From positions 1-64,000 of the forward strand of contig NZ_CANNGO010000007.1 in assembly GCF_947504215.1 (NCBI RefSeq): a DNA stretch of 64,000 nucleotides, in the 5' to 3' direction. Positions within the stretch are counted from its first letter, which is position 1, and each line of letters opens with the position of its first letter. Origin of the DNA: an uncultured Ruegeria sp. GTDB taxonomy: Bacteria; Pseudomonadota; Alphaproteobacteria; Rhodobacterales; Rhodobacteraceae. The position numbers were made by a program, and so were the translations under genes. A model generated the notes under the pieces. The model saw only the letters and a list, made by a program, of their open reading frames with translations, had not been told where the DNA came from and made no database searches. Of this stretch, positions 1 to 64,000 are shown piece by piece.

Positions 1-133
1 CCGATGCCCGAAGGTCTTCCTCTCAGCAATCGCTCTCGCGGCGCTCGTAATTTACTGGCTATGAGTCCTGACCCTAGTCACCTGGAACTGTAATTCGTAT
101 CATTGTGTGAACTGAGCTTCAGGAGGTGATGCG

Positions 134-1247
134 ATGGTTGGACGGGTGGCGGATGCGGTGGTGCTGAGCGATGAAGAGCGCCGCTTTCTCGAAGGTCAGG
201 TTCGGCGGCACAAGACGCCCCGGTCTTTGTCGGATCGCTGTCGGATGATCCTGTTGTGCGCCGAGGGGCTGCCCAGCAAGGAAGTGGCTGCACAGCAAGG
301 AAGTGGCTGCACAGCTTGGCGTGCACGAGCACACGGTGGGCAAATGGCGCAGGCGTTTTGCACAGGATCGGATCGAAGGCCTCACCGACGAATACCGCCC
401 CGGTCGCCCGCGCACGGTGTCGGATGAACAGGTGGCCGAGGTGATCGAGCGCACGCTGAACACCATGCCAAAGGACGCGACCCACTGGTCGATCCGCTCA
501 ATGGCTGCCGCGACGGGGCTGTCTCACACAACAATTCGGCGGATTTGGAACGCATTCGGGCTACAGCCACACCGCAGCGAGACCTTCAAACTCTCAACCG
601 ATCCGCTGTTCGTGGACAAGGTGCAGGATATTGTCGGGTTGTACCTGTCGCCGCCGAACCGGGCTATCGTGTTGTGCGTAGACGAGAAGTCCCAGATTCA
701 AGCGCTGGATCGCGAACAGCCGGTCCTGCCCATGGCACCCGGCGTGGCTGAGCGGCGAACTCACACCTACATCCGCCACGGCACCACATCGCTTTTCGCC
801 GCGCTGGATATCGCCACCGGTGCCGTCATCGGCAAGTGCTACAAACGCCACCGTGCGACCGAGTTTCTGGACTTTCTCAAAAAGATCGACCGGCACGTGC
901 CCGCAGGCCCCGACGTGCATATCGTCATGGACAATTATGCCACCCACAAGACGCCGAGGGTCAAGGCTTGGCTGGCGCGCCGCCCGCATTGGCACGTCCA
1001 CTTCACGCCTACGTCAGCGTCATGGATCAACCAGGTGGAACGCTGGTTCGCCGAATTGACCCGCAAGCAGCTACAGCGTGGCGTGCACCGTTCTACCGTA
1101 GAGTTGGAGGCCGACATTGTGGCATTCATCAAGGCCCACAACGAGAACCCAACGCCGTACAAGTGGGTCAAATCCGCAGACGAAATCCTCGCATCCGTCA
1201 AACGGTTCTGCCAGCGAACTCAGCAAACCTTATGCCGCGAACTTTAG
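134..1247 (+). pseudogene. IS630-family transposase, broken by frameshift
   Basis: The N-terminal part (from ATG 134, behind an AGGAGG site at 121-126) and the C-terminal part (in-frame from about 303) are in different frames. Joined across 275-312 they give a normal IS630 transposase: an N-terminal helix-turn-helix ([19 protein letters not shown]), then a DDE integrase-like domain with [18 protein letters not shown] and the family's [10 protein letters not shown] block carrying the final acidic residue. The break is a 19-bp tandem duplication in the helix-turn-helix coding region. Removing one copy restores a single reading frame of about 365 codons. Without programmed frameshifting the product would be a 97-residue fragment plus a headless catalytic domain. 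Confidence 0.9.
275..312 (+). repeat. 19-bp tandem duplication inactivating the transposase
   Basis: The unit AGCAAGGAAGTGGCTGCAC occurs twice head to tail, at 275-293 and 294-312, and is followed by a further AGC. Since 19 is not a multiple of three, it shifts frame. With a single copy the protein reads smoothly through [11 protein letters not shown]. Confidence 0.95.
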
Positions 1248-1261
1248 ATTCAGGTGACTAG

Positions 1262-1782
1262 CGTGATGTGGCGGCAGTCCTAACAGTGGGCATAAACAGA
1301 CCCTACCTTAGAAACTCCGTTATCGTCCACCAATTGACCCCAAAGCCAGTCATCTTAAGCAAATCTCTAACTTCTCGAACTCGCGGATACAATATTCCCG
1401 TGAGTTGGGTGTCCGGCGCCGTCCTTTCGAAATCATTTGCGCAGCGACCTTACAACGACACTCAGTTTGAGTTGCTTGGTGGAACGCATACGCCACCAAA
1501 CTGGAGAGTCTTTTCTCTAACGCATTACGTGGGTCAAAAAAACTAAAGTTATTGAGGGCAATGGGCGTCGAATCTCAAGAATTGGCCTCACTATTTGCGT
1601 ACTCCGACAATGTGCCCGGTACAGGACTGTTGCAACCAAGTAGAAATGTCGTTTGGTCTGCAAAGCAGGAATGTCACTACCGGGCACAGCGGAAGCAAGG
1701 CTTAGCAGCCCGGAGACCTCACATATCGCAGGGCTGAAAAGCCTTGCGAGCCACGCTTTGATCACTAAGTCTGTAGGAAGTT
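1262..1782. other. Gene-poor stretch right of the IS630 element
   Basis: I see no convincing gene here. The longest open frames (about 80-90 codons on either strand) have no recognisable domain, no good ribosome binding site and unconvincing composition. Probably non-coding or decayed sequence between two insertion elements. Confidence 0.5.
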
Positions 1783-2034
1783 TTGGAGCAAGAGGTTTCT
1801 ATTTTGCCGTGCAGTGAAGACTTGGTTTGGATCCATTTGGTCTTTTGGCCAATGGCGGTTCTGCTGACTTACACTGTGTCCCGCCATAATCGCTTTGACA
1901 TCAAGGATGCGATCTTGGCAGCGGTCGGCATGAAGAAGTTTGACCGAACTCTTGTGATCAATGTTTTACATGCTCTGACGATCCTGTTGCTGTTAGGTCT
2001 CGCGGTTTGGATCATTCAATCCTGTCCGACTTGA
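1783..2034 (+). CDS. Small putative membrane protein, unknown function
   Basis: An 83-residue frame with a TTG start preceded by a GTAGGAAG-like site. It contains two hydrophobic segments, roughly residues 16-33 (WIHLVFWPMAVLLTYTV) and 60-78 (VLHALTILLLLGLAVWII), separated by a polar stretch containing FDIKDAILAAVGMKKFDR. It would be a two-helix inner-membrane protein. I do not recognise a family. Its last codons overlap the end of the convergent transposase gene, so its natural C-terminus may have been replaced when that element inserted. It lies among decayed mobile DNA and could be a remnant. Confidence 0.35.
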   Translation: MEQEVSILPCSEDLVWIHLVFWPMAVLLTYTVSRHNRFDIKDAILAAVGMKKFDRTLVINVLHALTILLLLGLAVWIIQSCPT

Positions 2035-3341
2035 GCAGCCCGCTCAGCTCGTCTTCGCTCGTAATATGCTTCCATCTTTGAAGGCCGTCCTGGTGGCCGC
2101 CGCCCAGTCTTCATGTAGCCGTTCTTTGCGCTGACAGGCTTCACCTTTGGCGTCGGCGCGGCCTTCTCCTGTTCTTCTTTGATGCGTGCCAACACGGCGC
2201 TGAGATGCTTGTTCTCGGTGATTGCGGCATGGGTGACCCCTTTGGCACGGACTTGGATGCGCCCATCTGGCATCTCGTACACCTCCACGTATTTGCCGAC
2301 CAGACCGCGCGTTACATCGTTGACCTCCAGCCGGATTCGCTTGCGGTCGTACTTCAGCGTCAAATCCTTGGTGACATAGCGTTTATCACGAAGGCAGAAG
2401 GCCTCGGAAAGACGATCCAGTTCGATGTTTAAGGCGCGATTTCGGTTGTCCAGCTTGGCGGGAGCCTTTGCAAACTTGGCATTGTAACGCTCCATAAAAC
2501 CCGCAAGGAACACATTGCCGTCTTCCATGTTAGAGATGCCTGCAATGCGCAGTTCCTTGACCAACCAGTCTTGCAGTGTCCGGTTCGCGCGTTCGACCCG
2601 ACCTTTGGCTTGAGAAGAATTGGCGCAGATGATCTCTATGTTCAGCTCCGCCAGGGCGCGTCCAAACTGCGTCATGCTCGTCATGTGTTCATTGGGCTTA
2701 GGAACACGAAACACCGTGTGTTTGTCACTGTAGAATGTAACTGGGCGGCCATGCTTGAGCAGATAGCTTTCCAGAGCTTCAAAGTAGCTAAAGGTGCTTT
2801 CGGAGGTGACTAACCGCAGCTCCATCAATGTGCTAGTCGCGCCATCTATAAAGACGAGCAGGGTGCAAGGATCGCCTCGATCCTCGAACCAACGATGATC
2901 CGACCCGCCGATTTGGATGAGCTCGCCGAAACATTCCCGACGCATACTCGGCTGGTGGAATGTGCGTCGCTGCTTGCGTGACAACCAGAGGCCATCTTCC
3001 TGCATCCATTTGCGAACCGTCTCGCGTGAGACATTGAAGCCGTGGTGTTCGGCCAGCATCTCCGCCGCCAAGGTCGGACCGAAATAAGCATGGCTCTCCT
3101 TGATCAGGCTCAGAGCAAAGTCGCGCTTGGCATGATGGATGCGATTATTTGGAGGTTTGCCACGCGCTTTGTGCCGGATCGCTGACGCGCAGTCCTGACG
3201 ATACCGCTTGAGCAGCCGGAAAACCTGACGAGCCGTCAGGTCCAGCATGTTTGCCGCGTTGTCGACGCTCAGCCTTCCGACATCGATCTGTGCTAAAATC
3301 TCCACGCGGTTCAACTCGCGCTCGCTCATCATCAATCCCAT
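2016..3341 (-). CDS. ISNCY-type (IS1202-like) transposase
   Basis: A 441-residue DDE transposase that looks intact. It has an N-terminal helix-turn-helix region (LSVDNAANMLDLTARQVFRLLKRY), a second winged segment around FNVSRETVRKWM, and then an integrase core. The core has acidic residues in GGSDHRWFEDRG/FIDGAT, in VTFYSDKHTVF and in the SSQAKGRVERANRTLQDW block holding the glutamate. A basic tail follows (about residues 395-441). I could not resolve the element ends with certainty. TGTC at 2023-2026 and its complement GACA at 3377-3380 are candidate tips, which would put the stop codon a few bases outside the element. A CCCTCAA/TTGAGGG hairpin lies in the leader at 3351-3370. It is convergent with the small membrane gene. 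Confidence 0.85.
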   Translation of the reverse strand: MGLMMSERELNRVEILAQIDVGRLSVDNAANMLDLTARQVFRLLKRYRQDCASAIRHKARGKPPNNRIHHAKRDFALSLIKESHAYFGPTLAAEMLAEHHGFNVSRETVRKWMQEDGLWLSRKQRRTFHQPSMRRECFGELIQIGGSDHRWFEDRGDPCTLLVFIDGATSTLMELRLVTSESTFSYFEALESYLLKHGRPVTFYSDKHTVFRVPKPNEHMTSMTQFGRALAELNIEIICANSSQAKGRVERANRTLQDWLVKELRIAGISNMEDGNVFLAGFMERYNAKFAKAPAKLDNRNRALNIELDRLSEAFCLRDKRYVTKDLTLKYDRKRIRLEVNDVTRGLVGKYVEVYEMPDGRIQVRAKGVTHAAITENKHLSAVLARIKEEQEKAAPTPKVKPVSAKNGYMKTGRRPPGRPSKMEAYYERRRAERAAQVGQD

Positions 3342-3464
3342 GTCCGCTCACCCTCAATGATTTTTGAGGGCAGAGTGACATTCCTGAATTGCTCATTGGT
3401 GAAATTCTAGCTTTGCAGCTGCACGGGCTGATTCGGAGAATAATGATTATGGTAAATATATTTT

Positions 3465-3549
3465 TGGTGCGGGTGGAGGGACTTGAACCCCCACGCCTTG
3501 CGGCGCCAGAACCTAAATCTGGTGCGTCTACCAATTTCGCCACACCCGC
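3465..3549 (-). tRNA. tRNA-Leu, anticodon UAG
   Basis: Read on the minus strand, the sequence begins GCGGGTG and ends CACCCGC-A-CCA, a seven-base-pair acceptor stem with encoded CCA. The anticodon loop TTTAGGT sits between ACCAGA-type and TCTGG-type stem arms and gives anticodon TAG. There is a long variable arm typical of class II leucine tRNAs, and a TTCAAGTCC T-loop. The length of 85 including CCA is normal. The 3' end faces the mobile region at 1-3400. Confidence 0.96.
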
Positions 3550-4412
3550 AACCTGGCACGACGTGCCGGAATGAGGCGCTCAATAGCAAAGCTTGCATCC
3601 AAGTGCGAGAGGTAAAATTAGACCGTCGTTAAGATTATTGAAGCTGGGATCGATGTATAACTGCGGATCAAATGGGTGCTGGGCTGAAAAAAGCGCACGT
3701 TGCGAATAATCCGTTCGGTTTTTTGGTTGATGAGTTTTGCCACGTCGTCCGAATCTCTCATACTGAGGCCTTGAAAACGCAGCGATTTGCCTTTTTTCGA
3801 TGCTGTTCAGAGATCAGGTTTTGCCAGCATGATACTAGCTACCTGGAAAATCTCGTTTACGTTGAGTGTTTTTGCCGAGATCACCTTTATGCTCCTTTTA
3901 CGAGAGCTCAAGGAAATCTTTCCAGCGCTACTCAATATTATCACTTCAAGATCACTCTCTATCAGCAAGAAACATATGCTAAATTGATCAGTTTGTATTC
4001 ACTGCCACAATTGCGCCTTGCTGTTTGGCAGCATTTTAAACACCAACAAAATAACGTACAAAGGACGAGCCTGTTGGTTTCAAAACGTCTGATCGAGAGA
4101 TTGCCGCGGTCTAGGATTGTTGTCAGGAGCCGAGGGCGCGTTTGGCAGCCATGACCTCAGCAAACTTGCCTGCCACCAGCTGTCATTCGGAGTGGTTGCC
4201 GCCGGGCCGCTAACACTGACACCCGCAAGGGTTGAAACACTCCCAAGCCACGACACCACATTTGCGCCACAATTCAAACGCCAAAAAATCTCATTGGCGT
4301 CAAAATAACACCGCCTTGAAGGTTCTTGTTGGTCGTAACGACTTAAAGAGTCCTTTCGCCGCTCTGGTACCCGTACGAGTTTTCCGCCCAACTCCACAAC
4401 AAGGTGTTTGCT
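3550..4412. other. Gene-poor stretch between tRNA-Leu and the GTPase block
   Basis: About 860 bases without a convincing gene. A 160-codon plus-strand frame (3672-4154) and a 159-codon minus frame (4080-4559) have no recognisable motif, poor starts and atypical composition, and the minus frame overlaps the real gene that follows. The left part is noticeably AT-richer than the flanking genes. The promoter for the GTPase block should lie in its last 200-300 bases, but I cannot point to clear -35/-10 boxes. Confidence 0.5.
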
Positions 4413-4835
4413 GTGACCGATTTGAACCACTCTACCGCTTCCGAGCAAGACGCCGTTTTCTTTGCTCGCGAAAGTTTTCTTGGAGAGCTCAAAACCCTGA
4501 ACCGGGATTATCCGGAAACGGGCTTTGGAATCTCGCTGCGCACCCATTCCGGCGAGCACTACTTGCTGGCCAATGCAAGCATGCCGCTACCAGCGGCAAA
4601 ATCTGACGGGTTTCCAACTGGACGCCGCGTCGCGTGCCTGGAAAACGGAGATCGCTTTAGCTCCATAGAAGTTATGGCTGATTCCCTGGCTTACGAAACT
4701 ATTTCGCCTCGGGCAGAAGCTGCGATTTTGGGGAACGCGATAGAACTGATTGCACGTATCGACACACTGACCAGCATCCCTGCCGGTCGTGTTACACAAC
4801 AGTCCCAGACGGCAGCAACGGGAACCGGAGGCTAA
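4413..4835 (+). CDS. Unknown protein, first gene of the dynamin-like GTPase block
   Basis: About 140 residues, no signal peptide or membrane segment, and no family I recognise. I chose GTG 4413 because an AAGG site lies eight bases upstream; GTG 4404 is in the same frame and remains possible. The middle contains alternating strand-like segments (FGISLRTHSGEHYLLAN) and the end a helix (AILGNAIELIARIDTL). The gene ends two bases before the start of the 670-residue GTPase, whose ribosome binding site GGAGG lies inside this gene's 3' end, so the two are almost certainly co-translated. The position suggests an accessory subunit or regulator of the GTPases, which is inference only. Confidence 0.6.
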   Translation: MTDLNHSTASEQDAVFFARESFLGELKTLNRDYPETGFGISLRTHSGEHYLLANASMPLPAAKSDGFPTGRRVACLENGDRFSSIEVMADSLAYETISPRAEAAILGNAIELIARIDTLTSIPAGRVTQQSQTAATGTGG

Positions 4836-4837
4836 TA

Positions 4838-6850
4838 ATGGCGCGCAACGACCACCTTTTGTCTGTCGGCAACGAAGCTCTGGCGCCGATGACGTCAGCA
4901 ATGTCCTCGCTGACCGCACAGATAGACCAATTGACTGAGGTGGCCGATGCACGGTCCTCGGCGCGGCTGGCCACGCTTAAGACGCGGATGGAAAATTTCA
5001 CTGCCAGCGTGACGATGGTTGGTCAGGTCAAGGCTGGCAAATCGTCGATTGTAAACATTCTTGCGGGCCGTCCCGGACTTTTGCCATCGGATGTGAACCC
5101 ATGGACGTCTGTTGTGACAACCTTGAACATCAACACGCGTACGCATGGCGACACAAAGTCTAAGTTTACATTCTTTGAGCAAGAAGAATGGGACAACCTG
5201 ATGGTCGGGGGTGGTCGTTTGGGTGAATTGGCCAATCGGGCTGGTGCGGACGACGAAATGGATGACATTCGCCGTCAAATCGGGGAAATGAAGGCCAAAT
5301 CAGAGGAACGGTTGGGCAAACACTTTGATCTGATTCTGGGCCAGAGCCATCAGTATGAGTATTTCGATGAAGAGCTAATCCAGCGCTACGTTTGTTTAGG
5401 GGACGAGGACGATCCTGATATCGACCCGAAAACGGGGCGTTTTGCTGATGTAACCAAGTCAGCGGAACTGTATATGGACATTCCGCAATACCCGGTCGCA
5501 TTGAAGCTGTGTGACACGCCCGGTGTGAACGATACCTTCATGGTTCGCGAGCAGATCACGCTACGTAGCCTCCGCGGATCTGAGGTATGTATTGTTGTTT
5601 TGGCGGCCAGTCAGGCGCTGACGACGATGGACATGGCGCTGATGCGCATCATCTCCCAATTCGAAAACCGTCAGATCATTCTCTTTGTGAACCGCATCGA
5701 TGAATTGTCGGACCCGGTGACTCAGGTGCCCGAAATCCGCGACAGGATTCAGGACACGCTGAAACAGAACAATATCGACAAGAATGCAAGCGTTGTATTT
5801 GGCAGTGCTTTGTGGGCCGAAGCTGCCTTGACCGGCAATCCGGATATTCTGACCGAGGAATCCCGCGCGGCCCTGAACACGTTCTATCTGGCTGCCGGTT
5901 TTGGCGATCAGGCGGCCTCGCTCGACAAGATCTGGGCTCTATCCGGCCTTCCCGATCTATTACTTGCGATGAGCGAACGCATCGCCGAAGGTGCCGGAAC
6001 GCGTCTGCTGGACCGGGTCCGCCATCGCGCACGCAACATCGCGAGTCAGATCCGAGCAACAGCAGTGGCCAAGAATCTGTCCAGTGGCGAGGGTGTCGTT
6101 CGTGATTTGGATGGTGTTTCGCCAGAGGAAGCAATCTCGACCGTTTCCGCCGAGTACGAAAAGAAGGTCGCAGATCTGACGGCGGCATTGCGCGATAAGG
6201 TACTGGAGCGGCTGAACTCGGCTGAAGCCAATTTTGTCAAACGCGCGACGGATTCCCTGATCTCGCATTTGGAGATGAATGGCGAGCAAGGAACTTGGCA
6301 GTATGACCCGGCCGGGCTGCGAACCCTGCAAAAAGCCGCGTATTTTAGCTTTGCGCGATCCATGCGGAAAGAGGCAGGTGCGCTGTATTCCTCTGCTGCT
6401 GCGGATGTGGAAACGCTGTATCATAAGCTTCTTGGCAACCACTTGGGCGAGTTCAGCATCGAAGCGCCCATTGTCCCTCGGGTTCCGCCACCACTTGGCA
6501 TTGGCCGTACAATCGCTCTTGATCTTCAGAGCACATGGTGGCGACGTTGGTGGCAAAAGCGCAAAGGGTTCGAGGCGTATGCTGCCGACTATACACGGCT
6601 GATTGCCTCAGAGGCTAATTCGATCACCAAGGATATCGAGGAGAATCAGGTCGCGGCCGTGTTGGAAAACGTCCGGGCAATTCTGGCTGATTTCATGCGC
6701 GAGCAAAAAGAAACTCTGTTGAGCATCTCGGCTTCTGCAGAAAAAGACGGAGGCCAGAATCCCGCGCTGATGGCAGGCTTACAGCCACAGAAATCTCGGG
6801 ACGATATTCTGGGCGACATCCTTAAAGATCTGAGCAACGAAGCGGCATGA
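4838..6850 (+). CDS. Dynamin-like GTPase A1 (first pair, long partner)
   Basis: A 670-residue large GTPase of the bacterial dynamin-like type. G1 P-loop GQVKAGKSS is at 62-70, a G2 threonine lies in SDVNPWTSVVT near 84-94, G3 is DTPGVND at 226-232 and G4 is NRID at 285-288. The C-terminal 300 residues are predicted mostly helical, like a dynamin stalk/bundle. They include an unusual Trp/Arg-rich patch, TWWRRWWQKRK, near residues 565-575 that could contact membrane. There is no signal peptide or classical transmembrane helix, so it should be cytosolic or peripheral. It is clearly paralogous to the 680-residue GTPase at 10028 (shared GQxKAGKS, LPSDVNPWT, RYVC, DTPGVND, NR-D). The last four bases overlap the start of the next GTPase (ATGA). 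Members of this family hydrolyse GTP to remodel membranes; the target here is unknown. Confidence 0.88.
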   Translation: MARNDHLLSVGNEALAPMTSAMSSLTAQIDQLTEVADARSSARLATLKTRMENFTASVTMVGQVKAGKSSIVNILAGRPGLLPSDVNPWTSVVTTLNINTRTHGDTKSKFTFFEQEEWDNLMVGGGRLGELANRAGADDEMDDIRRQIGEMKAKSEERLGKHFDLILGQSHQYEYFDEELIQRYVCLGDEDDPDIDPKTGRFADVTKSAELYMDIPQYPVALKLCDTPGVNDTFMVREQITLRSLRGSEVCIVVLAASQALTTMDMALMRIISQFENRQIILFVNRIDELSDPVTQVPEIRDRIQDTLKQNNIDKNASVVFGSALWAEAALTGNPDILTEESRAALNTFYLAAGFGDQAASLDKIWALSGLPDLLLAMSERIAEGAGTRLLDRVRHRARNIASQIRATAVAKNLSSGEGVVRDLDGVSPEEAISTVSAEYEKKVADLTAALRDKVLERLNSAEANFVKRATDSLISHLEMNGEQGTWQYDPAGLRTLQKAAYFSFARSMRKEAGALYSSAAADVETLYHKLLGNHLGEFSIEAPIVPRVPPPLGIGRTIALDLQSTWWRRWWQKRKGFEAYAADYTRLIASEANSITKDIEENQVAAVLENVRAILADFMREQKETLLSISASAEKDGGQNPALMAGLQPQKSRDDILGDILKDLSNEAA

Positions 6851-8610
6851 GCGAACAAATGGCAAAAGATTCACAAACCCGCTTCGTTTCGCCCAAAGCG
6901 TGGGAACGCATCGAGCAGTGGTCCCGCCGCAAGCCGGTCTTCGCATTGATGGGAGAGTTCAGCGCCGGGAAATCGACGCTTATGAACTTTCTGTTGCGTA
7001 CGCAGACGTTGCCAACGCAAGTCACCGCAACGCAACTGCCGCCCGTGTGGTTCAGCTGGGGCAATCAATCAGCCTATGTTAAGCGGCAGGACGGCAGCAC
7101 AGAAGACATTGAACTTGATCGGCTTGAAGCGGTCGGCGTGAATGACGCGCAATTCATCCGTATCTTCCTTGAGGCTGATATCCTAGAGGCCGTTGATCTG
7201 ATCGATACTCCCGGAATCTCCGACCCCAAGATCTCAACAGATGTGTGGCAGCGCGCGGTTGGTCAGGCCAACGGTGTCTTGTGGTGCACCCATTCCACCC
7301 AAGCGTGGCGAGAAACGGAGCGTGCGACATGGGTCTCGCTGCCCGAACGGCTGCAAAACAACTCTCTGTTGCTGGTCACTCGGGCAGATGCACTGGGTCA
7401 GAAAGACCGTCAAAAAGTTCTGCGCCGAGTCAATCGCGAAGCCGGCCATCTGTTCAACCGCTCTATCTTGTTCTCTGCACGGGACGCGATCACCGCACGG
7501 GACAAAACCGGCGATGCCGAGATGTGGTCGCGAAGCGGCGGCGGCAAAATGATCGATAGTTTCCTTGAGATTACCGAACATATCATGGAGAATCGCGCAG
7601 ATCAGTTGGCACGGTACCAGATCGACAAAAGCATGTCGGACGCGCCCAAGGTTCAACCTTTGCGCCCAGCATCTAAGTCCGCCGAACTGGGATCGGGTAC
7701 AGAAGGTGTCTCGCCATTGAAACTGGTGAACCCTCTGACAGACGGTACGGACATTGATCCGGCAGAATCTTCAGTTGTGACCAGCTTCCCGGTGCGCCCT
7801 GCCCGCGTGGAGCGGCGCTCTGAGGATGCGGAACGGACGCGAATTGACTCGGAAGAGGCCGAGCGGCTGAGGGCGGAAATGGTGCCCGAAGCAGAGCCAG
7901 CCGCGGAACCTACTGACACCAACGATGACGAGTTGCGTGCCTTCTTCAAGGATACGTCCAACGGTCCGCTTGATTTGAGCAACATACCCGAGTCCAACCG
8001 GGATGATGACGACCTTGACCTGCTTGATGACCCGGATTTTGATGACGACATCGAGGAAGAAACCCTCTTCGACGACGAAACTGACATGGACCAATTGCAG
8101 GTTGAGGAGACAGATAACTCAGAAGATCTTTTGGTTTCTCTCAACGGATCCCTGGCGGACACATCCGAAATCGAAAGTGAAGAACTTGAATCGGTTGAGC
8201 CAGCGGAAGACCACGGCATTGAAGTTTCGGTGTCTTCCATTACCGCCCTGATGGCCGAACAATCGAATGATAGCGTTGACGATTATGAGCCCGAACCAGA
8301 ATCCAACGGGTTGATCGAGATCGAAGGCGCGCCGCAGCCCAAGGATGTCGGCGAGATCAAAGAAACCGTCGCTGGTGAATTGATTGATGTATCCGCCGAT
8401 TCGATGTTGAGCGCTTCGTCCATGTGGCAGGAAATCGTCGGCAAAGAAGACCTTCCTGAGGATGCGGATGGATTGAAGAACGTCTTCAAAGCCTTTCTGG
8501 CTGAATTTGACCAGATCGCCGTCGAACACAATGCGCGACAAGTAAAGGAGTCCTTACGTCCAATCCCGAGCGCCAGCGAAAACAGCAGCGCAGAATGGCA
8601 TATGTTGTAA
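6847..8610 (+). CDS. Dynamin-like GTPase B1 (first pair, acidic-tail partner)
   Basis: A 587-residue protein. The N-terminal GTPase domain has G1 GEFSAGKST at 36-44, G3 DTPGISD at 120-126 and a divergent G4, TRAD, at 178-181. Between G3 and G4 lies WCTHSTQAWRETER, a block shared with the 428-residue GTPase at 12067 but not with the longer partners. After about residue 250 there is no helical stalk. Instead there is a roughly 300-residue low-complexity segment rich in Asp and Glu (for example DDDLDLLDDPDFDDDIEEE), ending in a short putatively helical tail (about 530-575). The start overlaps the stop of GTPase A1 by 4 bp, implying coupled translation and a joint complex. The acidic segment might bind a basic partner or be a phosphorylation target of the downstream kinase; neither is shown by sequence. 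Confidence 0.85.
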   Translation: MSEQMAKDSQTRFVSPKAWERIEQWSRRKPVFALMGEFSAGKSTLMNFLLRTQTLPTQVTATQLPPVWFSWGNQSAYVKRQDGSTEDIELDRLEAVGVNDAQFIRIFLEADILEAVDLIDTPGISDPKISTDVWQRAVGQANGVLWCTHSTQAWRETERATWVSLPERLQNNSLLLVTRADALGQKDRQKVLRRVNREAGHLFNRSILFSARDAITARDKTGDAEMWSRSGGGKMIDSFLEITEHIMENRADQLARYQIDKSMSDAPKVQPLRPASKSAELGSGTEGVSPLKLVNPLTDGTDIDPAESSVVTSFPVRPARVERRSEDAERTRIDSEEAERLRAEMVPEAEPAAEPTDTNDDELRAFFKDTSNGPLDLSNIPESNRDDDDLDLLDDPDFDDDIEEETLFDDETDMDQLQVEETDNSEDLLVSLNGSLADTSEIESEELESVEPAEDHGIEVSVSSITALMAEQSNDSVDDYEPEPESNGLIEIEGAPQPKDVGEIKETVAGELIDVSADSMLSASSMWQEIVGKEDLPEDADGLKNVFKAFLAEFDQIAVEHNARQVKESLRPIPSASENSSAEWHML

Positions 8611-8662
8611 TGGAACTCGAATCGAGGTAGTGGATAATTAATAATGGAAAACAGATAGTTAT

Positions 8663-9064
8663 ATGTCGATCCAAACCGCACTTCAATCCGCAATGGACAC
8701 CATACCCGACTGTATCGCAGGCGGGTATGTTGACATGGAAACGGGCATGCTTTTGGGAACATGTCTTACCGATCCAGACAGCGCGAATGTCTTGGATGCG
8801 TTGGCGGTTGCTGTGGCGAATTTGTTTCAGGGACGCGGTGTTGCCGCTTTTGAAGCTTTGTTAAGGCAGGCAGGAACGGAAGAGGCGGGAAACCCGGGGT
8901 TTGGTGAAATCGCGGTGTTTTCGCAAGACCGATTGAACATCTTTTTGCGAACCCAGGAATATCCGGATCACGTGGTTTGCTACATTTGTCGGAACAGCGC
9001 GAATGTCGGTTTGGCACTAACAAAATCACATCTCAGCTTGGGGTCGGTTGCGGCCGCAGTTTGA
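8663..9064 (+). CDS. Roadblock/LC7-like protein
   Basis: A 133-residue protein whose order of predicted elements fits the Roadblock/LC7 fold: an N-terminal helix, a strand pair around GGYVDMETGMLLG, a long central helix (residues about 41-68), two more strands (EIAVFSQDRLNIFLR) and a closing VCYICRNSANVGLALTK-like strand/helix. In bacteria the best-known members, MglB-type proteins, act as homodimeric regulators of small GTPases. The gene sits between the two dynamin-like pairs, so a role in controlling or scaffolding these GTPases is plausible. The match is by pattern, not by a profile search. The ribosome binding site is weak, and the gene is 52 bp after GTPase B1. Confidence 0.65.
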   Translation: MSIQTALQSAMDTIPDCIAGGYVDMETGMLLGTCLTDPDSANVLDALAVAVANLFQGRGVAAFEALLRQAGTEEAGNPGFGEIAVFSQDRLNIFLRTQEYPDHVVCYICRNSANVGLALTKSHLSLGSVAAAV

Positions 9065-9087
9065 GCGGGACCAGAGGGGGTCACGGC

Positions 9088-9960
9088 ATGATGGATACTG
9101 ACATACTGGAAATGCTCGAAGATATCGGGCGGTCGTCGGTGGCAAGATTGTCGCCGGCCGTTTTGGTTTCTGGTGACACTGCTTCGGAACGACGTGTCGA
9201 AATTCTGCGTGTCATTCGTGGGACTGTTCTGCCGCGTCGTCTTGAGTTCACGGCAGCAAATGGCGACTGCTTGGCAATCGAGGTTAATAGCTCGCGGGTT
9301 ACCGATGTCTTCCAGGTTCGATCAGGGCCTATTCCCGATTTCAACACCGAGGCGCGAGAAGACTTGGTCGGTAAATTGGCGCAGCTTGTTTCTGACATCT
9401 CCGGCGCCCCTACCCCGATGGAATTGGTGTCGCTGAAACCGGATACAGCGCTTGAAGCCGATGATGTCGGCATCACGCTAAGCGAAATTGAAAGCGCGTG
9501 TGAGCAGATTGAGCTGCCTTCCGAACCCATTGTGTCGGTTGTACAGGAGACCGAAGAAGCGCTCGCTACCGAACAATCTGAAGAAGACATTGTCGAGCAG
9601 GCGGAAAGCCTGGCTCAGAACTTTTTTGATGGGGTTCACCGGTTCTCGACTGGCCGCGTTTTGATGGAAAGTGCGGATGGGGATGCGCTGCGTTTCGAAG
9701 GGCAGTGCGCGCCCGATGGAACAATGCATCCAGATCAAAAATTGCTGACGCGTTTCGCTGCAGATCTGGCGGGCTGGGACAACGATACAGAGACAGAACT
9801 GGACCACCCCCAACTGATAGTGATGCGCCCTTCGGGTGGTAAAGGTGCCGGTCTGGCTGTGGTACATGACGGCGAGAAAACTGCCGTTGCTCTGCATGAA
9901 GCGCGCAAATTAGGTGCGGTTGTCAATCTTTGGAGTTCGCTTCTGGAGACGGGAAAATGA
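9088..9960 (+). CDS. Unknown two-part protein between the GTPase pairs
   Basis: About 290 residues; I do not recognise a family. ATG 9088 is chosen because it follows an AGAGGGGG site and avoids the long overlap with the Roadblock gene that an upstream start would require; ATG 9091 is the neighbouring alternative. The protein seems to have two similar halves joined by an acidic linker (residues about 120-185, rich in Glu). LEFTAANGDCLAIEV in the first half resembles VLMESADGDALRFEG in the second. It has no signal peptide or membrane helix. It lies 23 bp after the Roadblock-like gene and 67 bp before the second GTPase pair, so it is probably part of the same system. Confidence 0.7.
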   Translation: MMDTDILEMLEDIGRSSVARLSPAVLVSGDTASERRVEILRVIRGTVLPRRLEFTAANGDCLAIEVNSSRVTDVFQVRSGPIPDFNTEAREDLVGKLAQLVSDISGAPTPMELVSLKPDTALEADDVGITLSEIESACEQIELPSEPIVSVVQETEEALATEQSEEDIVEQAESLAQNFFDGVHRFSTGRVLMESADGDALRFEGQCAPDGTMHPDQKLLTRFAADLAGWDNDTETELDHPQLIVMRPSGGKGAGLAVVHDGEKTAVALHEARKLGAVVNLWSSLLETGK

Positions 9961-10027
9961 CCCCGTCTGTAATATTCAAAAATTCGAGTAATTTAGTTCA
10001 TTGTTTCAAGTATCAGGGTAAAGAGTT

Positions 10028-12070
10028 ATGAGTGAAACTAGTCGTCGCGAGTTAATTCGCATTGCAGAAGATATGAACAAGATCAGCAACGACGAAACGC
10101 GTCAGTTTATCTCGCGTATTGTCGGTGATCTTACCAATCTTAAGCCTTCGATCGCATTTGTTGGGCAAATCAAGGCCGGAAAATCCCGTTTGATAAACGG
10201 ATTTACGGGTCAGGCAGAGTACCTGCCGTCAGACGTCAACCCTTGGACGACTGTCATCACGGATATGCATTTCGGACACCCATCCGGGCGGACCGAAGGG
10301 GCAGAATTTCACTTCTTCGACAATCACCAGTGGCAGTCTTTGATCGTCGAGGGTGAAGAACTGCGTAACATGTTCCCGGATGACGAGGACAGCTACAAGC
10401 GTGAGATGATCGAAGAACAGGTCGAGGCGATGCAAGTCCGAGCGCGGCGGCGATTGGGTGACAGCTATGAACAATTGCTCGGCCAACATCATGATCTGGA
10501 GCATCTGACATCAGACGATCTTGCGCGCTATGTCTGTGCAGGCGACGATCCAACCGAAGACAGCGTCTTGGATCCGGGCAGCGACAGGGGTTTGTACAGC
10601 GACATTACTCGCAAGGCCGAGGTCTATTTTGACGTCGGCCATTTTCCATTTCCATTGACAGTGACGGACACGCCTGGCGTAAACGATCCGCTGCTGATCC
10701 GCGAAGAGATTTCACGACAGTATCTAAAAGAATCGGATTTCTTTGTTGTGGTCCTTTCGGCGCATCAGGCGCTTTCGCGCGCTGACCTGAAACTGTTCAG
10801 GTTGATGCAGGCATTGGAACTTGGTCAGATTGTCGTATTCATCAACCGAGTCGACGAGCTGGGCGACGGGGCCGAAGACGCCACAAAAGTGCGCGCTGAC
10901 GTTCTGGAAGGCTTGGAAAAGGCGCTCGGGAACGCGGATATCGATGTTTTGATGGGCAGTGCGCAGTGGGCACATTTTGCACTGACCGGTGATGAGACGG
11001 GGATAAACCATGATCAGGTTCTGGCTTGGTTGCGCGCGCATCCCGAACAGATGAAGCAATATCTGGACGGTGTCGAAGAGATCAAACAAGGCCCCGGCCC
11101 GATAAGTCGCGAAGCGGTTTTGCGCTTTGCTGCTATGATCGCCTCGGGTCTTCCGGATCTGCGCCGTCATGTAACGCAAGCTTTGACCGATGGTCCACGC
11201 GATGAACAATTGCGCATGGCATGGCAGCATCTCAACAGTTTTGCCCGGGGGGAACTGGAGCGGTCTCAGGCCCACCTGCGTGCGCTCGAAGACGACAACG
11301 CGGCTAACTTGGCAAGCGCAGATGAAAACGACAAGACCCTGGCAGAACTGCGCAGTCTTGTTGCGGGTAAAACACAAGGTATAACCCAGGACATGGATGA
11401 TGTTTTGTCCAATCTTCGTGGCGTTATGGATGACACCGTGGCCGAGGCTGTTTCGGCTGTCGTTCGGGGTCCTGACGGGCAATCGCCCTTGCTGGCCAAA
11501 GGCGGTGCGACCGAATTGAATTTCACACCGTTACGCGAGCGGATGAGAGAGTTGGTTCAAGGCGCATCTCAAGTCGTTCGGCAGCGCATGCTGAGCGAGC
11601 TTTACGCGATTGACATGCAAAGCAACGCTTCGTTGCGCGCCCTGCCCGGCTGGCAAGAACCGGCCGACAACCGTATGAACACCAGCGCAGTTCGATGGTT
11701 CCGCCCGGATACGACGGCACTGACACGTGGAATTACTGTTGAATTGCGTGTAAACTGGTTGTCGCGTCTGATTTCGCGCAATAGCGTCGTGTCGCGCGCG
11801 GAAAAGATGATCGTGCAGGAGTTCGAGTTGATCGGGGACGATCTGATTGACACTGCGCGGGATGACCTGTCTGAAAGACTGAATACGGTCCTTGATCACT
11901 ATCTGGCTTTGCTGGCCGGGCATCTTGAACACAGATCCGGGACCGATGAAACAAATGCACGGGCCGAAGCGCAAGGCGCATTCGACCGGGCGCGCCGCAT
12001 TGCTGATAAGCTGGCGACAGCCTTTGGAACGAGCATTGCGGAAGAACGACAAGCAGAGGCTGCGGAATGA
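10028..12070 (+). CDS. Dynamin-like GTPase A2 (second pair, long partner)
   Basis: A 680-residue dynamin-like GTPase: G1 GQIKAGKS at 46-53, G2 threonine in SDVNPWTTVIT at about 69-79, G3 DTPGVND at 214-220, G4 NRVD at 273-276. The rest is predicted mainly helical, with a probable coiled stretch around residues 400-460. It aligns along its length with GTPase A1 (shared LPSDVNPWT, LGQ-H, RYVC-GD, MGSAxWA-ALTG). The Trp/Arg-rich patch of A1 is replaced by LRVNWLSRLISR, still a possible amphipathic membrane contact. The stop overlaps the start of the 428-residue GTPase by 4 bp, exactly as in the first pair. It is probably a cytosolic/peripheral membrane-remodelling or tethering protein. Confidence 0.88.
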   Translation: MSETSRRELIRIAEDMNKISNDETRQFISRIVGDLTNLKPSIAFVGQIKAGKSRLINGFTGQAEYLPSDVNPWTTVITDMHFGHPSGRTEGAEFHFFDNHQWQSLIVEGEELRNMFPDDEDSYKREMIEEQVEAMQVRARRRLGDSYEQLLGQHHDLEHLTSDDLARYVCAGDDPTEDSVLDPGSDRGLYSDITRKAEVYFDVGHFPFPLTVTDTPGVNDPLLIREEISRQYLKESDFFVVVLSAHQALSRADLKLFRLMQALELGQIVVFINRVDELGDGAEDATKVRADVLEGLEKALGNADIDVLMGSAQWAHFALTGDETGINHDQVLAWLRAHPEQMKQYLDGVEEIKQGPGPISREAVLRFAAMIASGLPDLRRHVTQALTDGPRDEQLRMAWQHLNSFARGELERSQAHLRALEDDNAANLASADENDKTLAELRSLVAGKTQGITQDMDDVLSNLRGVMDDTVAEAVSAVVRGPDGQSPLLAKGGATELNFTPLRERMRELVQGASQVVRQRMLSELYAIDMQSNASLRALPGWQEPADNRMNTSAVRWFRPDTTALTRGITVELRVNWLSRLISRNSVVSRAEKMIVQEFELIGDDLIDTARDDLSERLNTVLDHYLALLAGHLEHRSGTDETNARAEAQGAFDRARRIADKLATAFGTSIAEERQAEAAE

Positions 12071-13353
12071 TTGAATTTCCCGGAACCGAAAAGGAAGTGC
12101 GTCAGTTGGAGCGCTTTCTGAACGCGTCAGAAGACCTACCGTCAGACGCGACTTTGGACGACATGCGAGCACGGGCGTTGGCCCATGCCGAACGTCTGTC
12201 CAATGCGGTAAATATCGGTTTCGCCGGGGAGTTTGGAGCTGGAAAATCAAGCCTCGCCAACATGTTGGCCGGGGCAGATATATTACCAACCGGACCTCAG
12301 CACCTGAAATTACCGCTGGTAATTGTTGCTTATGCCGACACACCTGAAACCACCGTGGGTTGGTGGGAAAAGGAACCCAAGACCTATTCCGGGATCGCGC
12401 TGGAAAAGGCGGCGGCGGACAATCCTGATTTCATCTCCGTAGGTCTTAACACTCCTGCCCTGAAGGAAATCTCGTTGTTTGATTTGCCGGGCTCAGGTGC
12501 GTTGGATGATACGTATAAACAGACCCTGGACCTGCTAAAATTCGTCGACTGTGCCATCTGGTGCACCAATGGAACCAATGCCTGGCGCGAGACTGAACGC
12601 CATCTTTGGGCTCAGGTGCCATCAAAATTGCGCGAGAACAGCCTGTTGGCAGTCACCCATTCCGACTTGCCGCCCGTCCATGACGCGCTCGATCGTGTTT
12701 TGGCTCGTTTGAACAAGGAAAAGGGTTCGATGTTCCGCTCTGTAGTGCCAATCGGTACGCCAGTTGCGGTCCGCGCCATGGCACAAGAGCCCGAGCCTGA
12801 TTTCAAGCTTTGGGAAACTTGCGGAGGGCAAAATCTGGCAGAAAAGGTGCTCGAGGTGGCGTCGAACCGACGCCAAAGCGACCTTGACGCCGCGCGTAAG
12901 GACTTAGAGCAGGATTTCCTGCCATTTCTTGAAACGCTGCAAGGGCCCGAACCCGAGCAGACTGAAAGTGATGGCGCGTCGATGAAAGTCACGCTTGGAT
13001 CTGCTTTGCCACCGCTAAACAACCCCATTCTCGAAGATTGGTTGGCGGCCATTGCCAGCATCTATGAGGATCTTCGCGAATCTGCGGATATTGAACCAGC
13101 GGCCTTCCTGCAGAGTTGTCAGGAAATTGTCGAGGATTTCGCCGAGCGTTTGGATCAAGGTGGTGAAATCGACCCGGAAGCCGACTGGATTCCGGCGGAG
13201 TTCGAAAAAGCAACAGATTTGTTGCTGCTGCTGCAATTTGAAAGCGGCAATGCCCCGTTAAAGGATGCAATCAGCATACTGGCACAGCTGAGCGACAACC
13301 TTGCATGGGCCGGCAGCACCCTGCCAGAATCACAGACCAAAACCGGAACCTGA
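12067..13353 (+). CDS. Dynamin-like GTPase B2 (second pair, short partner)
   Basis: A 428-residue GTPase paralogous to B1. G1 is GEFGAGKSS at 54-62, G3 is DLPGSG at 139-144 (Leu replaces the usual Thr), and a divergent G4, THSD, is at 197-200. It shares the WCTNGTNAWRETER block and the following LRENSLLAVT with B1. It lacks B1's long acidic segment; the C-terminal 170 residues are acidic but look helical. Loss of canonical Asn-Lys-x-Asp in both B proteins suggests altered nucleotide specificity or a structural rather than catalytic role. Paired, heteromeric dynamin-like proteins are known in other bacteria, which supports a B2-A2 complex, although that is inference here. A 339-bp gap follows before the kinase gene. 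Confidence 0.82.
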   Translation: MIEFPGTEKEVRQLERFLNASEDLPSDATLDDMRARALAHAERLSNAVNIGFAGEFGAGKSSLANMLAGADILPTGPQHLKLPLVIVAYADTPETTVGWWEKEPKTYSGIALEKAAADNPDFISVGLNTPALKEISLFDLPGSGALDDTYKQTLDLLKFVDCAIWCTNGTNAWRETERHLWAQVPSKLRENSLLAVTHSDLPPVHDALDRVLARLNKEKGSMFRSVVPIGTPVAVRAMAQEPEPDFKLWETCGGQNLAEKVLEVASNRRQSDLDAARKDLEQDFLPFLETLQGPEPEQTESDGASMKVTLGSALPPLNNPILEDWLAAIASIYEDLRESADIEPAAFLQSCQEIVEDFAERLDQGGEIDPEADWIPAEFEKATDLLLLLQFESGNAPLKDAISILAQLSDNLAWAGSTLPESQTKTGT

Positions 13354-13692
13354 CGCTTTCGCGCTTAGATTGAGCCGAACTGCGGCGATTCGAAGGCGCT
13401 TAGAATCGGGTGGAGATTGTTTCTAATTCGTAGACCAAGAGTCCGAATTAGGTACATCAGTTTTCGTGTTTTGCCCCCTTTGTGTCACTATATTGTGTCA
13501 TAAAGCATTCGGAACACAACATATAGAAACATGGCAAAAACGATCCATAGTGAAGCCATGAGGCGGCCCCAATAAAGTCAAATTTGAAACGTCTAACCGT
13601 TCTCAAGTGTCCTGCGTTTGTTTTGGTTGTGAGTTCGTGGGTTATTTACGCAGTTGGAAGTGCCGCTAAACGAGTAGAACGGGCGTAAAGAA
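13354..13692. promoter_or_regulatory. Intergenic region upstream of the kinase, with direct repeats
   Basis: No gene is visible. The stretch separates the GTPase genes from the kinase and should hold the kinase promoter. TTGTGTCA occurs twice in the same orientation at 13480-13487 and 13493-13500, 13 bp apart start to start and separated by a TATA-like spacer. This could be a repeated binding site close to a promoter. A second pair, GCGCTTAGA, lies at 13361-13369 and 13396-13404. Function is unproven. Confidence 0.35.
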
Positions 13693-15885
13693 ATGAGCCA
13701 CAATCAGGCTGTCGGTGCATCGCACGACGAACCAAAAATCGAGGGACTGCAACCGGGCTCAAAGCTTCTGCGCGGACAGTACGAAGTTCTTAGCTTCCTC
13801 AGCAATGGCGGGTTTGGAATAACCTATCTGGCGCGCGACAGCCTCGAACGCAATGTGGTCATCAAAGAATGCTACCCCGGCGCTTTGTGTCGTCGAAACG
13901 GCGACTTGGTCGAACCAGCCGATTCCTCCTTCAAGGACGACCTTCGCGCAATCATCGACCTTTTCATTCTTGAAGCCCGCAACCACGCACGGTTGGTTCA
14001 TCCCAACATCGTTGACGTGCATCAGGTCTTTGAAGACAACGAGACCGCGTACATCGCAATGGACTTGATCCGTGGGTGCGATCTTCTCGATTACGTCGAG
14101 AACCTAGAAAATGACGGCGGACCTGACTTTATCGTGCAGGTCACCGAAAAGATGCTGTCTGCGGTCTCTTTCATCCACCAAAGCGGTATGTTGCATCGGG
14201 ACATATCGCCCGACAACATTTTGATAGACGAGAATGGCGACCCGGTCCTGATCGACTTTGGTGCAGCGCGCGAGCAAGCAGCCAATAAGTCAGCGGCACT
14301 TATGACCCTGCGCGTCATCAAGGACGGGTATTCGCCCCACGAGTTCTACGTTCGCGGTGCAGAGCAAGGCCCGAGCAGCGATCTGTATGTACTCGCAGCT
14401 ACCTTGTATCACGCCATAAGTGGCGAACGCCCAATTGACGGGCAGACCCGACTGAACGCGTTCAACAACGGTCACGATGACCCTTATGAGCCGCTTGCTG
14501 GTCGTTTCGAGGGGTATCCAGAGGGGTTTCTGGAAGCGCTCGACAAGGCGATGGAGGTGCACGCCACGGACCGTCTGCAGTCAGCGCTGGATTGGTTGCG
14601 TATGTTCCGCGGTCCGGGCGTAATGTTTGACACGTTTGCTTATCGCCCCGTGTCTGTCATCGTTGGCATGGACCGGAAGGACAAGGAAGAAGAACAGGCT
14701 CGGATCAAAGCCGAGAGCGAAAACGCCGAAGCCGTTGTTACGGCCTTACTCGCAGGCAATGCAGACATTGCCCTAGGCAACGAAGACAAGAAAGACGAAG
14801 AACCTGCCAGGTTCTCTGCCAAAGACGACAACGCAGTTGCTGTAGATACCGTGGTTCAGAGCGGTTCGGGCGGCAATGGCAAGTTAATTGCCGGCGCTGC
14901 TGCTGTGGCCGTGGTGCTGGCTGCGGGTGGGTTCTTCGTGATGTCCGGCGACAAGACTGAGCCAGCCACAGAGACGACGAACGCAACATTGGCCCCGGCC
15001 ACACAATCTGCACAGGCTGAAGCCGAAACGCCAGCTTCCGAGCCGGAATCAGAGACATCGGCGACTTTGACACCAGAGCCGACACCGATCGTCGAAGACG
15101 CAGCGCCTGAACCAGAAAACATTGTAGCGCAGCCTGTCGAGCAGGAACAGGCCGAGACTGCGGAAATAGCTGCCATAGAAGCAGCCTCCGCAGAACCAAA
15201 AGCAACCGAGGCTGAACCTCAGGCCGGCGCACTGGCAGTTGCGACGGGAGACAAGACCGCCATGGAAGGGTCGGTCAATCTGGCTGAAACCCAGGTCTCG
15301 TTTGCGCATTGGGATGTAGAAATCCCGTTCGATGTCTCTAGACGTCGCGCATCGACCGGCAATGTGATTGCAGTCACCGGAGTTGACCCCACTATTGATA
15401 TGACAGTGATCGGGGATTGGGTGACCCGAGGGGCCGCGATCTTTACTTTGAATGGCAAGCCAATTCAATCGGACGCGTCATTCGCAGCACAAGTGTTGGA
15501 CAACCTCCAGGTGGACCCAGATGGCTATACCCGCGTCGCCGCCCGGTACCGTCCTCTGGGCAAGACCAGGGCCAGCAATGGACTGTTGGCTTTGCCTGCC
15601 ATCCGCTCGGTAGGTCTTGAAAATGGCTATGCGTTCACCATTCGCGGAACGGGCGAGGCCGAATGGCAGACTGTGGTCTCGGACGTTCCAGCAGAGAATT
15701 CAGGCTCCCTTCAAAAAGGCGATGTGCTGCTGAGTGAAGCGCAGACTGGGATGACTTTCGATGGGTCAGAAAGTTTGGATGCATTGCTGGCGCAGCTTGT
15801 TTCTGCAAATCAAGCTGAGGCACGCTTTAGTGTCTCGCGAAACGGCACCGAAGCCGCTGCGGCCATGCGATTGGTTCAGGAGTGA
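13693..15885 (+). CDS. Transmembrane Ser/Thr protein kinase with periplasmic PDZ-like tail
   Basis: A 730-residue eukaryotic-like kinase. The glycine loop LSNGGFGITY is at 36-45, the ATP lysine in VIKECYPG is about 58, the catalytic loop HRDISPDN is at 168-175 and IDFGAAR starts at 187, so all catalytic residues are present. A linker of Glu/Lys-rich sequence follows (about 330-395), then one transmembrane helix (about 397-418, LIAGAAAVAVVLAAGGFF). A periplasmic Ala/Glu/Pro-rich stretch comes next, and a C-terminal region with two PDZ-like segments (IGDWVTRGAAIFTLNGKPI and SLQKGDVLLSEAQTG). It should sense something outside and phosphorylate cytoplasmic targets. The next genes encode an FHA protein (a phosphothreonine reader) and a PP2C phosphatase, the classical partners. 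The upstream GTPases are candidate substrates, by inference. Confidence 0.92.
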   Translation: MSHNQAVGASHDEPKIEGLQPGSKLLRGQYEVLSFLSNGGFGITYLARDSLERNVVIKECYPGALCRRNGDLVEPADSSFKDDLRAIIDLFILEARNHARLVHPNIVDVHQVFEDNETAYIAMDLIRGCDLLDYVENLENDGGPDFIVQVTEKMLSAVSFIHQSGMLHRDISPDNILIDENGDPVLIDFGAAREQAANKSAALMTLRVIKDGYSPHEFYVRGAEQGPSSDLYVLAATLYHAISGERPIDGQTRLNAFNNGHDDPYEPLAGRFEGYPEGFLEALDKAMEVHATDRLQSALDWLRMFRGPGVMFDTFAYRPVSVIVGMDRKDKEEEQARIKAESENAEAVVTALLAGNADIALGNEDKKDEEPARFSAKDDNAVAVDTVVQSGSGGNGKLIAGAAAVAVVLAAGGFFVMSGDKTEPATETTNATLAPATQSAQAEAETPASEPESETSATLTPEPTPIVEDAAPEPENIVAQPVEQEQAETAEIAAIEAASAEPKATEAEPQAGALAVATGDKTAMEGSVNLAETQVSFAHWDVEIPFDVSRRRASTGNVIAVTGVDPTIDMTVIGDWVTRGAAIFTLNGKPIQSDASFAAQVLDNLQVDPDGYTRVAARYRPLGKTRASNGLLALPAIRSVGLENGYAFTIRGTGEAEWQTVVSDVPAENSGSLQKGDVLLSEAQTGMTFDGSESLDALLAQLVSANQAEARFSVSRNGTEAAAAMRLVQE

Positions 15886-15925
15886 TGTGTCCGGTTCAAT
15901 AACATGTACCAGCGTTTGTTTGTTG

Positions 15926-15953
15926 AGGGTGGCACCCCAAGCTTAGCCACCCT
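15926..15953 (+). other. Hairpin between kinase and FHA genes
   Basis: AGGGTGGC at 15926-15933 pairs with GCCACCCT at 15946-15953 around a 12-base loop. No T-run follows, so this is not a classical intrinsic terminator. It may dampen read-through or be a processing site in the roughly 200-bp gap before the FHA gene. Confidence 0.4.
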
Positions 15954-16092
15954 GGCGGGAGCTGGCCCGCAACAGAGAGTTAAGAGTTTTCTCGTTTCCA
16001 ATGTTGTAGTTGCCGCTGTGCCATCGTGCGCAGGGGTAGGTAGAAGCCCAAAGGCACAAGTTACGTGCCACTAACTTAAAGGTGTCGACACC

Positions 16093-17100
16093 ATGTTCAA
16101 ATATAAAAGCCCTCTCAGCCGGCTTCTCGAAGGTGCCGGCAAAGCCCAGGAAGACGAAGTTGTAGAAAGCACAACACCTGCTGAAGACAAACAGGAGCCG
16201 ATTGCGGACTTCAACGCCCTGCGTGCAGCCCTGGCTGGCGGAAACATGGCCTCCGAAGCTTATGAGGAAGCGGACGAGTTGATCCCCGAAGGAAAGATGC
16301 CCGACTTTGAGGAATCCAAAGTTGAGATCGCTGAGGGTGAAAAACCCGCAGATGAAGCGAACGCTCCTGATACCTCGGTCGAAGACGTGGAAACCGCGGC
16401 TGAAGTTCCGGCCGTCGAGTCTGCAGAAGAGTCGCATGACAACGATCAGATCCTGACCCTCCATCTTACTGAGGACGATGCGATTGTTGGCGACGAAACG
16501 GTTTCGCTCAACACGGAAGAGACCGCAGCGGATACAGCAGAGGTTGTAGTAGATATCTCAGCCCAGTCGCCCGAGGCGGAGCTAGAACCAGCCGAGCATC
16601 CAGCAACCGAGCGGGCGGCCCCGGAACCTGCACCCACCGAGGATCGCAGGTCCCGTGTCAAAACAACCTTCCTTGGCTTTGAACGCGCGGACACTCATGT
16701 TCAGGATCTGATTGAAACGGCGACGCCTGTTGCGAAAACGGAAACTGCTCAAGAATCGTTCCCGGTGGGATGGTTGGTTGTGACGGGTGGTCCCGGTCGG
16801 GGCGCCAGCATTGGTTTGACTGAAGGCCTGATGCAGATCGGCCGCAATGATGATCAGGCCATTCAGCTGGATTTCGGCGATACCGGGATCTCGCGGTCCA
16901 GCCACGCTGTGGTTGCGTATGATCCCGAAGATCGTAAGTGTTATCTGGGCCATGGCGGTAAAGCCAATCTTGTGCGTCTGAACGGCAAACCTGTTCTGAG
17001 CACTGTTCCGTTAGCCAGCGGGGACCTGATCCGGATCAGCGAAACCTCTGTTCGTTTTGTCGCCTTCTGTGACGACGGCTTTGATTGGCGGGAATCCTGA
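16093..17100 (+). CDS. FHA-domain protein
   Basis: 335 residues. Residues 1-220 are low-complexity and very rich in Glu and Ala, with no clear fold. Residues about 225-330 form an FHA domain with the hallmark IGRNDD, ISRSSHAVV (Gly-Arg, then Ser...His) and LVRLNGKPV asparagine-containing segments used to bind phosphothreonine. It is therefore the expected reader of phosphorylation by the kinase just upstream. It ends 3 bp before the PP2C gene (stop, then ATG), so these two are co-translated. The long acidic N-terminus resembles the acidic segment of GTPase B1 in composition only. Probably cytosolic. Confidence 0.9.
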   Translation: MFKYKSPLSRLLEGAGKAQEDEVVESTTPAEDKQEPIADFNALRAALAGGNMASEAYEEADELIPEGKMPDFEESKVEIAEGEKPADEANAPDTSVEDVETAAEVPAVESAEESHDNDQILTLHLTEDDAIVGDETVSLNTEETAADTAEVVVDISAQSPEAELEPAEHPATERAAPEPAPTEDRRSRVKTTFLGFERADTHVQDLIETATPVAKTETAQESFPVGWLVVTGGPGRGASIGLTEGLMQIGRNDDQAIQLDFGDTGISRSSHAVVAYDPEDRKCYLGHGGKANLVRLNGKPVLSTVPLASGDLIRISETSVRFVAFCDDGFDWRES

Positions 17101-17103
17101 TAG

Positions 17104-17889
17104 ATGTTGGCGACCCCGGCATATGACATTGCGCTGATCCTGGATCAGGGACGGCGCGATTCTCAGGAAGACGCGATTGCCTCGCGCGTGTTTGACGCAG
17201 CGGGTTCGGGTTATGTCGTCGTTGCTGATGGAATGGGTGGCCATGAGGCGGGTGAGGTTGCCTCAGAGATGGTGATTGCCGCATGGCGCGACTCGCTGGA
17301 TAGCGAGCTTGAGAAAGACAATCCGGTCGAGGCGACGTTGGTTGATACGCTTCCTTTGGCGGCAATACAGGCCAATGCGTCGATTGCAACTCACAACGAA
17401 GAACAAGGTGACGGATTCAACATGGGGTCCACCCTTCTGGGTGTCCTGCTGCTGGATCAGCGCGTGTTCTGGATTTCAATCGGGGATAGCCCACTTTATC
17501 TTTTCCGAAACGGTGATCTGCAGCAGATCAACGAAGATCACTCGATGGCCCCGATGATTGACGCGCAAGCGGCCCAGGGGCTTCTGACAGAAGCCGAGGC
17601 GCAGGTTCATCCTGACCGCAACCAGCTGACTTCGGTCGTTATGGGGGCTGCAATCCCTCAGGTCGATTGCCCAGAAGAGCCGCTGACACTGACGGCAGAG
17701 GACATTCTCGTTCTGGGCAGCGACGGGCTGCAATACCTGAGTAACGCCGAGATACAGACCATTCTGAGCAACAACTCACAGGCATTGGCCCAGGATATCG
17801 CGGACTCATTGTTAAAGGCACTGCAGGTCAAAAACGATCCGGATCAGGACAACCTATCAATTGCCGTCGTGAAACTGAAGAGAACCTAA
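17104..17889 (+). CDS. PP2C-family Ser/Thr protein phosphatase
   Basis: 261 residues with the full set of PPM/PP2C motifs: RRDSQEDA near residue 20, VVVADGMGGHEAGE near 38-51 (metal-binding Asp and Gly), NMGSTLLGVLL, SIGDSPLYLFR, ILVLGSDGL and the closing DQDNLSIAVVKL. It should remove phosphate from Ser/Thr targets of the neighbouring kinase and reset the signal. Size and domain limits match stand-alone bacterial PP2C enzymes. There is no membrane segment. The gene starts 3 bp after the FHA gene and is followed 21 bp later by the first LysM/solute-binding protein. Confidence 0.93.
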   Translation: MLATPAYDIALILDQGRRDSQEDAIASRVFDAAGSGYVVVADGMGGHEAGEVASEMVIAAWRDSLDSELEKDNPVEATLVDTLPLAAIQANASIATHNEEQGDGFNMGSTLLGVLLLDQRVFWISIGDSPLYLFRNGDLQQINEDHSMAPMIDAQAAQGLLTEAEAQVHPDRNQLTSVVMGAAIPQVDCPEEPLTLTAEDILVLGSDGLQYLSNAEIQTILSNNSQALAQDIADSLLKALQVKNDPDQDNLSIAVVKLKRT

Positions 17890-17910
17890 AAAGGCAAAGC
17901 AACAGTAAAA

Positions 17911-19173
17911 ATGAGAAAACATCTGATCATATCCAGTCTGGCCCTTGCCGCCGCTACAGGCGCGGCCTCGGCCCAGGAGGCGTGTTCAACCTACGAGATT
18001 CAGCGCGGTGACAGCCTGCGTGATCTATCGATAGAGGTTTATGCGACAGAAGACTTCCGGATCCTCTATGACGCCAATCGGGATGTCATCGGATCAAACC
18101 CGAACGTCATTCGGGTCGGCGACGTACTGACCATGCCCTGTCTCGAAGACTTTGGGCGTGCACCGGTTCTGGCTGATACCGAGGCCGAACGGCTTGCCTC
18201 TGCTATGGCAGCGGAACTGGTGAAAGCTGCAGAAGCGCGCGCCGAAAAGGCCATTGCAGAAGCCGAAGCCCGTGTAGCCGCGGCAGAAGCCGAAGCGCAA
18301 CAAGCCAGTGAGGATGCCGTTGCTGCTGCCAAAGCCGAAGCGAAAAAAGAGATTGAAGCGGCCCGTGCCGAAGGTGCTGCTCTGATCCGTGACGCCGGTG
18401 TGGGTGCACGCCCCGAATTTAGTGATCGTCAGCTACTGTTGATCACAAGTGGGAACTACGCGCCTTTCACGGACGAGGCGTTACCGCATCGCGGCCTGTA
18501 CACTCAATTGGTAGAGACGGCGATGCTGCGCGCCGCGCCCGAGCAGTCTTACAAAATCCAGTTCGTCAATGACTGGTCCTCGCATCTGGATCTTCTGATG
18601 CCGACGCTCGCTTTTGACGGAACGTTCCCGTGGTCGCGCCCAAACTGCGAAGCGGCCGAAGCGCTATCTGAAACGGATCGTTCGCGTTGCGAGACCTACA
18701 ACTTCTCGAATCCGTTCTATGAGGTTGTGGATACGTTCTTTGCACGAAACGGTTCAGGCTATGAGCAGACGCTGACTTATGCTGACTTTGCTGGTACGAC
18801 GATCTGCCGTCCTGAAGGCTGGTCTTTGTCCCACATGGATGCGGTCGGGCTCTATGAGCCTGCAGTGACTTTGATGCGCCCGGTATCACCGGATGACTGC
18901 TTCCATGCCGTGATGGAAGGAACAGCCGATATCGTCGCAATCGAGGCCCATCTTGCTGTCGAGACAATCGGGCGCCTGGGTTACGAACACCGCATTATCG
19001 AAAACCCCAATCTCGCGGCGATCAAGTCGCTTAACGTCATGACCCATAAAGACAATCCTGATGGGGAAGCGATCCTTGAGACGCTGAATCAGGGTCTGGC
19101 AATCATGCAGCAATCCGGCGAATGGCGCGACATTGTGTCGACCGCCCTGCGTTATCAAATGGAAAATGGATAG
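17911..19173 (+). CDS. Secreted LysM plus solute-binding-domain protein 1
   Basis: 420 residues. A signal peptide, residues 1-21 (MRKHLIISSLALAAATGAASA), is followed by a LysM-like domain about 27-75 (IQRGDSLRDLSIEVY...IRVGDVL). Next is an Ala/Glu coiled coil about 85-150 and then a family-3-type extracellular solute-binding fold about 165-415 (LLITSGNYAPFTDEALPHRG...NPDGEAILETLNQGLAIMQQSGEW). Six cysteines match those of the next protein, suggesting conserved disulfides. LysM binds peptidoglycan, so it probably tethers a ligand-sensing module to the wall. It lacks transporter genes beside it. With the transmembrane kinase upstream, a sensory role is more likely than uptake. Confidence 0.85.
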   Translation: MRKHLIISSLALAAATGAASAQEACSTYEIQRGDSLRDLSIEVYATEDFRILYDANRDVIGSNPNVIRVGDVLTMPCLEDFGRAPVLADTEAERLASAMAAELVKAAEARAEKAIAEAEARVAAAEAEAQQASEDAVAAAKAEAKKEIEAARAEGAALIRDAGVGARPEFSDRQLLLITSGNYAPFTDEALPHRGLYTQLVETAMLRAAPEQSYKIQFVNDWSSHLDLLMPTLAFDGTFPWSRPNCEAAEALSETDRSRCETYNFSNPFYEVVDTFFARNGSGYEQTLTYADFAGTTICRPEGWSLSHMDAVGLYEPAVTLMRPVSPDDCFHAVMEGTADIVAIEAHLAVETIGRLGYEHRIIENPNLAAIKSLNVMTHKDNPDGEAILETLNQGLAIMQQSGEWRDIVSTALRYQMENG

Positions 19174-19217
19174 GGCTCCAAAAAGCCTGACAAACCAAAA
19201 GTCTGGAGGAAGTGGAC

Positions 19218-20324
19218 ATGTTTGAATTTAATTTGAAAAAAGTTGTGATGTCGGCCACCGCCGTCACTGCCCTAAGCGCCGGTGCCGCCGCCGCTCAGGA
19301 AGCTTGTACGAACTATACAGTCGCAGATGGTGATACGATGGCGACCATCGCCATCGCGGCCTATGGCTCATCAAACTATCAGCCGATCTTTAACGCCAAC
19401 CGGAATGTAATCACCAACCCAGGCGCGCTTGAGCCAGGTTTGGTTCTGGCCCTGCCCTGTGAAGACGGCAGCCTGCCCAACGGTCAAAGCGCCCAAGAAC
19501 TAATTGCGGCTGAAGAACAGCGCGCGGCAAGCGTCAAACGTTCGAATGTCTACGCTCCGCCAATCAAGATGGTGTCGGGCAACGGATGGGAACCATTCAC
19601 CAGTGAAAAGCTGAACGGAGGTGGGATCATGACCCGCCTGGCGACAACCAGCCTTCAGCGTGCTGGCAACAACCGTGATTTTTCGGTCAGCTTTGTGGAT
19701 GACTGGTCCTCACACCTAGAGACGCTCTTGCCACTGGGCGCATTCGATATCTCGATCGCCTGGACAGTGCCTGATTGTACGAACCGCACTTATGAGTGGT
19801 CCGCAGCTACTGAATCCCGGTGCAACGAATTTGTTGCTACGGTCCCGGTCTACGACATCGTTGGCGGTTTTTTCACTCTGCCGGAAAGCGAATTCGCACA
19901 GGCAACAGCCTTCGAAGACCTTGAAGGCGCAACCCTCTGCCGCATGGATGGCTGGAGCATGGTTGTGCTTGAAGAAGTCGGATTAAACTCTGAAAACCTG
20001 ACTTTGGTTCATCCCAGCTCGGCCCGCGAATGCCTTGATGCCGTTTTGACTGGAACAGCGGATGTGGCAGCGTTTGAAGTTGATCTGTTCGCGGCAACGA
20101 TGAACGACATGGGTCTGACTTCTGCTGACATCGTTGAAAACCCATACGTTTCTACACTGTCGTCGATGAGCTTTCTTGCGCATCGCACCAACCCCTTTGC
20201 GCGCGAGTATATTGCGATGATGAACAAAGGCCTGATCGAAATGCGCGAATCCGGCGAATGGTACGCGATCATCTCGGACACCCTGCGCGAGCAAAACGAA
20301 AAGTTGAACGCAGCTTCGAACTGA
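19218..20324 (+). CDS. Secreted LysM plus solute-binding-domain protein 2
   Basis: 368 residues from ATG 19218, chosen because GGAGGA at 19205-19210 is well spaced; GTG 19212 is an alternative. The signal peptide ends near AAAAQEA (about residue 26). A LysM-like domain follows (VADGDTMATIAIAAYG...LEPGLVLALPC), then, without the coiled coil of its neighbour, a solute-binding-type domain (MVSGNGWEPFTSEKLNGGG...NKGLIEMRESGEW). It is homologous to the preceding protein and keeps the same six cysteines (EAC, LPC, VPDC, SRC, TLC, REC). The pair may bind related ligands or form a heteromer. It is the last gene of the block and is followed by a strong terminator. Confidence 0.85.
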   Translation: MFEFNLKKVVMSATAVTALSAGAAAAQEACTNYTVADGDTMATIAIAAYGSSNYQPIFNANRNVITNPGALEPGLVLALPCEDGSLPNGQSAQELIAAEEQRAASVKRSNVYAPPIKMVSGNGWEPFTSEKLNGGGIMTRLATTSLQRAGNNRDFSVSFVDDWSSHLETLLPLGAFDISIAWTVPDCTNRTYEWSAATESRCNEFVATVPVYDIVGGFFTLPESEFAQATAFEDLEGATLCRMDGWSMVVLEEVGLNSENLTLVHPSSARECLDAVLTGTADVAAFEVDLFAATMNDMGLTSADIVENPYVSTLSSMSFLAHRTNPFAREYIAMMNKGLIEMRESGEWYAIISDTLREQNEKLNAASN

Positions 20325-20347
20325 TCCCTCGGTTCAGCTGATAAACT

Positions 20348-20376
20348 GGGGCTGGTCTTTGACTGGCCCCCTTTTT
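20348..20376 (+). terminator. Intrinsic terminator closing the signalling block
   Basis: GGGGCTGGTC (20348-20357) pairs with GACTGGCCCC (20361-20370), allowing two G-U pairs, around a three-base loop. CTTTTT follows. It lies 23 bp after the second LysM gene and touches the end of the convergent deacetylase gene. Confidence 0.88.
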
Positions 20377-21232
20377 ATTTGTCGGTTATCAGCTGATCCA
20401 GACGACCGGACAGCCCCTCGGGAGGGATCAGCCGCGTCAACTTTCGAAGTAAGCGCGCACCGCCAAACCGCAACCACTGGTTCTGTCGCCCCGCCCAATA
20501 TGCGGCTTTGCCAATCCCCAGCTTTCTCAAGTCCTGCTGTGACACCCAAAACTCCCTGTGATCAACCGTTTCGTAAGGGTGTAAGTAAACGTGCGGAACG
20601 ACTCCCGCGCTTTTTGCCTGGATGATCAAATCCCGCGCAACCGAATCAGGCGCAAGCTTCAGGTAGGTGCCTCCCAACCGTATTTGCGGACCCGAGCCTT
20701 TGTACCGCCCGGAAAACAATGGGATCAGCTGTAAGTCAGACAAGGTCATCGAATTGGAAAACTGCTGGCATTCATCCGCGGTCCCAAAGAATGATGAGCT
20801 GTCATAGTCAAAATAGCGCTCGATCAGTTTGTAGTGCTCGGACGTATTACGGTTCAGCCGGAATTTTGGGGCGCGAAACCCGTGAACGGGACTATTCGCG
20901 GCCTGTTGCAAACTGTCCTTTGCGCGCGCCAACATCTGGTCAATCGTTGCGATCGATTGCCGATCCATGCTGTCATGATAGTGGTAATGGCAGGCAATTT
21001 CATGACCTTGTTTTGCGATATGCGCCACGAGTTCCGGGGCTTTTTCGGCGACGACGCCCGTGCAGAAAAAGGTGGCCGTGCGTCCGCTTGGGCCACCATG
21101 TTCCTGAAGAAACGCAGCAATAGTCTCATAACTGCGCCAAAGCGCTTCAACCCGAAGCGGCCCTGTGTCCCAAACCCCGAGTTCTCGCTTCAGATCATGC
21201 GAGAAATCTTCGAAGTCGATGCTTAGAAACAC
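20375..21232 (-). CDS. NodB-like polysaccharide deacetylase
   Basis: 285 residues, GTG start. The NodB-homology motifs are visible: SIDFEDF near the start (catalytic and metal-binding Asp pair), CHYHYHD (H-x3-H metal ligands) around residue 82 and RAPKFRLN around 117. The family removes N- or O-acetyl groups from carbohydrate. No signal peptide is evident, so it may act in the cytoplasm on a precursor, or on lipid-linked sugar. It starts 4 bp after the stop of the carbamoyltransferase gene and is clearly in operon with it, consistent with modification of a surface glycan. The usual circular-permutation or extra domains are absent. Confidence 0.87.
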   Translation of the reverse strand: MFLSIDFEDFSHDLKRELGVWDTGPLRVEALWRSYETIAAFLQEHGGPSGRTATFFCTGVVAEKAPELVAHIAKQGHEIACHYHYHDSMDRQSIATIDQMLARAKDSLQQAANSPVHGFRAPKFRLNRNTSEHYKLIERYFDYDSSSFFGTADECQQFSNSMTLSDLQLIPLFSGRYKGSGPQIRLGGTYLKLAPDSVARDLIIQAKSAGVVPHVYLHPYETVDHREFWVSQQDLRKLGIGKAAYWAGRQNQWLRFGGARLLRKLTRLIPPEGLSGRLDQLITDK

Positions 21233-21236
21233 GCGA

Positions 21237-23009
21237 TTATGCCACGGCTTTGCTGGGGCTTTCCTCTTTCAGCGCCTCGCGAAGCACGACAAAGTCGCCG
21301 ATTACCAAAGCATCAACGCCCGAGGCTGCAAAGGTCGCACAGGCATGTTCCGGAGAGTAGACGATGGGTTCCTGAATATTGAATGAGGTGTTCAACAAGA
21401 CCGGCACACCCGTTTTTTCGCCGAATGTGGTCAGCAGCGCGTGATATAGCGGGTTCGCCGACTGTGAAACGGTATGCACGCGGGCTGTCTGGTCTGTATG
21501 GGTGATCGCCGGGATATCTGCGGCGCGTTCGTCGTGAACGCGAGCAACGATGTTCATATAAGGGCTGGTTTGATCAATCTCAAAAAAGTCCGAAGCGGCC
21601 TCTTCAGCGACACTGGGTGCGAAGGGGCGGAAGTGTTCGCGTTTCTTGATCTTTGCATTGATGTCGTCGCGAATACTGTCCTTTCGCGGGTCAGCGAGGA
21701 AGGATCGCGTGCCAAGCGCGCGTGGTCCAAATTCCGCTCGGCCCTGAAACCACGCAATGATCTTACCGTCTGCCAGCAGATCGGTCACCTGATCTAGCAG
21801 GTCTGACTGAGCCAGCGCAGTTTGTGACTGTGCGCAGCAGTTATCCAAGGCCGTGGCGATGGATTTGGTATCCCATTCGGCCCCTTGATACGGGCTACGG
21901 ACCGAGGTCAGGTCGACTTGGTCATGGGGAACGCAGGCCAGCGCCGCGCCCACCGCGCATCCCGCATCATGCGGCGCAGGTGGGATAATGATTTCGTCGA
22001 ACGTACCTTTGGAAATCAGGGTTCCATTGGCTGTCACGTTCAGCGCACAGCCCCCGGAAACGACCAACTTGCGCAGATCTGGATTTGCTTTGCGAACCGG
22101 TCCAAGAATGTGATGAAGCGCGTCCTCAAATGCCGCCTGAACCGACGCAGCAAGGTCGATATGCCGTTCATTCGGGGCGGTTCCGGGCTCACGCGCCTCT
22201 CCGAACAGCTCCTCAAGGCGAGGATGGAAAACGCCACGCAAGGCAGAATGATAGTCGCACAGCGTGGTATTCACACGGTAGCCGCCATTGTCTTCGAGCA
22301 GCAGAATTTCCTTGAGGATTGCATCGCGATAAATGGGTTTGCCGTATGGCGCTAAACCCATCATCTTGTATTCGCCTTCCAGCATCTTGAAGCCAAGAAA
22401 GCCAGTGAACGCGGAATAAAAGTGTCCCAAAGAGTTTGGCCAGCGGTGATCCGCTATACCCTCGCGTTTGCCATTGCGGACGGTGGTCACGATGGTCGAG
22501 CTTTCTTCGCCACCACCGTCATAGGAAAGTGACACAAAGCTGTCCCAATCCCGCATTGCCTCGGCATAGAGTTGATGGGTCAGGTGGTGATTGATGTAAT
22601 GTAACTTGAAATCGCAGGGGCCATGTTCCGCTGTCAGAATCTTACGGACGCGGAACAGATCCATCCAGCCACTCTCCTGTGGGCCTTCAGTACCGCTGTC
22701 CGAGGAAAACAATGCGCCAATGCGCGTTGTCACACTTTTTGCCGCCGAGGGGCTTTGCAGGATCTTGCGCACAGTACCGACGCCACGACCAGCCATGCGC
22801 CATGGCTGCCAATAGACGGCAACCTCTTCGATATCTGAAAATTTCAACCCGCCGATTCGCAGAACTTCGGTGATTGCGTGATGCGGAAAAGCGCCGTCAT
22901 TCTTGACCCGCGTCAACCGCTCCTCTTCGACTGCAGCAACCAATTTGCCGTCTACAAACAACGCCGCTGCGCTGTTATTCATCGTCGCTAAACCCAATAT
23001 CACTGACAT
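21237..23009 (-). CDS. NodU/CmcH-family carbamoyltransferase 1
   Basis: 590 residues, the normal length of this family. The N-terminal Kae1-like domain begins VILGLATMNNSAAALFVDG and holds the HHLTHQ metal-binding motif near residue 145. A glycine-rich SYDGGGEESS block follows. The C-terminal YrdC-like half contains FGPRALGTRSFLADP and KKREHFRPFAPS. The enzymes make carbamoyl-adenylate from carbamoyl phosphate and ATP and pass the carbamoyl group to a hydroxyl, as NodU does on Nod factors. The substrate here is presumably a sugar of the adjacent polysaccharide. It is divergent from a second, less typical family member across a 535-bp gap and is followed by a NodB-like deacetylase, another Nod-factor-like enzyme. 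Confidence 0.92.
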   Translation of the reverse strand: MSVILGLATMNNSAAALFVDGKLVAAVEEERLTRVKNDGAFPHHAITEVLRIGGLKFSDIEEVAVYWQPWRMAGRGVGTVRKILQSPSAAKSVTTRIGALFSSDSGTEGPQESGWMDLFRVRKILTAEHGPCDFKLHYINHHLTHQLYAEAMRDWDSFVSLSYDGGGEESSTIVTTVRNGKREGIADHRWPNSLGHFYSAFTGFLGFKMLEGEYKMMGLAPYGKPIYRDAILKEILLLEDNGGYRVNTTLCDYHSALRGVFHPRLEELFGEAREPGTAPNERHIDLAASVQAAFEDALHHILGPVRKANPDLRKLVVSGGCALNVTANGTLISKGTFDEIIIPPAPHDAGCAVGAALACVPHDQVDLTSVRSPYQGAEWDTKSIATALDNCCAQSQTALAQSDLLDQVTDLLADGKIIAWFQGRAEFGPRALGTRSFLADPRKDSIRDDINAKIKKREHFRPFAPSVAEEAASDFFEIDQTSPYMNIVARVHDERAADIPAITHTDQTARVHTVSQSANPLYHALLTTFGEKTGVPVLLNTSFNIQEPIVYSPEHACATFAASGVDALVIGDFVVLREALKEESPSKAVA

Positions 23010-23544
23010 AACCTAAAACACCTTTGGCCTAATATACTGCCGATAACCGGCATAGAGTAACGGTGAGTGCATTGGTGGCGCAAGGTCGTAGGTCACTAAA
23101 GCAGGCTAAAAATTTGTCACATTAGATCTGAACGGTCCGATCGATTGAAAAACAAATACAAATACCAGCTTTGACAACTAGTTGGTGGCCAAATACATGG
23201 GCCGAACTGGCGCTAATTTGCGAACAATCGTACAGATGTCGCGAATCCGTCCACAAAAACAGTGGTTGCATTTGGCCTATAGCGAATGCAGCAAAAGAGT
23301 GTTTACAAGACCCCTGCCCCATCTGTTAGGTTGATGGCGATAAATTTGGCATTTGGTTCGGTTTAAGATTTTCAGGTTTGCATATGTTCCCATATCGCCA
23401 AAGATTGGTCTCGCTAGAGCATGCGGGATATTGGCATGAATGTTGCAAAGACAGTTCTTCAGGAAGGGCTTGGGCCCTGATTGTGCTGCAAGCGGTGGCA
23501 TGACTTGGTGACTCTGAAACCGACAGTTTGGTGAGGTGTTTGGG
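23010..23544. promoter_or_regulatory. Divergent intergenic region between the two carbamoyltransferases
   Basis: No credible gene is visible in 535 bp. Promoters for both flanking genes must lie here. The sequence is AT-richer than the genes, with several T-rich tracts, but I see no clear operator or canonical promoter pair. Confidence 0.4.
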
Positions 23545-25116
23545 ATGAAGATTCTGTCTTTTAAATCAGGCCACGACGGCACCGTTGCGGGCGTCAACAG
23601 CGCAGATGACAGCCTGTTGTTTTCCTATGAGGCCGAAAAGAACAGCTTCCCCCGATATACACCGGTAACGCCGGACACGTTTATTGATGCCGGCCTTTGG
23701 TTCAAAGACTTGCCAGACGTCCTTGCGCTAAGTGGCTGGTCGAGAAATGGCATTGATCACGTGACGACATCAGGAGCTGGATATTTCGGCATTGGTGCCG
23801 GGTCAGAAACGGTCGGCAAGCGCACATTTTTTGGCAAAACGGTGGACTACTATACTTCGACCCATGAGCGTGCCCATATTTGGTGCAGTTACGCCCTGTC
23901 GCCATTTGCGCAAGGAGAGCCCTGTTACGTGCTGCTTTGGGAGGGTGTACTTGGCGACTTTTATGAAATCGACCGCGACCTGAACATTCACCATCTTGGT
24001 CGGGTTATGACTTCTCCGGGCACGCGCTTTGCGTTTCTTTATGCTTTGGCTGATCCGGATTTCCCAATCTCAGGTGGTGAGTTACGGCCAGCAGATCCAG
24101 GCCGTTTGATGGCTGCCTGCGCTTTCGGCGAAGGTGGTCCAGCGGAGGAAGAAGAACAGGTGTTGATAGACCAAATTCTGTCGATAGACACAACGACCGA
24201 CCCGTTGCGCAAAAGCTCGTTTGTCAATTCGCCGTATTTCAACATCGGAACCGACAGCCAGAGGTTGAAGAACCTGGCCACCAAACTGTCAGACGCTATT
24301 TTCAAGCAGTTCCAAGATTTCGCGGAAACACATCTGCAAAAGGGGTATCCCCTGATCATCGCCGGTGGTTGTGGGTTGAATGGAAACTGGAACGCCAAGT
24401 GGGAGAAAAGCGGCCTGTTTCGGGAAGTGTTTGTCCCACCAACCACTGGAGATTCCGGTTGCGCGATTGGTACCGCTGTCGATGCCATGCGGCATTTCAC
24501 CGGGCGCGCCAAGTTGAATTGGTCCGTCTATTCGGGCCAATCCTTCTGTGACGACAAGGCCGATCTGGAAGGGCTTACAGCGACCGAACTAAACCTAAAG
24601 CACGTAGCCCAGGCTTTGTACGACGGAAAAATCATCGGGTGGACCCGCGGAAACTGTGAGATTGGACCCCGCGCCCTTGGCAACCGCTCGATATTGGCTG
24701 CACCGTTCAATGCGGAAACGCGGGCGCGGTTGAACCGGATCAAAGGGCGCGCGGAAAACAGCCCTGTTGCACCATCATGTTTGGAAGAAGATGCGCATCT
24801 GCATTTCGACTTGGAAGGGTCATCGCCCTATATGCTGAGCTTCCACCAGGTCATCGATCCTAGCCTCGCGGCGGTCACACATGTGGACGGCTCCGCCCGC
24901 GTTCAAACTGTGCGACGCGATCAGAACGCCTTTTTCTATGACCTTCTGGCCGAGTTTAAAGCAATCTCGGGTGTCGGCGTATTGTGTAACACTTCACTGA
25001 ACTTCAAAAACTCAGGCTTTATAAACTCAACAAGTGATTTGGCTCACTACGCCCAGCAAGTAGGATTGGACGGGTTTGTGGCGGGAAATACATTCTACGA
25101 GATTGGTAAAATTTAA
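23545..25116 (+). CDS. NodU/CmcH-family carbamoyltransferase 2, divergent
   Basis: 523 residues from ATG 23545, preferred over GTG 23536 because GAGG at 23533-23536 is well placed. The Kae1-like N-terminal half opens MKILSFKSGHDGTVAGV and keeps an HERAH metal site near residue 113 and the IAGGCGLNGNWNAK block. The C-terminal half keeps IGPRALGNRSILAAPF but has KGRAENSPVAPS where the family usually has a K...RE.FRPFAPS block. It is about 70 residues shorter than its neighbour. It probably carbamoylates a sugar but may have altered donor chemistry. It leads the plus-strand run with a membrane glycosyltransferase and a GT2 enzyme. Confidence 0.85.
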   Translation: MKILSFKSGHDGTVAGVNSADDSLLFSYEAEKNSFPRYTPVTPDTFIDAGLWFKDLPDVLALSGWSRNGIDHVTTSGAGYFGIGAGSETVGKRTFFGKTVDYYTSTHERAHIWCSYALSPFAQGEPCYVLLWEGVLGDFYEIDRDLNIHHLGRVMTSPGTRFAFLYALADPDFPISGGELRPADPGRLMAACAFGEGGPAEEEEQVLIDQILSIDTTTDPLRKSSFVNSPYFNIGTDSQRLKNLATKLSDAIFKQFQDFAETHLQKGYPLIIAGGCGLNGNWNAKWEKSGLFREVFVPPTTGDSGCAIGTAVDAMRHFTGRAKLNWSVYSGQSFCDDKADLEGLTATELNLKHVAQALYDGKIIGWTRGNCEIGPRALGNRSILAAPFNAETRARLNRIKGRAENSPVAPSCLEEDAHLHFDLEGSSPYMLSFHQVIDPSLAAVTHVDGSARVQTVRRDQNAFFYDLLAEFKAISGVGVLCNTSLNFKNSGFINSTSDLAHYAQQVGLDGFVAGNTFYEIGKI

Positions 25117-25213
25117 AGCCAAACAGCTTTGTTGTTTGAGGCGCCCAGACAAAAAAGAGTATCATGAAAAGTGTAACGCGTTATTTGTTGACGAGTATTG
25201 AAGGAGGTCGGTC

Positions 25214-26749
25214 GTGAATACCGTCCGTTCGAACAGACTGGCCCGACCGGATGTACTTTGGTGCGGCTGCATCGCAGCGGTCTCCATACTCATGTTTGTC
25301 GCAGCGACCCCGTGGGGCATCGGTATCCGTCCGGATTCCGCATTTTACCTGAGTTTCCCATACTTTTTGCAGGGCAATTCCCCGGGATATGTCTGGGCGA
25401 TCGATATTGTTTCTGCGTTTGGTCTGGACAGCATCGCCGCCGCAACAATTTTGAACGTTGCATTTTTAATCCTGACCGCCCTCACAGTATATGGTCTTGT
25501 GCGTGGGTTTGGTGCAACTCGCCTCATCGCCGTTTTGTCGGCGGTTCTGGTTTTAACATCGCCGCTAGTGTTTGAACTGCATGTCACTGTTCTGTCCGAG
25601 GCGATGTTCATTTTTCTTCTCGTTGCCGCGTTGACCTTACTTAGTGTCTACGCGGGAACAGGATCGGTTCGTTTCTTGCTTTTCGCGGGACTTGTCTCGG
25701 TCTTGGTCTTCCTAACACGCTTTAATGGCGCACCAGTTTGGGTTGTGGGGGTCTTGACGGCGTTTTTTCTCGGCCCAGGAAATACGAAAACCCGCGTATT
25801 GCACGCGCTCGCCTTTGTTGCCGTTGTCGCTGCTCCACTGCTTCTGTGGTCTGTGATCGAAGCCAGAACTGGTGGTACAGGGCTGGGGCGTGAATTTGGA
25901 TTCCTTGGCAACGCAACCATTGGCATTTTGATGCAAGGCGCAAATTCGATCTGGGTTTCCTTTTTCCCCAGCGTAGTGCCCGGGTTTGTGAAAGCCGCAG
26001 CCGCGCTTGCTTTGATTGGCCTTCTGGCAGCCGTTGTCTGGTATGGGGCTGAACGACACGTATTTGCAATGGATGTTTCGCAGCCCAACGCAAGACTTGT
26101 TGCTTTCCCTCTGATATCAGCGGTCTACATTTTTGGCCATTTCGCGTTGTTGTTGCTGTCGATCTTGATCGAGCCGAACCTGCCGCTTAAGCCCTCATAC
26201 TTTGCGCCGGTGTATGTGTTGATCGTCGTGATTGGCGCACAATACAGTGTGATGTTGCGCGAGGACGGAAAGACGCGCGCGCAGGCTCTGCTTGGAACCG
26301 GGTTGCTGGTTTTTGGAGCGCTGGTTCTGGCGTCGAACGTTGTCAGAACCGGCACGTTGATTTCCAACTTCCGCAGCGAAGGCATATTCTTCTCAGGCCC
26401 TCAATGGTTTCAGTCACCTTTGGTGTCTGAGATCAACAATTTGGAGCCCGACGTATTTGTCTACACCAATGCACCCGACGTCGTGCACCTACTGACGGGC
26501 AAAGGGACGACATGGTTGCCAATGAAGTTTGATCGCCGCACCGGTAAAGAACACCCCAGACGCCCCTACAACAAAACCTTAACAGAGATGCGTGAAGGTC
26601 TTGCGCAAGGCAAAGCTGTAGTCGCTTACTTCGACGAGGTGACCTGGCGGTTTTATCTGCCCACACAACAAGAACTGACCGAAGAACTGAACCTGAAACA
26701 GGTTGTTCAGACAACAGATGGCACTCTTTTACGCTCCAACATGAATTAA
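25214..26749 (+). CDS. Polytopic membrane protein, GT-C glycosyltransferase-like
   Basis: 511 residues, GTG start behind AAGGAGG at 25201-25207. About ten hydrophobic segments span residues 15-380, followed by a soluble C-terminal part of about 130 residues. An acidic residue in the first loop (GIRPDSAFYLSFPYF, about residue 42) is where GT-C enzymes using polyprenyl-phosphate sugars carry their catalytic Asp. I infer a lipid-linked-sugar-dependent glycosyltransferase acting on the periplasmic side, helped by the GT2 synthase encoded next, which could make the lipid-linked donor. The family assignment is by topology and this motif, not by a strong match. Confidence 0.65.
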   Translation: MNTVRSNRLARPDVLWCGCIAAVSILMFVAATPWGIGIRPDSAFYLSFPYFLQGNSPGYVWAIDIVSAFGLDSIAAATILNVAFLILTALTVYGLVRGFGATRLIAVLSAVLVLTSPLVFELHVTVLSEAMFIFLLVAALTLLSVYAGTGSVRFLLFAGLVSVLVFLTRFNGAPVWVVGVLTAFFLGPGNTKTRVLHALAFVAVVAAPLLLWSVIEARTGGTGLGREFGFLGNATIGILMQGANSIWVSFFPSVVPGFVKAAAALALIGLLAAVVWYGAERHVFAMDVSQPNARLVAFPLISAVYIFGHFALLLLSILIEPNLPLKPSYFAPVYVLIVVIGAQYSVMLREDGKTRAQALLGTGLLVFGALVLASNVVRTGTLISNFRSEGIFFSGPQWFQSPLVSEINNLEPDVFVYTNAPDVVHLLTGKGTTWLPMKFDRRTGKEHPRRPYNKTLTEMREGLAQGKAVVAYFDEVTWRFYLPTQQELTEELNLKQVVQTTDGTLLRSNMN

Positions 26750-26813
26750 CTGCGTGCTCGCGGGCTTGTCCTCAAGTTACAATCGCCTTGAATGAAGGAC
26801 TTGAGGACATGCT

Positions 26814-27809
26814 ATGCTCATGAGCCAGAGCACAGTCGATTTCAAAGGTAACGCGTCGGCGTTGCCAGACCTGCAAGGGTTGGAAATCGCTGTTATTCTG
26901 CCTTGCTACAACGAGGCTGTTGCAATCGGAGAAACGGTTGCTCAGTTTCGCCAGGCATTGCCGAATGCCACTATCTACGTCTTCGACAACAACTCGACCG
27001 ATGACACGATCCGTGTCGCACAGCAAGCCGGGGCGACGGTGCGCACCGAAGCGTTGCAAGGCAAGGGTAACGTTGTACGCCGGATGTTCGCGGATGTCGA
27101 CGCGGATGTTTACGTCATGGCGGACGGCGATGCGACGTATGACAGTGCCGCCGCGCCTGAGTTGGTGCAACTGCTTGTTTCTCAGAATTTAGACATGGTG
27201 AGCGGCGCACGCGTGAACAAAGAAAGCGAAGCATATCGTCGAGGCCATAAATTTGGCAATGCCTTGTTCAGCGGGTTGGTGAAGCTCTTTTTCAGCAACA
27301 AAATCAACGACCTTCTGTCCGGCTACCGTGTTTTCAGCCGGCGCTTTGTCAAGAGTTTTCCAGCATTGTCGAACGGGTTTGAAATAGAAACCGAGTTGAC
27401 GGTTCACGCGATGCAAATGCGTATGCCGATCGGAGAGGTAGAGACCAACTACTTCTCTCGCCTGCCGGACTCTAGCTCCAAGCTTTCGACATTCAGAGAT
27501 GGGTGGCGCATCCTCAAGATGATCAGCTTTTTGATCAAAGAAGAAAAGCCAATGACCTTCTTTCTGTCGTTGGCATACATCTTCTTTCTGCCCTCATTGT
27601 GGGTTTTTCTTTCGGTTTTGGTCGAGTATCTGGAAACCGGTCTGGTGAACCGGATACCGTCATTGCTGGTTGCTGTTTCGGGATTTGTCGCGTCCATGCT
27701 GTCGGTTGTATGCGCTTTGATCCTGGACTCGTTGGCACGGGGCCGCCGTGAAATCCGGCGCTTATCCTATCTGCAGTTTCCAGGTACGGCGAATACGCCC
27801 AAATCCTAG
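26814..27809 (+). CDS. GT2 family polyprenyl-phosphate glycosyltransferase
   Basis: 331 residues (ATG 26814 or 26820, behind GAGGA). The N-terminal GT-A domain shows IAVILPCYNEAVAIGETV near residue 25, VFDNNSTDDT near 57 and the metal-binding VMADGDATYD near 101. SGARVNKESEAYRRGHKFGN and NDLLSGYRVFSRR follow, typical of dolichyl/undecaprenyl-phosphate sugar synthases. Two C-terminal transmembrane helices (about 245-270 and 280-305) anchor it in the inner membrane. It should make an undecaprenyl-phosphate hexose for the GT-C-like protein upstream. It converges with the next gene, 18 bp away. Confidence 0.88.
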   Translation: MLMSQSTVDFKGNASALPDLQGLEIAVILPCYNEAVAIGETVAQFRQALPNATIYVFDNNSTDDTIRVAQQAGATVRTEALQGKGNVVRRMFADVDADVYVMADGDATYDSAAAPELVQLLVSQNLDMVSGARVNKESEAYRRGHKFGNALFSGLVKLFFSNKINDLLSGYRVFSRRFVKSFPALSNGFEIETELTVHAMQMRMPIGEVETNYFSRLPDSSSKLSTFRDGWRILKMISFLIKEEKPMTFFLSLAYIFFLPSLWVFLSVLVEYLETGLVNRIPSLLVAVSGFVASMLSVVCALILDSLARGRREIRRLSYLQFPGTANTPKS

Positions 27810-27826
27810 TCTGTACGCATTGACAG

Positions 27827-28987
27827 TCAGTTTAGCAGCTGGTCATAGATCCTGCAGACACCATCGATATGGATCGCCATACCAAAATTCTCGCGGGCGT
27901 GGCGCTGCCCGGCGTTGATAATCTTGGCCCGGATATCCGCATCTTGGTGCAAACGCATGACAGGTTCCACAAAACCTTCGGCATCAAACGGATCGACTAA
28001 AAAGCCGTTTTCGCCATCAACAATCGCTTCGATATTGCCGCCATGTCGTGTCGCAACAACTGGTGTGCCCAGATACATGGTTTCGATCAGGGTGCGCCCG
28101 AACGGTTCATCCAGTGCGGTCACCAGATTTGCATCCATCGCTGCCATATAGCCATCAATCGGTTGGCGGAATCCCATCATATGAATTTGTTTGTCCATCC
28201 ACGCCTCGGCGGCCAAGTCCGTGCATACTTGGTCCAAGGCATTTCCACGATCGACAACGCTACCGAAAAGGAAGCCGTGGACAGGAACGTCTGGCATGCG
28301 CTTTTGGATCGCAGCTACAGCCTTTACAAAATGATCCGGGCGCTTGCGGGGTACGAAGTTTCCAAAATACCCCAGCAGCAAGGCATCATCCGGCAACCCC
28401 ATTTCTTCGAGTACCTCTTTTCGAGCCGCCGCGGGGTCCGGTGGATTGGGGCTAAAGTCAAACGGGCTGCGGATAACGGTGAACTTCTTGTCCACCGACC
28501 GTACAGGCTTGCTGGGTTTGGAGAAATGAGAGACGCTGATGATGTGGTCCGACAAGACCGGGGCCAGTTTGTTGATCCCAAAGGCTGTGGGGTCCTGTCG
28601 ATGATGCCAGATATGCTTGCGCCCTGACAGTTTCGTCGGTAAAGCCCAATTCGAATGCATCCGCCCTTCGTTGGTGTGCACGATGTCCGGCTTGATCCGG
28701 TTCAGGACCGAAATGAACTGCGGTACACTTGACAGCAGGTACTTCGCCGGCCCGCAATCTCCGTCATAGCTGATTTGCCCCGGTGACATTAGGGCGGGTT
28801 TCTCCAACACCTCATAGTCTAACCCGAGAGACCGCGCGTATTCACCGGCCAGCCCGTCCTTGTAGTGAACCAGAATGTAGGGTTCATACTTTGATCTGTC
28901 TAAACCAGCGGCCAGTTTCATGGCCGAGACATGGCTTCCGCCGATTACGGTGTCTCCCTCGAAAGGGAAAAGGATACGTTTGGTCAT
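27827..28987 (-). CDS. GT4-type glycosyltransferase
   Basis: 386 residues with a GT-B fold. The N-terminal half starts RILFPFEGDTVIGGSHVSAMKLA and has VHTNEGRMHSNW. The C-terminal nucleotide-binding half has LLGYFGNFVPRKRPDHFVKA and DEPFGRTLIETMYLGTPVVA with the E-x7-E-type retaining GT4 signature, then TRHGGNIEAIVDGENGFLVDP. It is cytoplasmic and transfers a sugar from a nucleotide donor to a growing lipid-linked oligosaccharide; the specificity is not readable. It is followed on the minus side by nothing but the convergent GT2 gene and preceded by the flippase gene 76 bp upstream, likely the same transcript. Confidence 0.88.
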   Translation of the reverse strand: MTKRILFPFEGDTVIGGSHVSAMKLAAGLDRSKYEPYILVHYKDGLAGEYARSLGLDYEVLEKPALMSPGQISYDGDCGPAKYLLSSVPQFISVLNRIKPDIVHTNEGRMHSNWALPTKLSGRKHIWHHRQDPTAFGINKLAPVLSDHIISVSHFSKPSKPVRSVDKKFTVIRSPFDFSPNPPDPAAARKEVLEEMGLPDDALLLGYFGNFVPRKRPDHFVKAVAAIQKRMPDVPVHGFLFGSVVDRGNALDQVCTDLAAEAWMDKQIHMMGFRQPIDGYMAAMDANLVTALDEPFGRTLIETMYLGTPVVATRHGGNIEAIVDGENGFLVDPFDAEGFVEPVMRLHQDADIRAKIINAGQRHARENFGMAIHIDGVCRIYDQLLN

Positions 28988-29063
28988 TATTCTTCTCGTT
29001 AATCGTAAGTCACTGGTAAATTTCGAGCTTTATGTCGCGATACTATGGGTGTGTTATAGACCT

Positions 29064-30371
29064 CTATCTCGGAGCAGGATAGGACCGGATCGCCAAAATG
29101 CAGCCAGTCGTCCAGACGATGTTAAATATGACATGGGCAAAGGCGACGCCTTCAATTCCCAGAACAAATAAAAGCGGTATGAAAGAAAGCGCAAAAACAC
29201 CTGTCGCCATCATGGTTGTGCGCACCAGTGCCCGATCCAACCCCATGCTCAACAGCGCCGGGTTCAGTGCCAAGCCGCCCAGGTAGATCACCGCCGCAAA
29301 CATCAAAATTGTCATAACAGGCGCGGCGCCCTGAAACTCGGCACCAAACAACAAGACGGCCAGATCAGACATCTTCCATGCCAGAGGGATCGAGATGGCC
29401 AAAGATACCCCAAACATCAGCATCGAGATGTAGCGAACCAGCTTCCAGAAGCGATCATGCTTCTGAGCTGACCAAAGCCGCGTCATTTCGGGGTAAAGGA
29501 CCTGTCGGATGGGGCCGCCAATGCGCACGATGTTGGTCATTATCCGTTTGCCAACCTGGTAAAAACCCACCGATGTCACGTCGAGCAGCGCACCCACAAC
29601 CAAAACGTCCAACCGTTGTGTCGATTGCCTGAGGACTACGTTGAAGTTCGAGTTCCACAAGAACCGCAGAAATCCGGGATTTTGCTTCAGGGCGGTGCTT
29701 AGCTTTAAGGACATAAAGGCGCGCACGCCCCGTCGTTGCAGTTCCCGTAAGGCGATGAAAAAGGCCACGAGGCCAGTTAGGATCTGATGCATCAGCATTA
29801 AAGCCAGAAACGCCCAAAGGCCGAGATCCAGCAGGAATACGATGATTGTTCCAACAAGGCGCAGCCCGGCCACGACCATATCCGAGATCGCCAACAAATC
29901 GAATCTGTCATGAATTCTAAGCACCGCGATGCCGGTTGGGCGCAGAGAGAAAATCAGCCCAATCGCGACCAAGGCGATATAAGACGCTCCGATATCCTCG
30001 GGCAGTCCAATCATCGGGGCCACAGTTGGCGCTAGCAATATCGCAACTGTTCCCGCCAAAATGCCGCCAATGATGTCGATGACGATCGACAGTTTGATCA
30101 GGTGACCAAAACGATGGGTATCATCCTCGGTCAGGGCATCACTGCCGTATTTGATCACCGCCTGCCAAGGCTCCAATCGGCACAGCCGGTCCAACACCTG
30201 CACATAGGCATCTACTAACGCCAAAATTCCCACCGCAGCAGGACCCACCGCACGCGCGGTGATGATCAGGGTCGCCAGGCCAAACACTGCGATCAGTATC
30301 TGGGACAAGAACAGCCATGACATGTTCTTGGCAAGCCGCCCAATCAGAGATCTGGCATCAAACTGGGTCAT
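29064..30371 (-). CDS. Wzx-like polysaccharide flippase (MATE/MOP superfamily)
   Basis: 435 residues from ATG 30371, chosen because the protein then opens MTQFDARSLIGRLAKNMSWLFLSQ like other flippases; a start 60 bp upstream would add a non-homologous leader. About twelve hydrophobic segments, charged short loops and the LFLSQILIAVFGLATLIITARAVGPAAVG opening pattern mark the polysaccharide-biosynthesis MOP family. It should move undecaprenyl-diphosphate-linked repeat units across the inner membrane. It is the only flippase candidate seen in the region, alongside a single Wzy-like protein, so the system is Wzx/Wzy-dependent. Confidence 0.88.
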   Translation of the reverse strand: MTQFDARSLIGRLAKNMSWLFLSQILIAVFGLATLIITARAVGPAAVGILALVDAYVQVLDRLCRLEPWQAVIKYGSDALTEDDTHRFGHLIKLSIVIDIIGGILAGTVAILLAPTVAPMIGLPEDIGASYIALVAIGLIFSLRPTGIAVLRIHDRFDLLAISDMVVAGLRLVGTIIVFLLDLGLWAFLALMLMHQILTGLVAFFIALRELQRRGVRAFMSLKLSTALKQNPGFLRFLWNSNFNVVLRQSTQRLDVLVVGALLDVTSVGFYQVGKRIMTNIVRIGGPIRQVLYPEMTRLWSAQKHDRFWKLVRYISMLMFGVSLAISIPLAWKMSDLAVLLFGAEFQGAAPVMTILMFAAVIYLGGLALNPALLSMGLDRALVRTTMMATGVFALSFIPLLFVLGIEGVAFAHVIFNIVWTTGCILAIRSYPAPR

Positions 30372-30719
30372 AGTTCTTGGCTGCGGTAATTCCGGGCGTT
30401 GACCCGGGCACCCAAAGACAACATGGTGCAAAAAAACTTTGGTACTCGTCTCAGGTCAAATACCTTTCATAACTCGTCAAACTCTAATTTTTGGCGATTC
30501 TATCCGCCCCTACTTCTATCATTTTGTTTTTTACGCTTGTATCGTTTTACGAAAGCGCAGTTTGATAGGGAAATCCAGTCCTGTTTTGGGAAACCGGTTT
30601 TGAACATGCGAAATTGTAGTTGGGGCCCTTCCAAAACAGGGTGGAAGAACGCGGTAGCTTATCCCACTAGGGTGCGGGTACTAGGTGGTCGATCGAGTTT
30701 GGGTATTAATTAACGCTAT
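30372..30719. promoter_or_regulatory. Divergent intergenic region with an inverted repeat
   Basis: No gene is visible. The region is AT-rich near the flippase. A perfect 10-bp inverted repeat, CCTGTTTTGG at 30580-30589 and its complement at 30631-30640, is separated by 41 bp. It may be a looping operator or chance. Promoters for the flippase (minus) and sulfotransferase (plus) genes must lie here. Confidence 0.4.
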
Positions 30720-31667
30720 ATGGAACAAGCAAAAGTTCTCCTCCACATTGGGTACCACAAGACCGCTACATCCGCGTTGCAGAAACAGTTGTTCTCAACG
30801 TCTGATGGTCCGTTTGCAAGCCCGCCAGAGGAACGAAAATTCGTCCTTTCAAACAGATTCGTGTTGCCGCAGCCGCTGACCTTTGATTCATCTGCAGTTC
30901 GTGAACAATACGCGGATTTTCTTGACGCTTCGCACAAATCGGAAAAAATCTCGGTCTTCTCGCACGAGCGGTTCTCGGGCTACCCAGCTTCGGGTGGATT
31001 CGACAGCCCGTTGATCGCGCAACGCCTGAAGCAAACCTTCCCCGAAGCCCATGTCCTCATCGTCTTCCGGGAACAGCTGTCCAGTATTCTGTCTATGTAC
31101 AGCCAGTACATTACGGACGGCGGTCACAAGTCTTTCAAAGGTTACATCGCACAGATCGAACCCATGATGCGCCGGGTCCCGATGTTTACCCCTGACTTTT
31201 ATAGATATGATAGGCTTTTCCGATACTACCAAAACCTATTTGGCGCTGATCGCGTACACGGTCTCACCTACGAGCAGTTCGTTCGAGATTCAGATGCATT
31301 TGTGTCCAGCTTGTGCAGCTCGTTAGGTGTCGCAGCGCCGAAACGGAAGTTCGTTAAGACAAACACGAAACGCTCGCAAAGTTTTCAGCTGTTGCAACGC
31401 GGGGTGAACCGCGTTTTCAGTAACAATCAGCTCAGTACCGGGGCAGTGATCCCTTTTCCTTACGCCACACGACGGTTTGGAAAGTTGAGCGGGCCATTAA
31501 GTCGCGTTTTCCCGGACGCACTGGATCAGGCATTGGAAACCCGTATGGCAAGGCATGCTGCGGCGCAGTTCGAAGGGGCCTTTGCGGAGTCCAATGCGAT
31601 CCTCAAAGACCTTACGGGTCTGCCACTTGAAGACTACGGCTACCAATTGCCAGACAGTATGCGCTGA
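30720..31667 (+). CDS. Sulfotransferase-like protein 1
   Basis: 315 residues. VLLHIGYHKTATSALQKQLF at residues 6-25 is the 5'-phosphosulfate loop of PAPS-dependent sulfotransferases, and VFREQLSSILSMYSQYI near 116-132 matches the 3'-phosphate-binding block (R...S...YS). It should transfer sulfate from PAPS to a sugar hydroxyl. It is monocistronic, with its own intergenic region upstream and a terminator hairpin downstream. No signal peptide is seen, so sulfation would occur in the cytoplasm before export. Substrate unknown; the neighbouring genes suggest an exopolysaccharide unit. Confidence 0.75.
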   Translation: MEQAKVLLHIGYHKTATSALQKQLFSTSDGPFASPPEERKFVLSNRFVLPQPLTFDSSAVREQYADFLDASHKSEKISVFSHERFSGYPASGGFDSPLIAQRLKQTFPEAHVLIVFREQLSSILSMYSQYITDGGHKSFKGYIAQIEPMMRRVPMFTPDFYRYDRLFRYYQNLFGADRVHGLTYEQFVRDSDAFVSSLCSSLGVAAPKRKFVKTNTKRSQSFQLLQRGVNRVFSNNQLSTGAVIPFPYATRRFGKLSGPLSRVFPDALDQALETRMARHAAAQFEGAFAESNAILKDLTGLPLEDYGYQLPDSMR

Positions 31668-31705
31668 GACCCAGTCGTCTCTTCAAAACGGTACCCCAAA
31701 AAGGC

Positions 31706-31740
31706 AAATGACCAGCACCCCAAATGCTGGTCATTTCTTC
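31706..31740. terminator. Bidirectional intrinsic terminator
   Basis: AAATGACCAGCA (31706-31717) pairs perfectly with TGCTGGTCATTT (31725-31736) around a seven-base loop. On the plus strand a TTTCTT run follows; on the minus strand GCCTTTTT follows. It ends the sulfotransferase gene and, from the other side, the long minus-strand polysaccharide array. Confidence 0.88.
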
Positions 31741-31951
31741 CGAGTGAGTGATAGTGCCCTAAGGCTTCACCGGTATTTATCTGTGGTTGAACCCAACTTA
31801 TCAAAGCATCTGCATGACGGGTATTAGGGGAATCCCGTAGGTTTTATAGTTTTTTGCCAAAATACTGAAAAACAGAGATTATTTCATACGAGCTGGGCAA
31901 CGCTCTGTACCCGGCACACCTCACTACAAGTGGTAAAAATCTGAAGATATG

Positions 31952-33154
31952 TCAGCTGATCTTAGTTGGCGCCAGCTGCTCTTGCTGCCGCAGCAGCCCC
32001 ATTTTCCTAAGCAGAATTGTGTTGACGCGCCGCACATCAAATACAGCTTCTGCGCGTATGCGCGCGGCTTGCCCCATCTGCGAAACCAAATCGGGTTGGT
32101 CCAAAAATTTTGCCATTGCTTTGCTCAACGCTTGCGGGTTGCGCATCGGTACGACGAAACCCGTTTCGCCTTCGATGACCGGGTCAGAGCACCCCGGCGC
32201 GTCCGTGGTTACGACAGCGCGTCCGGTCGACATCGCCTCAAGGATTGTCCGCGGTATTCCTTCTCGATAGGCCGAGGGCAAAACAAAGACCGAGCAGTCT
32301 TTCAAATAGGGGCGAACATCTGTTGTCTCGCCCAGATATTCAACGACACCTTCACGCGTCCAGGTGTCTATCTCACGCTGACCGACCGAGTCTGGATTGG
32401 CATCCATCGGCCCCAACAGCTGAAACCGGACCTGAGGGCGTTTGCGCTTTAGCAGACGCGCTGCTTCGACAAAGTCAAAAACACCCTTCTCTTTTAGAAG
32501 TCTGGAGATCATCAAGAACACAGGTGGCCCTTCGGGTGGGCTTGCATGCGCGTATTTCGTCAGGTTCACCCCAGACCCCGGCACGATGCTCAACTCTGTG
32601 CCTGCACTGACCATCCCACGGGCCTGAAACTCTTCTTCATCGGCTTTGTTGTAGACCAGCAGTTCGTCAACACCCCTCAGTGAAAACCGGTACAGGTTAG
32701 ATGAAAGTACGCGGACCAGCCGTCGTTTCAGGCTGGTATTCTGGGCATTGAACACATAGCCCAAGCCTGTGCACATCGCATATTTTCGCGGCACACGCGC
32801 CAGTCGTGCGGCCAGGCATCCATAGATGATTGGCTTCATTGTGTAGGCAAAAACAGTATCCGGCTCAAAGTCTTGGAATATGCGCTTTAACGCGCGCACC
32901 GTTCCAATGTCTTCGATTGGGTTCATACCAGTGCGGGACATTGGAAATTCTACAAACTTGACGCCGATGTCTCGAAGCGCGGCCTCGCTGGGCGCGTGGC
33001 GTTCCGGACCACAGGCAATTACCTCGGCCCGCATCGACATTTCACGCAACAGATCATAGCGGAAATTGACCAGCGAAGATGTCAGATTGGCAACAACTGC
33101 AATCTTGCGAACAGGTTTAGTTTGTCCGGTTTTTCGGGGTTCAAGTGATTGCAA
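31952..33154 (-). CDS. GT4-type glycosyltransferase (last gene of the minus array)
   Basis: 400 residues; TTG start (alternative internal starts exist) with a GGAG-like site upstream. The N-terminal domain has IAVVANLTSSLVNFRYDLLREM and TMKPIIYGCLAARLARV, typical of the WbnH/PglA/CapM-like subgroup. The C-terminal domain has FLMISRLLKEKGVFDFVEAARLL and VLPSAYREGIPRTILEAMSTGRAVV with the two glutamates of the GT4 signature, then GCSDPVIEGETGFVV. It is a cytoplasmic sugar transferase, often the enzyme that adds the second sugar in repeat-unit assembly. It lies 110 bp after the Wzy-like gene. Confidence 0.88.
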   Translation of the reverse strand: MQSLEPRKTGQTKPVRKIAVVANLTSSLVNFRYDLLREMSMRAEVIACGPERHAPSEAALRDIGVKFVEFPMSRTGMNPIEDIGTVRALKRIFQDFEPDTVFAYTMKPIIYGCLAARLARVPRKYAMCTGLGYVFNAQNTSLKRRLVRVLSSNLYRFSLRGVDELLVYNKADEEEFQARGMVSAGTELSIVPGSGVNLTKYAHASPPEGPPVFLMISRLLKEKGVFDFVEAARLLKRKRPQVRFQLLGPMDANPDSVGQREIDTWTREGVVEYLGETTDVRPYLKDCSVFVLPSAYREGIPRTILEAMSTGRAVVTTDAPGCSDPVIEGETGFVVPMRNPQALSKAMAKFLDQPDLVSQMGQAARIRAEAVFDVRRVNTILLRKMGLLRQQEQLAPTKIS

Positions 33155-33263
33155 TACAACACACTCCAGTCACTTGCTATCCAATCCACGCGGTCGAAAA
33201 TCAATCAACATCTTAAACAAAATACGCCCGAAATTGTGCTGGCTGATGACCAATGTCAACACG

Positions 33264-34523
33264 TCACTGAGCCCGTCTCAAAGGCCGCCCAACCAAGGGA
33301 AGCTTGATTTCCCGCCCAGTCAGACAAACTGACAAGCCCAGCATCCACGGCACCAGCCAGAACCGGGCGTAGAAATGGGGCGATGTATTCAGAACCATCA
33401 TCAGCATCATCAGAATTGTAACAGCCAGTGCTGTGTCTTTCGCCCCACCCATCATCATCTTGTAGCGCCAGATCACGTAGATTCCGGAAGCAAACAATCC
33501 AGCCAAACCCACAAGAGAAACGGCGCCGCCTTCTGTCAAAGTCAGTAAATAAGCATTGTGCACAGGTGCGCCGATTGCACTTTTTTCTTCGTATTGGTCG
33601 ATGCCATATCCCAACCAAAGCGTTTCATTTCCGAACTTCATGGATTCCTGTACCAGAAACAACCTGTCATCAATGGTCCCGGACTCACTGATGTCGGCGT
33701 TACGAACCGCCGAAAACACGCGCTCCTGAAACACTTCGGGCAGGAAAAACTCACCAAACAGCACAGCCGCGATGAAGAAGAGGACGACACCGATTGTCAG
33801 ACCAACGGTTGCTTTCACCGATCCGGTCAGCAAAACAAAAAGCGTGACGCCTACGATACACAAATAGAAAGCTGTATTTGATCCTGTCAGTAGCACCCCA
33901 TAAGTCACTGGTAAGAAAAGTAAGATTGCACCCAGAGTTGTCACGCGATGTACACCCCGCAACCACACAAGAAACACCAGTGATAGTGCTGCCAGAACCC
34001 CTGATTCATTTTCCTTCTCGAACAAGCCGCTGAGACGCCCATTTCCGCTTACAAAATCGTTTCGACCAGGGACGAAGTTGACGTAGTAAGCGCCATGGAC
34101 CATCGCCAGCGCAATAGAAAGGACAAAAAGGAAAATCAGCGTCTCTGTTTCTTTCCGTGAGCGTCTCAGGATGATCCAGGGCAGAAGCACAAAGGAAAAA
34201 CAGTACTGCATAAGCCCCAACGCACCCGCCATCGCATCACCATTGATGATCGATGCCGCGGCAAAGCCCGCCAGAAAAGTCAGTACTGATGCGAACCAGA
34301 GGGTTGAGGCCGATCCCAGCGGGCGAAGCGGCAGGCGTCCTTTGAACAAAACCACGAAAAAGGCCAGGAGAATGAAGAAATCTCCAAGTGTAAAAAACAC
34401 GAACCCCGGTCGAAAATAGTTCAGCGGCGAGAAAAAGACCGCGATCGCAACCAGTACAAATTCAATTCGTGTTTCCGGCTTTGTGTGCGTTCGGATGACG
34501 TGTTCGTTGACAGATTTAAACAT
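33264..34523 (-). CDS. Wzy / O-antigen-ligase-like membrane protein
   Basis: 419 residues with about ten to twelve hydrophobic segments and one large periplasmic loop (about residues 260-325) that ends in APVHNAYLLTLTEGG. This is the conserved H-N-x-Y/F block of the O-antigen polymerase/ligase superfamily. GLFEKENESGVLAALSLVFL carries the other conserved segment. Without a candidate lipid A core locus nearby, polymerase (Wzy) is more likely than ligase. It lies 13 bp after the degenerate chain-length protein gene, which fits a polymerase with its partner. Confidence 0.83.
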   Translation of the reverse strand: MFKSVNEHVIRTHTKPETRIEFVLVAIAVFFSPLNYFRPGFVFFTLGDFFILLAFFVVLFKGRLPLRPLGSASTLWFASVLTFLAGFAAASIINGDAMAGALGLMQYCFSFVLLPWIILRRSRKETETLIFLFVLSIALAMVHGAYYVNFVPGRNDFVSGNGRLSGLFEKENESGVLAALSLVFLVWLRGVHRVTTLGAILLFLPVTYGVLLTGSNTAFYLCIVGVTLFVLLTGSVKATVGLTIGVVLFFIAAVLFGEFFLPEVFQERVFSAVRNADISESGTIDDRLFLVQESMKFGNETLWLGYGIDQYEEKSAIGAPVHNAYLLTLTEGGAVSLVGLAGLFASGIYVIWRYKMMMGGAKDTALAVTILMMLMMVLNTSPHFYARFWLVPWMLGLSVCLTGREIKLPLVGRPLRRAQ

Positions 34524-34536
34524 GATCCGACCGTGC

Positions 34537-36357
34537 CTATCCGAAATTCACAAGCTTTGTCGGCTCTAGATTCAATTGCCTTAGCTTTTCCAATGAGCGG
34601 ACAATTTCCTCGACACCGGACGACTGGTCACGGGTGATAAACACCACGTTGTCCGTAAAGGAGAGCAACCGGCCAAGTACTGCGTTTTCGGTGATGGGAG
34701 GAACGAGAATAACTATTTGGTCATACAAATCGCTCAACGCCGCTGTCCCGGACCACATGTTGTGTGAATCGAACAGATCGACAGGCACCTGATCATCAAC
34801 CGAGGGTCTCACGTATTTGACCTTGTCTGCGATTTCGACTGTTTCTTGTGTCATCAACAATGCGTTGCCCAACAACAGCGGCAAGCCGTATTGGGACCTA
34901 GCGCGAGGCAACAGGTCCGCGACCGAGGGGTCATCCGTCGGATCGATATCTATGAGCAAGACACGCAAGCCGTCCTTGGCCGCGGAAACAGACAGGCACA
35001 GAGTGACAAAGGCGGATTGGTCGGTTTGTGAGGACGAGGTAATCACCATCCGTGCCGAGCCGTCCTGCGACAACCGATCCATCAGAACCGACAAAACATG
35101 CCGGGCGCCTTCGGCCCGAGGGTCGGGTGGCATGCGTTGATCGAACAATGCGATCAGTTCGGAAATGCTGTGGCGCGCCGCGCGGGGAAACTGAGGAAAG
35201 GCCAATGCCCCTTGCAGCCCAAGCGCAGGGTGAACGGACCGGCGGACGAACAGCCGCTTGTTCAGCATTTCCCGCAGAAGGATGCAAATGAACGCAATGA
35301 CCAGCGCGCTGGCAAAGCTGCCGGCCAGAACCGTATTTCGGTTTGGAAGCGCAGGTTCAAGCGGCGGCTGCGCGACTGAAATCTGACGCGCCAAAGGTTC
35401 CATCAATCCGGCATGAACCGCCAGATCACGGTTGCGTTGAAACAGAATCTGGCGTCGGGCCAATAGATCTTCAAGCCGTTGTTCCAACGTTATACGCTCT
35501 TGCGCCGCTTTCGAACGTTGCTCAAGCTGCGCTTGCACGCGTTCCGCGCGCTGTTCAAGCTGCTCGATCTCGGATTGGGGTGCATCGCTTTCAGATAAGA
35601 ACCGCAATCGGACCAAAACATTTCGAAGCTCGGCAGACAGGGCGGTGCCTTCAACGTCGTCATCCAATTGATTGGAGAGGATGAGGTTGGACAACTCAGT
35701 TTCGATGCCGGAAATTTCTTCCTCTAACTCGCCCATTCGATCAACAAGCAAGTCGATTTTCTCATGCGCGCTGCTTTGCTGAATCTCGAGCGTCAGATCA
35801 ATGTAAGTCCGCGCGATCTCGTTGGCGATATGGGCGGCTCGGGTTGGGTTCGTGTCGTGAACCTGAATCCCGATCCCCAGCGTGTTTCGGTAAGGTGAAA
35901 CGACATAGCTTTCCAGCAGTTTAGACGTTGTTTCTGTCAGGTTTTCAATGGGCGAATATGCGTCAGCAAGGCCGCGCATCAAAAGCGGATTATAGGTTGG
36001 GTCTTCATCAAGCCCCAATCGCTTGACGACTTTCTCAGCAAAGTCCCGGGAGCGGATAATTTCCACCTCGGTCTGCATTTCCGACAGCGCGACCTCGAGG
36101 TTCGCGATCGGCCTAAGGTCCGCCCGGATCGTGACCCTGCGGTCATCCAGAACAATGACGGATCCGGTGACGTATAGTCTGTCCTTGAACATGACGACCA
36201 AAACAGCAACCAACATGATCGCCGCAAACACCGACAGAAACAGGACCAGATTGCGTCGCACGATTGCACGAACGCCGACCAGACCAAGACGTTCGACCTG
36301 ATCCTCATCCAGCTGCATTTCGCTGGTCCTGTCCGGTATAGTGTTCGAGATATTCAC
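34537..36357 (-). CDS. Wzc/ExoP-like chain-length protein with degenerate kinase domain
   Basis: 606 residues, GTG start. The architecture is that of polysaccharide co-polymerases: an N-terminal transmembrane helix about 40-60, a periplasmic Wzz-like and coiled-coil region about 80-340, a second helix about 345-365 and a cytoplasmic tyrosine-kinase-like domain to the end. The kinase domain is broken as an enzyme: where Walker A (G-x4-GK-S/T) should be, near residue 436, it reads ITSSSQTDQSAFV. A Walker A'-like VLLIDIDPTDD remains near 465, and the C-terminus has no tyrosine cluster. It should still control chain length or scaffold Wzy, perhaps with the intact paralogue at 50741. Confidence 0.85.
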   Translation of the reverse strand: MNISNTIPDRTSEMQLDEDQVERLGLVGVRAIVRRNLVLFLSVFAAIMLVAVLVVMFKDRLYVTGSVIVLDDRRVTIRADLRPIANLEVALSEMQTEVEIIRSRDFAEKVVKRLGLDEDPTYNPLLMRGLADAYSPIENLTETTSKLLESYVVSPYRNTLGIGIQVHDTNPTRAAHIANEIARTYIDLTLEIQQSSAHEKIDLLVDRMGELEEEISGIETELSNLILSNQLDDDVEGTALSAELRNVLVRLRFLSESDAPQSEIEQLEQRAERVQAQLEQRSKAAQERITLEQRLEDLLARRQILFQRNRDLAVHAGLMEPLARQISVAQPPLEPALPNRNTVLAGSFASALVIAFICILLREMLNKRLFVRRSVHPALGLQGALAFPQFPRAARHSISELIALFDQRMPPDPRAEGARHVLSVLMDRLSQDGSARMVITSSSQTDQSAFVTLCLSVSAAKDGLRVLLIDIDPTDDPSVADLLPRARSQYGLPLLLGNALLMTQETVEIADKVKYVRPSVDDQVPVDLFDSHNMWSGTAALSDLYDQIVILVPPITENAVLGRLLSFTDNVVFITRDQSSGVEEIVRSLEKLRQLNLEPTKLVNFG

Positions 36358-36396
36358 CCGGTCTGACCTTCTCTGTCTCTCGGCGCTTTCAGGGCC

Positions 36397-37455
36397 TTAG
36401 ACCGCATCGTCGATTGTTTCGTCCCACTCTGCAAGAATGTTGTCTGGTGCCAGCCAGACCCGGCTTTCCATATCCGCATCCCGCATTCGTTGTAGCAACT
36501 CAGGAGAATTGGACAACCGAAGCACCGCCTGCGCCAATGCGTCGACATCTTCCAACGGGACCAAAAGGCCATTCTCTTCTGGCCGGATCAATTCGCGCGG
36601 CCCATAGGGGCAGTCAAATGAGACGATGGGCAGGCCCGTAACGCTTGCTTCGGCCAGCACATTTGGAAACCCTTCGTAGCGGGATGGGAACACCAGGATA
36701 TCCGCGCCATCCATCCATTCCCCCGGCGCCGGGCTTGGACCCGGCAGTGAAACAACATCCGTCAAATCCAGACGATCTCGCTGAGCTTCCAGCGCTTTTC
36801 GCTCTGGCCCCTCACCATAAATGGTCAGCCGCGCCTGCGGATTGCCTTTCAGAATCTTGGGCATCGCCGCAAGCAGCAAATCGAACCCTTTTTGCCGGTC
36901 CAGTCGCCCCACCGCAACCAGGTTACTTGTCCCAGTGCCCAAATGCTCGCGGGCGCCGGCCGGCAAGGAGCAGGGATTGGAAATGATCCGCGCCTTGCGC
37001 TGGATCGCTCGTGGCAGGTCTTCGCTGGCTCTTTGCGTTTGCATGACCACCGTGCATGCACGCCGGGCCAGCAGGTTTTGGGCGTGGCGCCACAACGGAT
37101 GGGCAGATTGCGCACGCGGGTTATTGCGCTCGGAAATAATCACCGGCGTAGGCCGATCCAATGTCGCCAGAAGCGTCAGAACATTGATCTTCGTCAGAAA
37201 GGTGACAACCACATCCGGCGAGACGTCCTGAACCACCTTGCGAATATGGCGAAACCGATCCAACTGCCCGCCATTCGCGTCGGCCACATGCAAGGTCACG
37301 TCGTCTGGATAAGGGAAATACGATCCAGCCTCGGGCATGGTCAGGCCCGCGACGTGTACCTCGTCTCCACGCTCCAATCGGTGCGCAGCCAATATCGAGA
37401 CAATCTTCTCAGCTCCCCCTGCCCCGAACCCGCCCTGAATGATCAACAGCTTCAC
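36397..37455 (-). CDS. GT4-type glycosyltransferase
   Basis: 352 residues, GTG start. KLLIIQGGFGAGGAEKIVSILA at the start is the glycine-rich acceptor-side motif of GT4 enzymes. The donor side shows LVAVGRLDRQKGFDLLLAAM and VFPSRYEGFPNVLAEASVTGLPIVS with the E-x7-E signature, then CPYGPRELIRPEENGLLVP. This last pattern is frequent in the GalNAc/galactosyl-transferring subgroup (WbnK/PglH-like), but donor specificity cannot be read from sequence. It is a cytoplasmic repeat-unit assembly enzyme. It lies 6 bp after the GT2 gene and 39 bp before the chain-length gene in the same operon. Confidence 0.9.
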   Translation of the reverse strand: MKLLIIQGGFGAGGAEKIVSILAAHRLERGDEVHVAGLTMPEAGSYFPYPDDVTLHVADANGGQLDRFRHIRKVVQDVSPDVVVTFLTKINVLTLLATLDRPTPVIISERNNPRAQSAHPLWRHAQNLLARRACTVVMQTQRASEDLPRAIQRKARIISNPCSLPAGAREHLGTGTSNLVAVGRLDRQKGFDLLLAAMPKILKGNPQARLTIYGEGPERKALEAQRDRLDLTDVVSLPGPSPAPGEWMDGADILVFPSRYEGFPNVLAEASVTGLPIVSFDCPYGPRELIRPEENGLLVPLEDVDALAQAVLRLSNSPELLQRMRDADMESRVWLAPDNILAEWDETIDDAV

Positions 37456-37461
37456 GCGGGA

Positions 37462-38460
37462 CTATCCTGACATCTTCTTGCGCGGCTCTTCGGCCTCGCG
37501 CAGCGGCGCAGCCGTCTGGTCATTCGGACCGGGTCGATTAAGCTCATGTTCAATGATTGGCCGGTTCAGGTCCTTGGACTGCAAGAAGATGCGCCCGATA
37601 TATTCGCCCAGGATACCCAAGAACATGGCGTTCAGCGTCATCGACAGCAGCAAAAGGATGGTCGTTGTCGCAAAACCCGCAGGCCAGTCATGGCCAAAGA
37701 CAACCTTGGCGATCAGATAACCGACCATCAGCAGGAACATTGAAAGCCCAACCGTCAAACTGATCATCGAGGCCAGACGCAGAGGCAAAAGCGAATGGTT
37801 GATCAGCCCATCTACGGCCAGTGACAGCATCGCGCGGAAAGGGAATTTCGATTCCCCCGCAGTGCGCGCCGCACGGTCATATTCGAACCCAACTTGATTG
37901 AACCCCATACCGCTGATCAGACCCCGAACATAGGGTGATCGATCATCGACGCGGCGCAGCTCATCCAGGATGCGTCGATCCGTCAGACGAAACTCACCCG
38001 CGTTTCGCGGCAAATCATCGTCGCTGATCATGTCAATCAGCGCATAGAAACCACGGCGCGCGGCCGCCACAACCGGTCCGTCTGGCAGGCTGCGGCGGAT
38101 GCCATACACAACGTGGTTCCCCTGTCTCCACAGGTCCAGCATCTGAGGGATCAGCTCGGGCGGATCCTGCATGTCGCAATCCAATTGAACAGCACAAGCT
38201 CCATTGGCCGAGCGATATGCTGTCAAGACCGAGGCCTGATATCCCATGTTCCGGGCAAACCGGATGACCCGGACGCGCGGATCGGCTGCCGCCATTTCGG
38301 ACAGAATCTCATAGGTTCGGTCTTCGGAATGATTGTCGGTAAAGATGATCTCGGGCTCGTACCCGTCCAAACCGTCGAACACCGCGATGACCCGGTCATA
38401 GGCCATCTGCACGTTTTCTTCTTCGTTGTAGGCAGGAATGAGGATTGAAACGAGTGTCAT
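37462..38460 (-). CDS. GT2 family glycosyltransferase with membrane anchors
   Basis: 332 residues from ATG 38460, chosen because it overlaps the upstream stop by 4 bp (ATGA) and begins exactly at MTLVSILIPAYNEEENV. The GT-A domain shows FTDNHSEDRT, ARNMGYQASVLTAY and the metal site QLDCDMQDPPE, as in undecaprenyl-phosphate glucosyl/arabinosyl transferases (GtrB/ArnC-like). Two C-terminal transmembrane helices lie at about 235-260 and 270-295. It should load a sugar on undecaprenyl phosphate, a donor for the GT-C-like protein or for side-branch addition with the GtrA-like proteins. Confidence 0.9.
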   Translation of the reverse strand: MTLVSILIPAYNEEENVQMAYDRVIAVFDGLDGYEPEIIFTDNHSEDRTYEILSEMAAADPRVRVIRFARNMGYQASVLTAYRSANGACAVQLDCDMQDPPELIPQMLDLWRQGNHVVYGIRRSLPDGPVVAAARRGFYALIDMISDDDLPRNAGEFRLTDRRILDELRRVDDRSPYVRGLISGMGFNQVGFEYDRAARTAGESKFPFRAMLSLAVDGLINHSLLPLRLASMISLTVGLSMFLLMVGYLIAKVVFGHDWPAGFATTTILLLLSMTLNAMFLGILGEYIGRIFLQSKDLNRPIIEHELNRPGPNDQTAAPLREAEEPRKKMSG

Positions 38461-39419
38461 GTTACCTGTCCTGTGACTTTGACGCCGGGAGTATGCCGCT
38501 TGGCCCAATCTACCGTGGTCTTCAAACCTTCTTCTAAGGCCGCTTTTGGCGCCCAGTCATAGCAGGATTTCATCAATCCCGGATGGTTTATCAAGTCGAT
38601 TGCCGGGCCGCTTGCCGTGCCAAATTGCAGCAGTGCTGCGGGTGTTTCGGTCAATCGCTGCAAGATCAATGCAACTTCGCGGACCTTGGTTGGGATGCCA
38701 GTGCTGATGTTTACGACTGGTCCTGCTGCCAATGGATCAGAACCCAGCAGAAGCAAACCACGCACAACGTCATCCACATGGATCAGATCCCGTGCATCTT
38801 CCGGTCTGCCAATTTGCGCGGTGCGATGGTTCAGCAGGTTGTCGATGAGATAGGGAACAAGCTGCTGCCCCGTCTGTCCCGGCCCATAGGTCAAGGACAG
38901 GCGCGCGGTGACTGCCGGGAACGGCAACCGAGGTTGGAGCATCTCAAGGTACTTGGTGCCGGTCAGCATTGACGTACCGTAGCTGTCTCGCGGCTTTTCA
39001 CACTGCGTTTCGACGTATGGAACAGGGTTTTCACCGTATTCCGCAATCGTTCCCAGCCGGACAAATGCACCCGGAGGTGCTGCGCAACTCGCCGACGCGT
39101 GCAAAACGTTCAAAAGACTCTGGACGTTTTCATGTAAGCTGTCGGCAGCGTCAGACAAATCTGCGACAGCCGGAATGCGGGTTCTGGCTGCAGCGTGAAA
39201 CACCAAATCGGGCCGACAATCATCGAACGCGTTCTGGATGTCTGTGCTGGTGGTCAGGTCTACTCGGCGCAAATCAACGGCTGACGACATTTCACCCAAC
39301 CGGTCCGTAGACGCTGTCGGCCGCACAAGTGCGGTCACATGATCCCCACGGGCAGCGCATGCGCGCACCAGATGAGAGCCGATGAAACCGTTTGCGCCAG
39401 TAACCAGAACACGCATCAT
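38457..39419 (-). CDS. NAD(P)-dependent sugar epimerase/reductase
   Basis: 320 residues from ATG 39419 (a second ATG follows directly). It is an extended short-chain dehydrogenase: VLVTGANGFIGSHLV Rossmann motif, the D-to-R-V-D-L second strand, FHAAARTRIPAVAD, and a catalytic SYGTSMLTGTKYLEML-type region where the usual Y-x3-K appears as a shifted YGTSM/TGTKYL, so the active site needs alignment. Just downstream of the CDP-sugar genes (RfbF, RfbG, RfbH-like), it is the likely last step, reducing a CDP-3,6-dideoxy-4-keto sugar as in CDP-paratose or CDP-abequose synthesis. The product identity is inference. Confidence 0.82.
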   Translation of the reverse strand: MMRVLVTGANGFIGSHLVRACAARGDHVTALVRPTASTDRLGEMSSAVDLRRVDLTTSTDIQNAFDDCRPDLVFHAAARTRIPAVADLSDAADSLHENVQSLLNVLHASASCAAPPGAFVRLGTIAEYGENPVPYVETQCEKPRDSYGTSMLTGTKYLEMLQPRLPFPAVTARLSLTYGPGQTGQQLVPYLIDNLLNHRTAQIGRPEDARDLIHVDDVVRGLLLLGSDPLAAGPVVNISTGIPTKVREVALILQRLTETPAALLQFGTASGPAIDLINHPGLMKSCYDWAPKAALEEGLKTTVDWAKRHTPGVKVTGQVT

Positions 39420-39494
39420 AACGTCTTGTCCGGGCGCCAATAATGTCCCAAATGTCTAAACATACCCATCTCTGCCTGCGCTATCGTCGCAATC

Positions 39495-40391
39495 TTATTG
39501 TGCGCCTTGATAGTGCGTAACGGCCTCTTTTGGTTTCAACACAGTGTCGGACTTCCGGCCCAGGAAAAACACCCCACTTGCGCCATCAACCCGATAAGGT
39601 TCCGGGATCAGACGGTCGAGGTACTGCGCCCAGAAAACGCAAAGCTTGGCCACTTTTCCTGCCGTGCGCGACCGGAACAACCCCCGAAACAGATAGTCCA
39701 CGGACCACATGAATTGCACGCCCGGCCCGGCACTGGCCCCCGAGTCGATGCGTTCGAACGCGCGGAACAGATAGCGGTGCCCGCTTTCGGTGAACCGCGT
39801 GAAATCATAAGGGCCTTCGTGTACCTGCTGGAGAAAAGGCGTTTCCGCATAGATCAGACCACCTGGTTTCAGCACCCGGTGAATCTCGGACGCCACCTGG
39901 CGCGGGTCAAGCACATGTTCCAGCACAGCCTGAACGACCACACCGTCAAAGACATCATCCTGCATCGGAATGTCATGAGCATCCGCCACGAACTGAATAT
40001 TCGGCGACTGATAGATGTCAAAGGCAAAGATCTGGACTTTGGGATCGTCATACAGTTTTCCCATCCCCTGCCCAACGCTGCCGCCGCCCACGATCAAAAC
40101 ACGAGGGTTTGGGTTTAGTGCCTTCATCTCGGACACAAACCGATCCACGTTACGCAAAGTGACCTGCTTGATCGGCGAAGCTAATCGTTTCAGGAACTTG
40201 ATCGGGCCACGATACGCTGGTCGGTGGATCTGGGATTCAACCTCGATATCCGTTGGTTTAGGCGGCTCAATGACCGAGTCTTCATAGCGTACAAAAACCG
40301 GCACCCCGCCGTTGACGGCGCAAGGGCCAGACCCTTGCTTGAAGTCGTCCCGGATCAGATCCTTGATCGCCTCGGTCGGGGCCAGTGGCAT
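39495..40391 (-). CDS. SAM-dependent methyltransferase (class I)
   Basis: 298 residues. The class I core is visible: VLIVGGGSVGQG (SAM motif I) near residue 98, FAFDIYQSPNIQFVADAHDIP, DDVFDGVVVQAVLEHVLDP (motif II with the E-H pair) and VLKPGGLIYAETPF (motif III). An N-terminal extension of about 85 residues of unknown role starts with LAPTEAIKDLIRDDFKQ, and a C-terminal region is hydrophobic in part. It starts one base inside the stop of the RfbH-like gene (TGATG). Probably methylates a sugar hydroxyl or carbon in the CDP-sugar branch; the target atom cannot be told. Confidence 0.85.
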   Translation of the reverse strand: MPLAPTEAIKDLIRDDFKQGSGPCAVNGGVPVFVRYEDSVIEPPKPTDIEVESQIHRPAYRGPIKFLKRLASPIKQVTLRNVDRFVSEMKALNPNPRVLIVGGGSVGQGMGKLYDDPKVQIFAFDIYQSPNIQFVADAHDIPMQDDVFDGVVVQAVLEHVLDPRQVASEIHRVLKPGGLIYAETPFLQQVHEGPYDFTRFTESGHRYLFRAFERIDSGASAGPGVQFMWSVDYLFRGLFRSRTAGKVAKLCVFWAQYLDRLIPEPYRVDGASGVFFLGRKSDTVLKPKEAVTHYQGAQ

Positions 40392-41605
40392 CAGGATGCC
40401 TCCCGCGAGAGACCGGCAGCATGAGGGGCCAAGAATTCAGTCACCTTTTCATGCATATAGTCGATCTGAGGCTGGGTCAGGCCATGGTGACACGCCAACA
40501 GGATACCGCCTCGCATAACCGAATCCGATACCGGGTAGCCCGCTGGATCGCTGCGATACTCCAAACCTTTCATAGCCGGTTGGCGCAGAATGTTGCCGGT
40601 AAAGACCGGGCGGGTCTGGATGTCGGATGTTTCCAGGAAAATCTGCAACTGGCGCCGCGTGAATGGTGCGTTCTCGCGGATGGTCAGCGGGAAGGCCAAC
40701 CAACCTGTACGAGAGCCCGGCAGTTGTTCCGGCAGAATGAACCACTCTTCGTACTGCGCAAAGAACGCACGGTGGGCATCATATGCCTCTTCGCGAACCT
40801 TGATGTTGTTGTCCAGCTTGCCCAGTTGCACCAACCCGAACGCCGCACTCACTTCCGAGGGTTCCAGGTTATATCCTAGCGCTTCGAACAGGAATTTCGC
40901 ATCATATTCAATGCCATCCAACTGTACGTTAAAGCGGTTTTCAATAGCCTCGGATTCCACAAACAGCGATGAGCTGCGCCCCCAGGACCGCATTAGCAGC
41001 GCTTTGCGAGCAAGCTCGTCATCATTCACACACAGCATACCGCCGTTGCCTGCGCCGTTGATGACGTGGCTGCCATAAAAGCTGGTGGTCGAAATGTCAG
41101 AGTATTTACCGGTACTGACGCCTTCCATCGTGGCGCCCAGCGTATCGGCGCTGTCCTCGATCACTTTCAATCCATGTGCATCCGCCAACTCGCGTATCTT
41201 GCGCCAATCAGGCAGGTTACCGATCAGCGATGGGATCATAACGGCAGACGTATTCGACGTGATCATCCGTTCGATTTGATCCACGTCGATGTTGTAGGTG
41301 CCTTCTGCGGCATCCACAAAAGCGGGCACCAGACCCTGACGCACCAAAGGCGCAACGGTTGTGGCAAAGGTCAGCGCGGGCGTGATAACCTCACTGCCTT
41401 TGGGCAGGTCCAGAATTTCGACCGCCAAATAGTTTGCTGATGAACCCGAATTGGTCATAATCCCGTGCGATTTGGCGAACAGAGTAGATACTTTCTCCTG
41501 CATTTCGCGCACTTTGGGGCCCATTTGGGTAGATGTCTTCAAAACCTCAACAACGGCATCAATCTCTTCCTGGCCGTGTACAGTCTGCCCGTAATTCACT
41601 CTCAT
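40391..41605 (-). CDS. rfbH: RfbH/ColD-like PLP-dependent sugar 3-dehydratase
   Basis: 404 residues, DegT/DnrJ/EryC1 family. The position that carries the Schiff-base lysine in aminotransferases is His180 in TSFYGSHVINGAGNGG, while the PLP-binding acid (EDSADTLGA, Asp151) is kept. Lys-to-His change at this site is the known mark of 3-dehydratases (RfbH/E1 and ColD), which remove the C3 hydroxyl of 4-keto-6-deoxyhexoses. Only two cysteines follow the active site, not the four needed for an E1-type [2Fe-2S] cluster, so the mechanism may be ColD-like. RfbF and RfbG are encoded directly upstream, giving the CDP-4-keto-6-deoxyglucose substrate. Confidence 0.85.
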   Translation of the reverse strand: MRVNYGQTVHGQEEIDAVVEVLKTSTQMGPKVREMQEKVSTLFAKSHGIMTNSGSSANYLAVEILDLPKGSEVITPALTFATTVAPLVRQGLVPAFVDAAEGTYNIDVDQIERMITSNTSAVMIPSLIGNLPDWRKIRELADAHGLKVIEDSADTLGATMEGVSTGKYSDISTTSFYGSHVINGAGNGGMLCVNDDELARKALLMRSWGRSSSLFVESEAIENRFNVQLDGIEYDAKFLFEALGYNLEPSEVSAAFGLVQLGKLDNNIKVREEAYDAHRAFFAQYEEWFILPEQLPGSRTGWLAFPLTIRENAPFTRRQLQIFLETSDIQTRPVFTGNILRQPAMKGLEYRSDPAGYPVSDSVMRGGILLACHHGLTQPQIDYMHEKVTEFLAPHAAGLSREAS

Positions 41606-41629
41606 TAATCTTACTCCTAAAAATGCCGC

Positions 41630-42757
41630 TTACTGCGCTGCGACCGTCGGGCGGTCTGGTTCTACTGATGATATCAGGCGTTCAAAATGGTCGATCTGCG
41701 TATTTGTGATCTGCGCCATTTTACCGCCTGTGGCATGTGCCTTGTACCAATCTGCGGTCAGATTGATTGCGTCCTGTAATGTCAAGCGCGGGCGCCAGCC
41801 CAACCGGGTCTGCGCCTTTGTGCTGTCCAGCCGAAGAATGCCGGCCTCGTGTGGCGCGTCGGAGACCTGGTCTGCGAAGTCGAACACCGGCGCGCCTGCC
41901 CCCCAGGCGCGCTGGATCATGTCGGCCAACTGCCTAACATCAACGGTGCTGGAGACATCGGGGCCAAAATTCCAAGCCCCGGCATAGTTTTGCCCACCCG
42001 TCAGCATTTTTTCGGCAACCTGCAGATAGCCAGAGACCGGCTCCAGCACATGTTGCCAAGGTCGAACGCTCGCCGGGTTGCGGATCACAACCGGGTCGCC
42101 CTTAGACCATGCCCGAATGATATCCGGAACCAAACGGTCTTCACCCCAATCACCGCCGCCAAACACGTTCCCGGCACGCACAGTTGCCAGCCTGGGACCG
42201 TTGGGGTCGGAAAAGAACGAATGCGCATACGACTGTGCAACAAGTTCGGTTGCAGCTTTCGAGGCGCTATAGGGGTCTTTGCCACCCAAAGGATCGCTTT
42301 CGCGATAGCCCCAAACCCACTCGCGATTGTCATAACATTTGTCGCTGGTGATCACGATCACCGCCTTTAGCGACGGCATCTTACGGGCGATTTCCAGGAC
42401 GTTGGCCGTGCCTTGAACATTCGTTGCAAATGTCTCAGCCGGTTCGCGATACGATTTCCGAACAAGCGGTTGGGCCGCCATGTGAAACAGGATTTCGGCA
42501 TCCACCCCTGCCAGTGTTTCCGATAGTTGGGCGGGGTCCCGGATATCGTCGAAACGACTATCGGTCGCTGCGCCGATGTCGCAGGCTTCGTACAAGGACG
42601 GTCCCGGCTCTGGCGGCAGCGACAGACCGGTCACCCTAGCCCCTAGGCGCTGCAGCCAAAGCGACATCCAGCCTCCTTTAAAGCCACTATGCCCCGTCAC
42701 AAGGACGCGGCGGCCATTAAACTGGCCGCCGAACATCTGAGTCTCATGAGCCGTCAT
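41630..42757 (-). CDS. rfbG: CDP-glucose 4,6-dehydratase
   Basis: 375 residues from ATG 42757, which follows a TGAGGG site and starts 7 bp after the rfbF stop; an upstream start would overlap rfbF. It is an extended SDR with VLVTGHSGFKGGWMSLWLQRLG, FHMAAQPLVRKSYREP, VVIVITSDKCYDN (catalytic T/S-D-K), DPYSASKAATELVA (Y-x3-K) and RAGNVFGGGDWGEDRLVPDI, the last closely following known CDP-glucose dehydratases. It converts CDP-glucose to CDP-4-keto-6-deoxyglucose using bound NAD. Operon: rfbF-rfbG-rfbH-like-methyltransferase-reductase. Confidence 0.95.
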   Translation of the reverse strand: MTAHETQMFGGQFNGRRVLVTGHSGFKGGWMSLWLQRLGARVTGLSLPPEPGPSLYEACDIGAATDSRFDDIRDPAQLSETLAGVDAEILFHMAAQPLVRKSYREPAETFATNVQGTANVLEIARKMPSLKAVIVITSDKCYDNREWVWGYRESDPLGGKDPYSASKAATELVAQSYAHSFFSDPNGPRLATVRAGNVFGGGDWGEDRLVPDIIRAWSKGDPVVIRNPASVRPWQHVLEPVSGYLQVAEKMLTGGQNYAGAWNFGPDVSSTVDVRQLADMIQRAWGAGAPVFDFADQVSDAPHEAGILRLDSTKAQTRLGWRPRLTLQDAINLTADWYKAHATGGKMAQITNTQIDHFERLISSVEPDRPTVAAQ

Positions 42758-42764
42758 TTTGCCC

Positions 42765-43571
42765 TCAAATTGCAACCGGGTATTCAGCCGAGGCTTGCTC
42801 ACCGAATTGCATCCAGGGAGGCGTTTCTTCCTCGCTCAGTGCGTTCAGGGCGTTGCGGTCACGGATTGTGTCCATCGGATGCCAGAACCCGTCATGGCGG
42901 TATGCCATCAGCTCTCCGTCGCGGGCCATCTGAGACAGCGGCGACTGTTCCAATGGTTCTGTATCATCAACCATGTAGTCCATGACGCCCGGTTCAAACA
43001 CGAAGTACCCGCCGTTAATCCAGGTCTCGCGCCGGCGTACTTTTTCAGTAAACGCATCCACACGATCGCCCTTCAATTCGATATTCCCGAACCGAGCAGG
43101 CGGTTGTACGGCGGTCACCGTTGCCAGTTTGCCGTGGGATTTGTGGAAATCGAGCAGCGCGTTGATGTCGATGTTACCCAAACCGTCAGAATAGGTGCAC
43201 ATGAAAGTCTCGCCCGGGTTCATCCACTCTTTCAAACGTCTGATGCGCCCGCTGGTCATGGTATGGGCCCCGGTGTCGACCACGGATACATTCCAGCCAC
43301 CCGGTGCAGATGGCACCAGCTTCAACTCTCCGGTATCGAGAGCCACTGAGATGTTATTCGCAATCAGGTGGTAGTTGGCAAAGAACTGCTTCAGCAGCAG
43401 CGCCTTGTATCCGGCGGCCACGACGAAGTCGCGGTGCCCGAAATGGCTGTAAATATCCATAACGCGCGCGATGATGGGTCTGCCGCCAACCTCGACCATT
43501 GGTTTTGGAATCGCGACTGTTTCTTCGGCGAGCCGTGAACCCAGCCCTCCTGCCAGAAGAATTGTTTTCAT
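42765..43571 (-). CDS. rfbF: Glucose-1-phosphate cytidylyltransferase
   Basis: 268 residues. The nucleotidyltransferase core starts KTILLAGGLGSRLAEETVAIPKPMVEVGG, with TYSDGLGNID at the metal site and NGGYFVFEPGVMDYM, WHPMDTIRDRN near the C-terminus, all as in RfbF. It makes CDP-glucose from CTP and glucose-1-phosphate, the entry to CDP-linked deoxysugars, and is directly followed by rfbG. Length is normal for the family. It is cytosolic. A gap of 106 bp separates it from the upstream membrane glycosyltransferase gene. Confidence 0.95.
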   Translation of the reverse strand: MKTILLAGGLGSRLAEETVAIPKPMVEVGGRPIIARVMDIYSHFGHRDFVVAAGYKALLLKQFFANYHLIANNISVALDTGELKLVPSAPGGWNVSVVDTGAHTMTSGRIRRLKEWMNPGETFMCTYSDGLGNIDINALLDFHKSHGKLATVTAVQPPARFGNIELKGDRVDAFTEKVRRRETWINGGYFVFEPGVMDYMVDDTEPLEQSPLSQMARDGELMAYRHDGFWHPMDTIRDRNALNALSEEETPPWMQFGEQASAEYPVAI

Positions 43572-43677
43572 TCGTGCTACTCCCTCAAATAAACCTTTTC
43601 AAAAATCTACACTTTCACGTTGGAGCTCGGGGTGTTTCCGCCAACGAGTCATGAGCGGGTTTGGTGCTGCTCCGTCG

Positions 43678-45321
43678 TCATTCTGCCGCATCTGCGCGTC
43701 TTAAGTATATCACACCTTCGCCATAGCGGTTGTTTAACCCGTCTTTTTGCACTGCAGCGTAGCCATTTTCGTTCGCATATCGCAACAATGGGGCCTCAAG
43801 ATCAGAATCATATCCTAATAGGAATGCTGAAGGTGGATTGGAATCAAACAGTGCCGGCAGGTCTTTTTCACCGGCCATAACGTATTGCTGAGCCAATTCA
43901 GGGTCGGTGTAAGGCGCGATGCGATAGGCAAATGGCCCGGTCGCCAATTCAGCATAGACAGGTAGGTGTGCTTCCAGCGGGTAAAGCGGCATAAATGTTG
44001 CGACCGGCCCGTCAGGAGTTGCGCTATCGGCGACAGCGTCGCGCAGGGCAGCCCCGCCTTTTGCGATCCGAGCCGACGTGAAGCTATCCGGCTTCGCCAG
44101 ACTAAGGAGCCCGGGGGCAAGCCGGGGGGCACCCAGCAAGAACAACAATGCAAATCCTGCAAGACAAAGCGGAACAACCTGCGCTCGTTTTTCGTCAGGC
44201 AAGAGGCGATAGATAAAAGCGGCAAGCAAAGGCACCGCGATCAAAGGCTGGATGTAATACTGTGGGAAGCCCGGTGTCGGCACAAAGCTGAACAGTGCGG
44301 TCATGCCAAGCACCGCCAAAACCACAAGGATCTGACCCAGTCCGTTACGCTTTTGTGTCGATTTGGCTGCGCTGAGCACGCCAAGAAAGAACAAGATCAT
44401 CAGGCCGATCAAGGCTGCACCGCTGAACCATGTCGCATAAGCAAGCTGGATCTTTTTGCCCAAGCCCATGGCCAGACCGGGTTCTGAGGCTGCATTGGCC
44501 TGCCAATAAGCAATATGTGGCCCGGTATGAAACTTCAAAACATGTGCCAAAAACCCGGAAGGGTCCGCGGCAAGATACCAAAACAACGGCAAAGCGCCGA
44601 CCAAACCGCCGATCAGCACCGGCAGAACGACGGAACGCAACCGGTCAGAAAAAGGCAGATGCCACGGCAGCAGGAAAGCGGCGACCGCGACGGGTGGGAT
44701 GAAAATCACCGCGCTGACTTTTAGGCCTGCTGCAATAGACAAGAGCAGACCAGATATCAGCAACTGAGCAAAGCGGGGTCGGTCCCGTAGTGTTTCGACA
44801 ATAAACAGCCCTAGGCCCCATGCCGCAAATGGCAAAGGCAACAGGTTGTTACTGGCGGCCATACCGGCCTGGGTTTGAAGTGTTTCGTTGACGACCAAAA
44901 CCACGACAAAGAACACTGACAACAGCGCTGAACCTGATATCCGCCACGTTGCCCAGCTTACGCCTGAGGCCAGCAAAAGCCAGGCGCAGAACTGGCCAAA
45001 GCGCGCGGATGCCAAAAGGCCCTCACCTCCGAATATCAGATAAAACCCCCGATAGAACCAAGCTGAGTTTGGGACGTGATTATAGAAGAAATCTCCGTAA
45101 AGGCTTGAGTACCCCAGTAATTCCGCTGGCGGCACAAACATCAACTCGTCTCGGCGCAAGCCATACCCCATGATGCGCCCGTAAAGTGCTGCAAACAAAA
45201 TGACCAGAACACCCGCAATCAGAACGCGCGTGAATACGCTGCCAAAAACCGCTCGGGCTGAAGTGCCTGATGTGTCGTTGTGGTGATCGGCATCCAGCAT
45301 GGAATCTGCAGACTGCGTCAT
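43678..45321 (-). CDS. Polytopic GT-C (GT39/ArnT-like) membrane protein
   Basis: 547 residues with about ten to eleven hydrophobic segments between residues 30 and 410 and a soluble C-terminal end. In the first periplasmic loop MGYGLRRDELMFVPPAELLGY carries the acidic residues typical of GT-C enzymes that use polyprenyl-phosphate sugars. It starts within the stop of the GtrA-like gene (4-bp ATGA overlap). GtrA proteins flip undecaprenyl-phosphate-linked sugars and GtrB-like GT2 enzymes (37462) make them, so this is likely the third member, which transfers the sugar to the polymer outside. The exact family is uncertain. Confidence 0.7.
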   Translation of the reverse strand: MTQSADSMLDADHHNDTSGTSARAVFGSVFTRVLIAGVLVILFAALYGRIMGYGLRRDELMFVPPAELLGYSSLYGDFFYNHVPNSAWFYRGFYLIFGGEGLLASARFGQFCAWLLLASGVSWATWRISGSALLSVFFVVVLVVNETLQTQAGMAASNNLLPLPFAAWGLGLFIVETLRDRPRFAQLLISGLLLSIAAGLKVSAVIFIPPVAVAAFLLPWHLPFSDRLRSVVLPVLIGGLVGALPLFWYLAADPSGFLAHVLKFHTGPHIAYWQANAASEPGLAMGLGKKIQLAYATWFSGAALIGLMILFFLGVLSAAKSTQKRNGLGQILVVLAVLGMTALFSFVPTPGFPQYYIQPLIAVPLLAAFIYRLLPDEKRAQVVPLCLAGFALLFLLGAPRLAPGLLSLAKPDSFTSARIAKGGAALRDAVADSATPDGPVATFMPLYPLEAHLPVYAELATGPFAYRIAPYTDPELAQQYVMAGEKDLPALFDSNPPSAFLLGYDSDLEAPLLRYANENGYAAVQKDGLNNRYGEGVIYLRRADAAE

Positions 45322-45773
45322 GGCGTTATCTCCTGCAGGCTTGGGTGCAGAGCGCGGGAGATCAGTATGTATGACAAGACAACCGTTGGCCCCAATGCAA
45401 TGGCCTGAGCCAGATAGGGATCAAGGCCCAATTGCAACAGAGCCCATAAAAGAAAGGCGTTAAAGGCGTAAATCACAACATAAGACACGGCATAATGTGG
45501 CAGACGACCATAGCCTTGCACATAGAACACATAGCGACCATGCACCTGAAAATTCCAAAGCACGCCAACAACAAACTGTATCACCAATGCCAACTGAGGG
45601 TGCGCACCAGACCACACAAGGCCCGCAAATACGGTGTAGCCAAACATCGTATTTACGACACCGGCACCCAAGAATCGCAGGATTTGGTGCCACCTCTGCT
45701 GGGTGGGGCGATATGCGCCAGAGTGACTTAGTCCTGACATTCCAATAACTCGCTCAAAAGAGCCCTTATTCAC
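45318..45773 (-). CDS. GtrA-like membrane protein 1
   Basis: 151 residues, GTG start. Four hydrophobic helices and the family's pattern are seen: FLGAGVVNTMFGYTVFAGLVW in helix 1, VLWNFQVHGRYVF after helix 2 (the conserved N-F...N/H-R-x-Y/F-V-F block) and VLSYILISRALHP at the end. GtrA proteins are thought to translocate undecaprenyl-phosphate-bound glucose or similar sugars. A second GtrA-like gene lies at 61355. It overlaps the GT-C-like gene by 4 bp and follows the WbpM-type dehydratase gene by 58 bp. Confidence 0.87.
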   Translation of the reverse strand: MNKGSFERVIGMSGLSHSGAYRPTQQRWHQILRFLGAGVVNTMFGYTVFAGLVWSGAHPQLALVIQFVVGVLWNFQVHGRYVFYVQGYGRLPHYAVSYVVIYAFNAFLLWALLQLGLDPYLAQAIALGPTVVLSYILISRALHPSLQEITP

Positions 45774-45831
45774 TCGTACTACACACAGCGGCGGGGTCGG
45801 GCCGGCAGAAAAAATGCATTAGACTATAATT

Positions 45832-47943
45832 TTAGCAATTGCCGACGGTTTCCAACGACTCTCGGGTTTGAAAGCCGTTCACCACATTCTTGGACGAGAT
45901 CGCTGGAACTGCAGGCTTTGCCGGACGGTTCGTCAGATCCTTCGCTTCGATTGGGCGCAATCCGTTGGCACCGTAACCCGGCACCAGCTCTTTCAGCAAT
46001 TTCTTGACGGCGAGGTCGTTTCCTTCATGCGCGGCCTGTTCCAACTTGAGGATCATGGCGCGCAGGCGCGCAGCTGACACACCTTCGGGAATTGCCGAAG
46101 ACACGCCTGGAATACCACTGTCACGGTGTTCTTCGGTGACGTCGAACAACTCTTCATAAAGCTTTTCACCCTTACGGATGCCGATGAACTTGATGTCGAC
46201 ATCTTTGTACGGGACCAGACCGGCAAGGCGTATCATACGCTCTGCCAGATCGACAATCTTCACAGGGCGTCCCATATCCAGAACAAAGATCTCACCATGG
46301 CTGTCTTCAAGATTTAGACCTTTGGCTGCAGCAACCAGGGTCAACTGGACCGCTTCACGGATCGTCATGAAGTACCGTTCCATCTTCGGATCGGTAACTG
46401 TCAGCGGACCACCTTCGGAGATCTGACGTTGGAACAACGGGATAAGCGAACCAGAAGAACCCAGTACGTTACCAAACCGAACCGAGAAGAAGCGGGTTTC
46501 TTCGTCAGTCTCGTTGGTTACGCGGTCCTGTGCTTGCGAGTAGAACTCGGCAACACGCTTGGTTGCGCCCATAACGCTGGTGCTGTTCACGGCCTTGTCG
46601 GTTGAAACCTGAACCATCGCAATTGCGCCCACGTTGCGGGCGGCATCGGCGACATTCCGTGTGCCAATCACATTGGTCAAAACACCCTCACACGGGTTCA
46701 GTTCCACCATCGGCACATGCTTCAGAGCAGCCGCGTTAAACACCAGCTCGGGACGATGACGTCCAAAGATCGAGTTTACACGGTCGGCGCTGCGAATATC
46801 GGCAACATAGATACGGCGCTTCACTTCAGGGAAGTTCTGGCCCAGATCCATATCAATCGAGTAGGCATTGTATTCGCAATTCTCGATCATGACGATTTCA
46901 GCCGGTTCAAACGAGGCGATCTGACGGGTCAGCTCGCTTCCAATCGAGCCACCTGCACCGGTGATCAGAACCCGACGTCCCTCGAACATCTCACGCAGCA
47001 TCGAGCGTTCAACCGCCTTTTGCGGGCGATCCAGAATATCTTCGGGGTTTACGGTACGGATGCCCGAGCTTTCGGTACCCAACTCTTCCAAACCGGTCAG
47101 ACGAGACACAGTGATGCTGTTGGCTTCGGCCCAGCGGGTCAGCTTGCGGATGCCATCACTCTCAAAGTGAGTCACGGGCTCCGTCAGCAGCAGGCGCTGG
47201 GGCAACGTTTCGCTGAACTTTAAACGCTCGATGACGACATCCGCATCCAGCAACGAGCCGATGATCTTCACATCATGAAAGTAAAGGCCTTGGGTGTTGC
47301 GGGCGTCATCGATGATGCCAACAGGTTCGTACTTAGACTCCGTATTGCTCAGAGAGCGAACAAACAGATCGCAGCTGGCACCGGTACCCACCAGAATCAC
47401 CGGAATTTTACCATCTGCACGTGTCGAACACCCTTGCACTTTGCGCTTGAACTCGGTGCTACGCGCCAGAATGCGCAGGCTTCCCAAGGCCGGAACGATC
47501 AAGAAAAATTGGATGACATACACAGCCAGTGGCACCTGAGCCGTAATCTGAACTGCCAGACCCAGCAAGGCCAGCGTCCCAACACACAGTGCGGATGCAC
47601 GAACAATCAAGGAAACATCACGCAAAGACGTCGAGCGTGTGTGGCGCTTGTAAATCCCTGACATTGGCAAAATCGCCAACGCGACAAGGCACGACATAAG
47701 CACCAAGGGCACCAATACGGCCGCTGGCTGGGCCGGCAGCACGCCGCCATTTGCGAGCACCACCGCCACGACAACGGAAATCGCCGAAGCAAGCACATCA
47801 CCAATCACCAGACGGCGGTTCGCTCTCAGCTCATTAAGTTTTTGCTTTATTATGGACCCCAGGTCACCCAGCTTCAGCTCGGCCTCGGCCGCGCTATCAT
47901 TAACGGATCCATTTTTGAGCTTAACCAACTCACGCTCATACAT
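45832..47943 (-). CDS. WbpM/CapD-type membrane sugar 4,6-dehydratase
   Basis: 703 residues from ATG 47943 (GGAG eight bases upstream); a TTG 30 bp further up is possible. About four N-terminal transmembrane helices (about 45-150), a first nucleotide-binding-like domain (VILVGTGASCDLFVRSL) and a C-terminal SDR domain with RVLITGAGGSIGSELTRQI, FNAAALKHVPMVELNP, VSTDKAVNSTSVMGATKR and FSVRFGNVLGSSGSLIP. In place of the usual Y-x3-K it has M-x3-K, as known for the large WbpM/FlaA1-like enzymes that dehydrate UDP-GlcNAc to UDP-4-keto-6-deoxy sugar. It is the first gene of the minus array. Its product could feed the aminotransferase at 55382. Confidence 0.93.
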   Translation of the reverse strand: MYERELVKLKNGSVNDSAAEAELKLGDLGSIIKQKLNELRANRRLVIGDVLASAISVVVAVVLANGGVLPAQPAAVLVPLVLMSCLVALAILPMSGIYKRHTRSTSLRDVSLIVRASALCVGTLALLGLAVQITAQVPLAVYVIQFFLIVPALGSLRILARSTEFKRKVQGCSTRADGKIPVILVGTGASCDLFVRSLSNTESKYEPVGIIDDARNTQGLYFHDVKIIGSLLDADVVIERLKFSETLPQRLLLTEPVTHFESDGIRKLTRWAEANSITVSRLTGLEELGTESSGIRTVNPEDILDRPQKAVERSMLREMFEGRRVLITGAGGSIGSELTRQIASFEPAEIVMIENCEYNAYSIDMDLGQNFPEVKRRIYVADIRSADRVNSIFGRHRPELVFNAAALKHVPMVELNPCEGVLTNVIGTRNVADAARNVGAIAMVQVSTDKAVNSTSVMGATKRVAEFYSQAQDRVTNETDEETRFFSVRFGNVLGSSGSLIPLFQRQISEGGPLTVTDPKMERYFMTIREAVQLTLVAAAKGLNLEDSHGEIFVLDMGRPVKIVDLAERMIRLAGLVPYKDVDIKFIGIRKGEKLYEELFDVTEEHRDSGIPGVSSAIPEGVSAARLRAMILKLEQAAHEGNDLAVKKLLKELVPGYGANGLRPIEAKDLTNRPAKPAVPAISSKNVVNGFQTRESLETVGNC

Positions 47944-48424
47944 ACTCTGAACTCCGGCGTACAAATTGCCCAACTACCAATCGACTCAAATTGACGGACC
48001 GATAAACAGCCGTTCCGCCTCAAAAGCCGCACTCATTCGCCAACACCCACATGGCGCCAGCAAGTTTGACTTATTTCGGTAAAAGTCCCCCACAACGGTC
48101 CAAGTACAAGAAATAACAGTACCCGAAACCAAGACCCCCTTCTCACTCATACAAACCAAACTAATATTCAAACCAACCGAATACATCGGCCAATATCGTC
48201 TAAATATAGCGTTAACGTATCACAGCGATAGCCGGATCAAAACGCTTTTTTAACATTCTGGACATCATTTGACCAAAGAAATGTCCAATTTCCCAGTGTT
48301 CGCTTGCTGTTCACTCTGTTTATGAACACCGGAACCAAAGCTCGCTAGTCAGATACGAGAGTGCCAACACTGGGCTTTTGTTTCCACTTCGGAAACTTAG
48401 CGGACACATGATCATGAGAAGCAC
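47944..48424. promoter_or_regulatory. Intergenic region upstream of the minus polysaccharide array
   Basis: No gene is visible in 481 bp. It should contain the promoter for the 13-gene minus-strand array. A 7-bp inverted repeat, TGGACAT at 48259-48265 and ATGTCCA at 48281-48287, is separated by 15 bp and resembles an operator. No canonical promoter pair is certain. Confidence 0.4.
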
Positions 48425-49282
48425 TCAGTTGATTCGCTCCGGCTGGTGGTTTTGAGCCCCGGCCCACGCATGGCTGACACCCGGATCATGCTTTTCGATC
48501 CGGGCAATGTCTTCGGCATAAAAGTCGCCCATGCGCTCAGCTAAATCGTCAGTCAGAGCAGGATATTCCACTTGCCGAGCGACAGCGTTGCGCAAGGATC
48601 GAACCGGCCAAGTGTTGCGCACAGGGTCCAACACGAAGCGAACAGGCGCTAACGCTTTGCGCAGAGGCAGCGGAACCATTGCTTCGTTCTTGTCTTTCAC
48701 CTTCTTTTTTACAGGCGGCTCCAACATGTCCCTGAGGTTTAGGTGCGCCCTGACTTTCTCTAGGTTACCCTTTGGGTTTGCGCGGACGTCTTCGAACGCC
48801 AGCAACAAAACCTGATCGGCCGGGAACAGATCATAGAAACGGTCGAGGTGATGGGCATAGCGACCGTCCGATAGAAACCGACCATTCGCAGCCCGGGCCG
48901 GATCAAGGTAGTCTTCAATTCGGCCAGTGACTTCGCCACGACGAAACAGCATGCAATAGTCGGAATAGGCCCTTTGCACCGGGTCACGCATCTGCAGGAC
49001 CAATCGGGCATTGGGGGCAAAATCACGGATGCGCTGAGCGGCCTCGGGCACAGTCAGGTAGGAGTTTGATTTCTCGCCGATCAAGCCCGAAGTATCGCAC
49101 CCTTCAAACTGCTTCCGATACCAGCCGACCCCCCTATCATATTCGCGGGAAAAAAAGTGCAACTCAGGACCCGGCATGTAAATGGCCGGCGTTTGCGTCA
49201 GCGACTGCTGCAACCACGTCGTGGCGCATTTTGCAGCACCAATAATCAGAAAATCGACAGGGCGGTCATCGGGCAACGTCAT
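48425..49282 (-). CDS. Sulfotransferase 2
   Basis: 285 residues of the heparan/NodH-like sulfotransferase type. FLIIGAAKCATTWLQQSL near residues 11-28 is the 5'-phosphosulfate-binding loop, and RLVLQMRDPVQRAYSDYCM near 92-110 is the 3'-phosphate-binding block with conserved R-D-P...R-x-Y-S. LLLAFEDVRANP matches the usual later strand. It should move sulfate from PAPS to a sugar. It is the last gene after the ExoF-like and Wzc-like genes on the minus strand, 54 bp after the former, so sulfation is tied to this exopolysaccharide. It is not closely similar to sulfotransferase 1 outside the PAPS motifs. Confidence 0.88.
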   Translation of the reverse strand: MTLPDDRPVDFLIIGAAKCATTWLQQSLTQTPAIYMPGPELHFFSREYDRGVGWYRKQFEGCDTSGLIGEKSNSYLTVPEAAQRIRDFAPNARLVLQMRDPVQRAYSDYCMLFRRGEVTGRIEDYLDPARAANGRFLSDGRYAHHLDRFYDLFPADQVLLLAFEDVRANPKGNLEKVRAHLNLRDMLEPPVKKKVKDKNEAMVPLPLRKALAPVRFVLDPVRNTWPVRSLRNAVARQVEYPALTDDLAERMGDFYAEDIARIEKHDPGVSHAWAGAQNHQPERIN

Positions 49283-49336
49283 GATAAAAACTCGTACACT
49301 AGAACTTTTGGGGTCGCCCCCGGCAAACTAAAGTCA

Positions 49337-50542
49337 TCAATTTGAGGTCAGAACAGTTCGTCTGACAACTTCGATTGTATCACCAGGCTGGACAAGATCA
49401 GTGCCCGTCACGCGTTGTGTTTGGCCATCAACGCCACGTGTCACAACAAATTCTATGATCGTTTCGCTGGCTACATCATCTTCACTGAGCAAGCCCGCCG
49501 CCGCCAGCTCACCGTGCAGGGTTGTTGCTGTCTCTAACCTTGTCTTCAGTGACGCCAGCTCGCTTTCCACGCTGTTCAACTGAACCAGCGTGTCCGAGCG
49601 CGCGTTATCGTCCAGCTCCAGCGCGTCTCGTTCCGCACGGTTCAAATCCTGCCGAGCGACCAACAGCGCAACTTCCTGATCCAGTCTTTTCGATTCAAGA
49701 TCATTCAGCTGATTGGTCATAGTTGTGACCCTGTTTGAAACTGTCAGACCCTTTTCCTTAAGCGAGTTCAGGTTTTCGAGTTCTTTGCTGACATTTGCGA
49801 TTTGGATGTTGCGTAGTTCCAGCTGGGTCGTCAGGCTGGAAATCTGCTCTTTCAGAAGGTTTTGTAGATCTTGTATGCGTTCGCCTACACCTTCGCGTGC
49901 GGACATGGTTGCCTTCAGTATCTCGCCTTCAAGCCCCGTCGGAGGTTCAGGCAGCTCTCCACTATTCTCGTCGCTTTCCAAAATTGCCAGATCCGCAACC
50001 AACCGTTGCTTTTCCTGCTCCAGCTCTCCGATCTGCGTCGACAGCAAGCGAATTTCGCCACCCATGCGCAGAATCTGGAAATCATTGCTTGACGAAAACT
50101 CAATCGGTGGCCGGATAGTGCCGCCCGCCAAGGCCAGCACCTGCTGCGCGGTAATCCCGAAATGAAAGTCATACGCGCCCGGCGAATTTACGTCGCCAAG
50201 TACGTAAATGGGCAGGTGGCCCACAACTTCCAGCGCGATCCTGGGCGGCTCTGCCATGCCGATCTGACGGCGGAACTTCAGTTCCAGCAGCGCGGCCAGT
50301 TCCGCCAGGGTGTGCCCTTCGGCTTCAACCTGACCCACTAGCGGAACCATCAAAGTCCCGTCTCCGGTGATCGAGTACTCGCCAGTCACACCATCCCAAG
50401 TCACATATGTCGTAGAGGCTGAATCCCAGCGCATCGCCTTGAGAGACACCCTGTCCTGCGGCAACAAGCGATAGCCTTCGGCCAAGACCGAGCTGGCCGC
50501 CATCGCAAAAATCAAAAGGAATATTCTGAAACAGCTGTTCAA
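49337..50542 (-). CDS. ExoF/Wza-like polysaccharide export protein
   Basis: 401 residues from TTG 50542, which lies seven bases after GGGAG and starts directly at the signal peptide (MNSCFRIFLLIFAMAASSVLA); TTG 50557 is five codons upstream. A Poly_export domain follows (YRLLPQDRVSLKAMRW...YSITGDGTLMVPLVG). Then comes an SLBB-like segment (GHLPIYVLGDVNSPGAYDF) and a long coiled coil about 165-330. A C-terminal second SLBB-like part (VVTRGVDGQTQRVTGTDLVQPGDTIEV) closes the protein. No lipobox Cys is seen. The layout matches rhizobial ExoF, the periplasmic/outer-membrane export partner of ExoP. Confidence 0.9.
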   Translation of the reverse strand: MNSCFRIFLLIFAMAASSVLAEGYRLLPQDRVSLKAMRWDSASTTYVTWDGVTGEYSITGDGTLMVPLVGQVEAEGHTLAELAALLELKFRRQIGMAEPPRIALEVVGHLPIYVLGDVNSPGAYDFHFGITAQQVLALAGGTIRPPIEFSSSNDFQILRMGGEIRLLSTQIGELEQEKQRLVADLAILESDENSGELPEPPTGLEGEILKATMSAREGVGERIQDLQNLLKEQISSLTTQLELRNIQIANVSKELENLNSLKEKGLTVSNRVTTMTNQLNDLESKRLDQEVALLVARQDLNRAERDALELDDNARSDTLVQLNSVESELASLKTRLETATTLHGELAAAGLLSEDDVASETIIEFVVTRGVDGQTQRVTGTDLVQPGDTIEVVRRTVLTSN

Positions 50543-50740
50543 AATCTTGTCTCCCAACTCACTAACGCTGCAGGGCGTGCGACCATTTCCAGATGATCAG
50601 ACAAAACTCTGCGGTACCAATTCTTACACAATGATCAAAACCGATCGACCAATCACGTGCTGAAAAAACTCTGGGTCATCGCCTATGTCAAGAAAGCTAG
50701 TGTCTGCCGACCTGACTGACAAGGGCAACAAGCTTTCTCG

Positions 50741-52606
50741 TCACGAGTAACCCGCCTTGCTGTAGTCACTATAATAGGAATAAGTCCCGTAGCCGTATTT
50801 GCGCTGCTTGTCTAAATCCACATCATTGATAAGCGTCGCCGTGGCCTCGATCCCGTGCATATCCAACTTTTCGAATGCGTCCTGCAATTCTTCAAGCCGC
50901 GTACGCCCCCAACGAACGACAAACAGTGTCCCATCGATCAGCGACCCGACCCTGCAGGCATCGTTGACCACAAGGATTGGTGGCGTATCCACCAGAACCA
51001 GATCATAGCTGGGGTCAATGCGTGACTTAAGCTCACTCAGGAGCGCGCTTTCGTCTTTGACTGATGCGTCCGAGCGGACGGCAACGTTGAGAAGCGAAAT
51101 AGAGTCTTTTGGCAGTCCTTCTATTTCCAACGCCTTTGGTCTTACTTTCCCAGACGCCGCGTCCTCTAGCGAATTTATCGAATGCACGGCGCCGAGCGTG
51201 CGGCTGGCGCCTAACCTGTAGGAATCCAGATCGAGAACCAGAACTTTCAAACCTTCACGGGCAGCCGCCAACGCAATAGAGACGGCGACGGTTGATTTTC
51301 CTTCGCTCGGAAGGCCAGACGTCACCAAGACAACCCGCCCCAGACCTTCGCGATTGAACCAAAGCGTCAAAAAGTTTCGCAATGCTTCGGCATACGGTGA
51401 GCGCGGGTTATCCACAAAAAACGGGACAAGTTCCTGTTTTTTATCCCATAGTTTGCGTCTCTTGATTTTAGGCAAAAAGCCGTAATTCACAGCGCCTACA
51501 GACGCACTGATTTGCCCGTCGCTCCAGATCCGGGTGTTCATCGCTTCAAGCAGAGCGACAAGAAGCACGGACAAAAATGCACCGGCAAAAATGCCGCCGC
51601 CCAAAATCACGACCGGGTTAGGCCAGAAAGGTCGGGACGGGATACGGGCAATTGTGACTTGACGCGCGCCTTCCGAAACAAACTGCAGCTGGGTTTCAAG
51701 TTCATTCAATCGTTCAATTGAACTTTGGTACCGCGACCGCAGAAGCTCGAGCGATCGTTCCATGCCGATCAATCGCAGCTCGGCCCGGGAACGGATCAGA
51801 AGATCCGAACGTGCAAGATCCAGTTCGCCCTTTAACTCTTCTGCTTCGGTCGATGTGGGATCGTCACCCGACACCACATCATATATCGCCTGTAGCCTTT
51901 CAATATCAGCGCGTTGGCGGTCGGGTAGTGTCTCGTCATCAAGACTGTTTTCCCGAACAAACGCCGCCAACGCAATTTCGTCAGCGGATAGCTCTTCATT
52001 CAGCTGTGTGACACGGGTGCGCAGGAAGTCGATGGACCGGGTGATGCCAGCCTGACGATCCCGGTCGCTTTCGGCAATATAGGTTTCGGCGACAGTGTTG
52101 GCGATATCCGCGGCCAGTCGTGCATCATGGGATTCCGCATCGATCTTGATCGCCAAGCTCTCTCCCTGCCGTGCGATACTGTAGGACCCCAACAACTTGT
52201 CCACGACCTGCTCGCGCCGCAATTCTGGCGGCACCGGTTGATCCGGCGGCGGAGCCGGCATGAACTCGGTATTGGTGTATAGATCCATGTTCTGCGCTAC
52301 ATCTGCGGCAAACTCGCGGGATCTGAGGATATCAAGTTGGGTTTCGATCGCCACGCGCGACAACTCGAACGTTTCCAGCTGAACGTCGGTTGTGCGAACG
52401 CGGGTATCCAGCTGAGCCATCACAACGGTGGATTGAGCGCTATAGCTCGGCTCCAGCCGTTTCAGCACGTAATAAGCTACCACAAAAAACAGGATGCAAA
52501 TCCCGATCATGAGCACCGCATGCCGCCGCAACACGGTCCAGATCATCGGCCGCGCAAATCGTTCGAATTGATTGGCCTGATAGGGTCGTTCAAGATTATC
52601 TGGCAC
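50741..52606 (-). CDS. Wzc/ExoP-like tyrosine autokinase and chain-length protein
   Basis: 621 residues, GTG start. Transmembrane helices lie at about 27-47 and 335-358, with a periplasmic Wzz domain and coiled coil between them. The cytoplasmic BY-kinase domain is complete: Walker A LPSEGKST near 431-438, Walker A' VLVLDLDSYR near 455 and Walker B LVLVDTPP near 535. A C-terminal tyrosine cluster has seven Tyr in the 18 residues YGYGTYSYYSDYSKAGYS. Cycles of Tyr phosphorylation in such proteins control polymer length and export. It precedes the ExoF-like gene. Contrast with the kinase-dead relative at 34537. Confidence 0.94.
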   Translation of the reverse strand: MPDNLERPYQANQFERFARPMIWTVLRRHAVLMIGICILFFVVAYYVLKRLEPSYSAQSTVVMAQLDTRVRTTDVQLETFELSRVAIETQLDILRSREFAADVAQNMDLYTNTEFMPAPPPDQPVPPELRREQVVDKLLGSYSIARQGESLAIKIDAESHDARLAADIANTVAETYIAESDRDRQAGITRSIDFLRTRVTQLNEELSADEIALAAFVRENSLDDETLPDRQRADIERLQAIYDVVSGDDPTSTEAEELKGELDLARSDLLIRSRAELRLIGMERSLELLRSRYQSSIERLNELETQLQFVSEGARQVTIARIPSRPFWPNPVVILGGGIFAGAFLSVLLVALLEAMNTRIWSDGQISASVGAVNYGFLPKIKRRKLWDKKQELVPFFVDNPRSPYAEALRNFLTLWFNREGLGRVVLVTSGLPSEGKSTVAVSIALAAAREGLKVLVLDLDSYRLGASRTLGAVHSINSLEDAASGKVRPKALEIEGLPKDSISLLNVAVRSDASVKDESALLSELKSRIDPSYDLVLVDTPPILVVNDACRVGSLIDGTLFVVRWGRTRLEELQDAFEKLDMHGIEATATLINDVDLDKQRKYGYGTYSYYSDYSKAGYS

Positions 52607-53137
52607 TGCTCTTTCCAGTTAGTAAAACGTTGTTCCGACCTTGATCTGGGCGGCACATTTACGCGACCTTGGCCCAAAGAATCGGTTTCGTGTCATCCGG
52701 GAGTTAACCCACCTCGCCTCTTGCGATTGAACCGGTATCTGGTGACAATCGCAAGACACTGTTGGTGCTCTTAGTGTATTTGTCGGGACAATCCTAGAAA
52801 ACAGAGGGCATTCGCACAAAACTGGGCAATTTGGTCCCGATTTCCACTCTCTTACCCTCAGATGCTGATGTCGGAAACAATTTCATTAAAACCCGTCGAA
52901 TCGTTTATGATTTCTTGCAGGTCAAAGCGTCTCTCTCGGGGAACGACGCCCTGTATCACTTGATTCGCCGGACCCGGTTCAGCACTTCTTGCAAATCATA
53001 TCCAATTCGAACACAGTGGGGTGCGCGTATCTTTTTCTTCACCCCTGCGTGCAGTTTTATCGTCAGCAAAGCTTGACGAATTTTTTTTGATTTTGATGTG
53101 TTGTGGCCCGCCGCGTGGTACTGAGTTGGATTGAAGT
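52607..53137. promoter_or_regulatory. Divergent intergenic region between wzc-like and phosphoglycosyl transferase genes
   Basis: No gene is seen in 531 bp. Promoters for two divergent transcripts should lie here. The notable element is a long hairpin at 52720-52755, listed separately. The right 200 bp is AT-richer and probably contains the plus-strand promoter, with an AATTTTTTTTGATTTTG tract at about 53080-53096. Confidence 0.45.
52720..52755. other. Strong 36-base hairpin upstream of the wzc-like gene
   Basis: CTTGCGATTG (52720-52729) and CAATCGCAAG (52746-52755) are perfect complements. The loop itself can pair, ACCGG with CTGGT, giving a nearly continuous stem of about 15 pairs around TAT. 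It lies about 115 bp before the wzc-like start on the minus strand. No T-run follows in either direction, so it is not a standard terminator; it may be an operator palindrome or a leader-RNA structure. Confidence 0.6.
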
Positions 53138-53764
53138 GTGAATAGAGTGCCCGAAATTCTGCTGTGCGTAGTCTTGGGTGTGGTGGCCCTGCCCTTTTTC
53201 CTGATCGCTTGCCTGATCGTGGTTGTTTCTGTGGGCACGCCGCTGATGTTTTCCCAGCCGCGCTGCGGGCGCGGAGGACAAATCTTCCGGTTGTTCAAAC
53301 TGCGCAGTATGTCCGCGGCCCGTGGGCCCGACGGCGCATTGCTGCCCGATGAGCAGCGTCAAACCAAGGCGACGGCGCTTATCCGGCGGCTACGGCTGGA
53401 CGAAATCCCACAGCTGCTGCTGATTTTGCGTGGTCATATGGCTCTGGTCGGACCCCGCCCCTTATTGCTCGAAACCATCGAAAGCTTTGGAACCGAAGGC
53501 CAGTATCGCTGCTCCGTTCGGCCCGGCCTGACAGGATGGGCACAGGTCAGTGGAAACACCAGGCTTAGCAATACAGAAAAACTGGGTTTGGATCTTTGGT
53601 ATGTGGCGCATCGGTCAACCATGTTGGATCTGCGGATCATGGCCGAAACAATTGGTGTTGCGATTTGGGGCGAACACCGACGGATCGATCGCATTGAGGC
53701 AGCCGCCCGATGGCTGCAGGACCACCCCCCCGCAAAGACCAATCTACAGGGGTCACCGGCATGA
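53138..53764 (+). CDS. Small phosphoglycosyl transferase (PglC/WcaJ-type catalytic domain)
   Basis: 208 residues, GTG start. It is the monotopic bacterial sugar-transferase domain alone: an N-terminal hydrophobic re-entrant helix about 7-30, then SQPRCGRGGQIFRLFKLRSM, the RRLRLDEIPQLLLILRGHMALVGPRPLL block with the catalytic Asp-Glu, and RPGLTGWAQVSGN. It moves a sugar-1-phosphate from a UDP-sugar to undecaprenyl phosphate, starting repeat-unit synthesis. The small size points to PglC-like members that prefer UDP-diacetylbacillosamine-type sugars, which fits the amino-sugar genes that follow. It overlaps the formyltransferase gene by 4 bp. Confidence 0.93.
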   Translation: MNRVPEILLCVVLGVVALPFFLIACLIVVVSVGTPLMFSQPRCGRGGQIFRLFKLRSMSAARGPDGALLPDEQRQTKATALIRRLRLDEIPQLLLILRGHMALVGPRPLLLETIESFGTEGQYRCSVRPGLTGWAQVSGNTRLSNTEKLGLDLWYVAHRSTMLDLRIMAETIGVAIWGEHRRIDRIEAAARWLQDHPPAKTNLQGSPA

Positions 53765-54675
53765 AAACCATTCTAGTTGGTGCCGTTGAAACGTCGCATG
53801 CCGCTCTGGTGTCGATCTGCGCCGCGGGCCATGCGCCGGATCTGGTTATGACGCTGCCCCCTCATCTTTCGCATCGTCATTCCGATTTTGTAGATCTAAG
53901 CGGTGTGGCCAATCGTTATGGGGTGCCGATTGAATACATCGAGAAAACCAACGCCCCTGAAACGCTTGAAAAAATCGAGACGGTGCAGCCTGACCTGGTT
54001 CTGGTCATTGGATGGTCGCAAATTTGCGATGCAGCCTTTCGCGCCATTCCTCGGATAGGTTGTATTGGCTTTCACCCTTCGGCCTTGCCGCGCCTGAGGG
54101 GTCGCGGTGTGATCCCCTGGACCGTTCTTATGCAGGAACGCAATGTCGGATCATCGCTGTTCTGGCTTGGTGAAGGGGCAGATGACGGGCCAATCGCGGC
54201 CCAGGCCCGCTATGCGGTTGATCCTGACAAAGTCACCGCCCGAGATTTGTATGATCGGTCGCTGCGCGCGATCTCCGGCCTATTGCCACCCTTGCTGGAA
54301 CAGATCGCCGTCGGCGATATCCCACGTGAGCCACAGCCGCAGACTGGCATCAGCGTATGCGCGCGCCGCCGCCCCGAAGACGGGCTGATCGACTGGTCCC
54401 GCCCCGCGACCGAAATTGACCGGTTGATCCGTGCGTCTGGCCCACCTTACCCAGGTGCCTTCACTCATGGGCCTGATGGCCGCCAACTGGTGATAACGCA
54501 ATCCGCACCTACCGAACCCGATGGCTATTACATCGGGCTGCCTGGTCAGGTGCAGGCCATCAATGGCCAAGGCTTTACCGTAGCCTGCGGCGACGGCCGG
54601 TGTCTGGACATTCTGGAATGGTCCGGGGCTGATATTCCGCCAGCCATACATTCGAAATTGGGAAAGACAACATGA
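53761..54675 (+). CDS. Formyltransferase-family protein 1
   Basis: 304 residues from ATG 53761 (4-bp overlap with the preceding gene). The Fmt-like N-terminal domain has KTILVGAVETSHAALVSI, VLVIGWSQI and IGFHPSALPRLRGRGVIPW, then GADDGPIAAQ. The catalytic His105 and Asp141 are kept at the usual 36-residue spacing, but the catalytic Asn two residues before the His is Gly103. A C-terminal Fmt-C-like part (EDGLIDWSRPATEIDRLIRASGPPYPGAFT) resembles ArnA/Fmt. It probably N-formylates or otherwise acylates a sugar amine, with activity uncertain because of the missing Asn. Encoded with a PIG-L deacetylase and an aminotransferase. Confidence 0.85.
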   Translation: MKTILVGAVETSHAALVSICAAGHAPDLVMTLPPHLSHRHSDFVDLSGVANRYGVPIEYIEKTNAPETLEKIETVQPDLVLVIGWSQICDAAFRAIPRIGCIGFHPSALPRLRGRGVIPWTVLMQERNVGSSLFWLGEGADDGPIAAQARYAVDPDKVTARDLYDRSLRAISGLLPPLLEQIAVGDIPREPQPQTGISVCARRRPEDGLIDWSRPATEIDRLIRASGPPYPGAFTHGPDGRQLVITQSAPTEPDGYYIGLPGQVQAINGQGFTVACGDGRCLDILEWSGADIPPAIHSKLGKTT

Positions 54676-55367
54676 TTACCACTGACTTACTCAGTGCTGG
54701 AGCTGGCCCCGCGCTGGTCATCGCCCCTCATCCAGATGATGAGGTACTTGGCGCAGGTGGCACGATAGCGCGGCTGGTCGATGCGGGCCGTGAGGTACAC
54801 GTGGTGGTGGTCACCCGCGCAAAACCACCAAAATTTGAGGACGCTCAGACCGAAATCACACGGGCTGAAGCACGCCGGTCGCATGAGTTTCTGGGCGTGA
54901 CCAAAACGCATTGGTTGGATTTCACGGCCGCCGAGCTGTCCGAGCAGCCGCATTCCGACCTGAACGCAGCCCTTGGCACATTGGTGCGCGACCTTGGCGC
55001 CGATCTGATCCTGGCTCCGCACCCTGGCGATATTCATATGGATCACCAGCTGACATTCCTGTCCAGCCTTGTGGCCAGTCGTCCACACCAGGATGATTAT
55101 CCAGCGACCATTGCCGCCTACGAAACATTATCGGAAACAAACTGGAACGCCCCATATCTGACGCCGCCTTTCATACCCAATGTCTTTGTCGACATCTCGG
55201 ATACGCTGGAACGCAAGCTAAAGGCGTTTGCCATGTTTGAAAGCCAAGCGAAGCTTCCACCGCATGAACGCTCGGTCGAAAGCATAAGAGCGCTGGCAAC
55301 CTTGCGCGGCGCGACCGTGCATCGACATGCAGCCGAAGGGTTCGTGCTGGTGCGGACCGTCGTCTAA
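54672..55367 (+). CDS. PIG-L (LmbE-like) N-deacetylase
   Basis: 231 residues. VIAPHPDDEVLGAGGTIARL near residue 18 is the P-H-P-D-D-E zinc-binding motif, and LAPHPGDIHMDHQLTF near 116 supplies the third ligand (H-x-D-H). The family removes N-acetyl groups from GlcNAc-type sugars. Start and preceding stop overlap by 4 bp (ATGA). Together with the formyltransferase it could swap an acetyl for a formyl group on an amino sugar, or act on a lipid-linked sugar made by the phosphoglycosyl transferase. Cytosolic, no signal peptide. Confidence 0.92.
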   Translation: MITTDLLSAGAGPALVIAPHPDDEVLGAGGTIARLVDAGREVHVVVVTRAKPPKFEDAQTEITRAEARRSHEFLGVTKTHWLDFTAAELSEQPHSDLNAALGTLVRDLGADLILAPHPGDIHMDHQLTFLSSLVASRPHQDDYPATIAAYETLSETNWNAPYLTPPFIPNVFVDISDTLERKLKAFAMFESQAKLPPHERSVESIRALATLRGATVHRHAAEGFVLVRTVV

Positions 55368-55381
55368 CAGGAGGATTGAAC

Positions 55382-56560
55382 ATGCCTTCATGGCCCATCT
55401 ACGATCAGGAACAGATAGACGCGGTCAGCCAGGTTCTGGCCTCGGGTAAGGTCAATGCGTGGACCGGTCCTGATGTGCGCGCGTTCGAAGAAGAATACCG
55501 CGCCTATACCGGGTCCTCTCATGCAATCGCGATGGCCAACGGCACCCTGACACTGGACGCCGCGATGCATGTGTTGAATCTGAACCCCGGGGATGAGGTG
55601 ATTGTGACGCCGCGCAGTTTCATCGCATCCGCCAGTTCCGTGATGCTGGCCGGAGGCACGCCCGTTTTTGCCGACGTCGACCCGGTCACACAAAACCTGA
55701 CAGTTGAAACGATTGCCCCGCTGATCACACCGCGCACGCGCGGGATCATTCCAGTGCATCTGGGCGGTTGGCCATGTGACATGGACGCAATCATGGATCT
55801 GGCGCGCGCTCATGATTTATGGGTGATCGAGGATTGTGCACAGGCCCATGGTGCGATGATTGATGACCGGCATGTTGGTACCATCGGAACCTTTGGATCG
55901 TACTCGTTCTGTCAGGACAAGATCATGACAACGGGTGGTGAGGGTGGCTTGCTGCTGACTAATGACGACGCTCTGTGGTCAAAGGTCTGGAGCTACAAGG
56001 ACCACGGAAAAGGATATGACACGGTATTCAACACATCACATCCGCCGGGTTTTCGCTGGTTGCACGATTCAGGTCCGGGTACAAACCTGCGCATGACCGG
56101 CCCCTCCGCAGCGCTTGGTCGCGTGCAGTTGAAGCGGCTCAATGATTGGCGCGCCCACCGGACTGCAAACGCTGAACTGTTGGCCGACGCATTGTCCTTG
56201 TGCCCGGCATTCCGCGTGCCAGTTCCGCCCCAAGGGCTAACCCACGCTTACTATCGTTTCTATGCGTTTGTACGTCCGGAAGCATTGGCAACGGGTTGGT
56301 CCCGCGACCGGATAATTGCCGAGATTAGCGATGCCGGGTTCCCTGCATTCTCGGGCAGTTGTTCCGAGATTTATCTGGAAGAAACGTTCACTAAGAACGG
56401 GTTAGGTCCAGCCGATTATCTGCCCGTCGCGCGGGAGCTGGGCGAAACAAGCTTGGCCTTCCTTGTCGATCCGACCTGGTCTCAGGACGACGTCGCGCGC
56501 CTTGCTCAGTGCATTGTAGACATCGGCAATCGCGCATTGGCTGTGCAGAAGGCTGGCTAG
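55382..56560 (+). CDS. DegT/DnrJ/EryC1-family sugar aminotransferase
   Basis: 392 residues from ATG 55382, seven bases after AGGAGG; a TTG two codons upstream is not needed. GSYSFCQDKIMTTGGEGG carries the Schiff-base lysine (Lys180), VIEDCAQAHGA the PLP-ring Asp151 and NAWTGPDVRAFEEEY the family opening. Unlike the relative at 40391 it should therefore be a true aminotransferase, adding an amino group to a keto sugar, possibly the UDP-4-keto-6-deoxy product of the WbpM-type enzyme. It ends directly at the next start codon. Confidence 0.92.
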   Translation: MPSWPIYDQEQIDAVSQVLASGKVNAWTGPDVRAFEEEYRAYTGSSHAIAMANGTLTLDAAMHVLNLNPGDEVIVTPRSFIASASSVMLAGGTPVFADVDPVTQNLTVETIAPLITPRTRGIIPVHLGGWPCDMDAIMDLARAHDLWVIEDCAQAHGAMIDDRHVGTIGTFGSYSFCQDKIMTTGGEGGLLLTNDDALWSKVWSYKDHGKGYDTVFNTSHPPGFRWLHDSGPGTNLRMTGPSAALGRVQLKRLNDWRAHRTANAELLADALSLCPAFRVPVPPQGLTHAYYRFYAFVRPEALATGWSRDRIIAEISDAGFPAFSGSCSEIYLEETFTKNGLGPADYLPVARELGETSLAFLVDPTWSQDDVARLAQCIVDIGNRALAVQKAG

Positions 56561-57682
56561 ATGATCCTTCACGTGGTCACAGATTTCTCGACACAGGGTG
56601 GAGCGCAGGCCATGTTGGCGCGCTTACTTGCGCACTCGGGTGAGCGTGCTGTCGTTGTGGCCCTGACGGAAGTGTCTGACCGCTGCCGTGCAATGGCCGG
56701 GAATGATAACGTTGAATACATCTCTCTCCATGCCAGATCCCCACTGTCTTTTCCGCGCGCCATATGGCGGATCGCACGGCTGATCCGGGTTCACAAACCT
56801 AACGTCGTCTTGTGTTGGATGTATCACGCGATGGTCGTCGGATTGATTGCAAAGTTGATATCGATGCGACGGGTACCTGTGATCTGGACCGTGCGTCAGG
56901 CATTGGATGATCCGGCCGCCTTTACCCGCAGCACCCGGGTTGCGGTTGGTCTGTCGCAGAAACTCTCGCGGTTCAGTGATGGGATCATCTACAACTCGAC
57001 CCGGGCATTACAACAGCACGCCAAATACGGGTTTTCAGAAGCCAACGCGAGCGTCGTGCCGAACGGGTTTCTGCTGCCCAAAAATGTACAATCGCGAAAA
57101 GGCCCGGCACGGGTTTTTGGGCTGGCCGCACGGTTTCATCCGCAAAAGGACTTTGAGACCTTCTTTCGAGCCTTTGCCATCGCGCGGCGTTCTGTACCCG
57201 ACCTGACGGCCCGACTGGCCGGGGATGGTGTTACCGCCGACAACGCCACGCTGCGCGATTTGCTGACCGAAAACAACCTTTCGGAGGACAGCGTGGTGCT
57301 GTGTGGCGACTTGCATGACATGTCGAACTTCTACGACAGTATCGATATGTTGGTTTTGTCCTCGCGCACTGAAGGTTTTCCAAATGTCATTGCAGAAGCC
57401 ATGAGCTATGGCCGACCTGTTGTTACAACTGACGTTGGTGATGCGGCCAAAATCGTTGGCGAAAGCGGGTATGTTGTACCCGCGCGCGATGCACAGGCGC
57501 TTGGGCAATCTCTGACGGACGCAGCAAATTGGTCGTCCGAGGAATATGGCGGGCGCAGCCAAGCCGCCCGTGATTGCATTGCGGACAGCTATTCATTGGC
57601 CGCGATCGCCGAAGCCTATGATTCAGTGCTGCGCGGTGTTGGAACGCAGGCGCGGGCATCCACCGCCCCGCATGCCGGATAG
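56561..57682 (+). CDS. GT4-type glycosyltransferase
   Basis: 373 residues, starting on the base after the previous stop. It is a GT-B enzyme: LHVVTDFSTQGGAQAMLARLLA at the N-terminus (G-G-A acceptor motif), VVPNGFLLPKNV at the domain junction, VFGLAARFHPQKDFETFFRAF and VLSSRTEGFPNVIAEAMSYGRPVV with E-x7-E, then GDAAKIVGESGYVVPARD. It adds a sugar to the lipid-linked unit begun by the phosphoglycosyl transferase of the same operon. Specificity unknown. Confidence 0.9.
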   Translation: MILHVVTDFSTQGGAQAMLARLLAHSGERAVVVALTEVSDRCRAMAGNDNVEYISLHARSPLSFPRAIWRIARLIRVHKPNVVLCWMYHAMVVGLIAKLISMRRVPVIWTVRQALDDPAAFTRSTRVAVGLSQKLSRFSDGIIYNSTRALQQHAKYGFSEANASVVPNGFLLPKNVQSRKGPARVFGLAARFHPQKDFETFFRAFAIARRSVPDLTARLAGDGVTADNATLRDLLTENNLSEDSVVLCGDLHDMSNFYDSIDMLVLSSRTEGFPNVIAEAMSYGRPVVTTDVGDAAKIVGESGYVVPARDAQALGQSLTDAANWSSEEYGGRSQAARDCIADSYSLAAIAEAYDSVLRGVGTQARASTAPHAG

Positions 57683-57694
57683 GAAGACGGGATC

Positions 57695-59629
57695 ATGTGC
57701 GGAATAGCCGGATATCTTGCATTCAAACCCGTCGGCCTTGAAAACGGGACCACAAGCCTCAAGGCGATGTGCGACAGTATCCAGCATCGCGGGCCGGACG
57801 CTGACGGCATGTTTGTCGATCAGGACACTGGCATTGCGTTGGGGCAACGGCGGTTGGCGATTGTGGATTTAACGGAAACTGGCGAACAACCGATGACATC
57901 GCCCAGTGGCCGCTATTGCATTGTCTACAACGGCGAAATCTATGGTTTTCTGGAGCTGCGCCAACAGCTGATTGATCATGGGGTCACATTCCGCGGGACA
58001 TCCGATACCGAGGTTCTGTTGGCGTCGATGGATCTGTGGGGTATTCGCAAGACCCTGGACCTAGTACATGGAATGTTTGCCTTTGCAGTATTCGATCGGC
58101 AAAGCAACAGAGTTGTATTTGCCCGGGACCGGCTAGGCAAAAAACCTTTGTATCTGGGCATCAAAGGCGGTCACCTGCTATTTGGATCGGAGTTGAAAGC
58201 CCTGCGCGCCCACCCCGCGTTTGGCGCACCCGAGGTCGATAGGCGCGCGCAAGCGCAGTACGCGCGCTATGCGTTTATCCCGGCACCACTGACCATCTAT
58301 CAGGGTGTGATGAAGCTCCCGGCGGGGACGATGGTTGAGGTGCAGTTGGACGCCCCGCCTGTGTCGTCAGATGATCTGGTCGATAGCTTGCGAACGTTTT
58401 GGGATTTGCGGGACAGGGTTGAGGCTTGCCGGGCTGATCCTTACGGCGATGAAACGCAGGCGCTTGGTGGGATCGAAGACGCTTTGCACGCCGCAGTTGG
58501 CGAGCGCATGGTAGCGGATGTCCCTGTTGGCACCTTTTTGTCAGGCGGAATCGATTCCAGCCTGATCACCGCGATGATGCAGGAACAAGCTGCTGGAAAA
58601 GTCATCAGCTTTACCGTCCGGTTCGATCACGATGCGACAAACGAGGCCGATCACGCGGCCGCGATCGCCAAGCATTTGGGGACAGATCACCACGAGGTCA
58701 CGGCGACGCCCGAAATGGCATTTGATTTGCTGCAAAAGCTTCCGCAGGTCTACGATGAACCATTTGCCGACCCGTCAGCCTTTCCGACATTGCTGGTGTC
58801 GGAATTGGCACGCGCGCAGCTTAAGGTCGTCATGTCTGGTGATGGCGGGGACGAGTCTTTTGGTGGCTATGAACGCTATGTTCGCATGATGGCGATGGAG
58901 CGCATTGGGGCGAAGTTACCCGGTCCTGCCGTTTCTGCACTGGCGGCGTCCCCAGCTTTTGTCACAAGCGCTGCCGCAAAAGTATTACGACCCCTCGCCC
59001 CAGCGTCGATGCGTGATCAGATTACCCCAGATCGACTGTCCAAAGTGGCCTCGATCGCACGTCACCCTGATTTCCGCAGCCGATATGACGCGCTGTTCAC
59101 GTTATGGAACCCGCCTGCTGCCAGCTGTCAGGGTGTGTTTCATTCGCACCAAATACCGGACGGGTTGAGTCCCGTAGATAAAATGATGCTGCTGGATTCC
59201 GAATTGTACCTGCCAGAGAGTATTCTGGTCAAAGCGGACCGAGCGTCGATGTCTACCGGGTTGGAAATTCGCGCTCCGCTGCTGGACTACCGCGTTGTTG
59301 AGGCCGCTTGGAGGTCGCCGGATTCACTGCGCTACGACGGGAAGTCCGGCAAGGTTGCCTTGCGTCGGCTGCTGGACAAGCGCGTGCCCAAATCACTGTA
59401 TGATCGCCCCAAGCAAGGCTTTGGCATTCCTTTGAACGATTGGCTACGAGGGCCACTCAAATCCATCGCCAATGAGGTTTTTGCCTCCGACAACCTGGTC
59501 GGAGATGTATTTGATCGGACACAACTGAACAAGCGCTGGACCGAGCATTTGTCAGGCGCCCGCAACTGGGGCCCACATCTTTGGGTCGTTCTGATGTACC
59601 ACTTCTGGCAGGAAGAGTGGCTTCGCTGA
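57695..59629 (+). CDS. asnB: Asparagine-synthase-like glutamine amidotransferase
   Basis: 644 residues, a complete two-domain AsnB-type protein. The glutaminase domain begins MCGIAGYL with the Cys2 nucleophile and has QHRGPDADG and YNGEIYGFLELR. The synthetase domain has VGTFLSGGIDSSLITAM (ATP pyrophosphatase loop, near residue 283), DEPFADPSAFPT, SGDGGDESFGGYERY and a C-terminal RPKQGFGIPLNDWLRG. It either makes asparagine or, as often for copies inside polysaccharide loci, amidates a sugar carboxylate. It is the last gene of the operon starting at 53138, 12 bp after the glycosyltransferase. Confidence 0.92.
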   Translation: MCGIAGYLAFKPVGLENGTTSLKAMCDSIQHRGPDADGMFVDQDTGIALGQRRLAIVDLTETGEQPMTSPSGRYCIVYNGEIYGFLELRQQLIDHGVTFRGTSDTEVLLASMDLWGIRKTLDLVHGMFAFAVFDRQSNRVVFARDRLGKKPLYLGIKGGHLLFGSELKALRAHPAFGAPEVDRRAQAQYARYAFIPAPLTIYQGVMKLPAGTMVEVQLDAPPVSSDDLVDSLRTFWDLRDRVEACRADPYGDETQALGGIEDALHAAVGERMVADVPVGTFLSGGIDSSLITAMMQEQAAGKVISFTVRFDHDATNEADHAAAIAKHLGTDHHEVTATPEMAFDLLQKLPQVYDEPFADPSAFPTLLVSELARAQLKVVMSGDGGDESFGGYERYVRMMAMERIGAKLPGPAVSALAASPAFVTSAAAKVLRPLAPASMRDQITPDRLSKVASIARHPDFRSRYDALFTLWNPPAASCQGVFHSHQIPDGLSPVDKMMLLDSELYLPESILVKADRASMSTGLEIRAPLLDYRVVEAAWRSPDSLRYDGKSGKVALRRLLDKRVPKSLYDRPKQGFGIPLNDWLRGPLKSIANEVFASDNLVGDVFDRTQLNKRWTEHLSGARNWGPHLWVVLMYHFWQEEWLR

Positions 59630-59652
59630 AGCAGGTAACTCTCCAACCCCAC

Positions 59653-61080
59653 TTAAGGTCCTGAATCGCCTGCCAGAAAACTCAGATACTCCTCAAGGTT
59701 CGACCATCCGTCGCCATCGCGGTCTTTCCAGGTGTCTTCGCGATCATTCGGGTCAAGCCCCTCATGCGTTTCTTCCCATTCATCGGGCAACCCGTCCAGG
59801 TCCCTGTCGTCCAACACATTGACCTCGGGCAAATCCGGCCAACCCCCCACTTCGTCCGGGTGATCGATCCTATGCCCATCACATCCAAGCATGTTTTCGA
59901 CGATAGACGCGTCCAGACTGTCCAATTGTCGATCGGGCCCGAACCGTGCGCCCACATGCGACGCCACATGATCCAAGACGCCGCCAACCGGTTGCGGCGT
60001 GACTGACAGAGGGAACGCGGGCTGTTCCACGACATTTGGAACAGCCGCCTCATCCACGATCCGACCCTGTTTCGATCGGTCACATAAAACATCCAGCCGG
60101 TTGTCCATGTACAGGTTGTCTTCCTCAAACACTTCCAGCTTGTTGTCGGGCTCGACTGGAAAAACTTCGATCGCTGCAGGGCGATTTCGGTCCCGCGTGC
60201 TAGGTCCGGGCAGAATCACATTGCCCACATAGTTGATCCAGGTGTCACCATAGAGGTTTCGGAACTCACCAAATTGCGAAGTTGCGTCGTAGAACACGTT
60301 ATTGACGATATCGACCGGCCCCAAAGGGGATGATGAGATATCGGGGTTTCTGTCCCGGTTATGCGCGAACAGATTGCCAAGCAGCGTGATCCGCCCACAA
60401 TCGGAAACTGCCCCATCCTTGGCGCAGATCAACGCGCCTTTCGAGTGGCGCCGTTCGTTATGCGAAGATTTGTCCAAACCATAAGCCGCAATGGTGTTGG
60501 CGATGGTGATGTCGTGGCTGGCTTTTCGTTCGGTACCGATGCTGAGGTTTTCGTCGACACCAAATGCAATTGAAACATGGTCGACATAAATGTTCGAGCT
60601 GCTTTCGATAATCAACCCATCGACGCTCGGGGATTTTTCCTTGCTGGGGCCGGGTCGGAACTTGAGATAGCGCAACAGAATGTCATTAGATTCGTAGATC
60701 ATCAGCGGCGATTTCTGAACATTCCCAACCCGCAACTGAATGCCCTGCCCGGGCGCGGTTTGCCCCGCAATGTAGGTGTTGGGAGATACGCGAAGCTGCT
60801 TGTCGACGACAATCGTGCCCGAAACAGCAAACATGCACACCCGACCGACACCCGGGTGCTGCAGGCATTCGCGCAAGCTGCCACGCCCCGAGTCCGCAAG
60901 GGTGGTAACGTAAAACACACTGCCGCCACGCCACCCGGTCGCGTGTTTGCCGTACCCCTCCGCGCCCGGAAAAGCGACATTCGCGTTATTCGCGCCATCA
61001 GTGAGACCACCTGTTGCAAGCGAAAACGTCAATGCAGCGGATTGAATAAGAGTCAGACAAAGAGAACTTGAAAAGCGCAT
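59653..61080 (-). CDS. Secreted pectate-lyase-like (PL1-type) enzyme
   Basis: 475 residues from ATG 61080, chosen because the signal peptide (MRFSSSLCLTLIQSAALTFSLA) then lies at the start. The right-handed beta-helix region has AFPGAEGYGKHATGWRGGSV, VCMFAVSGTIVV, TYIAGQTAPGQGIQLRV and NIYVDHVSIAFGVDENLS (calcium-site region). LLGNLFAHNRDRNPDI carries an Arg-x-x-Pro-like catalytic block. The C-terminus is a calcium-binding acidic repeat (DRDLDGLPDEWEE, DPNDREDTWKDRDGDGW). It should cleave an acidic polysaccharide by beta-elimination, either the cell's own polymer for length or release, or an algal pectin-like substrate. Confidence 0.87.
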   Translation of the reverse strand: MRFSSSLCLTLIQSAALTFSLATGGLTDGANNANVAFPGAEGYGKHATGWRGGSVFYVTTLADSGRGSLRECLQHPGVGRVCMFAVSGTIVVDKQLRVSPNTYIAGQTAPGQGIQLRVGNVQKSPLMIYESNDILLRYLKFRPGPSKEKSPSVDGLIIESSSNIYVDHVSIAFGVDENLSIGTERKASHDITIANTIAAYGLDKSSHNERRHSKGALICAKDGAVSDCGRITLLGNLFAHNRDRNPDISSSPLGPVDIVNNVFYDATSQFGEFRNLYGDTWINYVGNVILPGPSTRDRNRPAAIEVFPVEPDNKLEVFEEDNLYMDNRLDVLCDRSKQGRIVDEAAVPNVVEQPAFPLSVTPQPVGGVLDHVASHVGARFGPDRQLDSLDASIVENMLGCDGHRIDHPDEVGGWPDLPEVNVLDDRDLDGLPDEWEETHEGLDPNDREDTWKDRDGDGWSNLEEYLSFLAGDSGP

Positions 61081-61354
61081 GTTGGAACCAAGTGTTGCCG
61101 AAACCAAAAAACGAAACTCCGGAGATTGTCTCAATCCCCGGAACAGAGCCTAGCTGATGCAATCAGGTTTGACACCCCAAACGATAAGCAGGGTCAAAAT
61201 CTGGCAAAGTTTTGATTGCGCACATAAAGTTGGGCGCCGGTGACCTTTGTCAGATCACAAACAGGCTTCCAACAGCGCGTTTGCCGATATCCGGGCTTCC
61301 CCTTCGGAGAGGGATCGTTGCATGGTGCAATCGTGAAAACGCAGGAGCCTTTGA

Positions 61355-61747
61355 GTGCTTTCAAATGAAACATATCGGAACGTGCTGGCATTCGCTGTCG
61401 TCGGATCACTAGCATTCTTCGTGGACGCCGGGGTTTTTACAACGTTGAACACACTTGGTGCGGGAACGTTGGCATCACGGTGCGTTTCGATTTTGGCTTC
61501 GTTCACATTCACTTGGTACCTGAACCGCACCTTCACCTTTCGAACCACCAAACCGGCGAGCTTCGTTGAGTTTCTCAGCTACGTGGGTGGCATGCAGATC
61601 GGATTGTTGACCAATTTCAGCACGTTCTTCGTTGTGCTTTATCTATCAGATATCGCCAGAGCCTATCCTGTTATCGCCTTGGCGATCGCAACGCTTGCCG
61701 GGATGGTCATCAACTTTATGGTTTCGCGACGGATATTAAAGAAATAG
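61355..61747 (+). CDS. GtrA-like membrane protein 2
   Basis: 130 residues; GTG start eight bases after AGGAG. Four hydrophobic helices with VLAFAVVGSLAFFVDAGVFTTL in the first, FTFTWYLNRTFTFR (the conserved W/N...N-R-x-F/Y-x-F block) after the second and VINFMVSRRILKK at the end. The family is thought to flip undecaprenyl-phosphate-linked sugars. It is shorter than GtrA-like protein 1 and not adjacent to a GT2 partner; the SGNH protein gene follows after 108 bp. It probably supplies a lipid-linked sugar to the cluster's GT-C-like transferases. Confidence 0.87.
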   Translation: MLSNETYRNVLAFAVVGSLAFFVDAGVFTTLNTLGAGTLASRCVSILASFTFTWYLNRTFTFRTTKPASFVEFLSYVGGMQIGLLTNFSTFFVVLYLSDIARAYPVIALAIATLAGMVINFMVSRRILKK

Positions 61748-61855
61748 GAATACTTATTAAGCGAAACTCAATTATTGCTTCAAAGAAGTGCTGTAAGTAC
61801 TCTGAGAGCATTGTTCGATTTAAGACGATGTTAACTAGTTGGGGAAAACCCTTTC

Positions 61856-62989
61856 GTGTTTAAGAACTTTTTTTTGATAGCCATCAGTGCACTGGTCAGT
61901 TTGGGGGTCGTAGAGATTGGACTACGATTGTTTGACCCTCTGAATTTCGAGCCGCATATCAGCCGAAAACAAGCAAATGTGCCTTTGGTTAACAGTGAAA
62001 ATTTCTTCTGCGTGGGTGGACCAAACCGACGCTCCCCCCATGACATCGTGTATTCACGGGAAACCCCCAACCAATCCTATTTCGAGTTTCGCAACGCGAC
62101 CGTCACATTTGTTGAAATCAACGAACATGGATTCCGTGGGGATTTTTCGTCAGATGACGACAAAGCCCAGATTATCGTTCTGGGCGACTCGTTCACCCGC
62201 GGAACGCTTGCGGATGAGACCGAAACCATTCCAGCCCTTTTGTCCATGTGGTCTGACGATTCCCATTTTGTGAATCTGGGAACCGGCGGTCATGGGACGC
62301 TTCAGCACGCCCTTACGTATGAAGAATTCAAAGATCAGATTCCACACGACATAGTTCTGATGTTCGTCTTCAACCGAAACGATCTGGTCGACAATGTCAG
62401 GTTTCGCAAATGGCAGGACAACCCCAGCACACGATCACAAAACCCAACCTTCGTTCAACGGGTCAAGCGCGCGGTCGGAAAACTGTATGTTGGCAAGCTG
62501 ATTCTGCAGTTCAAACAAGCGCTGTTTGATCGAGAACTCTATCCGTCGGTTCCCACGGAAACAGAACAGGCACTGTTCTTTGAATCGCTTCGCGACCTGA
62601 CGCAATCGATCGAAGATCAGGGTGCCCGTCTGATCGTGTTGTCCCTGCCTGATATCTCCGAATTCATTGGGGAAGATACAGTGACATTTCGGGACGACCC
62701 GATTGGCTACGCCGATGCGACGCGTGCTCTCATCGCGCAAGGGGTTGACGAGTACGGATATACCTACGTGAACCTGAAGCCCGTTCTCGTACAGTTCTCA
62801 GAGGATTTGGGTATTCCCACCAGCAGTCTTTTCGGCAGCCCCGACCATCACCTGCAGGAGCTTGGCAACTTCGCTGTAGCGTCTACTGTCGCTCAGCTGT
62901 TGCAAGACGAAGGTGTTTCCGTTTTCGACCCGGACGTTGAATTTGTTGATCGAACGCGGTTCGATCCCTCCAATATCGCCTGCCCCTGA
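61856..62989 (+). CDS. SGNH/GDSL-like hydrolase or acyltransferase
   Basis: 377 residues, GTG start. One N-terminal hydrophobic segment (residues 3-22, an uncleaved anchor or signal peptide) puts it in the envelope. QIIVLGDSFTRGTLADE near 106-122 is block I with the nucleophile Ser, LGTGGHGTLQHA is block II (Gly), FNRNDLVDNV near 173-182 block III (Asn), and SPDHHLQELGN near 327-337 carries the Asp/His pair. All four SGNH positions are thus present. It could remove or add O-acetyl groups on the exported polysaccharide. It ends 9 bp from the convergent formyltransferase gene. Confidence 0.82.
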   Translation: MFKNFFLIAISALVSLGVVEIGLRLFDPLNFEPHISRKQANVPLVNSENFFCVGGPNRRSPHDIVYSRETPNQSYFEFRNATVTFVEINEHGFRGDFSSDDDKAQIIVLGDSFTRGTLADETETIPALLSMWSDDSHFVNLGTGGHGTLQHALTYEEFKDQIPHDIVLMFVFNRNDLVDNVRFRKWQDNPSTRSQNPTFVQRVKRAVGKLYVGKLILQFKQALFDRELYPSVPTETEQALFFESLRDLTQSIEDQGARLIVLSLPDISEFIGEDTVTFRDDPIGYADATRALIAQGVDEYGYTYVNLKPVLVQFSEDLGIPTSSLFGSPDHHLQELGNFAVASTVAQLLQDEGVSVFDPDVEFVDRTRFDPSNIACP

Positions 62990-62998
62990 GGTTGGCAA

Positions 62999-63727
62999 TC
63001 AGTCCTCGTCTGCTTCACCCAAAAGAATAAATTTGCGCCCATGCAAAAAGATATGCAGCGGATACTCTGGCAGATGCATCGAATGCAGGCGCTTGTTAAA
63101 CTCGGTGGCATCGATATCCAACGGCAGTTTCTGCAAGGCAGACAGCTCTTTCATCCGGCGTGCTTCGCCGCGCCAGGCTTCGGCGGATGAGGTCGCAACC
63201 TGATGGTTCAGATAGTTCTCGCCACCGGTTGCGATGCCGCCAACAACCTCCTGAAGCAGATGAAACAAGTACAGATGCGTTCGCGCGAGCACCGAGCGTA
63301 GACCATCGTGTTTTAGGATTGGAAAGCGCAGCGCCTTGATGATGGTGCCATTGTCGACCTTGGCATTTATGATATGCGCGGTCACGCCGTAGGTTTCGGC
63401 CCCTTCATAGAGCGCAAAGTTAATGCACCCGCTGCCTGGATACTCTGGCGGGCCCGGGTGAAAATTGATCGCCGCAATGGATGCCGCATCGATCAAGCCC
63501 TGATCCAAAATGAAGTAGCTGCGAAAACAAAAAATGTAGTCCCCGCGCCAATTGCGCACCCAATCCGGCAGCGCCTGGCCCAGCCCCTGAGACTCGACGT
63601 AACTGACATCAAAGCCCGCAAAATTCAGAAACTGGAGCGCCTTTTGCGTTCCATCACAGTTTTCCCGACCAAAAAATAGTACCGTCGGACGGTCTTCCTG
63701 TTTCGCCGGATCAATGCCATTTGTCAT
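62999..63727 (-). CDS. Formyltransferase-family protein 2
   Basis: 242 residues from ATG 63727 (GTG 63736 is a near alternative). The formyltransferase core is seen: PTVLFFGRENCDGTQKALQF, FCFRSYFILDQGLI and AINFHPGPPEYPGSGCINF with catalytic Asn88 and His90, then VTAHIINAKVDNGTII with Asp125, so the Asn-His-Asp triad is complete. Only a short C-terminal extension follows (about residues 180-242). It likely formylates a sugar amine from N10-formyl-tetrahydrofolate, in contrast to the relative at 53761, which lacks the Asn. It is transcribed toward the SGNH gene and lies at the right end of the polysaccharide region. Confidence 0.87.
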   Translation of the reverse strand: MTNGIDPAKQEDRPTVLFFGRENCDGTQKALQFLNFAGFDVSYVESQGLGQALPDWVRNWRGDYIFCFRSYFILDQGLIDAASIAAINFHPGPPEYPGSGCINFALYEGAETYGVTAHIINAKVDNGTIIKALRFPILKHDGLRSVLARTHLYLFHLLQEVVGGIATGGENYLNHQVATSSAEAWRGEARRMKELSALQKLPLDIDATEFNKRLHSMHLPEYPLHIFLHGRKFILLGEADED

Positions 63728-63831
63728 CAAGATCACTCGTTCAAATCATCGGTGCATGCACTTAGGATTGAAGCGCATTCAACAGACTATGGCACACAAG
63801 AAACTTGTGCTCTAGCGTTTCCATCGGGGCA

Positions 63832-63858
63832 TAAAGGACCTGCGCCTTAACGCAGGCC
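63832..63858 (-). terminator. Intrinsic terminator after isocitrate dehydrogenase
   Basis: Read on the minus strand, GGCCTGCG pairs with CGCAGGTC (one G-U pair) around a six-base loop, then CTTTAT follows. It lies 8 bp after the stop codon of the isocitrate dehydrogenase gene. Confidence 0.75.
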
Positions 63859-63866
63859 CTGAGGAC

Positions 63867-64000
63867 TTAGTCGATGATCGAGTTTAGCGTAGAGCTGGGG
63901 CGCATCACGGCCGCTGCTTTGGAAGGATCGGTGTGATAGTACCCGCCCAGATCAGCGGCGGCGCCTTGTGCTGCAGCCATCTCTGACAAGATTTGGTCTT
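63867..64000 (-). CDS. icd: Monomeric NADP-isocitrate dehydrogenase, C-terminal end
   Basis: Partial: only the last 44 codons lie in the window; the gene continues past the right edge. The tail contains DLGGYYHTDPSKAAAVMRP and ends SSTLNSIID. The GGYY(H/N)-D...AMRPS-T-N block is the typical C-terminus of the large (about 740-residue) monomeric, NADP-dependent isocitrate dehydrogenase, which oxidises isocitrate to 2-oxoglutarate in the citric acid cycle. It is a housekeeping gene, unrelated to the polysaccharide region, and marks the region's right border. Confidence rests on a short but distinctive stretch. Confidence 0.85.
   Translation of the reverse strand, partial: DQILSEMAAAQGAAADLGGYYHTDPSKAAAVMRPSSTLNSIID

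Follow-up and report, generated by a model that had tools for sequence, protein, structure and literature searches.

Two dynamin-like GTPase pairs in a Rhodobacteraceae operon with predicted Roadblock proteins and a kinase, FHA and PP2C set

Why bacterial dynamins are paired, and what triggers them, is an open question. The window, by which we mean the whole stretch of 64,000 nucleotides of Ruegeria DNA that was analysed, holds four dynamin-like genes in two A-B pairs, A1-B1 and A2-B2. The original prediction had assigned the four products to the dynamin family by short motifs, and all of these were found in the translations: GQVKAGKS, LPSDVNPWT, RYVC and DTPGVND in A1, GQIKAGKS with the same three further motifs in A2, GEFSAGKS and AWRETER in B1, and GEFGAGKS and AWRETER in B2. 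Each protein scored above the Pfam Dynamin_N cut-off of 27 (A1 44.6, B1 38.4, A2 50.5 and B2 39.3 bits), with G1, G3 and G4 intact in all four. An ATGA overlap had been described for both pairs, and both junctions do read ATGA.

The extent of the cassette was only partly foreseen. The four GTPase genes stood, but X0 and the genes up to 20324 (kinase, FHA, PP2C and two putative periplasmic proteins) had been missed. The operon runs from 4404 to 20324, beyond the 13353 end of the stretch first considered, and its 12 genes, all in the same direction (+), are probably co-transcribed (Table 1); a gap of 339 nt, which may hold a second start, precedes STK. For U, the ORF is listed from 8977 and the start was taken at 9091. 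The X0 protein shared 37-86% identity with 7 aligned Ruegeria/Aliiroseovarius copies; it gave no match at 0.1 in Pfam, NCBIfam or PADLOC, and 0.2% when compared with U. The hairpin after the last gene has a 10-pair stem and then CTTTTTATTT; terminator consensus sites numbered 15 versus 18.9 in shuffles, and a promoter scan (3 sites versus 7.6 in shuffles) was uninformative.

Table 1. Features of the dynamin-like GTPase operon (positions in the window)
Feature	Description	Position	Strand	Basis or remark
X0	Conserved small protein	4404..4835	+	Operon's first gene, 2 nt ahead of A1
A1	Dynamin-like GTPase, core A gene, 670 aa	4838..6850	+	Dynamin_N, tree
B1	Partner GTPase, 587 aa	6847..8610	+	Dynamin_N, tree
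RB	Roadblock/LC7-fold protein (predicted), 133 aa	8663..9064	+	Predicted fold
U	289 aa, C-terminal Roadblock fold (predicted)	9091..9960	+	Predicted fold
A2	Second, divergent dynamin-like GTPase, 680 aa	10028..12070	+	Dynamin_N, tree
B2	Partner GTPase, 428 aa	12067..13353	+	Dynamin_N, tree, motif census
STK	Hanks-type Ser/Thr kinase	13693..15885	+	Pkinase
FHA	FHA-domain protein (phosphothreonine reader, by family)	16093..17100	+	FHA
PP2C	PP2C-type Ser/Thr phosphatase	17104..17889	+	PP2C_2, Stp1 model
	Putative periplasmic solute-binding-like protein	17911..19173	+	SBP_bac_3 below cut-off; pTHAF33_a annotation
	Second putative solute-binding-like protein, possible LysM N-terminus	19212..20324	+	LysM below cut-off; pTHAF33_a annotation
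	Terminator-like hairpin with T tract, possible operon end	20348..20370	+	Consensus match only

A search of the window's genome with A1 (E 0.001) yielded A1 itself and A2 and nothing else; the two aligned with each other at E 1.2e-61 with 34% identity over A1 residues 32-336. A profile built from the relatives of A1 and A2 had as its top PDB match 5owv_A (732 aa, E 6.4e-18), which we take to be DLP1, in two stretches, one of which (chain residues 276-611) lies past the G domain, in keeping with a dynamin-like protein. The corresponding B profile matched best to 5owv_C (614 aa, E 1.9e-25), presumably DLP2, at profile positions 28-230 only, the G-domain part. The remainder of B1 is long and acidic, with 27% D/E past residue 240. 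Near the C-terminus of A, a tryptophan-containing motif was found in 68 of 84 proteins by a loose pattern, and this may be a candidate membrane-contact site.

By their predicted models, RB and the C-terminal half of U (residues about 167-289) are Roadblock domains. A Roadblock-like companion gene had been proposed, and the predicted fold bears this out without a Pfam or PDB-profile match: none of 28 RB members matched Robl_LC7 of Pfam, and none of the 6 PDB matches of the RB profile up to E 10 was a Roadblock protein; the assignment by sequence alone was rejected. A search of the same genome with PF03259 gave three places below the cut-off, none in the dynamin locus. The U profile had one PDB match, a cytochrome c chain (E 6.2e-4), and RB against U gave 1.5% in hhalign.

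The kinase was recognised by Pkinase (95.3 bits, above the cut-off), and it scored 127.3 bits with the PknB model and 105.9 bits with that of antiphage MADS6, both below the cut-off. When the proteins of the window were put through a single simple hydropathy scan, STK alone stood out, with a single hydrophobic span at residues 398-416 (peak 2.4), which would leave the kinase domain in the cytoplasm and a tail in the periplasm. Its neighbours were assigned by FHA (30.7 bits, cut-off 20.7) and PP2C_2 (50.9 bits, cut-off 24), the phosphatase also matching the Stp1 model at E 4.2e-41 and 141 bits, under the cut-off of 230. For the protein at 17911..19173, SBP_bac_3 reached 22.8 bits, under its cut-off of 26.4, and the pTHAF33_a gene at the same place is annotated as a transporter substrate-binding domain protein. 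The last protein was assigned from a LysM match (E 0.04), below the cut-off, and from the annotation of its pTHAF33_a counterpart.

Across the order, 60 of 149 genomes contributed the 70 Rhodobacteraceae loci of the census. The commonest arrangement, an eight-gene operon STK-FHA-PP2C-B2-A1-B1-RB-U without A2, was found at 43 loci and that of the window at 9; the four GTPase genes do stand together in Ruegeria and Aliiroseovarius loci, as had been anticipated. A2 was present in 54/54 genomes of the window's genus, and therefore the cassette is there beyond chance; within that genus the parts of the cluster stay together. A Roadblock-type gene accompanied 67/70 loci, and a second Roadblock-like family was found in 9 of the 10 A-B loci without a kinase; one of 8 members of that family matched Robl_LC7 (E 0.0012), and its profile had no PDB match. 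A1-B1 is the conserved core, to which a Roadblock protein is added in the evolutionary core. Wider samples of the class (289 genomes, E 1e-30) and of the phylum (299 genomes, E 1e-10), with at most 3-4 candidates scored per genome so that distant kin may be missed, gave 2 and 4 matches, respectively. All of them belonged to the window's family, and a spread outside it was rejected on this basis.

The G1/G3/G4 patterns of the GTPases were present in 83 of 84 A proteins and in all 110 B1 proteins of kinase-bearing loci. B2 kept all three in 65/65 sequences with A2, whereas G3 was kept in 0/47 sequences without it. From these sequences, B2 looks like a long-standing additional GTPase whose motifs are retained beside A2 and which is pseudo-GTPase-like where A2 is missing.

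On balance, we consider it slightly more probable than not that the locus encodes a phosphorylation-controlled, Roadblock-regulated membrane-remodelling machine; of the roles originally suggested, membrane remodelling or tethering is the likeliest. By analogy with the Campylobacter DLP pair, A and B would form a heteromer on the cytoplasmic face of the inner membrane, with A supplying the helical membrane-contact part and B mainly a G domain and a flexible acidic part. RB and U may act on the GTPases as MglB does on MglA, as GAP or scaffold. STK would read an envelope signal and phosphorylate a component to which the FHA protein docks, docking would recruit or release the GTPases, and PP2C would reset the phosphorylation. 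More tentatively, and as a plausible rather than a probable generalisation, the loci could represent an undescribed Rhodobacteraceae signalling machine, in which the heteromeric dynamin pair would be the effector, the Roadblock proteins its dedicated regulators, and the Hanks kinase-FHA-PP2C set, periplasmic binding proteins or PAS/LOV-like proteins exchangeable input modules.

Switch GTPases have Roadblock proteins among their established partners, degeneration of the third GTPase is frequent, and the kinase, phosphatase, FHA and PAS neighbours resemble signal input. A signalling switch without membrane remodelling would account for these features, with A-B as a nucleotide switch like MglA-MglB or Rag-Ragulator that would take phosphorylation as its input and act on polarity or some other process. 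We regard it as a serious but unlikely alternative, as A shares with 5owv_A the stretch beyond the G domain (residues 276-611), and a Pfam scan of ten of the operon's genes recognised no output domain or regulator.

Phage defence had also been put forward. LeoA/LeoB/LeoC of ETEC are, we assume, the Eleos defence system, and in a system of this type the dynamin pair would act at the membrane on infection, with the kinase and the FHA protein as a relay. The PADLOC models of LeoA/LeoBC scored on all four GTPases (best 35.3 bits; the library prints no cut-off), STK scored with PD-T4-6 (141.2 bits) and mad6 (128.3 bits), and the distribution in the order is patchy (60/149 genomes). However, given the PknB and MADS6 scores of STK, both below the cut-off, its kinase scores are not specific to defence, and the suggestion has only sub-specific scores behind it. 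A1 had no match in 50,697 phage records, and none of 52 pattern matches in viral contigs was a confirmed A relative; a phage-borne origin was rejected on both counts. The presence of A2 throughout the genus and the absence of A1 from the phage records searched make defence less likely, and we hold it to be quite improbable. LeoA/LeoB/LeoC are also paired bacterial dynamins, and deletion of leoA, leoB or leoAB halves the vesicle-fraction proteins, according to PMC4159319. The best stretch of A1 with the LeoA model was residues 222-611, but the scores are modest, the neighbours differ, and here the genes are universal in the genus.

The original explanation was that a single A-B operon had been duplicated in tandem, RB and U having either been inserted between the copies or been retained there. 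The trees comprised 62 rows for A and 81 for B, loci gathered later not being included. A1 grouped with the common operon's only A, with the A that comes first in A-B-A-B arrays and with other lone A proteins, and B2 with the third, degenerate GTPase of the same common operon, so that neither A1 and A2 nor B1 and B2 were sisters. AU tests, whose groupings derived from the original prediction and which were run after the trees had been viewed, rejected as clades both A1+A2 (p 0.0158) and B1+B2 (p 5.2e-5) of A2-bearing lineages; the sets were without A1 (L087) of G057 and, for B, without L087 and L088. The A2 branches are long in the A tree, which weakens but does not remove the evidence against duplication. 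Despite the identical ATGA overlaps and the A-B-A-B arrays found at 5/70 loci, a simple lineage-level duplication is most improbable in view of the two AU tests, the presence of B2 and of RB-U after A1-B1 at the 43 loci without A2, which also shows that RB and U are not insertions, and the commonness of the exact 4-nt overlap (44/84 A-B pairs). An older A-B duplication, predating the split of these genera, is possible.

The membrane-remodelling machine proposed above was compared with known systems. Threonine phosphorylation modules of type VI secretion consist of PpkA-Fha-PppA, and STK, FHA and PP2C likewise adjoin here; their partners, however, are dynamins and Roadblock proteins, and the operon's sole secretion-related Pfam match was the FHA-like Yop-YscD_cpl in the FHA protein, below the cut-off. 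In MglA-MglB of Myxococcus and Thermus a Roadblock GAP serves a small Ras-like GTPase, whereas here the GTPases are dynamin-like, the Roadblock proteins are two, and RB is without a Robl_LC7 sequence match. Cj-DLP1/Cj-DLP2 of Campylobacter jejuni (5OWV; PMC6104087) are also encoded by two adjacent genes in one operon, which contains an HcpA-like beta-lactamase gene; 'roadblock' does not occur in the main text of that paper. In contrast, two pairs stand here with a kinase, FHA and PP2C, and the B match is restricted to the G-domain part. In the DO-GTPase/GAP1 conflict systems, as described in PMC7159879, in whose text 'dynamin' does not occur, the GTPase is likewise often present as two paralogous copies with co-evolving partners, but these are TRAFAC GTPases, often with zinc ribbons, together with GAP1. 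No Pfam match to the GAP1 family was obtained in the ten operon genes scanned. Among the matches listed in a literature search, with preprints and most subscription papers outside its scope, no title described a bacterial dynamin operon with a Roadblock or kinase link.

If the more general signalling-machine reading is true, bacteria would use phosphorylation to switch dynamin-driven membrane remodelling, and the GTPases under Roadblock control would include dynamins besides the small Ras-like ones. As the dynamin pair travels with GTPase-regulator folds, a kinase, a phosphatase and a phosphopeptide reader, this control is testable in a culturable marine genus, and the loss of GTPase motifs from B2 where A2 is missing provides a natural comparison bearing on the need for two GTPases. 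A marine bacterium may thus steer membrane remodelling by phosphorylation.

The four large open reading frames that the original prediction placed at 4413 to 13353 were found there in the gene listing and translations of the window, with the motifs named. Their products, A1, B1, A2 and B2, all passed the Dynamin_N cut-off in a Pfam search, and an ATGA overlap was present at both the A1-B1 and A2-B2 junctions. From X0 (4404), the small conserved first gene, to B2 (13353), intergenic gaps did not exceed 67 nt; gaps of 339 nt from B2 to the Ser/Thr kinase gene (STK) and 207 nt from STK to the FHA-domain gene follow, and then gaps of 3, 21 and 38 nt up to 20324. Because of the small gaps from X0 to B2, the genes onward to 20324 and a terminator-like hairpin beyond them, the unit probably exceeds that span and comprises X0-A1-B1-RB-U-A2-B2-STK-FHA-PP2C-SBP-SBP, in which RB and U have predicted Roadblock folds (U in its C-terminal part), PP2C encodes a phosphatase and SBP denotes putative solute-binding-like proteins. 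Ruegeria sp. THAF33 carries the identical gene order on its plasmid pTHAF33_a, where the products are annotated as hypothetical or dynamin family proteins, a serine/threonine-protein kinase, an FHA and a PP2C protein, and substrate-binding proteins.

Upstream of the operon, a tRNA-Leu gene lies beside two transposase-like genes; downstream, two divergent carbamoyltransferase genes precede genes reading like glycosyltransferases.

Coordinates of features in the window and in homologous loci (L)
Feature	Position	Strand	Remark
Transposase-like gene	303-1247	+	DDE_3/HTH
HTH-rich protein gene	2016-3341	-	reads like transposase
tRNA-Leu gene	3465-3549
Terminator-like hairpin	20348-20370		3' of last operon gene; consensus match only
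Carbamoyltransferase gene	21237-23009	-	Carbam_trans_N/C
Carbamoyltransferase gene	23536-25116	+	Carbam_trans_N/C
A1-type ORF	L111:8890-11856	-	988 aa
PAS-domain protein	L092:12901-13443		genome G084
PAS-domain protein	L096:7023-7565	-	genome G080
PAS-domain protein	L104:12738-13337		genome G003
GPWxxHDGKGCP... ORF	L101:15350-15763
GPWxxHDGKGCP... ORF	L099:5129-5437	-
GPWxxHDGKGCP... ORF	L098:5671-6075	-
GPWxxHDGKGCP... ORF	L161:5281-5685	-

The A2 search found 54 loci; those with at least 74% identity were labelled Ruegeria, save three less precisely named (two labelled just Alphaproteobacteria, one just Rhodobacteraceae), and the remainder (55-59%) were Aliiroseovarius. A1 matches came from 60 of the 149 genomes of the order that were searched, in 26 of 72 genera. 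DNA around them was taken from every matching genome, and genes were called by means of profiles built up from the proteins of the window, giving a census of 70 loci from which one contig-edge stretch (L065 of G072) was excluded. The order STK-FHA-PPC-B2-A1-B1-RB-U (PPC, the PP2C gene), termed here the common operon, was present in 43/70; two more had all of these except a called U, for which relaxing the threshold gave weak scores, and another carried three inserted binding-protein genes. The window-type arrangement accounted for nine loci, some clipped by the ends of the fetched regions, A-B alone and A-B-A-B for five each, and five were cut or odd (L086, L088, L095, L110, L162). The window-type and common operons share the A1-B1-RB-U and STK-FHA-PPC blocks, in swapped order and with B2 in between. 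Outside the family, no match was obtained among 289 class and 299 phylum genomes sampled, at the thresholds applied. Among plasmids, A1 matched 18 records, all typed non-mobilizable (12 Leisingera, 5 Ruegeria of 389-811 kb and 1 Rhodobacter), and the common gene order was seen on one Leisingera plasmid. None of the 50,697 phage records searched matched A1, and no A relative was confirmed in viral contigs.

An anti-phage defence role appears unlikely. PADLOC kinase models scored STK at 141.2 (PD-T4-6) and 128.3 bits (mad6), LeoA/LeoBC models scored the GTPases at 35.3 bits at most, and A1 is patchy in the order (only 60/149 genomes); however, STK also reached 127.3 bits with the general PknB model, under its cut-off, and A2 is present in all 54 genomes of the window's genus, a universality that argues against a defence island.

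The pairs had been explained as a simple tandem duplication of an A-B operon, with a Roadblock-like and an unknown gene between, and the trees do not support this. In the A tree, which carried a long-branch warning, A1 of the window fell within a 44-row group (support 93) that includes 28 common-operon A genes, the first A of the A-B-A-B arrays, L111 and L087, and A2 stood apart, together with L086 and L088, in a group of 11 (support 99). In the B tree, B1 grouped with the common-operon B1, and B2 with the third GTPase of that operon (34 rows, support 83). Constraining together 10 A1 and 11 A2 of A2-bearing lineages (p 0.0158), or 12 B1 and B2 rows (p 5.2e-5), was rejected, in tests performed after inspection of quick trees built without bootstraps. 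Duplications do occur, since A-B-A-B arrays exist, and an A-B duplication older than the genera, with later loss of A2, is possible. In one genome (G057, contig C3), L087 (A1-B1 plus a second Roadblock-like gene) lies about 140 kb from L088 (RB-U-A2-B2 without kinase); therefore, A1 and A2 units are able to live separately. The A1-type frame of L111, probably an overlong ORF, has an unusually long and odd N-terminal extension, and no Roadblock gene was detected beside it.

GTPase motifs were read from the columns of a single alignment of all B proteins of at least 240 aa, and these may shift in degenerate sequences. G1, G3 and G4 were all kept by B2 in 65/65 sequences whose locus has A2 (about 57 distinct, since eight, L133-L140, sit on contigs equal in length to those of eight loci from the A2 search and are taken as repeats of those genomes), whereas B2 without A2 kept G3 in 0/47 and had lost the P-loop pattern in 13/47. 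All three motifs were present in B1 of 110/110 loci with kinase, in 13/18 B of kinase-less loci and, as sequence patterns, in 83/84 A proteins. The five kinase-less B without G3 are the second B of A-B-A-B loci (L098, L099, L100, L101, L161), degenerate beside an A, so an absent A partner is not the sole route. As the A2-bearing B2s form roughly one clade, retention versus loss may reflect one event. After the A-B-A-B array, four of these five loci carry a small conserved ORF; its L101 copy had no Pfam match.

The best PDB matches of the A and B profiles were 5OWV chains A and C, which we take to be DLP1 and DLP2, respectively. The A match extends beyond the G domain, whereas the B match stops there, and many B proteins in the called loci are shorter than 320 aa. 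5OWV is a Campylobacter dynamin-like pair, a 2:2 tetramer described as tethering membranes (PMC6104087). The locus is regarded here as a variant within such paired bacterial dynamins, and no title in the literature searched concerned a dynamin operon of bacteria with linked Roadblock or kinase genes.

A hydropathy scan gave one hydrophobic span in STK. In three genomes that also hold the common operon, a protein with a PAS domain, which bears a LOV-like NCRFMQG motif, is encoded near A1-B1 and a second Roadblock-like gene; it could possibly be a light input to a dynamin pair. With little better than even confidence, we favour A-B as a cytoplasmic machine, which would act at the inner membrane, be set by the Roadblock proteins, by analogy with MglB and MglA, and be commanded by phosphorylation. 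That confidence is slightly reduced by the defence-kinase scores of STK and by a cytochrome c chain that the U profile matched in the PDB. Membrane repair and the release of vesicles, the latter reported for Leo proteins (PMC4159319), would both be compatible with such a machine.
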